DNA from: a virus
DNA length: 41,427 nt
Reading direction: 5' to 3' (one strand)
IMG/VR virus record: IMGVR_UViG_3300046005_000634
Location: 1 to 41,427 of that record
This document shows positions 1 through 41,427 of this stretch, in pieces. Below the pieces are notes generated by a model, which saw nothing but the letters and a program-made list of their open reading frames with translations, made no database searches and had not been told where the DNA came from. The number at the start of each line of letters is the position of its first letter. The stretch's first letter is position 1. The position numbers and the translations under genes are program-made.

Positions 1-1
1 C

Positions 2-286
2 TACACAGGAAACGGTTCAAGTCAGACTATTGATTGTGGATTTACAACTGGTGCAAGATTTATACTCATCAAGCGCACGGATTCAACTGGTGACTGGTAT
101 GTATGGGATTCCACACGCGGTATAGTTGCTGGTAACGACCCACATCTAAGCCTAAACACCACAGCAGCAGAAGTTACAACAGACGATTCAATTGACCCTG
201 CGAATTCTGGCTTTATATGTAATCAGGTAGCAGCTACCAATATCAACGTCAACGCAGCCACCTACATTTTTTTGAGTTTTTCCTGA
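2..286 (+). CDS. Tail fibre protein, C-terminal end (partial, 5' end outside window)
   Basis: An open frame enters from the left edge (frame 2) and stops at TGA 284-286, giving about 94 residues. The sequence begins YTGNGSSQTIDCGF and contains RFILIKRTDSTGDWYVWD, then an ending with ATYIFLSFS. This is the C-terminal module of phage tail fibres built from repeated 'YTGNG-x-QTI...W-x-(V/I)WD..RGI' units. The gene starting at 39957 is made of the same kind of unit and runs off the right edge, so the two are probably ends of one fibre gene. The next gene follows after 9 bases with a GAGGA ribosome site overlapping this stop. The role in host-surface contact is inferred from family and position. 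Confidence 0.8.
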   Translation, partial: YTGNGSSQTIDCGFTTGARFILIKRTDSTGDWYVWDSTRGIVAGNDPHLSLNTTAAEVTTDDSIDPANSGFICNQVAATNINVNAATYIFLSFS

Positions 287-295
287 GGAACAACC

Positions 296-802
296 ATGAC
301 ACAATACTTAAATTTACAGACACAACAACTCACAACTGAATCGCAAATCCGTTCAGATAACCCTAACACATCTTACCCACAACCATTCCCTGTGCCTGAC
401 GGCTACGCTTTAGTGTTTGATGCACCACAACCTACATACGACCAGTACAGTGAAACCATTACACAGACTACACCTATACTCACAGATAAAGGTCATTATG
501 AACAGCAGTGGGTTGTTACCCCATTAGCAGACGAAGCATTAACACAGGCACAAGAACGCAAAGTTCAAGACGAACAGCAATCAGCTATTAACGAACAAAA
601 TGCTCAAATAGCTAAAATAGAATCTGATTTTAAAGAGTTCTTAGATTTGAAAAACATTGATTCAATAGGTGAGGCAAGCGCGTTGTTAAACTCAACAAAT
701 GCAACATGGCAAAATGAAGCAGCTCACGCTATTGAGTTGTGGGATTTAACATGGCAAGCGTTTTACAATGATGAGCCTTTACCTGTTTTGGTTTGGGAGT
801 AA
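296..802 (+). CDS. Fibre-associated protein, probable tail fibre assembly chaperone
   Basis: 168 residues. The N-terminal half is rich in Pro, Gln and Tyr (PQPFPVPDGYALVFDAPQPTY), followed by a YSETITQT...YEQQWVVTPL stretch typical of short proteins encoded just after phage fibre genes. Residues about 85-118 are Gln/Glu/Lys-rich and likely form a coiled coil; the C-terminus is acidic and aromatic (PLPVLVWE). Its start has a strong GAGGA site 9 bases after the fibre stop. Fibre assembly is inferred from position and length; it could equally be a small structural fibre component. No catalytic motif is visible. Confidence 0.5.
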   Translation: MTQYLNLQTQQLTTESQIRSDNPNTSYPQPFPVPDGYALVFDAPQPTYDQYSETITQTTPILTDKGHYEQQWVVTPLADEALTQAQERKVQDEQQSAINEQNAQIAKIESDFKEFLDLKNIDSIGEASALLNSTNATWQNEAAHAIELWDLTWQAFYNDEPLPVLVWE

Positions 803-805
803 TAA

Positions 806-2191
806 ATGCCAGTCAATACAAAACACGCCGACTATTCAAAGAATAAACCACTATGGGAAAATTGCGAACACGCAACGCAAGGGCAGTCAGAAATACACGC
901 GCATGGTGTTCAATACTTGCCACGCCTTAGCGGTCAAAACGATGACGAATATAAAGCCTACGTTAAACGCGCATTGTTTTATAACGCTACAGCTAGAACG
1001 GTTGACGGCTTGACTGGAATGCTATTTTTAAAACCTCCTAAAGTTGAATATCCAGCGGCAATGCAAGGCATTATTGATGACGTGACTATGACAGGTTTAT
1101 CGTTGCATCAATTCGCTGAAACGGTAGCTGATGACATTATGGTTTTTGGTCGTTGTGGTGTCTTGGTTGATTATCCACCGATTACAAACGCTTCAACAAT
1201 GGCAGAAATGGTACAACTAGGCGCACGACCTTACGCGACAAAGTATGATGCCGAATCAATCATCAACTGGAAAACTAAGCGCGTGAATAACGTGCAAATG
1301 TTGTCGATGATTGTTTTAAAAGAATCCGCGCAAATTGCTAAAGATGAATTTGAATCAGAAAGCGTGACACGCTATCGCGTATTAGATTTAGATGTTATGT
1401 ATCGTCAACGGGTTTATGAAGAAGATAAGCAAGGCAAAATCACGCAGATTGGTGATGATATTTTCCCGCTAATGAACGGCAATACGATGTCATTTATACC
1501 GTTTGAATTCATTGGTGTGTGTGACAATTCGCCCTGTGTTGATAAACCGCCTTTGCTTGATTTAGTAGACGTAAATTTGTCCCACTATCGAACCAGTGCA
1601 GATTTAGAACATGGTCGTCATTTCACTGGATTGCCTACGCCTGTAGTTTGTGGAGTTCAATTAGAAAGTGGTCAGTCGCTATCAATCGGCAGTGCGAAAG
1701 CGTGGGTATTTCCCGACCCGCAAGCAAGCGCAACATTCTTAGAGTTCACTGGTCAAGGTTTAGGCGAATTGCGTGAAGCTATGCGTGAGAAAGAAAGCAT
1801 GATGGCAACGCTAGGAGCTAGAATGTTAGCACCAGAAAGCAAGGGCATTGAATCAGCACAAACCGCGTCAATTCATCGTGCTGGTGAAAATAGTGTATTG
1901 GCTTCAATATCGCAGTCGATTAGCATTTCATTAACTCACATTCTTGAATGGTTGCGTGATTGGTCAAATATCACTGGCGATGTTTTAGTTGAATTGAATC
2001 GTGATTTTGTACCACCAACCATGACTGCTCAAGACTTGACGGCATTGGTGACAGCGTGGCAAAGCGGAGCAATATCGCACAGCACCTTGTTTGATAATTT
2101 GAAACAGAATGACATTATCGCGGCGGATAAGACGTTTGAAGATGAGCAGGAATTGATTGCAATGAATCCAGTTGGTATGCCATTGTTATGA
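806..2191 (+). CDS. Portal protein (DUF4055-type)
   Basis: 461 residues. The stretch YNATARTVDGLTGMLFLKPP near residue 60, then GRCGVLVDYPP near residue 115, is characteristic of DUF4055 portal-like proteins. Later come a GLPTPVVCG segment, GSAKAWVFPDPQA, and a C-terminal helix-rich part (SISISLTHILEWLRDW) that fits the stem/clip of portals. Portals form the dodecameric DNA entry ring at one capsid vertex. Start is supported by GGGAG 10 bases upstream. The stop overlaps the next start by ATGA, giving translational coupling with the head morphogenesis gene, the usual neighbour. Confidence 0.85.
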   Translation: MPVNTKHADYSKNKPLWENCEHATQGQSEIHAHGVQYLPRLSGQNDDEYKAYVKRALFYNATARTVDGLTGMLFLKPPKVEYPAAMQGIIDDVTMTGLSLHQFAETVADDIMVFGRCGVLVDYPPITNASTMAEMVQLGARPYATKYDAESIINWKTKRVNNVQMLSMIVLKESAQIAKDEFESESVTRYRVLDLDVMYRQRVYEEDKQGKITQIGDDIFPLMNGNTMSFIPFEFIGVCDNSPCVDKPPLLDLVDVNLSHYRTSADLEHGRHFTGLPTPVVCGVQLESGQSLSIGSAKAWVFPDPQASATFLEFTGQGLGELREAMREKESMMATLGARMLAPESKGIESAQTASIHRAGENSVLASISQSISISLTHILEWLRDWSNITGDVLVELNRDFVPPTMTAQDLTALVTAWQSGAISHSTLFDNLKQNDIIAADKTFEDEQELIAMNPVGMPLL

Positions 2192-3219
2192 CGCAAACAG
2201 CCAACGAAATCTTACGCGACAAAACCATTGCACACGAAATTTTACTCAATCGGTATTACACCAACACGACTAAAAAAGTAATGGAGTTATTGCGAGCCGT
2301 TGAAAAGGATTTAGTGAACAAGCTGAAAACACTAGACATTGATAGCAATACAACCATCAAGCAAGTTGATAAACAGCTAGAATCAATTCGAGCTGTTTTA
2401 AACGAAGGTTATGACTTAATGGGGCGCGACTTGTTGCAAGAAATGAAAGATGCGGCAATATACGAACAGGAATGGCAGGCTAAAACCATAACTGCGGCTG
2501 TACCTATTGAATTAAACCTTGTTATGGCTGCACCTGTGACGTTATTTGCAGCTATTGAAGACACGCCATTTCAAGGTAAATTGCTGAAGGAATGGATTGA
2601 TAAACTCGATGCCGAATCGTTTAATTCTATTCAATCCGCCGTTAGAATGGGATTAGTTGAAGGGCAAAGCTATAGCGATATAACACGGCGCATAATCGGC
2701 ACGAAAGCACTGCAATACAGTGATGGCGTTATGCACTTGAATCGAACCAAAACACAGGCGTTAGTTTCAACAGCCGTTGCACATTCAACTAATGCCGCGC
2801 GTGATGAGTTTTACAAAGCAAATGATGATTTGGTTAAATCGGTGCAATTTGTAGCCACGTTGGATATGAGAACCACGCCGATATGTCGCGCTAAAGATGG
2901 TCAAGTTTATCCGCTTGATGCTTATCCAAGACCGCCATTGCATTTTAGATGCCGTAGTGTTGTGACTGCAGTTTTGAAATCGTGGAAGGAATTAGGTTTA
3001 AAAGAACCAACGGCAGGCACACGCTCATCTATGGACGGGCAGGTGGCTGAGACTGAAACATATCAAACATGGTTAGCTAAAAAATCACCTGAATTTCAAG
3101 ACGAAGTTTTAGGCAAAGCACGCGGTGAAATGTTTAGGAATGGCACAACGCTTGATAGGTTTGTTGACGATTCTGGAAAGCAATACACACTTGAACAGTT
3201 GCGTAAGATTGAAAAGTAA
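2188..3219 (+). CDS. Head morphogenesis / minor head protein (Mu gpF-like)
   Basis: 343 residues. The N-terminal half is helical. The C-terminal half carries the gpF-type signature: STAVAHSTNAARDEFYKAN, then VATLDMRTTPICRAKDGQ, then PRPPLHFRCRSVV. These motifs define the Mu gpF/SPP1 gp7 family, proteins bound to the portal inside the procapsid that act early in head assembly. The last 60 residues (TYQTWLAKKSPEFQDEVLG...) are a tail common in DUF4055-linked members. Start overlaps the portal stop by 4 bases. It is followed by the longest non-coding gap in the head region (249 bases). Confidence 0.85.
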   Translation: MTQTANEILRDKTIAHEILLNRYYTNTTKKVMELLRAVEKDLVNKLKTLDIDSNTTIKQVDKQLESIRAVLNEGYDLMGRDLLQEMKDAAIYEQEWQAKTITAAVPIELNLVMAAPVTLFAAIEDTPFQGKLLKEWIDKLDAESFNSIQSAVRMGLVEGQSYSDITRRIIGTKALQYSDGVMHLNRTKTQALVSTAVAHSTNAARDEFYKANDDLVKSVQFVATLDMRTTPICRAKDGQVYPLDAYPRPPLHFRCRSVVTAVLKSWKELGLKEPTAGTRSSMDGQVAETETYQTWLAKKSPEFQDEVLGKARGEMFRNGTTLDRFVDDSGKQYTLEQLRKIEK

Positions 3220-3468
3220 GGCATAATCCGTGCATCTAAACAACGCCATTGGTTAGATTCCTAAATTGGTAAAAGCCTAAGATTGCAAACACGGCTTAAA
3301 ATAGAATTGCAGATAACCACGCAAACATTTACAGTTAAAAATTGCTACAAATCGAAAAATTTTTGATCGGATAGTTCGATAGTAGCGTTGTTTTAGTGGT
3401 ATTTAAAAGCCCTGTTGTCGTGACAGGGCAAAACTTAACAGGCAGAGCCTAAAAACCCAGAGGGTAAA
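3220..3468 (+). promoter_or_regulatory. Structured non-coding leader before the scaffold gene
   Basis: 249 bases without an ORF. Possible pairings are CCGTG 3228-3232 with CACGG 3290-3294, enclosing a hairpin ATCTAA 3234-3239 / TTAGAT 3253-3258. AAGCC 3273-3277 can alternatively pair with GGCTT 3293-3297, competing with the first stem. A 7-bp GC-rich hairpin lies at 3409-3429 (GCCCTGT/ACAGGGC). No clear sigma70 promoter is seen. A GAGGGT ribosome site precedes the scaffold ATG. Function is unknown: a transcript leader or processing site are both possible. Confidence 0.4.
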
Positions 3469-4086
3469 ATGACAGACAAAACATATACACAAGAAGAATT
3501 AGACGCGGCGATTGAAGACGCAACGCAGCCACTAATTAAAAAACGCGACGAATTACTCAAAGAAGTAAAGGTCGCACGCAAAAACTTAGAAAACGTCGGT
3601 GACGTTGAAAAGTTACACGAACGCATTGAAGCACTCGAAACAGAGCGCGACACGCTTGTAAAACAAACAAAAGAAACCACTAAACAATTAGAAACCGTTG
3701 CAAAACAATTAGAAAGTGAATCAGGTTTTACTTCAAAATTGCTTTTAGACAACGGATTGACTGACGCATTAGTGAAAGCTGGTATTAAAAAAGAATTATT
3801 GCCTGCTGCAAAGGCTTTGTTTTCACAACAAGCAAAAGTAATTGCTGATGGTGAAAGTCGTAAGGCTGTTATTGGTGACAAGGAGTTATCCGCATTCGTA
3901 ACTGAATGGTCAGCAAGCGACGAAGGAAAGCATTTTGTATCCGCTCCTGCAAATGGTGGTGGTGGTGCTGATGGTAGTAAAAATACGCCGCAAGGCGATA
4001 AAGTAGTAAATCGTTCAACATGGGATACAATGTCACACGTTGAGCGGTCACAATTTGCAACAAGTGGCGGTAAAGTTACAGATTAA
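3469..4086 (+). CDS. Capsid scaffold protein
   Basis: 205 residues, strongly charged and helical. Residues about 5-90 form a long predicted coiled coil (QEELDAAIEDATQPLIKKRD, then repeated KxxE heptads). The middle has the typical 'LLLDNGLTDALVKAGI' element, followed by a glycine-rich linker (GGGGADGS) and a short basic/hydrophobic C-terminal segment (WDTMSHVERSQFA), where scaffolds usually touch the coat. Position directly before the coat gene supports the call. The SD is GAGGGT. Scaffolds direct procapsid assembly and leave before DNA packaging. Confidence 0.8.
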   Translation: MTDKTYTQEELDAAIEDATQPLIKKRDELLKEVKVARKNLENVGDVEKLHERIEALETERDTLVKQTKETTKQLETVAKQLESESGFTSKLLLDNGLTDALVKAGIKKELLPAAKALFSQQAKVIADGESRKAVIGDKELSAFVTEWSASDEGKHFVSAPANGGGGADGSKNTPQGDKVVNRSTWDTMSHVERSQFATSGGKVTD

Positions 4087-4094
4087 ACCCTGTA

Positions 4095-4136
4095 TGTGTT
4101 ACCGCTTTAAAATTTAATCTTTAAAAAGGTAACACA
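4095..4136 (+). promoter_or_regulatory. Hairpin covering the coat gene ribosome binding site
   Basis: TGTGTTACC (4095-4103) and GGTAACACA (4128-4136) form a perfect 9-bp inverted repeat with a 24-base AT-rich loop. The right arm ends 2 bases before the coat ATG at 4139 and includes part of the AAAGGT Shine-Dalgarno sequence, so folding would limit initiation. The loop carries no stop-free coding frame of note. Confidence 0.55.
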
Positions 4137-4138
4137 AC

Positions 4139-5287
4139 ATGGCAAACACGCTAACAAATCTCGCAGCCGACATCTACAAGGCTGCTGACATCGTAGGGCG
4201 CGAATTAGTAGGTTTTATTCCGTCTGCTACAATCAATGGTGACGCAACAACCCGCGCTGCAAAAGGCGATACAATCCGTTCACATTTCACACGCACGCCG
4301 ACCGTCAATACATCGTTTGCGCCTTCGATGACAATTCCTGAAGGTACAGACCAAACGGTTGATAACAAAACCATGACGATTGACACTTATGCAAGTGTTC
4401 AAATTCCGTGGACTGGTGAAGAAATCAAACACGTTAATAATGGTTCTGGTTTTGAAACCATTTACGGCGACCAAATCAAGCAAGCTATCCGCGCATTGTG
4501 CAACAAAATCGAAGTTGATTTATTCACAGCAACTTACAAAGGTGCAAGCCGCGCTGTAGGTGCTGCTGGTACAACTCCTTTCGGTTCAAACTTTGACGTA
4601 ATCGCTGAGGCACGTCAAATCTTAGTTGATAACGGCGCACCGATTGACAACCAGATTACTGCTGTTTTAAATACGGCTGCTGGTACAAAATTGCGTAACC
4701 TTGCATCATTGCAACAAGTTAATACAAGTGGTTCAACTGACTTATTGCGTCAAGGCACGTTGCTTGATTTGCAAGGTGTGATGATTAAAGAATCGGCTGG
4801 TGTTACTTCACACACCAAAGGCGGTGGCGCGAACTATGTAACAAGCGGTTCAACTGCTGTAGGCGTTAAAGACATTGCATTAGTTACAGGCACAGGCACA
4901 GTTTTAGCGGGTGACGTGGTAACTTTTGCAGCTGATACTACTAACAAATACATCGTGGGAACTGGTGTTGCTGCTGCTGGCACAATTTCGTTAAACGAAA
5001 CAGGCGCAAGAGTTGTTATTCCAACTGCTAACGCGATGACTATCGGCAACAGTTACACGCCTAACGTGGTATTCCATAAACAAGCCGTTGAGTTAGGTAT
5101 TCGTCCACCTGCAATGCCTAACGGCGGCGATAGTGCAGTTGACATGATGACAATTCAAGACCCAAATAGCGGTTTAGTGTTTGAAGTAGCTGTTTATAAA
5201 GGCTACATGAAAACCATGATTGAGATTCGTTGTTTATATGGTGTTAAAGTCTGGAAACCTGACTTTATTGCTACCATCATGGGTTAA
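4139..5287 (+). CDS. Major capsid (coat) protein, P22 gp5-like
   Basis: 382 residues. The beginning (MANTLTNLAADIYKAADIVGRELVGFIPS) and the middle (QIPWTGEEIKHVN, IKQAIRALCNKIEVDLF, LDLQGVMIKESAGV) match the P22-type coat family, which has an HK97 fold with an extra domain. A Gly/Ala/Thr-rich beta segment at about residues 220-300 may be a surface insertion. It is preceded by the scaffold gene and followed by an intrinsic terminator, as expected for the most heavily expressed gene. The start has an AAAGGT site that sits in a hairpin. Confidence 0.9.
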   Translation: MANTLTNLAADIYKAADIVGRELVGFIPSATINGDATTRAAKGDTIRSHFTRTPTVNTSFAPSMTIPEGTDQTVDNKTMTIDTYASVQIPWTGEEIKHVNNGSGFETIYGDQIKQAIRALCNKIEVDLFTATYKGASRAVGAAGTTPFGSNFDVIAEARQILVDNGAPIDNQITAVLNTAAGTKLRNLASLQQVNTSGSTDLLRQGTLLDLQGVMIKESAGVTSHTKGGGANYVTSGSTAVGVKDIALVTGTGTVLAGDVVTFAADTTNKYIVGTGVAAAGTISLNETGARVVIPTANAMTIGNSYTPNVVFHKQAVELGIRPPAMPNGGDSAVDMMTIQDPNSGLVFEVAVYKGYMKTMIEIRCLYGVKVWKPDFIATIMG

Positions 5288-5299
5288 TCGTAATCCGTT

Positions 5300-5340
5300 A
5301 AAAAAGAGCCTTGCAGGTGCAAACTTGCAGGGCTTTTTTA
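5300..5340 (+). terminator. Intrinsic terminator after the coat gene
   Basis: Stem AGCCTTGCA / TTGCAGGGCT (one wobble) with a short loop, followed by TTTTTT and preceded by an A-tract. It lies 12 bases after the coat stop and 22 before the next ATG. It would limit read-through from the coat gene into the next gene. Confidence 0.85.
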
Positions 5341-5362
5341 ATATCTAAATTTTGAGGTAATT

Positions 5363-6640
5363 ATGACAAGTGTAGCGCAAGGCATTTACACAGAGGCTGA
5401 TGGCGATACGGTTAAATCAGCTATTGCAACATCAAGCAAAGGCAATCTATTTTCACAAATCGTTGACGAAGTAGGACACTCTCCAAGCGTTAGCGTATTT
5501 GGTGATTTATGCGTATCAGCAAGACACGCCGACATTTTGGCTAAGTTTGCTCATGGATTGAGTGAGTTTGAAGCGATTAAAACCGCAACAGGTACAGGCA
5601 ACCACGATACCAATAATGGTGCATTAACGCTCACAACTGGTGCAAGTACAAACAGTAGCTGTAAAGTGGTTAGCCGTGACGCTGTGCGATATGTAGCAGG
5701 CTATCAAATGTACGCTAATTTCACAGCTGCATTTATTTCAGCACCAGTAGCAGGTAGCGTTCGTGATATTGGCTTTAGCAATGAAAAAGACGGTTTTATT
5801 ATTGTCGATGATGCTGGCACGTTTAAGGTTCGACACATTAGAACCAATGGTGCAACGTATCGAGAAGTTAGCCGCAATAATTGGGACGATCCGCTAAATG
5901 GCTCGGGAGAAAGTGGTTTAAACATTGATTTCAGCAAAACAAACATCTTTCAAATCACATTCGGTCATTTAGGAATTGCACCCGTCACGTTTTGGGTTCA
6001 CAACGGTTTTAGGTTTGTACCATTTCATACGTTTTATTATGCGAACCTGCAAACAGAGCCACATCTTGTAAATCCATATCTTGAAATGGTTGCAAAAGTT
6101 ACCAACACAACCAACACGGCGGCGGCAACTCTACTCACAGCATCATGGAATTGCGGCACGATTCACGGCGTTGATTTAGATGCAACGTCAAGTAATCGCA
6201 GATTTAACCAAGAAGTGCTTGCAACATCAATCACAACTGAACGCCCTATTTTAAGTATTAAGAATAAAGCAGATTATCCAACGGGCGGTCTTGAAAACTT
6301 TGTTAAAACGCTTATCAATTCGATGCAAGGCGTGTGTGAAGGAAATGGCACAAACACAATCAAATTCAGATTGTACAAAAACGCCACGCTAACCACTGGA
6401 ACAACAACCTACACAGATAAAAACAGCGTGAATAGCTGTGTTCAAGTCAATACAGGTGCAACGGGATTCACAGGTGGCACGCAGGTATGGTTTGACGTTG
6501 CCGCGCGAAATGTCGGATTTAGATTCACCATTGGCGATAAAAACATTTTCTTATATCCAAATGAAACTTTAACACTAACCGCTCAAAGTGCATCAAGTGT
6601 TAGTGCTGAATTTAGTTTTGATTGGATTGAAAAACATTAA
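5363..6640 (+). CDS. Predicted virion surface/structural protein, beta-rich
   Basis: 425 residues. It starts MTSVAQGIYTEADGDTVKSA, then shows alternating beta-strand patterns: DIGFSNEKDGFIIVDDAGTF, then IFQITFGHLGIAPVTFWVH, then FVPFHTFYYANLQTEPHL. This resembles proteins in other phages that follow the coat gene or sit among fibre genes and carry a lectin-like beta sandwich. No enzyme motif is seen. Position after the coat gene and a terminator suggests a head decoration or fibre protein present in lower copy. Function is inferred; the fold guess is weak. Confidence 0.55.
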   Translation: MTSVAQGIYTEADGDTVKSAIATSSKGNLFSQIVDEVGHSPSVSVFGDLCVSARHADILAKFAHGLSEFEAIKTATGTGNHDTNNGALTLTTGASTNSSCKVVSRDAVRYVAGYQMYANFTAAFISAPVAGSVRDIGFSNEKDGFIIVDDAGTFKVRHIRTNGATYREVSRNNWDDPLNGSGESGLNIDFSKTNIFQITFGHLGIAPVTFWVHNGFRFVPFHTFYYANLQTEPHLVNPYLEMVAKVTNTTNTAAATLLTASWNCGTIHGVDLDATSSNRRFNQEVLATSITTERPILSIKNKADYPTGGLENFVKTLINSMQGVCEGNGTNTIKFRLYKNATLTTGTTTYTDKNSVNSCVQVNTGATGFTGGTQVWFDVAARNVGFRFTIGDKNIFLYPNETLTLTAQSASSVSAEFSFDWIEKH

Positions 6641-6696
6641 CCAATAAAACTATACCGCCCAAAATAACACGGTATAGTTATTGGTATGATTTTTTT
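6641..6696 (+). terminator. Long hairpin with T7 tract after the surface protein gene
   Basis: Arms 6641-6657 and 6670-6684 pair over 15 bp with a 2-base bulge (CCAATAA..ACTATACCG / CGGTATAGT..ATTGG). A TTTTTTT run follows at 6690-6696. It starts right after the stop codon. The arms also contain the GGTATAG repeat found elsewhere in the window, so it may be a protein site as well as a terminator. Confidence 0.55.
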
Positions 6697-6872
6697 AAGT
6701 GTTTGATTTTGTTTATATTTTAACTATACCATACCGATATTTTAACGGTATGGTATGCGGTATAATTTGTAAGTCTTTGATTTTAAAAGAAAATACTTTA
6801 AAAAATAACGCTTGATTTTAGCAAAAAAATACCCTACCCTAGCGCACTAGCGCGACGGGTTGGGGTATTTTT
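6651..6872 (+). repeat. GGTAT repeat cluster, locus 1 (palindromic)
   Basis: Eight GGTAT/ATACC pentamers lie within 6651-6766, and two more at 6828 and 6865. A perfect 11-bp palindrome, ATACCATACCG (6726-6736) and CGGTATGGTAT (6746-6756), is separated by 9 bases and followed by a TATAAT box at 6761-6766. The same repeat and palindrome design recurs at 31590-31695. The region is AT-rich and has no convincing ORF. Confidence 0.7.
6824..6872. terminator. Bidirectional terminator-like hairpin
   Basis: AAAAATACCCTACCC pairs with GGGTTGGGGTATTTTT (one small mismatch) around a loop TAGCGCACTAGCGCGAC. The A- and T-tracts flank the stem on both sides, so it could terminate in either direction. It ends about 42 bases before the ATG used for the next gene. 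Confidence 0.65.
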
Positions 6873-6913
6873 CTAAGCGCAAAAATTATCAACTCAAATT
6901 TCGGTATTTTGGT

Positions 6914-7411
6914 ATGACACTAATAGTAGAAGATGGCACTGGGTTAGCAAATGCCGAAAGTTATGCGAGCGTTGCTGATTTTAAAACGTATCACGCTAAC
7001 ATTGGTAATGATGTTACTTTGATTGCTGATACAACAATCGAGCAACTGTTACGCCGCGCTACTCAATACATGGTTGCTGTATATCGTCAACGCTGGCAAG
7101 GTCGCAGAACATTAAGCACGCAAGCGTTAGATTTTCCACGCTATGATGTTTTTGTTGATGGTTATTCTGTTTTGTCTAACATTGTGCCATTGGAAGTTAA
7201 AAACGCTTGTTGTGAGTTAGCCTTAAAAGCAAATAGCGCAACATTATTGGCTGACCAAACGCAAAAAGTAATTCGTGAGAAAGTAGATGTTATTGAAGTT
7301 GAATATAGTGAATTTTCACCATCTCAAACAAGATATTCACAAATCGACAATTTGTTATCTGTTTTCTTATCATCCGCAAATAGCTTTGAAGCTAAGGCTT
7401 TACGAGTATGA
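6914..7411 (+). CDS. Head-tail connector protein (DnaT-like family)
   Basis: 165 residues from ATG 6914. It opens TLIVEDGTGLANAESYASVADFKTYH, the signature of the phage family labelled 'DnaT-like ssDNA-binding' by fold; in phages it sits between coat and tail genes and is likely a connector like P22 gp4/HK97 gp6. A helical middle (TIEQLLRRATQYM) and LDFPRYDVF fit the family. An upstream TTG at 6860 would add 18 residues but lies inside the terminator stem, and family proteins begin at the M(T/A)LIVEDG position. The ribosome site is weak. The stop overlaps the next start by 4 bases. Confidence 0.75.
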   Translation: MTLIVEDGTGLANAESYASVADFKTYHANIGNDVTLIADTTIEQLLRRATQYMVAVYRQRWQGRRTLSTQALDFPRYDVFVDGYSVLSNIVPLEVKNACCELALKANSATLLADQTQKVIREKVDVIEVEYSEFSPSQTRYSQIDNLLSVFLSSANSFEAKALRV

Positions 7412-7767
7412 CACTCGACACAAAAGCACGCGCAACCGCAGATAAGTTAATCGGCAAATTCGGCAAGCAAGTAACTTTAACGCGCGTAATTGAAGGAACT
7501 TATAATCCTGATACTGGTGAATTATCTGGTGGTTCGACAACTACGCAAACCGTAGCGGCATTGGTTAAAGACTTTAATGGTATTGAGATTTTAAGTGGTG
7601 CAATTCAATCGGGTGATAGAAAGGTCAGTATTGCGGCATTAAACGCCACGGAGCCACAAATAGGCGATAAAATGACTGTTGATTCATTGGTTTATAATGT
7701 GCTTGCGGTAAAAAGCATTTGGAGTGGTGAAAAAGTGGCTATTTATGAAATGCAGGTTAGAAAATGA
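7408..7767 (+). CDS. Head-tail joining protein
   Basis: 119 residues, beta-rich, with KFGKQVTLTRV followed by a 'G-x-YNPDTGEL' loop and AALVKDFNG. This pattern is typical of phage head-tail joining/head-closure proteins (HK97 gp7/gpFII-like barrels). It is coupled to both neighbours by 4-base overlaps inside the connector set. Assignment rests on size, order and these motifs. Confidence 0.65.
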   Translation: MTLDTKARATADKLIGKFGKQVTLTRVIEGTYNPDTGELSGGSTTTQTVAALVKDFNGIEILSGAIQSGDRKVSIAALNATEPQIGDKMTVDSLVYNVLAVKSIWSGEKVAIYEMQVRK

Positions 7768-8099
7768 GTTTTAATGATGTCACGTCACGAATACAGCAAA
7801 GAGTTAATCAGCAAGTACGATCCGTAACTATTGGCGTATTTTCGAGCGTTATTAAAATGACCCCTGTTGATACTGGACGCGCAAAAGGTAACTGGCAATG
7901 CACAATTGGCAGCCCTGCAAATACGATTAACCAGTTAGCGGATAGTGAAGGATCAATGATTGCAACCGTACCAAATGAAGCAGGTGCAAAAGTTTATCTT
8001 ACAAACAATTTACCATACATTCAAAAACTCGAATATGGTCATAGCACGCAAGCCCCAAGTGGCATGGTTAGAATTTCTATTGATAGGTTCGCGCAATGA
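7764..8099 (+). CDS. Tail completion / minor tail protein (HK97 gp10-like)
   Basis: 111 residues. The motif MTPVDTGRAKGNW near residue 31 and the ending YIQKLEYGHSTQAPSGMVR are hallmarks of the HK97 gp10 family, small proteins at the neck between head and tail. Overlaps of 4 bases upstream and downstream couple it to the joining protein and tail terminator. Length is normal for the family. Confidence 0.75.
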   Translation: MSFNDVTSRIQQRVNQQVRSVTIGVFSSVIKMTPVDTGRAKGNWQCTIGSPANTINQLADSEGSMIATVPNEAGAKVYLTNNLPYIQKLEYGHSTQAPSGMVRISIDRFAQ

Positions 8100-8500
8100 G
8101 TATCACGGCAATTAAAACCGCATTGGAATCTAAACTAAATACGCTAACACCTGCATTAGCTACAGCATGGGAAAGCGTGCCATTTACACCCGTTAGCGGT
8201 ACTCCATATCAGCAGGTTAATTTATTGCCGTCTGATACTGTGAATCCGTCTATTGGTGATGGACATTATCGTGAAAAAGGCATCTTTCAAGTAACGCTTT
8301 GCTATCCTGCAAACGTAGGCACAAAAACAGCAACACAACGCGCTGATTTGCTGTGTACACACTTCAAGCGCGGCACAACCATGACAAACAGCGGAATCAA
8401 TGTTTTAATTCATAAAACACCCGCTAAATCACAATTCATTACCGATGGTGATAGAATACGCATTGCCATTAGCATTTACTGGCAAGCTGACATTTTTTAA
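8096..8500 (+). CDS. Tail terminator protein (DUF4128-like)
   Basis: 134 residues. The N-terminal helix (ITAIKTALESKLNTL), PYQQVNLLPSD and GIFQVTLCYPANVGT match DUF4128 proteins, relatives of lambda gpU that cap the tail tube after it reaches tape-measure length. The gene comes immediately before the tube gene, the usual place. The start overlaps the previous stop by 4 bases. Confidence 0.75.
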   Translation: MSITAIKTALESKLNTLTPALATAWESVPFTPVSGTPYQQVNLLPSDTVNPSIGDGHYREKGIFQVTLCYPANVGTKTATQRADLLCTHFKRGTTMTNSGINVLIHKTPAKSQFITDGDRIRIAISIYWQADIF

Positions 8501-8521
8501 ACTTTAACTCGAGGGTAAGCA

Positions 8522-9739
8522 ATGACTATTGCACAGGGCATTTTTGCCAAAACAATTTATAAAAAACAGACAGGCGGCTTAGGCGTTCCCGCTACAGGCT
8601 CAGGCGGTCAAGATTTAAGACGTACAAGCGCGGCTTTAAACTTAGCCAAAGAAACTTATCAATCAAACGAAATTCGACCTGACCAGCAAGTCGCTGATAT
8701 GCGTCATGGCACAAAACAAATCAATGGAACGTTAAGCGGTGAATTATCCGCTAAAACATACAGTGATTTCTTTGCGTCTGTGTTGCGTAAAAACTTTGAT
8801 AGTGCATTTACAAGTATTACTGGTTTGGGATTAACCATTGCTGCTAGTGGTTCAAATTTCACAATCACACGCGCTGCGGGTGACTTTATCGCGGGTGGCG
8901 TTCGCGTTGGTCACGTTGTTAAAATTAGTGCAGGCAGTGTTAATGCTGCAAACTTAAATAACCACGCGGTTGTTATCGGTATCACTGCAACGGTTTTAAC
9001 CGTTAAGCCACTTGGTACAACTGCAATGGTTGCAGAAGGTCCAATTTCATCATGCACATTGGCAAGCGGTGGTAAATCAACATTTGTTCCATCAACAGGT
9101 CACACTAACGACTATTATTCTTTTGAGCGTTTTTATTCTGATATTGCTCAATCTGAATTATTTACAGACGTTAAACCAAGCAATGCACAGGTTAAAATTC
9201 CTTCAAATGGCATGGCAACGGTTGACTTTCCTTTGATTGGTTTGAATTTAACAACCAATACAACACAACAAATCACTTCGACAAATGCAACCACCACAAC
9301 AGGTATTGATAGCGGTGCAAATGGCGTGCTTGCAGTGGGTGGCACAACTTACGCAACAATTACATCAATTGACTTTGATGTTAATGGTAATGTTGCTGCT
9401 GCTGATGGCGTTGTTGGGTCTACTTCGCGTCCTGATGTTTTCAGTGGTACAATTGCTGTAACTGGCACAATTACCGCGCATTTTGACAGCGTAACATTGC
9501 GCGATGCGTTCTTTAATGAAAGCGAAGTGACTGTTTGTGTTGCGTTGGCTGCAACGACTGCAAAAGATACTGATTTCATTGCGTTCACATTACCGCGCGT
9601 TAAATTTAGCGGTGCAGATCGTGACGATGTTCAAACAGGTTTAAAAGTTACGTTGCCATTTACTGCAATCAAAAACGAAGTAACTGGAACAGGTCTTGAA
9701 GTAACAACTATTATGATTCAAGATTCACAGGCTGCGTAG
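8522..9739 (+). CDS. Major tail tube protein
   Basis: 405 residues. The N-terminal part (IYKKQTGGLGVPATGSGGQD, then MRHGTKQINGTLSGELSAKTY) is characteristic of one siphophage tube protein family. Residues about 105-185 look like an inserted beta domain (SGSNFTITRAAGDF...), and residues 275-380 resemble an Ig-like decoration (TYATITSIDFDVNGN...). Both are common outside the tube core. The SD is GAGGGT. A terminator follows, as after the coat gene, fitting very high expression. Confidence 0.85.
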   Translation: MTIAQGIFAKTIYKKQTGGLGVPATGSGGQDLRRTSAALNLAKETYQSNEIRPDQQVADMRHGTKQINGTLSGELSAKTYSDFFASVLRKNFDSAFTSITGLGLTIAASGSNFTITRAAGDFIAGGVRVGHVVKISAGSVNAANLNNHAVVIGITATVLTVKPLGTTAMVAEGPISSCTLASGGKSTFVPSTGHTNDYYSFERFYSDIAQSELFTDVKPSNAQVKIPSNGMATVDFPLIGLNLTTNTTQQITSTNATTTTGIDSGANGVLAVGGTTYATITSIDFDVNGNVAAADGVVGSTSRPDVFSGTIAVTGTITAHFDSVTLRDAFFNESEVTVCVALAATTAKDTDFIAFTLPRVKFSGADRDDVQTGLKVTLPFTAIKNEVTGTGLEVTTIMIQDSQAA

Positions 9740-9746
9740 TGTAAAT

Positions 9747-9818
9747 CCTGTCGATTATGCTACAATGAAGCCGTCACATTCATTTCGAGTGTGGCGGCTT
9801 TTTTAATTTAACGACAGG
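9747..9818 (+). terminator. Intrinsic terminator after tail tube, with outer stem at next ribosome site
   Basis: The core stem AAGCCGTCACA / TGTGGCGGCTT (9768-9800, one wobble) is followed by a T6 run at 9799-9804. Outside it, CCTGTCG (9747-9753) can pair with CGACAGG (9812-9818). The latter contains the AGG Shine-Dalgarno for the chaperone gene at 9828. Attenuation of both transcription and translation of the low-copy chaperone is a plausible effect. Confidence 0.75.
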
Positions 9819-9827
9819 TAAAAAACC

Positions 9828-10235
9828 ATGACAAAAGAAGCAAAATTATTATCGATTGATGATTTAGACTTAACCGCTGCAAGTGATACGCCATTCAATT
9901 TAGAACTACTCAACACGAAAGGTGTTAAAACAGGCGTAACTTTGCAAGTTTTGGGCAGTGAAAGCGAGAAAGTTCAAGAATGGACAAACAGACAAGCTAA
10001 CCGCATTCGCACGCAAGCCACGCAAAAAAGCGTTACAGGCAAAGAAAAAGTGCGTACAGCAGAAGAAGATGATGAATACATTATCGAAAGCGCGGCTATT
10101 CGTGTTGTCGGATGGTCTGGTTTAGCCGAACCATATAGCAAAGACAATGCAACACGTTTAATGGGGCGAAATGTTCATATTAGAATGCAAGTGTTGCAGG
10201 CATCAAATGAATTGGGAAACTACAGCAAAGACTAA
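9828..10235 (+). CDS. Tail assembly chaperone, short form (gpG-like)
   Basis: 135 residues, acidic at the start (LLSIDDLDLTAASDTPFNLELLN). The central part reads LQVLGSESEKVQEWTNRQAN, then VRTAEEDDEYIIESAAIRVVGWSGL, a pattern seen in tail assembly chaperones between tube and tape-measure genes. The zero-frame product ends NELGNYSKD. A GGGAAAC slip site near its end yields a longer fusion. Lambda's gpG plays the same part, coating the tape measure before the tube polymerises. Start SD is AGG. Confidence 0.75.
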   Translation: MTKEAKLLSIDDLDLTAASDTPFNLELLNTKGVKTGVTLQVLGSESEKVQEWTNRQANRIRTQATQKSVTGKEKVRTAEEDDEYIIESAAIRVVGWSGLAEPYSKDNATRLMGRNVHIRMQVLQASNELGNYSKD

Positions 10236-10269
10236 TTCGTGAACTCGTTGAATATGCAACGCGCGAATT
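10214..10269 (+). other. Programmed -1 ribosomal frameshift site with downstream hairpin
   Basis: Heptamer G GGA AAC at 10214-10220 is in the correct X XXY YYZ phase relative to the chaperone frame (codons TTG GGA AAC). Thirteen bases later a hairpin begins: AATTCGTG (10234-10241) pairs with CGCGAATT (10262-10269) with one wobble, and CGTTG (10246-10250) pairs with CAACG (10257-10261) inside. The -1 frame is open through to 10597. The arrangement parallels lambda G/GT. Confidence 0.85.
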
Positions 10270-10597
10270 TGAGTTAAATGTAGTTGATGAACACGGTGGA
10301 ACACTGCGAGATGACGCGCAAAGTTTAGAACGTCAAGGCGCGTTCGTTCCACCTGAATATCTATCTTTGCCATTCCCTGATTTGGTTTCTCATATTTGGG
10401 AATGGTTTATTGAATTGCATCGATGTCGCACAAGTAATGGTTTTGGAGTAAATCCGATAACCTATATCGACATAGATGCTTGGTCAAGATTAACAAGGCG
10501 CAAGCCTACAGCTTTAGAAATTAGAGCATTAACACAAATTGACGCGGCATTTTTAACAGTGCAGGCGAAACAGTCACAAAAGAAAAAAGGTAAATAG
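10220..10597 (+). CDS. Tail assembly chaperone, frameshift extension (GT-like)
   Basis: Read in the -1 frame after the slip at 10214-10220, this adds about 125 residues (LQQRLIRELVEYATREFELN... ending QSQKKKGK) to 131 residues of the short form, giving about 256. There is no ATG and no ribosome site at the frame's opening; a TTG at 10367 lies well inside the conserved-looking segment and is unlikely as a start. The lambda GT extension binds the tube protein; the same is inferred here. Tape measure follows after 2 bases. Confidence 0.8.
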   Translation, partial: LQQRLIRELVEYATREFELNVVDEHGGTLRDDAQSLERQGAFVPPEYLSLPFPDLVSHIWEWFIELHRCRTSNGFGVNPITYIDIDAWSRLTRRKPTALEIRALTQIDAAFLTVQAKQSQKKKGK

Positions 10598-10599
10598 AG

Positions 10600-13500
10600 A
10601 TGGCAGCTGAAGATTATAGCATTCGCATTAACGTAGACAGCTCAAGCGCAACACAAGCGCAAGCTAATTTAAACCGCTTAAATGCAACGGTTACGCAAAC
10701 TGAGCGCGAATTAAATAATACGTCAAGCGCGGCAAGGTCGGCGGCTGCATCTTTATCAGGTTTAGCAAGCGTTGCAAAAATTGCAGCGACTTCAATTTCG
10801 GCTATTTCATTTCGTCAAGCTGTGCAAGAAATGGCAACGTTTGAAACAAAAATGCTACAGCTTAAAGCGTTGACAATGGCAAATGAAACACAAATGCGGT
10901 CAATGGAAAAGCAAGCGCGTACATTAGGCGCAACAACGGCATTTTCAGCACAACAAGCCGCTGAGGCTCAAGGTGTTTTAGCTTCAACTGGTTTAAAAGT
11001 TAATGAAATTATGGCGGCAACGCCTAAAATTTTACAGTTAGCGGCTGCTGGTAATTTGGATTTAGCAAAATCGGCTGAAATATCAATGTCAACCATGAAA
11101 GGGCTAGGTTTAGCACTTACAGATTTGGGTCACATCAATGATGTTTTTGCAAAAGTAGCAGCGGATTCTGCAATTAGTGTTGAGCAGGTCGGTATTGCAA
11201 TGGGAGAGGCTGCGCCTTCAATGCGTTCATTTGGCGTTAGTTTAGAAACAACGGCGGCGGCAATTGGTATTTTAAAAGACAACGGCATCAAAGTTGGTTC
11301 GATTGGTGACGGTTTAAAATCCATGATGGGTGCATTAGCCAATGAAACAAAAGAACATACTGAAATTTTAGACAAACATAATTTAAGCTACAAAGACTTA
11401 AATGTTGAACAATTAGGGCTAATCAAGGTTTTAAATAATTTAAAAGATGCACATTTTACCGCGCGTGAAGCAATTAAATTATTCGGGCTTGATGCGTTTA
11501 ACGTCACAACGATTTTACAAAATAATACAAAAGCACTGGCAGATTCAAGCGGCGCATTAACCAAAACAAGCGGCGATGCACAAAAGCAAAGCGAAATTCT
11601 AAATCAAGGACTTGCTAAGGCATGGGACGCTTTCAAAGGCTCGTTAAGTGAGGCGGCTTTACAGTTAGGTGAGGCTGGGACAAAATTCGATGACACAGGC
11701 AAAGCGTCGGGCAGCTTGAAAAGTGAATTGACTGATTTAATTCAAGAAGTTACTGGCGTTATTGCAATCTATGAAAATTTAGGCGATGAGTTTGCAAAAT
11801 CAAATAAATTAACCGTTGAACAATACGGACATTTAAAAGATGTTGCTGGTGCATTGCGTAGTTTTGGCGGTGCAGTCGAAGGTGTTGTGCTTTTAACTGG
11901 TGCAATTTATGGTTTGCGTGCTGCTCAATTAGCCTTTAATGCAGCTGCGGCTATGAATCCATACATTGCAGGTGCAACGGCTCTAGCGGCTGGTGTTGGC
12001 TACACAGTCGATAAAATGAATCAATACAATGACCGTCAAAAAGGACATTTAAAAGAAGTAAAAACACTTGAAGAATCTAATTTAAACATACAAAAACAAC
12101 AATTAGCTGTTAAAAATTTAACCGATTTAGGCGGAAATACAAAGGCGTTAGAAATTGCAAAAGAGCATTTAAAGGTTTTAGAAAAACAGCGCGATGAATT
12201 TAAAGCAATGAATCCATCCACTGAAATTAAAAAGCCTGCTGAATTAGTAAAGGCGCATTCATTATCACTTGATGACAATACAGAAAAGGTAAAAAAATCA
12301 GGCGGTGCTAAAAAAGGATTGAGTGACGCTCAAAAAGAAGTAAATCACCAACAAGAAGAATATCAACGGCTAATCGAAAGCACGCCATACGGTGAATATA
12401 ACGCGCAAGTCGATAAACTAACCAGCGCACTTAAAAACGGCGGTATCAACCAGCAAACATATTCAACGCTTTTGAGTGAATCTAATGAAAAATTATTAAC
12501 TTCAACCGATTACGTCAAAGAACACACAAGAGCACTTGATGAACAAGCACGCGCAACAGAACGCGCATTTGAAGCAACGGCACGCGGTAAATTTGAGAAA
12601 ACAGACGCAGAATTGCGTGCTGGTCGCGGTGGAATGTCAGAAGGGGAGTATTTGAATAAGCAAAAAGAAATGGTCGATGCTTATTTAAAAGATACAGGCA
12701 ACTTCAAAAAAGATAACAGTGAAGAATTAACAAAAGCGTATGAAAACGAAATTGAAGCACTGGAAAAAATACGCCGTGAAATTCAATTAAATGACCGTGA
12801 ACAATACGAATCGACACAACGCCATAAAGGATTCACTGACCAAAAAATAAACGATTTAATGCGACTTTATGATGAAGTTGGAAGTGTTAAGTTATTTGAT
12901 GACATGGGATTATCAAGCCGTAAATTAGTTGGCACATTTAGTTCAATGTTTCAACAAATAGCCGTGCAAGGCAAATCATTTACTGAAGCATTACGCAACA
13001 CATTCCAGTCGATGATAGGCAGTATTAGTGACGGCTTAATTAAAATGGGCTTATCTAGTGGTAACATATTTGCCGCAATCGGAGGTGTTGCTGTTGGCTT
13101 ATTAAGTAGATTGTTGCCAAAAGACAAAACCACCGATATTAGATTGGCTGATACATCGTTATCAGATTCAAATTCAATTCAAAATGTCATCCGCGCATTA
13201 AATGATATTCACGCAAAAGAATATAAAGAGCTGCAAGGCATTAACGATAATTTCACCATGCTTTCAAAAGGCATTGATAATACTATCGCGCGTGCCATTG
13301 CTTGGAATGGCAGTTTTACGCCTTCAACCGCTGGGATGAAAAGCAATCAAACAGTTGCAAATAAAAACCCTGCTGGTAGCCCTGCTATGATTGCTGGAGG
13401 CATTGCGGCATCTACTGCCGCTGGTGCTGCTGGTATTGGAGCGTCTGCTGCTGCGATGGCTGGATTAGGCGGATTGTCAACTTCAATGTCAGGTGCGGCA

Positions 13501-16500
13501 ATTTCAACAGGACTAGCGATGGGTGCATCATCTACATCTGCCATTGCTGTCGGCGGTGCTGTTTTGGGGCTTGCTGGTGGTGTTATTTTTGCAGCGTTGC
13601 AGTATGGATTAGGAAAATTACTAGGAATTGGCAAAACAAAATATGAAGCAATCGGCGCGGGACTTGTAACACAACCTGCAAAAATGATTGATTTAGCGGC
13701 TGGCAAAGCGTTTGAAGCCTATAATTTTAGCACGGTTAAAGCTACAACAAAAGGATGGATTAGCAACACAACAAAGATCTTTGACGTTATCAATGGCTAT
13801 AACGACCAAATGTCGGACGCTTTCGGCACTATTTTTGGTGGGTTATTTAAAACACTTGATGATACAGTTGCTGGTCTTGGAATTAAATCAACGGGAGTAC
13901 AGCAAAGTTTAGAAAATGCCGTTGTGCCAATGATGAAAACAACACTTTCGGGCAAAACAGATTCAGAAGTTAGTGACATTATTACAAAATTAGTTAATAC
14001 CATGACCGATAAGTTAGCGACTGAAATTGTCGGCGGTATGGTTGCACCGTTTCAAAAAGCAGGTGAGGCAACACTTGAAACACTTTACAGATTAACAACG
14101 CAAGTTGCAGTCGTTAAAGGAGCGTTTCATAAATTAGGATTAGAAACAAACTTAACTGGAATGGGTGCGATTGCGTTTGCTGATTCAATTTCTACGATTT
14201 ATGAATCGTCAATCAATGCCAAAGACGGCATGAAGCAATTTACAGGCGCAATTAACGACTTTTACAATGCAGTTTTAACTACTGGTGAAAAAACCGCTTT
14301 AACCATTTCTGATTACAAATCCTTTGTTTCTCAAAACCCACAACTAGGTCTTTCTGCCGACCCTTCAAAGGTTAGCGGTGCTGAAATGATGGCGGCATTT
14401 ACAAAAGCAAAAGAATCTAGCGAATCGGCTGCAAAGGCGGCGGATTCAATTCTCGCCATTGGTCAAGATGTTAAAAACGCTTATGCACCTGAAACAAGCA
14501 ATGAATTAAAAACACTCCTAACATCAAGCGCGTGGAGCGATAAGATATCAGGTGATTATAAAAACATCACCCCAGAATCATTCGCTGCTGGTTGGTGGGA
14601 TATTGTCACAAAAAGAGCTGCAACATCAGGGCAAGAGAACCAGAATCTTTACCAAGAAATGGTACGCGTTGCTGAAACAAATGCTGCTAAAAAAGCACAG
14701 GCATTGCCAGTAGTTCAAACTGCTGGAATTGCATCAATAGAGCAACAAGAACAAGCAGCATTGGCAGCTACGCAAAGTGTGGATTTAGCTGCAAAAGACT
14801 TAAAAAAAGTAACCGACATGGCTGGCGCATTTAGCTCGATTGTTAATGAGTTTCAAGCCAAATATAAGGCAATAGATGAATCGATTTTAAAAAGCGCGAC
14901 AACTGAGCAAGCAACACTAAAACGTGCGCGTGATAAAGAATTGATTGAGCTTAAAAAGGTTGATGATGTAAGAGTTGCGTCATTTGAAATAAGCGAACAA
15001 TCGCGCAATGCTTACGCAAAATTCACAAACACAACAGTTGAAGCAAATGACAAAATTGGATATTTAACAAGCACACTTCAAGAAGTTGCATGGGCAGCAG
15101 AAGAAACTGACAAGGCATTGAAAAAACTAAGCGAAGGCGGCAAATACTTGATGGACTTTAGCCGTTCTATTGATGCGTGGATTAGAAACTTGCGTGCCAC
15201 GTCACTTGGTACACCTGAAAGCCAATTAAAAGCATCTCAAGCTAATTTTGGCGAACAAATGAAACTCGCGCAATTTGGCGCAACTGCTGAAATTAAACGT
15301 CAAGCATTGAGCGGAATCACTGGTTATGCCGATACTTACATTAACGCATTGCGTAATTATTATGCGTCAAGTGAAGAAGGTGTAAATGCCATTGAGCAAG
15401 TTATCAAGGAAGTTAGCGGTCTTGAAAAAGGATTATCCATTCAAGAATTGCAACTAAATGAATTGCAATCAATCAAAGATGCTATTGATGCAAGTGCAAT
15501 CGAAATTCCAAAAGGAATTAGTGAAGATAACGCTAAATTATTCGGATATTTGATTGATACAACCAAATCACTGGGTATTTTAAACAAAACAAATCCAACG
15601 GTTGAAAGCACGCTTAAATATGACGCTTTTGCAAGTATCATCTTAGCTATCGATAAATCAGCCAAAAGCGGTGCTGACGCTGATTTTATCAACCAAATGA
15701 TTGATAGCGTGTCTGGCAATAAAGGAATGCGTGCATATATAACGATGGTCATTAATGATGCTGAGTTTAGCGCATCACAAAAAGAATCAATCATTAACGG
15801 AGTGATAGCTGACTTCAATAGACAAATTAACTTTGACGTTGCTAAATCGTTTGAAACTGAAATTGAACGCGTTAATAATGCGTGGTTAAAAGTTGAATTA
15901 CCAACAACCACAACTGACATCGCAAAAACAAGCGTCACAGGACTATCAGGTGGATTAAAAGACTTAAATGGTCAGTACGATGTTGTTATTGTAAAAACAG
16001 GCGTTGCAGGAGAAAAGATTGTAGATTTTAGTAACATTGCAAATAAAACTAAATTTGGTTTGGATGCTGATTCAGTTGCTAATACCGTTTCAGGATTTAA
16101 GCAAATTACTGATAGTGCGTTAGCTGCAAAAGCTGCAATGAATGATTTGTCTATGTCGCAATCTCAACAACCAAAACCTGATTACACATATGGCGGTAAT
16201 CTTGAAGCCCAAGCCGTAAACGCTGGTTATAGCGGGGATTATACCGACACCGCTGCAATGCAAGCTGCTGTTGATGCAGCAAGCTCGCAACAAATAAAAG
16301 ACAGCTACTACGCGCAATATACGCAACTTGTTGACCTCGCTAATTCATTTACAGATTTGAACGCTTTTAATGCTTTTTACGATGCTAACCCAGAAAAACG
16401 CCCCGAAAATTTATACAAGCCTTTTGCAAAAGGCGGTATTGCTCACACAGCATCAATTTTCGGTGAAGCTGGTGCTGAGGCGGCTGTACCATTGCCTGAT

Positions 16501-16707
16501 GGTCGCACGATACCAGTCACATTAAGCCGTGACAGTGCAAATGATAATGGTGAAACCGTTGCAGAATTGAGAGAAATTAGCCGTAAGCAGGAAGTTATGA
16601 TTAACACGTTGATTGCAGCGGCTCAAGAAAATAGAAAGCAAAACGCAGCATTAGTGACTGAAATTGAAGGCTTGCGAACTGATACACGATTAAGACGCGC
16701 TGCATAA
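10600..16707 (+). CDS. Tail tape measure protein
   Basis: 2035 residues, the longest gene. Residues about 65-260 (LGATTAFSAQQAAEAQGVLA, then SISVEQVGIAMGEAAPSMRS, then GILKDNGIKVGSIGDGLKSM) are the phage tail tape measure domain. Long coiled-coil stretches follow, and a glycine/alanine-rich hydrophobic region at about 925-1010 that could insert in membrane. The C-terminal FAKGGIAHTASIFGEAGAEA element is typical. By the usual ruler of about 0.15 nm per residue the tail would be near 300 nm (inference). No lysozyme or peptidase motif was noticed. The start follows a GGTAAATAGAG site. Confidence 0.92.
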   Translation: MAAEDYSIRINVDSSSATQAQANLNRLNATVTQTERELNNTSSAARSAAASLSGLASVAKIAATSISAISFRQAVQEMATFETKMLQLKALTMANETQMRSMEKQARTLGATTAFSAQQAAEAQGVLASTGLKVNEIMAATPKILQLAAAGNLDLAKSAEISMSTMKGLGLALTDLGHINDVFAKVAADSAISVEQVGIAMGEAAPSMRSFGVSLETTAAAIGILKDNGIKVGSIGDGLKSMMGALANETKEHTEILDKHNLSYKDLNVEQLGLIKVLNNLKDAHFTAREAIKLFGLDAFNVTTILQNNTKALADSSGALTKTSGDAQKQSEILNQGLAKAWDAFKGSLSEAALQLGEAGTKFDDTGKASGSLKSELTDLIQEVTGVIAIYENLGDEFAKSNKLTVEQYGHLKDVAGALRSFGGAVEGVVLLTGAIYGLRAAQLAFNAAAAMNPYIAGATALAAGVGYTVDKMNQYNDRQKGHLKEVKTLEESNLNIQKQQLAVKNLTDLGGNTKALEIAKEHLKVLEKQRDEFKAMNPSTEIKKPAELVKAHSLSLDDNTEKVKKSGGAKKGLSDAQKEVNHQQEEYQRLIESTPYGEYNAQVDKLTSALKNGGINQQTYSTLLSESNEKLLTSTDYVKEHTRALDEQARATERAFEATARGKFEKTDAELRAGRGGMSEGEYLNKQKEMVDAYLKDTGNFKKDNSEELTKAYENEIEALEKIRREIQLNDREQYESTQRHKGFTDQKINDLMRLYDEVGSVKLFDDMGLSSRKLVGTFSSMFQQIAVQGKSFTEALRNTFQSMIGSISDGLIKMGLSSGNIFAAIGGVAVGLLSRLLPKDKTTDIRLADTSLSDSNSIQNVIRALNDIHAKEYKELQGINDNFTMLSKGIDNTIARAIAWNGSFTPSTAGMKSNQTVANKNPAGSPAMIAGGIAASTAAGAAGIGASAAAMAGLGGLSTSMSGAAISTGLAMGASSTSAIAVGGAVLGLAGGVIFAALQYGLGKLLGIGKTKYEAIGAGLVTQPAKMIDLAAGKAFEAYNFSTVKATTKGWISNTTKIFDVINGYNDQMSDAFGTIFGGLFKTLDDTVAGLGIKSTGVQQSLENAVVPMMKTTLSGKTDSEVSDIITKLVNTMTDKLATEIVGGMVAPFQKAGEATLETLYRLTTQVAVVKGAFHKLGLETNLTGMGAIAFADSISTIYESSINAKDGMKQFTGAINDFYNAVLTTGEKTALTISDYKSFVSQNPQLGLSADPSKVSGAEMMAAFTKAKESSESAAKAADSILAIGQDVKNAYAPETSNELKTLLTSSAWSDKISGDYKNITPESFAAGWWDIVTKRAATSGQENQNLYQEMVRVAETNAAKKAQALPVVQTAGIASIEQQEQAALAATQSVDLAAKDLKKVTDMAGAFSSIVNEFQAKYKAIDESILKSATTEQATLKRARDKELIELKKVDDVRVASFEISEQSRNAYAKFTNTTVEANDKIGYLTSTLQEVAWAAEETDKALKKLSEGGKYLMDFSRSIDAWIRNLRATSLGTPESQLKASQANFGEQMKLAQFGATAEIKRQALSGITGYADTYINALRNYYASSEEGVNAIEQVIKEVSGLEKGLSIQELQLNELQSIKDAIDASAIEIPKGISEDNAKLFGYLIDTTKSLGILNKTNPTVESTLKYDAFASIILAIDKSAKSGADADFINQMIDSVSGNKGMRAYITMVINDAEFSASQKESIINGVIADFNRQINFDVAKSFETEIERVNNAWLKVELPTTTTDIAKTSVTGLSGGLKDLNGQYDVVIVKTGVAGEKIVDFSNIANKTKFGLDADSVANTVSGFKQITDSALAAKAAMNDLSMSQSQQPKPDYTYGGNLEAQAVNAGYSGDYTDTAAMQAAVDAASSQQIKDSYYAQYTQLVDLANSFTDLNAFNAFYDANPEKRPENLYKPFAKGGIAHTASIFGEAGAEAAVPLPDGRTIPVTLSRDSANDNGETVAELREISRKQEVMINTLIAAAQENRKQNAALVTEIEGLRTDTRLRRAA

Positions 16708-16708
16708 T

Positions 16709-16742
16709 AAAAAAAGCCCCTGAAAAGGGGCTTTTCTTTTTT
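16709..16742. terminator. Bidirectional terminator between late and early blocks
   Basis: AAAAGCCCCT (16712-16721), GAAA loop, AGGGGCTTTT (16726-16735), with A-tract before and T-tract after. It separates the convergent tape measure (+) and rha (-) genes and would stop both transcripts. Confidence 0.9.
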
Positions 16743-17446
16743 TAGTTAAAAGTGGTTAATTGTAGCGGCTTTCCATGAAACATAATCGCGCATTTAGATT
16801 CAAATTCACTGCGATTAACACACATTCTCGCAATCATGGTTACTCGTTCAATCTGTTTTGCAAGTTCTAGCCGTCCACCGTCTTTAAACCACTGGTGCAA
16901 CTTTTCACTGTGTTTGCGGTCTTTTAATTCGCGTAACAATTCATGCCCCAAAACAACGCTGTAAATGTGACGATAAGTGATATTAGCACAATACATTGGC
17001 GTTTTTGCGTTGGTGGTAAATGTGTCATTGTGCAAAAGCATGATTGCAGTGTAAAACGTTTCATCAAACAATTTTATCCACGCATCGGGCGCATCAAGTA
17101 ATAATTCGCGGCGTTGTTGTTCAAGTGTTTTTGTTGCTGCGCGTAAGCGCATAAATTCATCAACAAGTTTAATTTGCCCTTGCAATGCTTTTTCACCGCC
17201 AACAAAAGGCATCACCATTAAGAATTGACGCTCGTTTAAATATGCCGTGCGAGTGTTTGAAATTCCTTGAGCGCATTTGCCTTTCACAAAGTTAATTTTA
17301 ACTTCTCCAGTAAAATCAACAAGTTGCCTATTTACTTTATCAATACTTTTTAAAACTGCATCATGCGGTCTGCCAAAAACATCGGCAATGGTTAAGCTGG
17401 TAACAACTAACTCACCTTTTGAATCTCTTAAAATTAAATCGTTCAT
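16742..17446 (-). CDS. rha: Rha-family phage regulatory protein
   Basis: 234 residues from ATG 17446, which has GGTGA 7 bases upstream; a longer reading from 17509 lies in the leader hairpin and is unlikely. The N-terminus (LILRDSKGELVVTSLTIADVFGRPHDAVLKSID, with later YLNERQFLMVMPFVGG) is the Rha/pRha DNA-binding-like domain. Rha proteins in lambdoid phages affect growth in hosts lacking IHF; mechanism is not settled. The C-terminal 120 residues (DAPDAWIKLFDETFYTAIMLL...) form the domain often linked to Rha/antirepressors. Last gene of the minus block, with its own hairpin leader. Confidence 0.8.
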   Translation of the reverse strand: MNDLILRDSKGELVVTSLTIADVFGRPHDAVLKSIDKVNRQLVDFTGEVKINFVKGKCAQGISNTRTAYLNERQFLMVMPFVGGEKALQGQIKLVDEFMRLRAATKTLEQQRRELLLDAPDAWIKLFDETFYTAIMLLHNDTFTTNAKTPMYCANITYRHIYSVVLGHELLRELKDRKHSEKLHQWFKDGGRLELAKQIERVTMIARMCVNRSEFESKCAIMFHGKPLQLTTFN

Positions 17447-17458
17447 AAATTTCACCAA

Positions 17459-17530
17459 TAAAAAAATCCGTTCTGAAAATGCGGTCGTTATGGCAAAGAA
17501 TTGAGCCACGCATTATTCAGAAACGGATTT
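17459..17530 (-). terminator. Long leader hairpin and T7 tract directly before rha
   Basis: Arms 17464-17484 and 17506-17530 pair over about 20 bp in three blocks (9, 5 and 6 bp) split by single-base bulges, with a 22-base loop. On the minus strand a T7 tract follows, then GGTGA and the rha ATG. It has the form of an intrinsic terminator sitting in the rha 5' leader, so rha may need read-through. Confidence 0.7.
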
Positions 17531-17557
17531 GTTTAAATTCTTTAAAATGGTAACGAC

Positions 17558-17597
17558 ACCATAAGCATATTATAACACTTATGGTTATTTTTTTACA
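17558..17597. promoter_or_regulatory. Candidate rha promoter/operator, or plus-strand terminator
   Basis: ACCATAAG (17558-17565) and CTTATGGT (17578-17585) form an 8-bp inverted repeat flanking a minus-strand TATAAT (17569-17574). The -35 is poor. On the plus strand the repeat is followed by A then T7, so it could instead terminate antisense transcripts. Both readings are open. Confidence 0.4.
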
Positions 17598-18174
17598 TAC
17601 TTTCAATCATTTTATTCAAATACCATTGTGCTTTTTTCAATGATTCAATTCCGCCTTTGTGTTCGTATCGCCACATATATTTTTGAACGTTTCCTTTGCA
17701 ATAACCTAAAAACGCAGATTGTGTCATTGATGCATTGATAGCATCGATACATTCAATATCACCGTTATTGTAATGGGGTGGGCTATTCACGTTGTCATTG
17801 TAATTAACGGTTCGATTGATTTCTTCAACTGTTTTTTCGTTAATCGGTGTGATTCGAGTTTCAAACGATTCTACTTGCGTTGGTTGTTTCATAATTTCAT
17901 CTACTGGGTTTGGTTGTGGCGGCAATCGTTCAACTGGTACTTTGATTTTTTGAGCAGTTGTTAATGAATCCTTAACAACTGGATATTCAGACATACCAAA
18001 ATCAGTTAAAATGTAAGTTTTATCATCAAGCAGTTCGACTAACTTACACGCTTTCATTTGCGTTAAATGACCGAAAACAGTTTTGTAATTTTCACCTAAG
18101 TTTTCAGCTATTTCTTTTGCTGTGAGTTGATTTGAGCGTAAAGCCGCCGCTATTTGCTCTTTCATGTCTACCAT
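17593..18174 (-). CDS. Winged-helix plus DUF3310 fusion protein
   Basis: 193 residues. Residues about 5-58 look like a winged helix (LTAKEIAENLGENYKTVFGHLTQM, then LVELLDDKTYILTDFG). A Pro-rich linker follows. Residues 129-191 are DUF3310: VNSPPHYNNGDIECIDAI, then GYCKGNVQKYMWRYEHKGG and AQWYLNKMI. DUF3310 proteins are common in phages and related to the T7 gp1.7 nucleotide-kinase group; enzymatic activity here is not shown. The neighbours dut and thyX support a nucleotide role. Start overlaps the upstream stop by 7 bases. Confidence 0.75.
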   Translation of the reverse strand: MVDMKEQIAAALRSNQLTAKEIAENLGENYKTVFGHLTQMKACKLVELLDDKTYILTDFGMSEYPVVKDSLTTAQKIKVPVERLPPQPNPVDEIMKQPTQVESFETRITPINEKTVEEINRTVNYNDNVNSPPHYNNGDIECIDAINASMTQSAFLGYCKGNVQKYMWRYEHKGGIESLKKAQWYLNKMIESM

Positions 18175-18395
18175 AATTTCGCTACGTTAAAGTTTATTTG
18201 TTTTGTTTTAGGTCTACCAGCACTACGATTTAAAATTAGTCTTTCAAGTGTATCTTTGTTGTAAATCGCGTGAGGTTTTGTTTTACCTTCAACATGTCCA
18301 ACTGGTTCAATGCCGCTATTTTCTACTTGCTTATAAACAGTAATCAGCAGCATATTGTTTTCTTTAGCGAAGTCTTTGATTGTTATTGTTTTCAT
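18168..18395 (-). CDS. Small helix-turn-helix DNA-binding-like protein
   Basis: 75 residues. MKTITIKDFAKENNMLLITVYKQVENSGIEP reads as a helix-turn-helix of the type used to read a target, followed by VGHVEGKTKPHAIYNKDTLERLI, like MerR/excisionase-style wings, and a basic end (RPKTKQ). It is coupled by ATGA to the dut stop. Partner and target are unknown. Confidence 0.55.
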   Translation of the reverse strand: MKTITIKDFAKENNMLLITVYKQVENSGIEPVGHVEGKTKPHAIYNKDTLERLILNRSAGRPKTKQINFNVAKLW

Positions 18396-18829
18396 ATTCC
18401 AGTTGTGCCAAAACCTGCGCTATTGCGCGTTGTGTCATTGCTTAAACTGTCCACCTCAATAAACCCGTCAACACGCGCTAACGGTAAAAGGCACATTTGA
18501 GCTATTCTGTCATTCGGATTAACTTTGTAGGTTTCATTACTGCGATTCCAGACAGATACTTGGATTTCACCACGATAATCACTGTCAATAACACCGATTA
18601 AGTTACCCAAAACAATGCCGTGTTTGTGACCTAATCCACTACGCGGCATAATTAAACCTGTCCACCCGAATGGGATTTTCATTGCGAGACCAGTTGGAAT
18701 CAACAGCGTTTCATTCGGTGCAATGATTGTTGAATGGCTGATGCAAGCGTGTAAATCAACACCTGCCGCGCCACTGGTTTGAAATTCTGGAATGGTCGCG
18801 TTTTCACGCACTTTTGCTATTTTTATCAC
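18392..18829 (-). CDS. dut: dUTPase
   Basis: 145 residues, standard length for trimeric dUTPases. All five motifs are visible in order: SGAAGVDL, PRSGLG, GVIDSDYRGEI, DRIAQM and RNSAGFGTTG. The enzyme turns dUTP into dUMP and pyrophosphate, limiting uracil in phage DNA and feeding ThyX just upstream. Its start lies 26 bases inside the upstream basic-protein gene and its stop overlaps the next start (ATGA), so it is translated as part of the early operon. Confidence 0.93.
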   Translation of the reverse strand: MIKIAKVRENATIPEFQTSGAAGVDLHACISHSTIIAPNETLLIPTGLAMKIPFGWTGLIMPRSGLGHKHGIVLGNLIGVIDSDYRGEIQVSVWNRSNETYKVNPNDRIAQMCLLPLARVDGFIEVDSLSNDTTRNSAGFGTTGI

Positions 18830-19232
18830 GATTTTTCTCCCTTAGTTTTTTTGCATTGTTGTTTTTTTTGTCGCGCCACGCTTGAATACCGTGAGCCATG
18901 ATGAATTTTTCTTTGTACTTTTGAGTGTAATTTCTGCATTTTTCAGCATTATCCTTTCTCCATTGGCTTAAATAATAGGCGTTTTTATCACGCAACACCT
19001 TCATTTTTTCGGGATTGTTTTTTCTGTAATCGCGCATTCTTTGAAGGTGCTGTTGTTTGCTTTTATTTCTTTTTACGTTGTAAACAATATATGGATTCTT
19101 GATGTTTTTGGTTGCAATCGATTTAAAAATATCATTTGAATCTTCAACTTCATCTAATAGCTTAATCTTTTCAAAATCACGTTTTACAGATAACCGAGAA
19201 ACATAATAAGCAATATCACCAGTTTGTTGCAT
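18804..19232 (-). CDS. Basic, lysine-rich protein of unknown function
   Basis: 142 residues, very basic and Asn/Lys-rich. The part RMRDYRKNNPEKMKVLRDKN, then WRKDNAEKCRNYTQKYKEKF resembles the spacer found in HNH/endonuclease VII-like phage proteins, but no HNH or zinc residues follow, so it may be a remnant or a nucleic-acid-binding protein. GAGGTGAG lies 8 bases before the ATG at 19232. It overlaps dut by 26 bases and the preceding gene by 17. Confidence 0.5.
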   Translation of the reverse strand: MQQTGDIAYYVSRLSVKRDFEKIKLLDEVEDSNDIFKSIATKNIKNPYIVYNVKRNKSKQQHLQRMRDYRKNNPEKMKVLRDKNAYYLSQWRKDNAEKCRNYTQKYKEKFIMAHGIQAWRDKKNNNAKKLREKNRDKNSKSA

Positions 19233-19389
19233 CTATGCTCACCTCTAAACCACAATCAATACACTGCTTAATTTTACGGCTGCGAAACTGTGCAAAATGC
19301 GTGTGTTTGCATTCGTACTGTGACTTAATGCTGTAAGCAACAAATCCCATTCCAATTAAGCCAACGATAATTATGTAAATAAATATCAT
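19216..19389 (-). CDS. Small membrane protein with zinc-ribbon-like tail
   Basis: 57 residues from ATG 19389, which overlaps the thyX stop as ATGA; a start at 19440 would run 17 residues into thyX and is less likely. Residues 2-19 are a transmembrane helix (IFIYIIIVGLIGMGFVAYS). After it come C..H.H and CIDC (residues about 27-46), which could bind one zinc ion. Unknown function; location between thyX and a basic protein gives no clear hint. Confidence 0.55.
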   Translation of the reverse strand: MIFIYIIIVGLIGMGFVAYSIKSQYECKHTHFAQFRSRKIKQCIDCGLEVSIDATNW

Positions 19390-20264
19390 AAATCCACCGA
19401 TTGGCGGTGTTGAATCCATCCTTTGAAGTTTCCACTCCAAGCAAATGAAAACCTATTTATATCCTTGCTAACGTGTGTTGCACCTTCTTGATAAAGTAAA
19501 TCGCCAAAACCGCTATTAAAAGAATGTTTAGCGTGCCGCATTGGCTTTGCCTGATGCTCAAACGGAGAAAGATGTTTATCAGCAAGCAATCTTTGAGCAA
19601 GATCTAAGTCTTTTTCAATGTCAGGTTTGCTGTTGTCGTGATTCAAATATGACACACGGGCGCAACGCGCCGCGCTGATTAGCAGCAAGTCTTCTACCGA
19701 AAAATCACCGTTAAATTCATTTTGATTTAAATACGGCGCGTGCCATTCACCATTACTTAATAATTCTGGCATTGATTCATCCATTGCAGTTTTCATAGCT
19801 TGAGCCAATTCCTGCATTTCGGGTTGTGCTGCATGATGCAAACGCAATGCAAAAAAGTTATCCCATTCTGTAGCTGTTACAACGACTTTAACGGTTGAGA
19901 ATGGCTCGAGTAATCGGTTTATCCACTGTTTATGTACATGATGATGGTCTAGCACGGTTGCGCCAGAAATAACTGCATTTTTAACTACATTCCATGCTTC
20001 TTTTGCGTAAAACATATCGCAATCGCTTATTATTTCATTTGACTGCATACCGCTTTTATTTTTCATAAAAACAGGAGTTGCATTGCTATTTAACGCATCA
20101 ATCATTTTCTGCACTGGAACGGCGCGGCTTGATTGTGCAGAACGACTAAACATTCTGTGCGTGTTGAATTGAGCCAATAAAAAACGCTCAAATTCTAATT
20201 CCATTGTTGTGATTCTGATACCGCTTTCACTAATTGAATCGGCGATTATTTTTGCTGTTGTCAT
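19386..20264 (-). CDS. thyX: Flavin-dependent thymidylate synthase (ThyX)
   Basis: 292 residues. The ThyX signature is present in a divergent form: THRMFSRSAQSSR at 35-47, where the classic motif has RHRxxSxNxxSxR. Also seen are ARCARVSYL, HLSPFEH and a C-terminal GNFKGWIQHR. ThyX makes dTMP from dUMP using FAD, NADPH and methylene-tetrahydrofolate. With dut two genes downstream it forms a dTMP-supply pair. The start overlaps the small zinc-finger gene by ATGA. The first Arg of the usual RHR is Thr here. Confidence 0.88.
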   Translation of the reverse strand: MTTAKIIADSISESGIRITTMELEFERFLLAQFNTHRMFSRSAQSSRAVPVQKMIDALNSNATPVFMKNKSGMQSNEIISDCDMFYAKEAWNVVKNAVISGATVLDHHHVHKQWINRLLEPFSTVKVVVTATEWDNFFALRLHHAAQPEMQELAQAMKTAMDESMPELLSNGEWHAPYLNQNEFNGDFSVEDLLLISAARCARVSYLNHDNSKPDIEKDLDLAQRLLADKHLSPFEHQAKPMRHAKHSFNSGFGDLLYQEGATHVSKDINRFSFAWSGNFKGWIQHRQSVDL

Positions 20265-20428
20265 TTAAACCTACTGTTTGCTGGTTTGTGGTCATAAATT
20301 GAAATATAAGCACTTGGCTTTTTTTCGGTTGTTGGTGTTGGTTCAAGTGTTTCACGCGCTACTTTTGAGCATTTATCTGTGTGTAACTTGTGCGTTCTAC
20401 TATGTTTGCAAATAGGGCATTTATACAT
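20261..20428 (-). CDS. 55-residue zinc-finger-like protein
   Basis: Short ORF with GGTGA before ATG 20428 and a TGA overlapping the thyX ATG. It starts MYKCPICKHSRTHKLHTDKC: CPIC, then H..H and a further Cys can make one zinc site. A Pro/Thr/Lys linker and SAYISIYDHKPANSRFK follow. Unknown function; coupling to thyX and conserved-looking zinc ligands argue it is a real gene. Confidence 0.6.
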   Translation of the reverse strand: MYKCPICKHSRTHKLHTDKCSKVARETLEPTPTTEKKPSAYISIYDHKPANSRFK

Positions 20429-20437
20429 ATTTCACCG

Positions 20438-20815
20438 TTAATAAAAAAGCAACCCGCCGAGTTTTATCGGCGTGGTTTTCGTCTTGTATCGTTTGCCGAG
20501 TTTTAACGTGTTGAAATAAACGTAATTTGGTTTTATGCCTTTTACGCTTACTTTGTTTAGCGATTGTGACAGCGACCGTGATAGTTGCCATGCGTTTTTG
20601 TCCTTTTCGCCTATCGGTTTAGGCGGTGTAATTTTATATTTCGATGTCCATGCAAACTGCCGATGCCTTGCTAATTCTTTACATGGTTTTTCACGGTTTA
20701 GCGTTGCGCGGTTGCGTAGCACTTGCATTGTTGCAATTTGCGCCGCTATTGGTTCGCTGCGTGCTTCACGGTATGAAACCAATGCAAAACACAGAGCGGC
20801 TGTTATGGCACTCAT
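20438..20815 (-). CDS. Cell-wall hydrolase, SleB-like
   Basis: 125 residues. ITAALCFALVSYREARSEP, AAQIATMQVLRNRA, QFAWTSK and a final YVYFNTLKLG...LGGLLFY follow the order of the SleB/Hydrolase_2 family (EARGE with catalytic Glu, VLNR, QFSW, IGxHxFY). The His normally near the end is Leu here. Family members cut peptidoglycan. It is coupled (ATGA) to a 32-residue membrane protein upstream, like a holin/hydrolase pair, although the main lysozyme is elsewhere. No signal peptide beyond the domain's own first helix. Confidence 0.65.
   Translation of the reverse strand: MSAITAALCFALVSYREARSEPIAAQIATMQVLRNRATLNREKPCKELARHRQFAWTSKYKITPPKPIGEKDKNAWQLSRSLSQSLNKVSVKGIKPNYVYFNTLKLGKRYKTKTTPIKLGGLLFY
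20443..20472 (-). terminator. Hairpin plus T6 before the zinc-finger gene
   Basis: CGCCGA / TCGGCG 6-bp stem (20455-20472), inside the 3' end of the hydrolase gene. On the minus strand it is followed 6 bases later by T6 and then GGTGA and ATG 20428. The spacing from stem to T-run is longer than in a good terminator. Confidence 0.35.
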
Positions 20816-20910
20816 TTTGCAGTGTGCAAGTAATGGATAAAAGAAACTAACAAAACAACCGTTAATCCTTCGATTGCTTCAATAAATGCGTACCAGTCTG
20901 AAAAATTCAT
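20812..20910 (-). CDS. 32-residue single-helix membrane protein, possible holin
   Basis: From ATG 20910, which has AAGGA 7 bases upstream; a longer reading from 21018 would run through the leader hairpin and overlap the previous gene. The short protein has a soluble MNFSDWYAFIEA start, a helix GLTVVLLVSFIHYLH and a Lys end. The stop overlaps the hydrolase start as ATGA. The pairing with a peptidoglycan hydrolase suggests a holin or other membrane helper, by context only. Confidence 0.5.
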   Translation of the reverse strand: MNFSDWYAFIEAIEGLTVVLLVSFIHYLHTAK

Positions 20911-20922
20911 AAGTAATTCCTT

Positions 20923-20944
20923 AAAAAAGAACCGCGTCTGCGGC
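20923..20944 (-). terminator. Small hairpin plus T6 before the 32-residue gene
   Basis: CCGC/GCGG stem extended by one G.U pair that exists only in the minus-strand RNA, then T6 and AAGGA. It is weak (4-5 bp), but has the same layout as other leaders in this operon. Confidence 0.4.
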
Positions 20945-20962
20945 AAGAGTGAGGAGGTGCTT

Positions 20963-21217
20963 TTAACAGGTTGTATAATTTGCCCAGTCGGCAATAAAAA
21001 ACGGGTTTTCATCTTCAATTAAGCAATCATATTTTGTTCTAAGATGTGTTTTGTACAAATAACGCATCTCTTTTGTTTGTGTAAAGTCGGTGATTGCTTT
21101 TTGATCCACTTTACGACGCGCCAAAACATCTTGAAATTTGCTTGATAAATCTTTAAAAGCGATACCACGCATAATTGCGCCACTCACTAAAAGATTGTCG
21201 ATAATTTGATTTGCCAT
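20963..21217 (-). CDS. Hypothetical early protein, 84 residues
   Basis: MANQIIDNLLVSGAIMRGIA, then a basic stretch LARRKVDQKAITDF and an acidic, aromatic end. No family recognised; no membrane helix. A TTAGGA ribosome site lies 8 bases before ATG 21217. It has its own promoter candidate and hairpin leader, which suggests it begins a sub-operon covering the small membrane protein, hydrolase, ThyX and dUTPase. Confidence 0.5.
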   Translation of the reverse strand: MANQIIDNLLVSGAIMRGIAFKDLSSKFQDVLARRKVDQKAITDFTQTKEMRYLYKTHLRTKYDCLIEDENPFFIADWANYTTC

Positions 21218-21225
21218 TTTGATAT

Positions 21226-21344
21226 TCCTAAAAAGTTAATTGAGTTACTGGAAAGCAACCGTTTCAAACATATCCGCATAAATTCTAAATAGTTAAATGC
21301 TTCCCAGTGATTAAAATTATATTATAAATTATTACCCAAGTAAA
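21226..21344 (-). promoter_or_regulatory. Promoter and hairpin leader before the 84-residue gene
   Basis: Minus-strand TTTACT (21339-21344), 17-base spacer, TATAAT (21316-21321). Downstream, an 11-bp stem (21298-21308 with 21247-21257) includes a G.U pair possible only in the minus RNA. It is followed by TTAACTTTTTAGGA (21226-21239), which contains the ribosome site and is identical to that before the exonuclease gene at 28046-28059. The -35 matches that of the early promoter at 29460. Confidence 0.6.
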
Positions 21345-21727
21345 TAACATTTTTTAAATGCTTCAATCGCGCCCTCATAACCAATCGCTACACACGCGAA
21401 CGCGCCTAGCTTTTGAGCGTTTAACAGGTAATCAATTTGCTCTTTTGAAATGGTAGCGCATGGACTTCGTGACTTTAATTCGCAAACAAAAGGCGGGTTT
21501 GCTGGAATGATTATGTCAGCAGCTCCAGTTGTTAAACCTTCGGCTTTTTGCTTTTGAATTTGCATAGCTGAACGCTTGCCTTCATTTCTAACGTGTGTTG
21601 CAATCGCGCCATATTGTGGATATTCACGGCGTAGCTTTGCAAAGAATGTCATTGCGTGTTGGCTTTCGCTTGCCGTGTCGAGTTTATCTGGTGTGCCGAA
21701 TAGTTGTATTTCAGGCGGTAGTTTCAT
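21332..21727 (-). CDS. VRR-NUC domain nuclease
   Basis: 131 residues, the usual size of stand-alone phage VRR-NUC proteins. Visible catalytic pattern: E21-x-Q23, HVRNEGKRS near 45-53, D71 in TGAADIIIP, E83-x-K85 in CELKSRS, and Q97. This is a PD-(D/E)XK fold that can act on branched DNA, likely in replication-fork or recombination-intermediate processing. Start overlaps the HNH gene stop by ATGA; GAGG precedes it. Confidence 0.85.
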   Translation of the reverse strand: MKLPPEIQLFGTPDKLDTASESQHAMTFFAKLRREYPQYGAIATHVRNEGKRSAMQIQKQKAEGLTTGAADIIIPANPPFVCELKSRSPCATISKEQIDYLLNAQKLGAFACVAIGYEGAIEAFKKCYLLG

Positions 21728-22314
21728 TTTATTGCCTCGTGTAATTTGGCTAATGTTTGAATGACTGGCTTTAGTTCTTTGTGTTCATTTAGCCAGTTAT
21801 AAGACTTGCAAAGCCTTGTAAATTCGCCGCGTGGTATTAGCATCAAGTTATCAATATCGCAGTTTAAACGGTTGTTATCTTTAAAAGAAACAATCATGCC
21901 GTCTGGTATTTTGCCGTGATGTTGTTCCCATACCCAACGATGCTTTACAACAAAGTTTTTTGAAGCGCGTTGATGCTCGTTTGTAACTTTAATTCTAAGC
22001 CAGCGATTATCTTTTACTGATTCATAACCAACGCCTTTTGTATGTACATCATGTTTTGGCTTAAACCATGTTTTTTTGCAGGCTTCGGGGCAATAGCCTT
22101 TTTTGCCTTTGTTCCAAGTCTTATGTCCTGTCTTGAAATTTGATACTCGAACCATTTTTAAACCAAGTTCGCGCCTGCAATGATTTCTAATTGCTTCGAC
22201 GTTTTTATTTTCGTTAAACTCACGATTGAACAATGCGGTTAAGATAACGCGGTCAAGAATCGGGTGACGCTTTAAAAAAGCGTCTTGTTCTGGTGTGTAA
22301 GTTCTTTTTCCCAT
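21724..22314 (-). CDS. HNH endonuclease with N-terminal SANT/HTH-like part
   Basis: 196 residues. Residues 5-50 (YTPEQDAFLKRHP...NVEAIRNHCRREL) look like a Myb/SANT helix-turn-helix. A linker with TGHKTWNKGKKG, common in free-standing phage homing nucleases, follows. The HNH core is at about 122-160: VVKHRWVWEQHHGKIPDG, VSFKDNNRLNCDIDNLMLI. It may be a mobile homing enzyme inserted in the operon. It overlaps both neighbours by 1-4 bases, so it is well integrated. Confidence 0.85.
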   Translation of the reverse strand: MGKRTYTPEQDAFLKRHPILDRVILTALFNREFNENKNVEAIRNHCRRELGLKMVRVSNFKTGHKTWNKGKKGYCPEACKKTWFKPKHDVHTKGVGYESVKDNRWLRIKVTNEHQRASKNFVVKHRWVWEQHHGKIPDGMIVSFKDNNRLNCDIDNLMLIPRGEFTRLCKSYNWLNEHKELKPVIQTLAKLHEAIK

Positions 22315-22544
22315 TATTGCAGTATCGCTGGTAATGTTTTGCGTTCATAATTCGGTGTGTCATAAACGGCGTTTTGAGCATCTAAAACTAAACGCGCGTT
22401 TGCAATGACATTTTGGCTAATTGCAGATATTGCTTTTGTACGTTCAATTTCTGTTTTGAGTTCGTCGCTGTTTAGTGATTCATTGCCCAAGCGTTCAAGC
22501 TGTGCAAAAAGATGATTGTTTAAATCTGTGAGTGTGTTTTTCAT
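22314..22544 (-). CDS. Conserved small phage protein, 76 residues, unknown
   Basis: Sequence MKNTLTDLNNHLFAQLERLGN, then ELKTEIERTKAISAISQNVI and ARLVLDAQNAV, ending TLPAILQ. It is fully helical with a heptad feel, resembling small proteins often found in phage replication blocks. No function known. TGGA precedes the ATG and a palindromic repeat lies in its leader. Stop and next start overlap as TAATG. Confidence 0.6.
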   Translation of the reverse strand: MKNTLTDLNNHLFAQLERLGNESLNSDELKTEIERTKAISAISQNVIANARLVLDAQNAVYDTPNYERKTLPAILQ

Positions 22545-22562
22545 TTTATTTATTCCAGTTTT

Positions 22563-22577
22563 GCACGTCCTTGTGCG
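22563..22577. repeat. Palindromic repeat copy A
   Basis: TGCACGTCCTTGTGC(GT), partly self-complementary (GCAC/GTGC). It is nearly identical to copy B at 28066-28082 (one-base insertion). Both sit in the leader of a minus-strand gene. Confidence 0.5.
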
Positions 22578-22586
22578 TTTAAAAAT

Positions 22587-23138
22587 CTAAATTTTTGACA
22601 TATTTAAAAACTTTTCCATAACATCATGAAAGTTATGAAGGTGTTTTTTGTCGATAAAATAACTTTTTGAAAATCTTTGAGTTATTCCTGTGTCAAAAAT
22701 CTTTTCGCCTTTTTCTATACAGACGGCATTTTTTATAAAGTCGTCACGTTTAATAAATCCATACGGCTTGATAAAAGAAAGGCTTGAATCAGTAAGAAAA
22801 AAAGCATATCCGCTTATGTTTTCTTGCTTTAAACAGTGCGGACTAACCTGCCCAACTAAATAATCATAAATGCTCACCTTGCAATCAATGGATAAATTAC
22901 AAATTTTTAAGTCTTCATCGTCATAAATATAGGGCGAAGAAATATCTTTTTTGTAGTCTATTTCATTTATCCTGCAAAATTCAGCAAGCCATAATTGCGC
23001 GTATTTACCTGTCGTTATGCGTTGCATCTTTTGATGCCCGTCTTGCCACCCGTTATAGTCAAACGTGTGGCTAATTGATTCAAGCGCATACATCCGCGCC
23101 TCGTTCAAAATTGCGCTATTCGCAGGATATTTAAACAT
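22587..23138 (-). CDS. PD-(D/E)XK-like nuclease candidate next to methyltransferase
   Basis: 183 residues. Residues about 40-60 (ITTGKYAQLWLAEFCRING-like) then D65...DDED at 73-76...IDCK at 84-87 followed by VSIYDY give an E..D...D-x-K arrangement typical of PD-(D/E)XK nucleases. Beta strands GYAFFLTDSS and YGFIKRDDF follow as in restriction-enzyme folds. The ATG lies 8 bases inside the end of the ParB-methyltransferase gene. A restriction or site-specific nicking role is possible; alternatively a repair nuclease. Not proven by sequence alone. Confidence 0.5.
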   Translation of the reverse strand: MFKYPANSAILNEARMYALESISHTFDYNGWQDGHQKMQRITTGKYAQLWLAEFCRINEIDYKKDISSPYIYDDEDLKICNLSIDCKVSIYDYLVGQVSPHCLKQENISGYAFFLTDSSLSFIKPYGFIKRDDFIKNAVCIEKGEKIFDTGITQRFSKSYFIDKKHLHNFHDVMEKFLNMSKI

Positions 23139-24858
23139 TATTAAACCTGTTTTCTGCGATTTGAATGTATAGCGGATTCATTTCAAAGCCAATGCAACGA
23201 CGTTTTGTTTTAATTGCCGCCACTCCAGTTGTGCCACTACCCATGAATAAATCTAAAACCAATCCGTCATCAGGGCATGATGCTTTAATAATGCGCTCGA
23301 TAAGCTCCACGGGCTTTTGAGTTGGGTGGTCGGTTCTATCTGCGTTTTTGTTATCAACGCAAGGAAAACGCCACACATTAGACGGACTTTTGAACTCGTA
23401 AGAAACGCCTTTATATTCCCTTACGTTTTCTTCACTGCGTTCCAATTTTACGCTTTCAGAATCTTCAAATGTTTTGTCTGTTTTGCTGAAATACAAAATA
23501 TCTTCATGGCGATTTACCCACAAACCGCCGCCTGCGCCTTGAATTGTGTCCCATGTTATCCAGTTACGATAATGAAAACCAATTGAATCCATGCGGTGTT
23601 GAATGTGACTTAGCATTCGATTGATGCCGAAAACATAGATTGAACCTGTAGGCTTTAATACGCGAAAGCAATCCGTCAACCATGTTTCGCACCAATCGGC
23701 AAACTCTTTGCCACTGCCGTAAGAGTCCCATTCTGCTTTGTCCATGTTATAAGGCGGGTCAATACAAATTAAATCAACTGATTCACTCAATAAGTTTTTG
23801 ATTAACACTGTCGAATCACCTTGCGTTAATTTAGGCATTAAGCGTTCTCGCTCTGCCAGCTCTGCTAGCTCCTTATTGCGTTTAGCTTGCTCTGCTATTT
23901 CAGCATCAGTTAATACGCGGCTATATTTGACCTCTTGAATAGCATGGTTGTTGCAAAATGAAACAACGGATTGATACTCGGCTCGAATAGATTTAATGTC
24001 AAAATAATCATCAAGCGATTTTAAATTTTTAGTGAATATCTCGCGTTGGTCGTATTTATAGGCTACAGGATTGTGAATGTAATACTCCACGCCATCACGG
24101 GTTTCTGTGCCATCACGGGTTTCATTGCTAAATAGCGTAACAGTTGATAACTTTTCAAGACTTGAATTTATTTCAGCAACGGCGTTTTCAATGCGCTTTG
24201 CGGTTGCTGGAACGGTTGCGATTTCTTTAAAATCCGCCGTCATCCAGCCTAATAACTGAACCGACTTAACGCGCTGTACTGCGCTTTGAACATCTTTAAC
24301 GCTCCAGTCACATTTGATTAACAAGTCTGTGAGCAATTGCCAGTGTTCAGAATCGGCTTTGCTGATTTCATAGAGGTGGCGTGGTTTGTCTTGAACTTGT
24401 CGGCACGTGCCGATAAGTGAGCTATAAACTTTTGCTGCATTAACCCATTCACCTAATGAATCTTTGCTTTTGCCGATTTCATCAGCATAGCTTTTCAATC
24501 CGCTACCTTTTACGCCTTGCGCTTTGCCTACCATTTCAAGCGCATGAATGCCTATTTCAAGCGCAAGCAACTCACCTTGATTGTTTGCTTTCACCAGTTC
24601 CATATAAGCCGTGTCATCGTCCATTTCAGTTATCCAGCATGGCACGGAATCTAAACCAGCTTTAATTGCCGCTTGATAGCGGTGGTGTCCACTGGTGATT
24701 TCAAAGTAATCCGCAACAGGTCTAACATGAATTGCGTGACGTGGTTCAAAACCGTTTTGTAAGCCAGCAACGATGCCGTCAATCACGTCGTCACGCATAA
24801 TTAGGCGTGGGTTTTTAGGGTGTGGTTTTAAATCTGCAATCTTTACTAATTCAATCAT
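23131..24858 (-). CDS. ParB-domain DNA methyltransferase fusion (575 residues)
   Basis: Residues 1-100 are a ParB/Srx-like domain (LKPHPKNPRL, then TSGHHRYQAAIKAG at 55-68). A helical middle resembles ParB's DNA-binding part (LKSYADEIGKSKDSLGEWV). The C-terminal part is an amino-methyltransferase: DPPY at 367-370 and FMGSGTT at 538-544, with HPTQKPVELIERI before it. The DPPY-first order is the beta class (N6-adenine or N4-cytosine). A TRDG tandem duplication sits at about 247-257. Target site unknown. Preceded by a terminator-like leader; overlaps the nuclease candidate by 8 bases. Confidence 0.88.
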   Translation of the reverse strand: MIELVKIADLKPHPKNPRLIMRDDVIDGIVAGLQNGFEPRHAIHVRPVADYFEITSGHHRYQAAIKAGLDSVPCWITEMDDDTAYMELVKANNQGELLALEIGIHALEMVGKAQGVKGSGLKSYADEIGKSKDSLGEWVNAAKVYSSLIGTCRQVQDKPRHLYEISKADSEHWQLLTDLLIKCDWSVKDVQSAVQRVKSVQLLGWMTADFKEIATVPATAKRIENAVAEINSSLEKLSTVTLFSNETRDGTETRDGVEYYIHNPVAYKYDQREIFTKNLKSLDDYFDIKSIRAEYQSVVSFCNNHAIQEVKYSRVLTDAEIAEQAKRNKELAELAERERLMPKLTQGDSTVLIKNLLSESVDLICIDPPYNMDKAEWDSYGSGKEFADWCETWLTDCFRVLKPTGSIYVFGINRMLSHIQHRMDSIGFHYRNWITWDTIQGAGGGLWVNRHEDILYFSKTDKTFEDSESVKLERSEENVREYKGVSYEFKSPSNVWRFPCVDNKNADRTDHPTQKPVELIERIIKASCPDDGLVLDLFMGSGTTGVAAIKTKRRCIGFEMNPLYIQIAENRFNNV

Positions 24859-24869
24859 TTTATTTCTCG

Positions 24870-24945
24870 CATAAAAAAAGCCGAACTTTCTAATGTTGTC
24901 GCACGGGTCAAGAAATTTACCCCAACATATAGAAAATACGGCTTT
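24870..24945 (-). terminator. Long hairpin and T7 tract directly before the methyltransferase gene
   Basis: Stem blocks AAAGCCG/CGGCTTT (24877-24883 with 24939-24945), TTCTA/TAGAA and ATGTTG/CAACAT total 18 bp, with a 4x4 internal loop and one bulge. The 24-base loop holds a further GGGT/ACCC pair on the minus RNA. T7 follows on the minus strand, then the ribosome site GCGAGA. It separates helicase from methyltransferase. Confidence 0.75.
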
Positions 24946-24988
24946 GTTTAATTTCTTGTTTTAATGAGTGCGAATCACAAAACGCATT

Positions 24989-26758
24989 TTACACTAAAAC
25001 ATCTTTGTTGTAACCATAAACCTTGAAAAACCCAGTTTTATCTTTTTGGTACGTCACGGTTTTAATACTCAAGTTTTGTGCCAATTCAAACTCGATTTGC
25101 AATGCCATTTGTTTCGGCGTGGACTTGTTAAACCACACTAAAAACGAGCGTGTCGGCGTTGTGAATTTCACTTTTAAGCACTCATTACCTGCCTTTGAAA
25201 GTGTCGGTGTCACTTGAACGTCAAGACATTCTTCTGTCTGCAAAATGGTTGCATCTTTGATTTGCGCGTGTTCAAGTTTTAGCTTGTCATTCGGATCTAT
25301 CAATTCAGTTTTGCAATTCGCACAATATCGCGCCGCTATATCATTTTCATGGTTACATTCTAAACACTCTTTAAACGTCCAACGATACGAACAACGGTCA
25401 ATCACACCACGATTAACAACTGTAAAAGTACAACGCCTGCCATAATGCGCTGGCATTGCGCCTAAACCTTCAACTTCGATGCGATTACCTTCTAAATCTA
25501 GCAAATAACCGTTATCGTCAATCGCTTGTTCTGCGTCAACGTCACGCCGTTTTGAAAATTCATTAACGCCATTGCAAGCAGGGCATTTTGCCTTAACTGG
25601 TACACCGACTTCACCGCCGCCACTTGCTTTGATTTCAGGATTAAACACATCACCATCAGGGCAATGGCGTTCAATGTTTTCAGCATAATCCAAAACTAAG
25701 CAATCCGATTTACCATCGCAAATACGCAAACCACGCCCGATAATCTGCTGCAGCAATGACACGCTTTCAGTGGCGCGTAAAATCGCTATAGTGTCACAAT
25801 TTGGGGCATCGAACCCAGTCGTAAGCACTGCAACATTCACTAGATATTTAATCGCGCCACTTTTGAACCGCAACAAAATAGATTCGCGTTCATTCGCTGG
25901 TGTTTCACCTGTGACAATCTGACTTAATCCACGCGGTAACGATTCCATTACCTCATGCGCGTGTTGAATGGTTGCAGCGAAAATCATCACGCCTTTTCTG
26001 CCTTGCGACTTTTCAACAACATCCGCAACAATCGAACTGGTTAATCGACCTTTGCCGATAAACGCTTTATCAACGGCTGCACTGTCAAAATTACCCATGC
26101 GGTTTTGAGTTAATCCGCTAGTGTCATAATGCGAGTTAGTTGCACCAATTACAGGATTTGATAGAAAGCCTTGTTCAATCAATTCACGCGCATCTAAACG
26201 ATAAACAAGCCGCTTAAAATAAGGCTCTTTTGCTTGCGTATCGTCTAGCATCTTGCCGCTAGCATCAATGGCGAAAATGTACCCTTGAGATAAACGGTAT
26301 GGGCTTGCCGTCATTCCGATAACGCGCAAATTTGGATTAACCAATAAAAGCGAATCAATGATTGATTTCACGGTCGGGCTAATTTTATGCGCTTCATCTA
26401 AAATAACAGCACAGAATTTCGAGCCGAATCTATGAATTTGATTTTTTACACTAACTGGAGTTCCAATAACCATTGCATTTTTTAAGCAAGTTTCACCGAC
26501 ACTAGCAGAAAATAACGACACGTTACTGCCTGTCATTCTTAATTTTTCGGCATTCTGTTGTAATAACTCACGCGATGGAACTAAGCATAAAATATGCTTG
26601 CCGTTGCTGATTTTGTGTAATTCATTAGCAAGCGCGGCGCAAACTAAACTTTTACCCGCTCCAGTTGGTAGCTCAATAATGCAGCTTTCTTTTGTTGATT
26701 TAACCCAATTTATAGCGGCATTAACAGCGTCATCTTGATAATATCTAAGCTTCATCAT
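24989..26758 (-). CDS. DEAH-box superfamily 2 helicase with zinc-finger tail
   Basis: 589 residues. PTGAGKS at 31-37 (Walker A), DEAH at 121-124, TASPYRL at 150-156 and QIIGRGLR at 338-345 (motif VI) define an SF2 helicase of the type common in phage replication modules. C-terminal Cys clusters (CPAC near 390; CLEC...CANC near 470-490) suggest zinc binding. Likely unwinds DNA for replication or recombination. GGAGG precedes the double ATG. Confidence 0.9.
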   Translation of the reverse strand: MMKLRYYQDDAVNAAINWVKSTKESCIIELPTGAGKSLVCAALANELHKISNGKHILCLVPSRELLQQNAEKLRMTGSNVSLFSASVGETCLKNAMVIGTPVSVKNQIHRFGSKFCAVILDEAHKISPTVKSIIDSLLLVNPNLRVIGMTASPYRLSQGYIFAIDASGKMLDDTQAKEPYFKRLVYRLDARELIEQGFLSNPVIGATNSHYDTSGLTQNRMGNFDSAAVDKAFIGKGRLTSSIVADVVEKSQGRKGVMIFAATIQHAHEVMESLPRGLSQIVTGETPANERESILLRFKSGAIKYLVNVAVLTTGFDAPNCDTIAILRATESVSLLQQIIGRGLRICDGKSDCLVLDYAENIERHCPDGDVFNPEIKASGGGEVGVPVKAKCPACNGVNEFSKRRDVDAEQAIDDNGYLLDLEGNRIEVEGLGAMPAHYGRRCTFTVVNRGVIDRCSYRWTFKECLECNHENDIAARYCANCKTELIDPNDKLKLEHAQIKDATILQTEECLDVQVTPTLSKAGNECLKVKFTTPTRSFLVWFNKSTPKQMALQIEFELAQNLSIKTVTYQKDKTGFFKVYGYNKDVLV

Positions 26759-26992
26759 TTAAAACCTCCCCTGCATATTTGTTATTTTTTCGAGCGCGTT
26801 ATCAAATTCAACGCCGCTTCGCATTTGATTTGGGTGTCCGTCTTGTACTGACAATTCAAGTGGCTCACCCGCGCTAAAAAACACAATAGCGCGGGGCAAA
26901 CCTTTTGAATCTAAACCAACGCGAATAAACGACACTTGTTCACTGTTAATTAGCAATAATTCTTCGCTCTTAGTTTCGATTTCAACAAACAT
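26759..26992 (-). CDS. Hypothetical protein, 77 residues
   Basis: MFVEIETKSEELLLINSEQV, then SFIRVGLDSKGLPRAIVFFS and LELSVQDGHP. A small beta-rich protein; no family recognised. It starts within the stop codon of the 57-residue gene (TAATG) and is followed by the helicase with no gap, so it is co-translated with the replication set. Confidence 0.5.
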   Translation of the reverse strand: MFVEIETKSEELLLINSEQVSFIRVGLDSKGLPRAIVFFSAGEPLELSVQDGHPNQMRSGVEFDNALEKITNMQGRF

Positions 26993-27165
26993 TACAATCT
27001 ATCCTTTAATTCTTTACGCTGTTTTGGTGTCATCTTTTCAAAGCATCTAAAAAATGAAAGCCAAGCAATAGGACAATCGTTCAATAAGTCAAACAAAAGC
27101 AAATCAATTTCAGCTTTTTTTGCAATCATTTCTAGCTTGCTGCGTTCAATGTATTTATCGTTCAT
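26992..27165 (-). CDS. Hypothetical helical protein, 57 residues
   Basis: Short ORF, overlapping the exonuclease stop (ATGA) and the next start (TAATG). It is helical and charged: MNDKYIERSKLEMIAKKAEI, then a hydrophobic LLLFDLLNDCPIAWLSFF and KMTPKQRKELKDRL. The two overlaps argue it is a real gene. Function unknown. Confidence 0.55.
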   Translation of the reverse strand: MNDKYIERSKLEMIAKKAEIDLLLFDLLNDCPIAWLSFFRCFEKMTPKQRKELKDRL

Positions 27166-28037
27166 TTTAACGTCCAGTAACTTGTTGTTGATTCATACGC
27201 GCTTAAATCCGCATCGGGCAATAATTCAGCAATGGCGTTTTTATAGCCGATTGATTTGCGAGTAACGCGCGTTAGTTTGTGTTCGCCGATATTGCTTTCA
27301 TTTTCGGCACAATCCTCAATAATCTGTTTTAGCATCAAATCCGATAAATCTTGCGATGCTTTGATTTCTGCTTTGAGTTTTAAATACTGCTCAACTCGAT
27401 ACGATGTCATATCATTTTCGATAGTGTCATGACGTGATTTTAAATGCACTTGATTTTGCAATTCTTCGAGAAATTCATCGTAAAACGCGCGTAGTTGCGG
27501 CAGGATTTCATTTACATATTTTGGATTGTAATTAACGTAATCCAATCTGTAGTCGTGTGTGTTCCACTGAAAAAAGTCACAGAATAGCTTTTTAGTAACA
27601 AACATTTGAATCTGAACCTGTGCGTAATAATGCGGTTGTTCTTCAATAGACTTAAAAACAGGGCTTGTATCGTTACGCAATGAAAAAGGGCATTTAAATT
27701 CTACAATGCCGCGTCCATCATCAATAAAGCCGTCTGGACTTGCACCTAGCCACAATTCATGCGTGTGAAATCCTGTTGTTTCAACGATGTTGCCTGTTTT
27801 AAGTTGGTAATCAGTACGAGCTAAATGTTCATTCATATTGCCATATTCAGTTGCAACATTACCAACAAACTCACTTAATGCGCCGTGCCATTCACGCACC
27901 ATCGAGCGCATAACGTCTTGACGCTTGCGAAATGGTGATAAACCTAAAATCGCCCCGACATTTGAAGCTGTTATACGTCCGATACGTGCATTAAACCAAT
28001 CGTCACTGCCTTGTTGTAATTCTGTTGTATTTTCCAT
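27162..28037 (-). CDS. YqaJ/lambda-exonuclease-like recombination nuclease
   Basis: About 291 residues. From the first ATG (28043) residues read: RIGRITASNVGAILGLSPF at 21-39, LGASPDGFI at 99-107 (D104), GIVEFKCPF at 112-120 (E115, K117) and HYYAQVQIQM at 138-147. This is the YqaJ exonuclease core. TTAGGA is only 2 bases from the ATG at 28043 but 8 from that at 28037, so the latter is preferred. It degrades one strand of double-stranded ends, preparing ssDNA for annealing with the SSB and Sak4-like neighbours upstream. Confidence 0.87.
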   Translation of the reverse strand: MENTTELQQGSDDWFNARIGRITASNVGAILGLSPFRKRQDVMRSMVREWHGALSEFVGNVATEYGNMNEHLARTDYQLKTGNIVETTGFHTHELWLGASPDGFIDDGRGIVEFKCPFSLRNDTSPVFKSIEEQPHYYAQVQIQMFVTKKLFCDFFQWNTHDYRLDYVNYNPKYVNEILPQLRAFYDEFLEELQNQVHLKSRHDTIENDMTSYRVEQYLKLKAEIKASQDLSDLMLKQIIEDCAENESNIGEHKLTRVTRKSIGYKNAIAELLPDADLSAYESTTSYWTLK

Positions 28038-28045
28038 TGCCATAA

Positions 28046-28082
28046 TCCTAAAAAGTTAAGTAAATGCACAATCCTTGTGCGT
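28046..28082 (-). promoter_or_regulatory. Exonuclease leader: palindromic repeat copy B and shared ribosome-site motif
   Basis: A GCACAA-GGA-TTGTGC hairpin (28066-28082 region) is close to copy A at 22563. It is followed on the minus strand by TTAACTTTTTAGGA (28046-28059), which is identical to the motif before the 84-residue gene at 21226-21239. Confidence 0.5.
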
Positions 28083-28101
28083 GAATCCTGTTTAAGCGTG
28101 A

Positions 28102-28614
28102 TTAAAATGGAATTTCGTCAAGGTCGTTTGCTTCTGGCATTTGTGCTGCAGTTAGCGGTTGTGGTGCTGGTGCTGCTTGCTGTGAACGCGGTGAAACTTT
28201 GCTAATCCAGTTACCGCTTTTGTCGTTAAACTCCCACACCATAACCTTGATTAACATTGGCTTGTTGAGTAATGCAAACAACGCGCCGTCTGTTGGACGT
28301 TCGCCACTTGCAACCAATTTTCCACCCGTTGCGTTTTGGTCGATCGCTGCAAACATCTTGATTGCGTTATCAAGTTTTTTGCTGTCGGTTTCCATTAACT
28401 GGATTTTTTGAAATACAACACGGTTAGCGTATTGAGACGGTTTTGTCACTTGCCATTTAGCGTTAATGTAGCTTTTGCCTTCGTAGCTAGTCCAACCACA
28501 CTCAACAATCATTGCCTCGCAGGTTGTGTTATCAGGAATTAAAGCATTTCCGCCTAATTCGACTTCACCTGTGCTTTTTACCGCTTCGCCCGTTGATAAT
28601 TTAAAGAAACTCAT
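28102..28614 (-). CDS. SSB-like single-stranded DNA-binding protein
   Basis: 170 residues. The core (TTCEAMIVECGWTSYEGKSYINAKWQV...) fits a DUF669-type phage OB-fold protein with aromatic residues. A Gln/Ala/Pro linker leads to an acidic C-terminal tip, DLDEIPF, like the SSB tip that recruits replication partners. It lies between the Sak4-like ATPase and the YqaJ nuclease. GGAG in the end of the previous gene serves its start. Confidence 0.75.
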   Translation of the reverse strand: MSFFKLSTGEAVKSTGEVELGGNALIPDNTTCEAMIVECGWTSYEGKSYINAKWQVTKPSQYANRVVFQKIQLMETDSKKLDNAIKMFAAIDQNATGGKLVASGERPTDGALFALLNKPMLIKVMVWEFNDKSGNWISKVSPRSQQAAPAPQPLTAAQMPEANDLDEIPF

Positions 28615-28615
28615 T

Positions 28616-29389
28616 TTATTCTCCGATGTTGTTTAAAAATTGTGATAAAGGATTGATACCGAATTGCACGGTTAAATCGTCCGCGATGCCCATGCGGTTT
28701 TTTGAGATGCTGCTAGCTGCGCTGGTGCATTGCAAAATACGTTCTCCGCTGCTACGCGCTTTTGACTTTTTGTTATCGTCTGTCATGACAAATGTTTCAA
28801 GTCGTAAGAATCCAACCAAATCAACGTCATCTACATAATGCGCTACGCTTTGCTTATTCATTTTTAAGCCGAAACGATTGTGTGCTGGTGCGTCTGGAAG
28901 GTCGATTGTTTCAATGTCGGCGTGACCAATAAACACGATATTCATGTTTTTCTTTTCAACCAAAATGCCGCAAGCGTTTCTGATTCTTTGGTGGTAATTG
29001 CTTAGGATTTGATAGCCTGCACCATAACCACCACCAGCTTTTGCAAGTGCTTTGTTGTCGAATTGGTTTGTACCTGATTTGCTGCTACCTTGTACGATTT
29101 CTTCAATAAAGATTCTTTCTGCTTTCGTGATGCTGTCTATTACTAGCGTTTTGTAGTCATGATCTTCACTAATTAACGCCATTAGCTGTGACGTTGCGTC
29201 ATTGAATGAATGCGCCACTGGGAATGCGTCAGGGCGGATTGCGTTTGGAATGGACTGCATACCATCTTCAAACCGAATGAAAATAGGTTTTGGAAATGTC
29301 GCTGCGAGGTTTGTTTTGCCAATACCTGCGCCGCCATAAATTGTGAACAGCTTGAACTTGTCAGCTGGTTTTGAAATTGTGTTTAACAT
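28616..29389 (-). CDS. RecA-fold ATPase, Sak4-like (AAA_24)
   Basis: 257 residues. GGAGIGKT at 19-26 is Walker A; TLVIDSITKAE near 82 is Walker B. The pattern PKPIFIRFEDGMQ, KALAKAGGGYGAGYQIL, MNIVFIGHAD is the AAA_24 group containing Sak4, ATPases that help phage SSB anneal ssDNA. First gene of the early minus operon (CGGAG site), directly after the early promoter. SSB and exonuclease follow, forming a probable recombination set. Confidence 0.8.
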   Translation of the reverse strand: MLNTISKPADKFKLFTIYGGAGIGKTNLAATFPKPIFIRFEDGMQSIPNAIRPDAFPVAHSFNDATSQLMALISEDHDYKTLVIDSITKAERIFIEEIVQGSSKSGTNQFDNKALAKAGGGYGAGYQILSNYHQRIRNACGILVEKKNMNIVFIGHADIETIDLPDAPAHNRFGLKMNKQSVAHYVDDVDLVGFLRLETFVMTDDNKKSKARSSGERILQCTSAASSISKNRMGIADDLTVQFGINPLSQFLNNIGE

Positions 29390-29544
29390 AAATACTCCGA
29401 TTGGTTAAGTTGTGCAGCTCACTGGCTACGGTTAAAAATTATACTTAAAAAAATAGGAAAGTAAATATATTTTTAAATTTATTTTATTTTATATTTATTT
29501 GCTATATTATGCGCCTACTTTTTAACCAATAAGAGAAAAACAAA
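29390..29544. promoter_or_regulatory. Divergent early promoter region
   Basis: 155 bp, very AT-rich. Minus: TTTACT (29460-29465), 16-base spacer, TATAAT (29438-29443). Plus: extended -10 TGCTATATT (TATATT at 29503-29508), with no good -35. ATTGGTTAA (29400-29408) and its complement TTAACCAAT (29522-29530) lie just before the two ribosome sites, so each transcript carries TTAACCAAT 5' of its start. These may be operators for the small Cro-like protein, or RNA elements. Confidence 0.7.
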
Positions 29545-29712
29545 ATGCTCACATTAGACGAAGTTCGAGAAAAATTAAAGCCGTTCAAATTAACCGAAGT
29601 GGCAAAAGCAACGCGCATTGATTACATGAGATTGTTTCAAACAATCAAAGGAACGCGCCCTGCTTATTATGACGATGTTAAAAAACTTTCTGACTACTTG
29701 GAGGCGTTATGA
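29545..29712 (+). CDS. Small Cro-like helix-turn-helix regulator, 55 residues
   Basis: MLTLDEVREKLKPFKLTEVA then KATRIDYMRLFQTIKGTRPA and YYDDVKKLSDYLEAL. This is a compact five-helix XRE/Cro-type fold: helix 2-3 (LTEVAKATRIDYMRLFQTI) reads as the HTH. AAGAG precedes the start; the stop overlaps the primase start by ATGA. It is the first plus-strand early gene and a good candidate repressor of the divergent promoters. Confidence 0.7.
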   Translation: MLTLDEVREKLKPFKLTEVAKATRIDYMRLFQTIKGTRPAYYDDVKKLSDYLEAL

Positions 29713-31586
29713 TTGCTGCGGGTTTATTTGATGCAATGCTTGATGCTGGTTTTAATCCGCCAAATAACACTGATGGAGAAATAACACGTTTTAGCACCAA
29801 TGGAAAAACACACAACAAAGACGGATGGTTAGTTGTTTTTGATGACAGTGGCGCGTGTTTTGGTTGCTGGCGCGAAGGCACTCGATTTACTTGGAGTGAT
29901 AAATCAAAGTTTGAAACTATGACGCAACAAGAGCGTGATGCTTTTGAGTTCAAACGACGTATGGCAATGCAACAAGCTGAATTTGAGCGTGAGCAACGTC
30001 AAAACTTTGCAGCTAGTGAATCACTAGAAGAATGGCAAAACGCGCCTGTGTGTGAATCACACGCCTATTTAGAGCGTAAATCTGTTGCCGCGTGTGAAAA
30101 TTTGCGCGTAGGTTTAGACGGGCGGTTGATTGTGCCAGTTTTTGAATCGAGTGAAAAAATCCAATCGCTGCAATACATTGATAGCGAAGGGAAAAAGCAA
30201 TTTAAAACCGATGGCAAAATGAAAGGCGGATTTTTTGTTGTGGGTGATATTGGCGCGGATTGCTATTTATGCGAAGGATTGGCAACTGCTTTAACAATCA
30301 ATTCTGCAACTGGCAAAGGTGTTATTGTTGCGTTCAGTGCTTCAAATATGCCAGTTGTTTATGAGAAATTCAAAACTCATAACGTCACAGTTTGCGCCGA
30401 TAATGACGCGCATGGCGTAGGCTTGAAATACGCTAACGAATGCAAAGGCGCAAAGGTTGTTTATCCGCCTGTTATTGGGCAGGATTTTAACGATATTGGA
30501 ATTGAAGGCTGCAAGGCGTTCTTTGGTGTTGATAAAAACAAAGATAAGCCTTTTTTAGTTCCCGTATCTGAAATAATGAACAATGTCACGCCGCCTAATT
30601 GGTTAATGAAAGGCTGGATTGAGTACGCAAGTATGGGAATTATTTTTGGTGAGAGTGGCGCGGGTAAATCATTATTCACACTCGATTGGGCTTTTTGTAT
30701 GGCAAACGGTTTAGATTGGCACGGCAACAAAATAAAGCAATGCAGCCACGTTTTGTATATCGCTGGTGAAGGCGGACGCGGCTTTGCAATGAGAATTCAA
30801 GCGTTACAACAAAAATACGAAATGAAAACAAAGGATAACATATTTTTTTCAAGCCGTAGCGTTGATTTGCTTGATAAAAAATCAGCTCAACAAATAATTG
30901 ATAGCGTTGCATCAATGGAATTAAAGCCTGCATGGATTGTTATCGACACACTTCACAGAAACATGAACGGCGATGAAAATAGCGCGGCTGATATTGCATT
31001 GTTTTTGGATTCGCTTGAGGTGTTGCGTGATTTATACGGTTGTGCTGTTTATCCAGTGCATCACAGTGGATTATCTGATAAAGGGCGCGTGCGTGGTAGT
31101 AGCTCAATTAAGGGCGGTATGGATGCCGAGTATTGCGTCACGAAAGGCAATGATTTTGAAGTTACAATCACTTGCACCAAAATGAAGGACGCACCAAAAC
31201 CACCGCCGATAAAAATGATTATTACACCTGTTGACTTAGAAGGCGATTGCTGGACAGATACAGATACGGGATTGCAAACGCAGGGCGTTTATTTGACTTA
31301 TGGCGGCATTGACACTTCAAAAACAAAAGACCTCGATGAGCGTGACGCATTGGCTTTTGACGCAATGAAATTAGCTATTGAAGAAGTTGGTATTATGGCA
31401 TCAGAAAACATTACCATTGCAGTAGAAAACACCAAGATTGTAAATGTTGAGGTATTGAGAAAGTATGTCTACTCAACAACAAAGGGAAAAAACAAATCAC
31501 GCGACTTTGACAGGTCAATTGAATCCCTTAGAAACCGCAGATATATTGGCGTTGACGGCGAATGGTGCTGGTTAATGGACGAGTAA
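29709..31586 (+). CDS. Primase-helicase (TOPRIM plus RepA-like ATPase)
   Basis: 625 residues. The N-terminal part has GWLVVFDDSGACFGCW. The TOPRIM core is at about 185-235: CYLCEGLATALTI (E189) and VTVCADNDAHG (D231, D233). Walker A GESGAGKS is at 314-321 and AWIVIDTLHRN gives Walker B; VYPVHHSGLSDKGRVRGSSS continues the RepA/AAA_25 hexameric helicase pattern. It likely primes and opens the fork. It follows the Cro-like gene and ends just before the GGTAT cluster, a possible origin. Confidence 0.88.
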   Translation: MIAAGLFDAMLDAGFNPPNNTDGEITRFSTNGKTHNKDGWLVVFDDSGACFGCWREGTRFTWSDKSKFETMTQQERDAFEFKRRMAMQQAEFEREQRQNFAASESLEEWQNAPVCESHAYLERKSVAACENLRVGLDGRLIVPVFESSEKIQSLQYIDSEGKKQFKTDGKMKGGFFVVGDIGADCYLCEGLATALTINSATGKGVIVAFSASNMPVVYEKFKTHNVTVCADNDAHGVGLKYANECKGAKVVYPPVIGQDFNDIGIEGCKAFFGVDKNKDKPFLVPVSEIMNNVTPPNWLMKGWIEYASMGIIFGESGAGKSLFTLDWAFCMANGLDWHGNKIKQCSHVLYIAGEGGRGFAMRIQALQQKYEMKTKDNIFFSSRSVDLLDKKSAQQIIDSVASMELKPAWIVIDTLHRNMNGDENSAADIALFLDSLEVLRDLYGCAVYPVHHSGLSDKGRVRGSSSIKGGMDAEYCVTKGNDFEVTITCTKMKDAPKPPPIKMIITPVDLEGDCWTDTDTGLQTQGVYLTYGGIDTSKTKDLDERDALAFDAMKLAIEEVGIMASENITIAVENTKIVNVEVLRKYVYSTTKGKNKSRDFDRSIESLRNRRYIGVDGEWCWLMDE

Positions 31587-31695
31587 TTATACCGTTGGTA
31601 TAGCGGTATGGTATTACGGTATAGCGATACATTTAGACTATACCTACCATACCCATACCTTTAGGTATGGTATGGTGGTATATGTATGGTATTTT
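31587..31695 (+). repeat. GGTAT repeat cluster, locus 2 (candidate origin or control site)
   Basis: Twelve GGTAT/ATACC pentamers in about 110 bp: eight on the plus strand, four on the minus. GGTATAG near 31619-31625 pairs with CTATACC near 31638. A longer palindrome spans about 31641-31681, where TACC(T)ACCATACC(C)ATACCT pairs with AGGTATGGTATGGTGGTA. T5 follows. The same design occurs at 6651-6872. It lies directly after the primase-helicase. Confidence 0.75.
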
Positions 31696-31857
31696 TAAGT
31701 TAGTATTATTTTGTGATTATGTTATAATTTGTATGTGGATTTTTAAATTTGGTTTCTAGCAGAACTGTTAAATTTAAAAATCTAATTTTTAACCCGATTT
31801 GTTTAACCTGTCTGCTAGCAGGTTCAGTGAATCGGGTTTTTTATTGGAGTTAATTTT
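31696..31857 (+). promoter_or_regulatory. Leader with TATAAT box and nested hairpins, possible attenuator
   Basis: TATAAT at 31723-31728 (weak -35). A perfect 13-bp inverted repeat, GATTTTTAAATTT (31738-31750) / AAATTTAAAAATC (31770-31782), comes next. A terminator-like hairpin follows: AACCCGATT (31791-31799) / AATCGGGTT (31830-31838), enclosing AACCTG/CAGGTT, then T-rich sequence and GGAG. CTAGCAGA (31757-31764) can also pair with TCTGCTAG (31811-31818), which would disrupt both. Confidence 0.6.
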
Positions 31858-32208
31858 ATGATTGATAGTTTTGATTTAATTGCCGTTTTAAAACAGGTTT
31901 GCAGAAGTGAAAAATGCGAATATGTGACAATACAAGATATTGTTAAAAGCAATAAATACAAAAAACACTACATTATGGACGATGGAAAGTTTAATTTTCC
32001 TAATGCTAGTATAAATGTATGTTTAGAAATGCTTTTAAACGAAGGTTTTGTTTTTAAGGTTGATGGTTATTTTTATCCATCAGCTCGTGGATTAAGTTTT
32101 ATTGAATCTTTTTCATATAGCGATTTAGAGGATTTAGAAGATTGTCCAATTTTATTACTTGAAAAACAGGCATTAGCAAAGTGTGAATCTGATTATTTTG
32201 GAGAATAA
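31858..32208 (+). CDS. Winged-helix-like protein, unknown, 116 residues
   Basis: MIDSFDLIAVLKQVCRSEKC, then TIQDIVKSNKYKKHYIMDDG, NVCLEMLLNEGFVFKVDGYF and YPSARGLSFIESF. Strand/helix order and the 'domain decision' helices suggest a winged-helix fold. The end is acidic (DLEDLEDCPIL). GGAG is 9 bases before the ATG. Its structured leader points to regulation. No family recognised with certainty. Confidence 0.5.
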   Translation: MIDSFDLIAVLKQVCRSEKCEYVTIQDIVKSNKYKKHYIMDDGKFNFPNASINVCLEMLLNEGFVFKVDGYFYPSARGLSFIESFSYSDLEDLEDCPILLLEKQALAKCESDYFGE

Positions 32209-32210
32209 CA

Positions 32211-32378
32211 ATGGCACTTGCAGTTATTATTTCGATGGTGACAACATTTAGCGCATTAGGTCAACAACACATTAACTATGTGGCAAGTGTTGAAAGAATG
32301 AAAATGGCAGATTGCTTAACCATTAAGCAGTCAATAGACAAGCATCATGTTGTTGATTGCATCAAGGATTCTAAATGA
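32211..32378 (+). CDS. Small hydrophobic-start protein, 55 residues
   Basis: Short ORF after the winged-helix-like gene, preceded by GGAG in its last codons. MALAVIISMVTTFSALGQQH gives a possible membrane or secreted start; the rest is soluble with two cysteines (ADCLTIKQS, VDCIKDSK). The stop overlaps the next start by ATGA. Function unknown. Confidence 0.45.
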   Translation: MALAVIISMVTTFSALGQQHINYVASVERMKMADCLTIKQSIDKHHVVDCIKDSK

Positions 32379-32512
32379 AACATCTAACACCACAATACAT
32401 TACTGAGTACATGGCAAAACTCAAATGGCTTGAAGAAAATCCTGTTAATGTTTCAGTAAGTGAATTTTTGTTTGCTACAAAAGCAGAACGCAAAGACGCT
32501 AAACGCAAATAG
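32375..32512 (+). CDS. Small charged protein, 45 residues
   Basis: MKHLTPQYITEYMAKLKWLE, then VNVSVSEFLFATKAERKDAK. It is helical and basic at the end. Real-gene evidence is the ATGA overlap with the previous stop only. No function suggested. Confidence 0.4.
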   Translation: MKHLTPQYITEYMAKLKWLEENPVNVSVSEFLFATKAERKDAKRK

Positions 32513-32542
32513 ATGACAACGTGGCGCGGTTATGGTTATAAT
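32513..32542 (+). promoter_or_regulatory. Promoter candidate before the lysozyme gene
   Basis: ATGACA (32513-32518), 18-base spacer, TATAAT (32537-32542). One of the best sigma70 matches in the window and directly before the lysis genes. Confidence 0.6.
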
Positions 32543-32565
32543 CGCGTCAACATAAAATTTTAATC

Positions 32566-33039
32566 ATGGTTATTTTAATGAATCAAAAACTAATCGAACA
32601 ACTCAAAAAGCACGAAGGATTCAGGGCGCGTGTTTATAAATGCACTGCTGGACGCAATACTATCGGCTATGGCTATAATTTAGATGCTAACCCGCTTAAT
32701 TTAACAGATTTTGAATTAAAGCAATTTGTAGATAGTGGAGTTCAAGAACGAGTTGCTGAATGGTTGCTTATTCGCATGATTGATAAATGCACTGGTGAAT
32801 TAGTAAGTCATATTTCATGGTTTGAATCATTAGACGAAGTTAGGCAGTCTGTTTTAATCAATATGGCGTTTAATCTTGGTATTACAGGATTAATGCAGTT
32901 TAAAACAACGCTTGCAATGGTTAAAGCTGGTGATTATGACTTGGCATCTAAAGCAATGCTTAAATCAAAATGGGCAGGACAGGTGCATGGCAGGGCGGCT
33001 GAATTAGCATTACAAATGCGTACTGGAGTATTTGCATAA
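32566..33039 (+). CDS. Endolysin, T4-type lysozyme (GH24)
   Basis: 157 residues. HEGFRARVYKCTAGRNTIGYGYN shows the catalytic pattern E17-x8-C26-x5-T32 (T4 has E-x8-D-x5-T; Cys in the second position occurs in related phage enzymes). NMAFNLGITGLMQFKTTLAM and the C-terminal helix complete the GH24 fold. It cuts the N-acetylmuramic acid linkage in peptidoglycan. No signal peptide, so a holin is expected. A second ATG at 32578 is an equal start candidate; neither has a good SD. The next gene starts one base after its stop. Confidence 0.9.
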   Translation: MVILMNQKLIEQLKKHEGFRARVYKCTAGRNTIGYGYNLDANPLNLTDFELKQFVDSGVQERVAEWLLIRMIDKCTGELVSHISWFESLDEVRQSVLINMAFNLGITGLMQFKTTLAMVKAGDYDLASKAMLKSKWAGQVHGRAAELALQMRTGVFA

Positions 33040-33405
33040 ATGGAAATCATAAAGGATATTGCATTGGAAAGACGCGCTAAAGACCAATGTCTTAAAATAG
33101 ATACGTTTGCAAATATCGCATCGACACTTGATAGAATTGAATCAAAGGTTGACGATTTAAGCGAAGAAATGCGGGTAATGATTAAGATGGAGCAGCAGCT
33201 TTTGACGCAATCAAAGGACATTGAGCGATTAAATACAATGATTGAGGATTTACGCAAACAAAATCAAGAGCTTTCAAATAGATTGCTAGAACTTAGAAGT
33301 AACTTTGAAAACCAAAAACAAAGCATTAGCATGATTGAACGTATTGGCTGGGCGGCTGGCACTATCGTTGCAATCATTGTCGGTAAGCAATTAGGTATTA
33401 GCTGA
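33040..33405 (+). CDS. Coiled-coil membrane-anchored protein of the lysis cassette
   Basis: 121 residues. Residues about 25-98 are a long coiled coil (LDRIESKVDDLSEEMRVMIK, then LRKQNQELSNRLLELRSNF). A C-terminal hydrophobic helix (IGWAAGTIVAIIVGKQLGI) would insert in the inner membrane. It lies between lysozyme and holin genes. It could assist the holin or act in place of a spanin; no lipobox gene is recognised next to it. The stop overlaps the next start by one base. Confidence 0.55.
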   Translation: MEIIKDIALERRAKDQCLKIDTFANIASTLDRIESKVDDLSEEMRVMIKMEQQLLTQSKDIERLNTMIEDLRKQNQELSNRLLELRSNFENQKQSISMIERIGWAAGTIVAIIVGKQLGIS

Positions 33406-33554
33406 TGAACTGGTTATTTGAACGATTACGCGAACCGTCTACGATTGTTGCACTGTTAGCGGTCGGTAGTGCATTTTTTGGATTAGATTTAACACCAGAC
33501 CAAAAAGCCGCCGTTACGATGCTTGCAGGTGCTATTTTTGTGAGTAAAGGTTAA
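33405..33554 (+). CDS. Putative holin, 49 residues
   Basis: MNWLFERLREPSTIVALLAV, then GSAFFGLDLTPDQKAAVTML and AGAIFVSKG. Two hydrophobic helices separated by DLTPDQKA match the small phage holin type starting 'RLREPST'. Its position next to the GH24 lysozyme supports this. Start and stop overlap the neighbours by one base each, so translation is coupled. Confidence 0.75.
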   Translation: MNWLFERLREPSTIVALLAVGSAFFGLDLTPDQKAAVTMLAGAIFVSKG

Positions 33555-34762
33555 TGAAAATAGAACAAAAGAAAACCGCCGAGCTGATTCCTTATGCTCG
33601 CAACAGTCGCACACATGACGAAAAACAGGTGCAACAAATAGCCAGCTCAATCAAAGAATTTGGCTTTAACAATCCTGTTTTGATTGATGGTGATAACGGT
33701 ATTATTGCTGGTCATGGTAGAGTTATGGCGGCTCAATTATTGAAACTCGAAACTGTGCCAACGATTGAATTATCACATTTAAGCGATACACAAAAACGCG
33801 CCTACATTATCGCTGATAACAAAATTGCGTTAAATAGTGGCTGGGACGATGAAATGCTCAAGCTGGAAATGATTGAATTAAATGATTTGGATTTTGATTT
33901 AGAATTGACTGGTTTTGATGATTTTGACTTAACGCTTGATGAACAAACCGAAGGCTTAACGGACGAAGATGCTGTACCAGAGCCGCCACAAACACCCGTC
34001 ACGAAGTTAGGCGACGTTTGGCTCTGTGGCAAGCATCGAGTTATGTGCGGCGACAGTACCAGTACGGACGATGCCGAGGCTTTAATGGGCGGAGTGTTGG
34101 CAAATTTACTGATTACCGACCCACCATACAACGTCGCGTACACAGGTGGTACAGCCGACGCATTAACAATTCAAAACGACGATATGAGCGACAGTGATTT
34201 CCGCCAATTTCTGCGTGATGTTTATTCGACGGCAGACGCTGTGATGAATGCAGGCGCGACGTTTTACATATGGCACGCCGATTTAGAAGGCTACAACTTT
34301 AGAGGAGCCGCCCACGACATCGCGTGGAAAATTCGCCAATGTCTGATTTGGGTAAAAAGCTCACTTGTCTTGGGTCGCCAAGATTATCACTGGAAACACG
34401 AGCCATGTTTATATGGCTGGAAAGAAGGTGCCGCTCACTTTTGGGGCAGCGATAGAACCCAAACAACCGTTCTTGAATTCGATAAACCTGCCCGTAACGG
34501 CGCACACCCAACAATGAAGCCAGTGGAGTTATTTCAATACCAAATTGAAAACAGCAGCCCAAAAGGCGGTGTGGTGCTTGACTTGTTCGGTGGCAGCGGC
34601 ACGACAATGATTGCCTGCGAAAACTCAGGACGTGTGGCGCGTTTAATGGAACTCGACGAGAAGTATTGCGATGTGATTGTTCGCCGCTGGCAGGAATTCA
34701 CAGGCAAACAAGCCACGCTCGAATCAACAGGCGAATTTTTCGGCACTATAAAAGAGGGTTAA
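33554..34762 (+). CDS. ParB-domain DNA methyltransferase fusion (402 residues)
   Basis: Residues 1-95 are a ParB/Srx-like domain (LIPYARNSRTHDEKQVQQIA, IAGHGRVMAAQLL). The methyltransferase has DPPY at 189-192 and FGGSGTT at 345-351, with HPTMKPVELFQYQIENS before it: beta-class order for N6-adenine or N4-cytosine methylation. A related but longer fusion lies at 23131-24858. Its position just before terminase suggests methylation of packaged DNA or of a packaging site (inference), or protection from host enzymes. Confidence 0.9.
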   Translation: MKIEQKKTAELIPYARNSRTHDEKQVQQIASSIKEFGFNNPVLIDGDNGIIAGHGRVMAAQLLKLETVPTIELSHLSDTQKRAYIIADNKIALNSGWDDEMLKLEMIELNDLDFDLELTGFDDFDLTLDEQTEGLTDEDAVPEPPQTPVTKLGDVWLCGKHRVMCGDSTSTDDAEALMGGVLANLLITDPPYNVAYTGGTADALTIQNDDMSDSDFRQFLRDVYSTADAVMNAGATFYIWHADLEGYNFRGAAHDIAWKIRQCLIWVKSSLVLGRQDYHWKHEPCLYGWKEGAAHFWGSDRTQTTVLEFDKPARNGAHPTMKPVELFQYQIENSSPKGGVVLDLFGGSGTTMIACENSGRVARLMELDEKYCDVIVRRWQEFTGKQATLESTGEFFGTIKEG

Positions 34763-34765
34763 TAA

Positions 34766-35110
34766 ATGGCGGCTGGAAGACCACCACTAGAACCAAATGA
34801 AAAAGACCGCAAACAGGTTGAGACTTTAAGCGGGTTTGGATTGCCTTTGGAGCAGATAGCTGCTTTGACGTGTGGCGGCATTGATTCCGATACACTACGA
34901 AAGCATTTTGCCGCAGAATTAGTGCAAGGCAAAGCCAAAGCCAACTCTAAAATAGGTCAAACACTATTCCAAAAAGCTACAGGCGGCGATACCACTGCAA
35001 TGATTTGGTGGAGCAAAACGCAAATGGGTTGGCGCGAAACAAAAGAAGTTGAAGTGGTAGACAAAACCACCGAACGCAAATTCATCATCGAAAGGGCTAA
35101 ACGTGATTGA
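34766..35110 (+). CDS. Terminase small subunit
   Basis: 114 residues. LSGFGLPLEQIAALTCGGID with SDTLRKHFAAELVQGKAKAN is an HTH fold used to recognise phage DNA. KIGQTLFQKATGGDTTAMIW is typical of small terminase subunits in this family. The start follows GAGGGTTAATAA. The stop lies 8 bases inside the large-subunit gene. It recognises the packaging site and brings the large subunit. Confidence 0.85.
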   Translation: MAAGRPPLEPNEKDRKQVETLSGFGLPLEQIAALTCGGIDSDTLRKHFAAELVQGKAKANSKIGQTLFQKATGGDTTAMIWWSKTQMGWRETKEVEVVDKTTERKFIIERAKRD

Positions 35111-36356
35111 TACCATAATCAAACTCACAGAACCTCAAGAGGATTTTGTATTTAGCACGGCTATTCATCCTGCTATGGTGGCAGGTTATGGAGCAGGTAA
35201 AAGCCAGGCTGGTGTTATTCGCATTGCATTGTTAGCGTTAAAATACGATGGTTTATCGTTTGGTTTTGTCGAGCCAACTTACGACTTAATACGCTTAATT
35301 GCGTTCCCACGATTTCAAGAAATACTTGATGAATGGGACGTTGGTTATAAATTAAATAAATCAGATGCCATTTTGACACTTGAAAACGGTTCACAGGTTA
35401 TTTTTAGAAGTGCAGATTCACCTGAAAAATTAGTAGGTTTTGAAATTGCTGATGGCGTAATAGATGAAGCTGACACTTTAAGGCTTGACCAAGCTCAAAC
35501 AGTTTGGACAAAGATGCTAGGACGTATTAGAGAATTAAAACCCGATGGAATGCCTAACACACTTGCAGCCGTATCAACGCCAGAAGGTTTTGGCTTCATG
35601 TATGAGTTTTGGGGCAAGGAACAACGCAAAGGCTACGAGTTAATCAAAGCCCCGACAATGTCAAACCCATTCTTGCCTGATGGTTATATTGAGCAATTAA
35701 AAGCCACTTATTCGAGTTCGCAGTTAGCAGCGTATTTAGATGGCGAATTTGTAAATCTTAACGCGGGTAGTGTTTATCATGAATTTGACAGAAAACTTAA
35801 TGCAAGCAATGAGCAAATTAAAACAGGCGATACTTTGCATTGTGGTATGGACTTTAACGTCACTAATTGTAGCGTTGTTGTTCACGTTATTCGTGATAAC
35901 GATACTACTCACGCCGTTGCAGAAATTACAGGCGTATTTGATACACCATCAATGGCGCGAATCTTAAAAGAGCGTTATTCGAGCCATAAAATTATGATTT
36001 ATCCAGACGCAAGCGGTAACAGTCGTAAGTCCAATAACGCCAGTGAATCCGACCATTCAATTTTACGCGCGGCTGGTTTTCAAGTGTTATCTAATAACCG
36101 TAATCCGTTTGTGAAAGACCGCGTGCTATCCGTCAACAACATGATTCACAATCAAGGTAACAGACGTTATTTTGTTAATCCTATTGAATGCCCGTCATTG
36201 GTTGAATCACTCGAAAAACAAGCCTATTCGAAAGATGGCGAGCCTGATAAGAAAAGCGGTTTTGACCATGTGGCAGATGCAACAGGTTATTTCATTGCGT
36301 ATCGTTATCCAGTGATTAACAACAGACCGTCATCGGTCCAGATTTTGGGTATTTAA
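35103..36356 (+). CDS. Terminase large subunit
   Basis: 417 residues. GYGAGKS at 28-34 is Walker A and DGVIDEAD at 117-124 is Walker B with catalytic Glu. The nuclease half has D250 (CGMDFNV), D302 (IYPDASG) and the terminal FDHVADATGYF (D388, D392). Full length for this family. ATP drives DNA into the portal and the RNase-H-like domain cuts concatemers. It is coupled to the small subunit. Confidence 0.93.
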   Translation: MIDTIIKLTEPQEDFVFSTAIHPAMVAGYGAGKSQAGVIRIALLALKYDGLSFGFVEPTYDLIRLIAFPRFQEILDEWDVGYKLNKSDAILTLENGSQVIFRSADSPEKLVGFEIADGVIDEADTLRLDQAQTVWTKMLGRIRELKPDGMPNTLAAVSTPEGFGFMYEFWGKEQRKGYELIKAPTMSNPFLPDGYIEQLKATYSSSQLAAYLDGEFVNLNAGSVYHEFDRKLNASNEQIKTGDTLHCGMDFNVTNCSVVVHVIRDNDTTHAVAEITGVFDTPSMARILKERYSSHKIMIYPDASGNSRKSNNASESDHSILRAAGFQVLSNNRNPFVKDRVLSVNNMIHNQGNRRYFVNPIECPSLVESLEKQAYSKDGEPDKKSGFDHVADATGYFIAYRYPVINNRPSSVQILGI

Positions 36357-36357
36357 A

Positions 36358-37830
36358 ATGTCAACAACATGGATTGCAACTATTGGCGCGTTAGACGGTA
36401 ATGACTCGGCAGTGACACTTCGATTTAGTGACGGTGCGTATATCGACAATAGCGGCTATTACTACGAAAACAGAATGACACAACCTGCATTGATTAAGGT
36501 TAGCCCTGACGATGGCGGTACTTTCGGCGTGTTTAGTTCGCCTAGTATTGGTGAAATTGAACTGATTAACATAGACGGTGGTTTGAATTATTTAGCAGAT
36601 TACGCGCTTGATAATGGCGTTATTAACCTTTCTTTAGTTGGAGACGATGGTCAAAAAACCGACTATCTTAGCGGAAAAGTCGAAAACATGGCTTTTCGTG
36701 GTGATAAGGTTTATTTAACTGTTCGCTCAATGTCAGAAGTGTTAAGCCGAAACCATGTTAATAATAAATTCTTAGGTAACAATGCACTTCCCGCTGGTGT
36801 TGAAGGCGTTGCTGGTGATATTAAAGGCAACGTAAAGCCGCGTGTTTTTGGTAGTGTGTTAAATGCAACGCCTGTTTTGGTTAATACGTCACGTTTGATT
36901 TATCAGTTTTCAGACCGTGAAACTGCAACTGTTAGCGCGGTTTATGATAAAGGCGCGTCTATTACACTTGGCACGACTTACACTTGGGCTAACTTTGCAA
37001 CATTTCAAACAGCGGCTGTTACGGCAGGTCAGTTCAATCGTTGCGCTGGTTATGTGAAATTAGGTAGTACTCCTGTTGGAACAATTACAGGCGACTGCGC
37101 GGATAGTACAACTCTTGCAGGTGATGTTTTTGAGGTGATACTTGTTGAAGAATCACTAACAATGGATTCGACAAGTAAAACCACGTTGAACACCATTGGC
37201 ACGGTGGGTTTATTCGTTACCAGTGAAACAAGCACGACCGCGTTGCTCAATCAAATAGCGCAATCATGCGGGGCGTACTGGTATTTTTTGAACGATGTTG
37301 TTTATGCTAAAAAGATTGCGCTTGCAACAACGTTTGTTTTCGATTTAACCAATTCAGAAAACATTGCTTTCGAGCGTGTTGGTACTGGTTTAGGTGCTAA
37401 TGGATTGCCTGTTTCTGCTATTACGTTTAAATACGATAAAATCGAAACCGTGCAACAAGAAACCGAATTAGCGGGTAGTGTAACGGCTGCGAGAAAGGCT
37501 GTTTTGAGTAATCAGTATCGCAGTGCATTTATTACCGATACGGCTGTTATTACACGGCATCCGTTAGCGGGTTCAATTAACATCGAGAGCTGCTTGCGGG
37601 TTGAATCAAATGCTATAACCGTTGCAACTGCATTGCTTGATTTATCAAAGGTACGAGTTGACGTTGTAAATATCACAGCTGTTGTAAATGAAATACCATC
37701 AATTGATTTAGGTGATGGTGTGCTAGTTACAACTGATAAAATAGGGTATGATGCGGGGAAAATTTTAACCATTATCGGATTTACGATTGATGCTAAAAAG
37801 AAAACTATCATGCTGGAGACTATAGGATGA
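36358..37830 (+). CDS. Tail-tip/hub protein
   Basis: 490 residues, beta-rich. The stretches FGVFSSPSIGEIELIN, DGQKTDYLSGKVENMAFRGD, GNVKPRVFGSVLNATPVLVN and LIYQFSDRETATVSAVYDKG fit a family of siphophage tail proteins with hub-like repeats. Residues 420-490 (INIESCLRVESNAITVATAL...) resemble the C-terminal half of such hubs. It lies just after terminase, an unusual place for tail-tip genes. Exact function is inferred. Confidence 0.65.
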   Translation: MSTTWIATIGALDGNDSAVTLRFSDGAYIDNSGYYYENRMTQPALIKVSPDDGGTFGVFSSPSIGEIELINIDGGLNYLADYALDNGVINLSLVGDDGQKTDYLSGKVENMAFRGDKVYLTVRSMSEVLSRNHVNNKFLGNNALPAGVEGVAGDIKGNVKPRVFGSVLNATPVLVNTSRLIYQFSDRETATVSAVYDKGASITLGTTYTWANFATFQTAAVTAGQFNRCAGYVKLGSTPVGTITGDCADSTTLAGDVFEVILVEESLTMDSTSKTTLNTIGTVGLFVTSETSTTALLNQIAQSCGAYWYFLNDVVYAKKIALATTFVFDLTNSENIAFERVGTGLGANGLPVSAITFKYDKIETVQQETELAGSVTAARKAVLSNQYRSAFITDTAVITRHPLAGSINIESCLRVESNAITVATALLDLSKVRVDVVNITAVVNEIPSIDLGDGVLVTTDKIGYDAGKILTIIGFTIDAKKKTIMLETIG

Positions 37831-37964
37831 GTGTAGTTATTAAATTGCTTGATTTTGTAATTAACAAATTAACCAAAATCAATAATCGTTTGAAAGTAAA
37901 ATATCCGAACAAAAAAGCACAGCAAATGGTAAAGGCTAAAATGCGGGAATTATTAAATGACTAG
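37827..37964 (+). CDS. Small basic protein between tail genes, 45 residues
   Basis: MSVVIKLLDFVINKLTKINN, then RLKVKYPNKKAQQMVKAKMR. Basic and helical. It overlaps the previous stop by ATGA and the next start by 8 bases, so it is translated within the tail operon. No family recognised. Confidence 0.5.
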   Translation: MSVVIKLLDFVINKLTKINNRLKVKYPNKKAQQMVKAKMRELLND

Positions 37965-39117
37965 CAATGTATCTTTAAGCTACCCGAATCGAATAGATGA
38001 GTGCGAAATCAGTGATGATAATCCCGCTGATTGGTCAACAACATTGCCACTTTCAAACATTCAAAACAAAGTATTGAAGCGTGTTGCTCGCACTTTAATT
38101 GGAATTCGCGCGACTGTTTTAAAAGTCAATTTACCTTACGAGGCACGATCGATTGGTGTTGTATCTGTTATCAATCACAACTTCACAACATCAGCAAATG
38201 TTCGTTTTATTGGTTACAGTGAATTAGATTTTGGCGGCGATGTTCGTTTCGATAGTGGTTCAAACTTTAGAGCGTGGACGGTATTACATCCGATTTATGC
38301 AAATGGTCAAGCAGGCGAATTGATACCGTGGGAAAGCCGCAATTGGTGGTCAGGTACAATCGAAGAAGAGCAACGCAAAGGTTATACGTCAATGTGTACC
38401 TACTACCCACCAGAAAACCAAATGATTAGGTCGGTAAAGATTGTTATTGACGATGCAACAACCGCCGCAACAACTAGCACAACGTCCGTTACGGTCGGTT
38501 TAGGTGATAAATCATTCACGGTTGGGACTGGATTAACGTTAATTGCAGGGCAAGAAATCACAATTTATAAAACCAGTGATATTGGTACGTTTGTTTCTGG
38601 CAAAATTAAGTCATACAATAGAACTACAGGCGCGTTAGTTTTAAACTCTACAATGTACGGCGGCACAGGTTCACATAGTGCGTGGTCACTAATTAACGGT
38701 GATAATTACCTTGAAATTGGGCGTATTTTCTTAGGTAGAACCGTTGAGCCGCGCATCAATCCAGAATATGGCGATATTTCACAAGGTTATGTTGATTTAA
38801 CTGAAATTCAACGCTCGATTGATAACACGAAATACTTTTACGTTAAGCCTAAAATGAGAACGCTGTCGTGTGTGTTCAAGTCATTATCGCAATCCGAAGC
38901 GTTTAGTGGTTTTTACGATGCACAGCGCGAGGTCGGATTATCGGGCGAATTGCTTTATACTTACTCAAAGCCTGAATATATCGGTGACATTAACATGACG
39001 GTAGATAAGAACTTTTACGCACGCACGTTTTTATGTAACTTTTCAGAATTAAGCCCAGTCGACAATCCATTTGTCGGTCGGTTTCAAACAGCTCTCAAAT
39101 TAGAGGAAATAGTTTAA
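37957..39117 (+). CDS. Tail protein with inserted beta module
   Basis: 386 residues. The outer parts (LSYPNRIDECEISDDNPADW, VVSVINHNFTTSANVRF, then YLEIGRIFLGRTVEPRINPE and RTLSCVFKSLSQSEAFSGFY) form the main body seen in siphophage tail proteins next to hub proteins. Residues 171-246 (TSTTSVTVGLGDKSFTVG ... YGGTGSHSAWSL) are a separate beta module also present in the next gene. Likely part of the tail tip. The start overlaps the small basic gene. Confidence 0.65.
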   Translation: MTSNVSLSYPNRIDECEISDDNPADWSTTLPLSNIQNKVLKRVARTLIGIRATVLKVNLPYEARSIGVVSVINHNFTTSANVRFIGYSELDFGGDVRFDSGSNFRAWTVLHPIYANGQAGELIPWESRNWWSGTIEEEQRKGYTSMCTYYPPENQMIRSVKIVIDDATTAATTSTTSVTVGLGDKSFTVGTGLTLIAGQEITIYKTSDIGTFVSGKIKSYNRTTGALVLNSTMYGGTGSHSAWSLINGDNYLEIGRIFLGRTVEPRINPEYGDISQGYVDLTEIQRSIDNTKYFYVKPKMRTLSCVFKSLSQSEAFSGFYDAQREVGLSGELLYTYSKPEYIGDINMTVDKNFYARTFLCNFSELSPVDNPFVGRFQTALKLEEIV

Positions 39118-39960
39118 ATGGCAAGTGTAACTTTTGACACGGTTGTAGGTGGTGACGGTTCAACTGTCACAGACGATGACGACCCAAGTACGGGCTTAGG
39201 TAATGGTGGTGCATTATTAAGACTGGTTCCCGCATTTGCTCAAGTTGTAACAGTTGCCGAAACTGTCGTGACTGCTGCAGCATCGTCATTAGGAGGTGCA
39301 ACAACTAATTCAACCAGCACAACATCTTTGTTAATTGGCACTGGTAGTAAATCAATCGCGCTAGTTGAAAGCGGCAAGGCTTACACAGTTGGGCAGTATG
39401 TCATGGTTGCATCAACTGCAAGTCCATCTAATTACATGGTCGGACAAGTAACTGCATTTAGTGGCACATCATTAACCGTTAATGTTACGTCAACTGGCGG
39501 CAGTGGAACAATTGCCGCATGGTCAATTAGCGTTACGGGTGTTACGACAACGGACGCATCACAAATATCAACTGGAACGCTTAATGATGCTCGATTGCCA
39601 ATTGCATTAAGCACTAAAACTATCACTGGCTTAAAACTAACAAAAACTGCACCCGCTATTTCAACAGGTGTCGTGACGTTAGACTTGGCTACAGCTAATG
39701 TTTTTGCTGTATCACTGAATGCTAACATTACGTCATTCACTGTAACTAACATTCCTGCCAGTGGTACTTATGCTGAGTTTGCTATTGAGCTTACTGCTGA
39801 TGGCACTGCTAGAACTGTGACTTGGGTTTTCAATGGGGTTGCTGTTAGATGGACTGCCCCTACTTTGACGAGTACGAATGGCAAAAAAGACACGTTTGTG
39901 TTTTATACGCATTCAGGTGGTACTGAGTGGATGGGGTTTAAAGCAGGGCAGAATTTATGA
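39118..39960 (+). CDS. Fibre/baseplate protein with shared beta module
   Basis: 280 residues. It opens MASVTFDTVVGGDGSTVTDD, then has the 'TSTTSLLIGTGSKSI...YMVGQVTAFSGTSLTVNV' beta module at 66-140. Then DARLPIALSTKTITGLKLT, then a C-terminal domain (VFAVSLNANITSFTVTNIP, then TFVFYTHSGGTEWMGFKAG) typical of fibre tips. Starts one base after the previous stop (GAGGAA site) and overlaps the next start as ATGA. Confidence 0.65.
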   Translation: MASVTFDTVVGGDGSTVTDDDDPSTGLGNGGALLRLVPAFAQVVTVAETVVTAAASSLGGATTNSTSTTSLLIGTGSKSIALVESGKAYTVGQYVMVASTASPSNYMVGQVTAFSGTSLTVNVTSTGGSGTIAAWSISVTGVTTTDASQISTGTLNDARLPIALSTKTITGLKLTKTAPAISTGVVTLDLATANVFAVSLNANITSFTVTNIPASGTYAEFAIELTADGTARTVTWVFNGVAVRWTAPTLTSTNGKKDTFVFYTHSGGTEWMGFKAGQNL

Positions 39961-41427
39961 GTATGTTAAAGGCTTGTGGCAGTGAGGAGAAGCTATACTC
40001 GGATGACGTATTCAGTTCGTGGGTTTATACGGGCAATGGTTCTACACAGACTATCACTAATGGGATTGATTTAGCTGGTAAGGGTGGGTTGGTTTGGTTA
40101 AAGTGTAGAAATAACGCTGGGTTTAATAATGAGTTATGTGATACCGAGCGCGGAGTTACTAATTGGTTATATTCAAACGCGACCAATGCTCAAGGTGGTT
40201 CATCCGATGTAACAAGTGTATCGAGCACAGGGGTTTCGCTGGCGCATAATACAGGAAATGGTAATCAATCAGGAAATACCTACGTCTCTTGGACATTCAG
40301 AAAAGCCCCAAAATTCTTCGATGTTGTGACTTGGACAAACACATCTTCAACTTCTGTTACAGTAAATCATAACTTAGGCATTGTACCTGGGATGATTATT
40401 GTTAAAAGGACAAATGTTGCAGATTCGTGGATGGTTCGACACCGCAGTCTACCTACCTCAGATAGTATGCTTGTTTTAAACTCAACTGCTGCTAATTCAA
40501 CTGGGTGGACGGGATACTCTGCGACTGATAACACCATAACGTATGATACCTATGGAAATATCGGTGATTCTTACGTTGCCTACCTTTTCGCGCATGATAC
40601 AAGTACGGATGGGATTATTCAGTGTGGTAGCTATACTGGTAGTTCTAGCGTTCCTGTTTCTGTTAATCTTGGATGGGAGCCTCAGTTTTTAATGGTTAAG
40701 CAAGCGTCTGGTTCTGATTTGACCTCTTGGCAAATGGTTGATACTTCACGAGGGTTAACTGGAGGGAACGCCAGCACACCTGAAAATGTACTAAAGGCAG
40801 ATTCTAGCGCGGCTGAAAACAGCGGTAGCTGGCACATAGCAAAAATAAACGCAACAGGGTTTCAAATAAACAACACAAACTACGAGTCAAATGCTGTTGG
40901 GAATACCTACATCTACATGGCTATCAGACGTTCAAACAAACCACCTACAACGGGTACACAGGTTTATAATGCGATTGCTAGAACTGGTACAGGCGCAGCA
41001 GCTACGGTTACTGGGGTTGGGTTTGCACCTGATTTATTTGTGTCAGGCACACGAACAGGTGGGGCGGGGGAGCAAGGGGGGTTTGGTGATAAGCTGCGCG
41101 GTACTGGCAGGGTTGTACGCGCATTTACCACCGCAGCGGAACGTAATGACGGAGCAGTTGATGTTACAGCTTACAATATGGATGGTATATCGGTAGGGGC
41201 TGACTCGGCTGTAGGATGGATGAACTACTCGCCTGGAACATACGTCTGGTATTTTTTCAAAAGAGCAGTTGGCGTATTTGACATCGTTTGTTATACAGGG
41301 ACAGGTTCAGCTAGAACAGTTGCACATGGTTTAGGTGTTGCGCCTGAATTGATGATTGTTAAAAGTAGGAGTGACGCATTTAACTGGGTTGTATGCTTTA
41401 ATTTTTCTACATCAACATTCGACAAGG
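39957..41427 (+). CDS. Repeat-rich tail fibre protein (N-terminal part, 3' end outside window)
   Basis: Open from ATG 39957 (ATGA overlap) to the right edge, 490 codons, no stop. It starts MSMLKACGSEEKLYSDDVFS and then repeats a unit about 90-100 residues long: 'YTGNGSTQTIT...', 'FDVVTWTNTSSTSVTVNHNL', 'CGSYTGSSSVPVSVNLGWEP', 'FDIVCYTGTGSARTVAHGLG', each followed by a 'P-x-(L/M)(I/L/M)(I/V)VK' strand and a Trp-rich strand. The same unit enters at the left edge (2-286). Such units form the fibre shaft or receptor-binding part in many phages. Confidence 0.85.
   Translation, partial: MSMLKACGSEEKLYSDDVFSSWVYTGNGSTQTITNGIDLAGKGGLVWLKCRNNAGFNNELCDTERGVTNWLYSNATNAQGGSSDVTSVSSTGVSLAHNTGNGNQSGNTYVSWTFRKAPKFFDVVTWTNTSSTSVTVNHNLGIVPGMIIVKRTNVADSWMVRHRSLPTSDSMLVLNSTAANSTGWTGYSATDNTITYDTYGNIGDSYVAYLFAHDTSTDGIIQCGSYTGSSSVPVSVNLGWEPQFLMVKQASGSDLTSWQMVDTSRGLTGGNASTPENVLKADSSAAENSGSWHIAKINATGFQINNTNYESNAVGNTYIYMAIRRSNKPPTTGTQVYNAIARTGTGAAATVTGVGFAPDLFVSGTRTGGAGEQGGFGDKLRGTGRVVRAFTTAAERNDGAVDVTAYNMDGISVGADSAVGWMNYSPGTYVWYFFKRAVGVFDIVCYTGTGSARTVAHGLGVAPELMIVKSRSDAFNWVVCFNFSTSTFDK

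Follow-up and report, generated by a model that had tools for sequence, protein, structure and literature searches.

Phage leader RNAs in which a 5' hairpin loop pairs with the loop of an intrinsic terminator: a candidate conditional terminator

The window analysed here is a whole virus record, a stretch of 41,427 bases with a minus-strand block at about 16742-29389. The primase/helicase gene (29709-31586) lies on the plus strand, as do the lysozyme, terminase and structural genes, and relatives of the primase and the terminase are found in Alteromonas phage XX1924, Salicola phage CGphi29 and Jerseyvirus phages, with an identity below 60% in all. The leader RNA described below sits in the 271-base gap 3' of the primase gene. 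Between the primase gene and the leader, positions 31590-31690 are densely filled with GGTATGG/CCATACC repeats, and the repeats at the same place in relatives are quite different (ACATACAATACA in L003, L004 and L009, CCAACCAACC in L005 and L006, CGGTCGGTCGG in L010, and CGTACGTACG in L014); they are possibly phage-specific origin repeats. Farther downstream, a promoter-like ATGACA-18-TATAAT site (32513-32542, 11/12 matches) lies 5' of the lysozyme gene, its -10 box surrounded by an inverted repeat rich in GC, and similar sequence is present in L010 and L105. Elsewhere in the window, at 9780-9825, a -10 like box, TGCTACAAT, abuts a strong terminator hairpin flanked by CCTGTCG...CGACAGG, an arrangement kept in L214, L129 and L167. 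The features of the leader and the gene behind it are as follows.

31720-31728, plus strand: extended -10 promoter TGTTATAAT (-10 box 31723-31728), from sequence, with a predicted +1 at 31735
31736-31784, plus strand: hairpin H1, 17 bp, at the predicted RNA 5' end, from folding and covariation
31756-31763, plus strand: kissing strand CTAGCAGA in the H1 loop, from complementarity and relatives
31785-31790, plus strand: H1-H2 linker, 6 nt, from folding
31791-31838, plus strand: hairpin H2, the stem of the intrinsic terminator, with 8 nt in its apical loop, from folding
31811-31818, plus strand: kissing strand TCTGCTAG, the whole H2 apical loop, from complementarity and relatives
31837-31842, plus strand: T6 tract of the terminator, from sequence
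31846-31849, plus strand: Shine-Dalgarno GGAG, from sequence, with the ATG at 31858
31858-32208, plus strand: ORF116, the gene behind the leader, with homologues in G001 (46% identity) and G003 (34%)

The original prediction had recognized three elements in this gap, all of which are present: a perfect 13-bp hairpin (arms 31738-31750 and 31770-31782, 19 nt apart) that reaches 17 bp once folded, a nested terminator-like hairpin at 31791-31838 that ends in T6 just 5' of GGAG, and an 8-nt long-range complement of 31756-31763 with 31811-31818. It contained neither the promoter at 31723-31728 nor the other leaders in the window. The extended -10 box would place the RNA start at about 31735, one base 5' of H1. 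Folding of 31736-31846 gives -36.6 kcal/mol versus -16.7 +/- 3.1 for 200 shuffles (z -6.4), none of which is as good. The terminator form, the ribosome site, the start codon and the likely promoter are read from the sequence. As for ORF116, it had been described as winged-helix-like, and the order of its helices and strands would fit, but a Pfam match is absent and the structure model reaches a mean pLDDT of only 60. The best PHROG match has an E-value of only 0.03, and a viral scan with the ORF116 protein alone as query found no relative.

Four contigs found via neighbouring genes (L003, L004, L005 and L009) carry the same hairpin pair at the same place with different complementary loops, the loop pairs being TTCTGCTAGAA/TTCTAGCAGAA and CGACCAGA/TCTGGTCG. 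This type of leader, class I, now comprises 16 distinct elements from 12 viral contigs, with 11 different kissing sequences and one shared plan, counted after removal of duplicates (L004 = L009; L006 = L124 = L125; L167 = L161; L184 = L173). All leader copies come from IMG/VR contigs, and the set was assembled by pattern scans blind to loop pairing, a pseudoknot-free covariance model, a kissing detector and a complement search. Three elements (L003m, L123p and L173a) were first met via the pairing, and pairing-blind searches reached all three too. Judged by eye, class I elements made up 4/25, 5/49, 8/8 and 14/62 of the stretches returned by pattern scans, several contigs having been fetched twice, and the kissing detector gave 0 hits on 133 reversed sequences used as a control. 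In L123 (G008), two class I leaders with different kisses lie on opposite strands at 470-734 and diverge from one intergenic region.

The pairing is specific to each element. The H2 loop is complementary to its own H1 loop over 6-10 nt in 14/14 cases, and cross pairs between different kisses (n=172) reach 2-6 nt, with 162 at 4 or fewer, nine at 5 and one at 6. For 10 distinct kissing pairs, the summed own match is 74 versus 38.7 +/- 4.6 with random partners, and none of 20,000 permutations is as high. In a MAFFT alignment of seven sequences, made without regard to the pairing, the kiss helix has 98.2% of its cells paired, and both sides have changed at four of eight pairs; a second subset of eight sequences, also aligned by MAFFT, has 88.9% of kiss cells paired and both-side changes at 3/7. 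Sliding the alignments by 1-3 columns drops the pairing to 25-45% and 32-50%, respectively. L123p and L147 have kisses of only 6 bp and are misregistered in alignment A6, which lowers its counts. The two hairpins are both supported by RNAalifold with 10 sequences, 12 of the 28 pairs being changed on both sides. Compensating changes in relatives, whose absence was to count as one half of a refutation of the original prediction, were found, and this comparison bears out both hairpins as well as the kiss, together with their covariation.

In the stem cells of class I, G-U occurs 43 times versus 5 for A-C, an excess indicating that the molecule is RNA of the plus (sense) strand. Compared as sequences, covariation and G-U use show class I to be a functional sense-strand RNA. 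One may argue that the locus is a DNA-level operator or recombination site that is RNA-like in appearance only, as its inverted repeats and AT-rich stems would allow, but neither the G-U bias of the stems nor the placement of terminator and ribosome site on one strand fits such an element, and we find this scarcely credible.

The plan of class I is strict. The kiss strand is followed by the 3' arm of H2 with 0 nt between them, and the terminator directly by the ribosome site and start codon, both in 16/16 elements. In addition, TA[TA]AAT occurs within the 25-nt stretch at the element start in 14/16 elements versus 2.6% of background windows, and TGN-TA[TA]AAT in 10/16 versus 0.22%, the -10 count being biased for L147, L161, L164 and L173b because these were first found by a pattern containing TATAAT. 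There is no room for a promoter between a class I terminator and the ribosome site, and thus the gene would be transcribed only past the terminator. This anatomy suggests that class I genes live on conditional or leaky read-through.

The elements of this leader were originally thought to be three competing structures, which is not the case. H1 and H2 both stay formed when the kiss strands are forced unpaired, in 16/16 elements, and therefore the pairing is loop to loop. The kiss itself is indeed the knot that had been foreseen, but it leaves both hairpins formed. Likewise, the proposed terminator/antiterminator layout holds insofar as there is a leader RNA with a terminator right before the gene, whereas its other half fails, the pairing remaining in the apical loop with the stem uninvaded in 16/16. 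A longer antiterminator helix in the window (17-nt arms, 82% complementary) was dropped because the complement in relatives is limited to the loop. Hence, the leader resembles those of attenuators in its promoter, leader RNA and intrinsic terminator right before the gene (16/16) but differs from them in having no alternative helix that invades the stem, the long-range pairing being loop to loop in all 16.

A search for terminators with an upstream complement, together with a pairing-blind census of promoter-terminator-ribosome-site units, revealed two further classes. In class II and class III leaders of the same phages, complementarity indicates that an upstream segment is paired with unpaired parts of the 5'-UTR terminator. 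The window contains two class II leaders.

24873-24984, minus strand: class II leader upstream of the ParB/methyltransferase-like gene (23131-24858), from the pairing search
17460-17568, minus strand: class II leader before the Rha/antirepressor-like gene, from the pairing search, the gene being named by family match

In class II, a small 5' hairpin has its loop paired to a bulge in the terminator hairpin, whose apical loop in turn pairs with a linker, frequently TAAGAATT. In the leader at 24873-24984, CAAGAAATT pairs with AATTTCTTG in the apical loop and TCGCAC with GTGCGA in the bulge; in that at 17460-17568, the pairings are AAAGAATT with AATTCTTT and GTCGTTA with TAACGAC. The listed GTG start of the minus-strand ORF 16742-17509 falls within the latter leader, and its real start is likely the ATG behind the leader, giving MNDLILRDSKGELVV. 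The order of segments is kept in all nine instances of class II, the starts of the linker and apical-loop strands being 41 nt apart in eight and 42 nt in one. The H1/bulge pairing occurs with seven different sequences, three of which resemble one another, and in one case linker and loop need G-U to pair. Alignment A4, which covers 8/9 instances (L129 repeats the G001 sequence and was omitted), has 95.3% of cells paired between linker and apical loop and 66.7% between H1 loop and bulge, the latter partly misregistered, as the H1-helix columns of G001, G009 and G006 are out of register and lower the counts. In class III, the RNA begins with 10-11 nt that are complementary to, and pair with, a segment within the terminator loop (GTCAAAGTTT/AAACTTTGAC; in G001, GTCAAGTTATA/TATAACTTGAC). 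In L173, positions 2379-2620 hold a tandem: a class III leader and, without a complete gene in between, a further promoter with its class I leader.

In the pairing-blind census, 27/28 units of the phage group have an upstream complement of at least 6 nt to unpaired segments of the terminator, versus 4.0 expected when the upstream piece is shuffled in two-letter blocks, a procedure short of a full dinucleotide shuffle. The count first stood at 28/29, one terminator having been entered twice (L173, at 2608 and 2625); outside the group, 1/3 units has a complement. In addition, the window's member of the ORF116 family lies behind a class I leader and those of G001 and G003 behind class III leaders, and a gene beginning MSKAIAIV has a class I leader in L003 and a class II leader in G002. 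Since related genes thus carry leaders of different classes, the three classes are, as judged from their sequences, probably functionally equivalent. These observations also bear on the idea of an ordinary insulating terminator, whose loops would pair merely to speed folding and whose downstream gene would live on leakage. Every copy does have a strong stem and a T tract, and the neighbouring genes resemble exchangeable cargo, but the same insulator would be needed behind its own promoter before many genes, and the idea leaves unexplained why three architectures all keep a pairing to the terminator; we therefore consider it highly unlikely.

We propose that the leader RNA is probably, with real room for doubt, a conditional transcription terminator, attenuator-like in its layout and serving several phage genes. 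In this mechanism, polymerase would start at about 31735, and H1 would fold at the extreme 5' end and present its 8-nt loop. H2 would be the intrinsic terminator, and its apical loop, exactly complementary to the H1 loop, could kiss it. Transcription would then either end at T6, with an RNA of about 108 nt as its product, or read through into the gene, whose ribosome site lies 4 nt further; we infer that this read-through is regulated. Class II and class III leaders would probably play this role at other genes of these phages. Within class I, polymerase releases the H2 loop ahead of the H2 3' arm, so that an already folded H1 could capture the loop, and the pairing segment of class III likewise precedes the 3' arm of its terminator, so that this pairing could also form first. 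Moreover, the class I linker of 4-10 nt spans at most 30-66 Å versus 107-126 Å for H1, kiss and H2 stacked in line (a rigid-rod estimate), and a kiss together with fully closed hairpins would therefore be strained in cis. Any exclusion of the closed terminator by the kiss could come only from this geometry. Because the kiss can form first and the short linker strains closure, we slightly favour a kiss that, alone or through a bound factor, holds back termination and lets polymerase read through over one that strengthens the stop.

Several observations count against a conditional terminator. H2 by itself looks like a strong terminator, so that stopping does not require the kiss; at L167 4354, a unit of the group lacks a complement; and no switching ligand, protein or small RNA was found for the leader. 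In addition, the site at 32513-32542 could drive the lysis genes without the leader, and the L173 tandem, with its leaders a few tens of nt apart, is more easily explained by an independent small RNA. In the lambda pR'-tR' late leader, which works with Q, a terminator likewise comes immediately after the promoter and upstream of the lysis genes. The present leader is alike in this order, but a Q-type gene was not noticed here (no Q-model search), and copies of the leader also precede other genes.

An independent small RNA would act in trans and terminate itself, in the manner of c4 of P1/P7, its product of about 108 nt accumulating, kissing other nascent leaders of its kind and providing sequence-coded immunity or copy sensing. 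The unit is indeed a complete promoter-RNA-terminator, the kiss sequences vary between phages while the stems remain similar, and a kiss is shared in 0/9 same-class leader pairs per contig (a hand count, too few for significance). One class III copy lies directly 5' of another promoter, and several leaders precede genes resembling Rha, BRO-N or AntA antirepressor relatives, where BRO-N and AntA are our presumed names, a family match existing only for the Rha/antirepressor-like gene of the window. However, both partners are in one RNA, so cis pairing should win, and 16/16 class I elements immediately precede a start codon. The primase and TerL relatives, moreover, include Jerseyvirus and marine siphophages, which we take to be lytic, and no integrase or repressor was noticed among the window translations (no model search). 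A trans-acting small RNA therefore appears unlikely. Antisense kissing pairs acting in trans are familiar from ColE1 RNA I/II, which are transcribed from opposite strands and pair through loops of about 7 nt. The loops are fully paired in both systems, but both partners here belong to one RNA.

The c4 antisense RNA itself, which corresponds to RF01695 (PMC2864571), is a small phage RNA tied to antirepressor genes, with complementary segments thought to lie in loops (PMC12197685). The leaders share with c4 these complementary segments in loops and, sometimes, a place before antirepressor-like genes, but c4 pairs around the ant ribosome site (PMC12197685), whereas here the partner is the leader's own terminator loop. 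The 8 nt complementary to the H1 loop are those of the H2 loop, which lies 5' of the Shine-Dalgarno sequence, and c4-type pairing with a ribosome site was not found. In addition, Rfam at gathering score, c4 included, gave 0 matches in 135,127 bases including the window, and c4 (RF01695) was absent among the Rfam matches up to E 5 for window positions 31500-32300, a further point against a c4-like small RNA.

A put-like cis RNA has also to be considered, in which RNA polymerase, bound by the two hairpins, would become resistant to the leader's terminator and to later ones. HK022 put RNAs have two promoter-proximal hairpins, occur more than once per phage and act on elongation as nascent RNA (PMC9378689). 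The leaders are alike in size (about 70-110 nt), position near the promoter, two stem-loops and several copies per phage, these copies lying in different operons, as do putL and putR in that description (PMC9378689). However, put acts on downstream terminators and folds with a triplex, and the two put RNAs are similar in sequence (PMC9378689), whereas the loop sequences that pair are free to vary here, the second hairpin is a terminator in its own right, with T6, and the contact is a kissing loop. Suppression of distant terminators by put works through the beta' zinc-binding domain. A put-like role is thus distinctly doubtful.

As to occurrence beyond these contigs, DNA searches of cultured phages with the class I region, class II and class III returned nothing, and so did a search of plasmids with class I. 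A pattern scan of bacterial genome contigs gave seven stretches with the element in none, and model R1 found it in 0/3 and 0/369 bacterial genomes, the 369 representing one class, a weak negative since the genomes included none known to carry a match. No such element was met in the titles and abstract openings of the open-access literature searched.

In summary, the leader appears to be an RNA switch, of a type not described so far, that serves phage genes. Terminator hairpins are normally taken as autonomous; here, within a single phage group, leaders of three types all retain a covarying contact that joins an upstream stretch to the terminator's unpaired segments. More tentatively, and less likely than not, the three architectures, kissing-loop class I, doubly pseudoknotted class II and long-pseudoknot class III, may constitute a phage-wide RNA control code of interchangeable units, each with its own loop "password", which would act in cis and possibly in trans and decide, by way of the contacts to the terminator, both which genes are read through and which related phages can interfere with one another. 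If the contact controls read-through, it would be an undescribed form of termination control by tertiary contact and, if true, a natural source of mutually orthogonal terminator switches, and it offers a phage-wide regulon to look for elsewhere.
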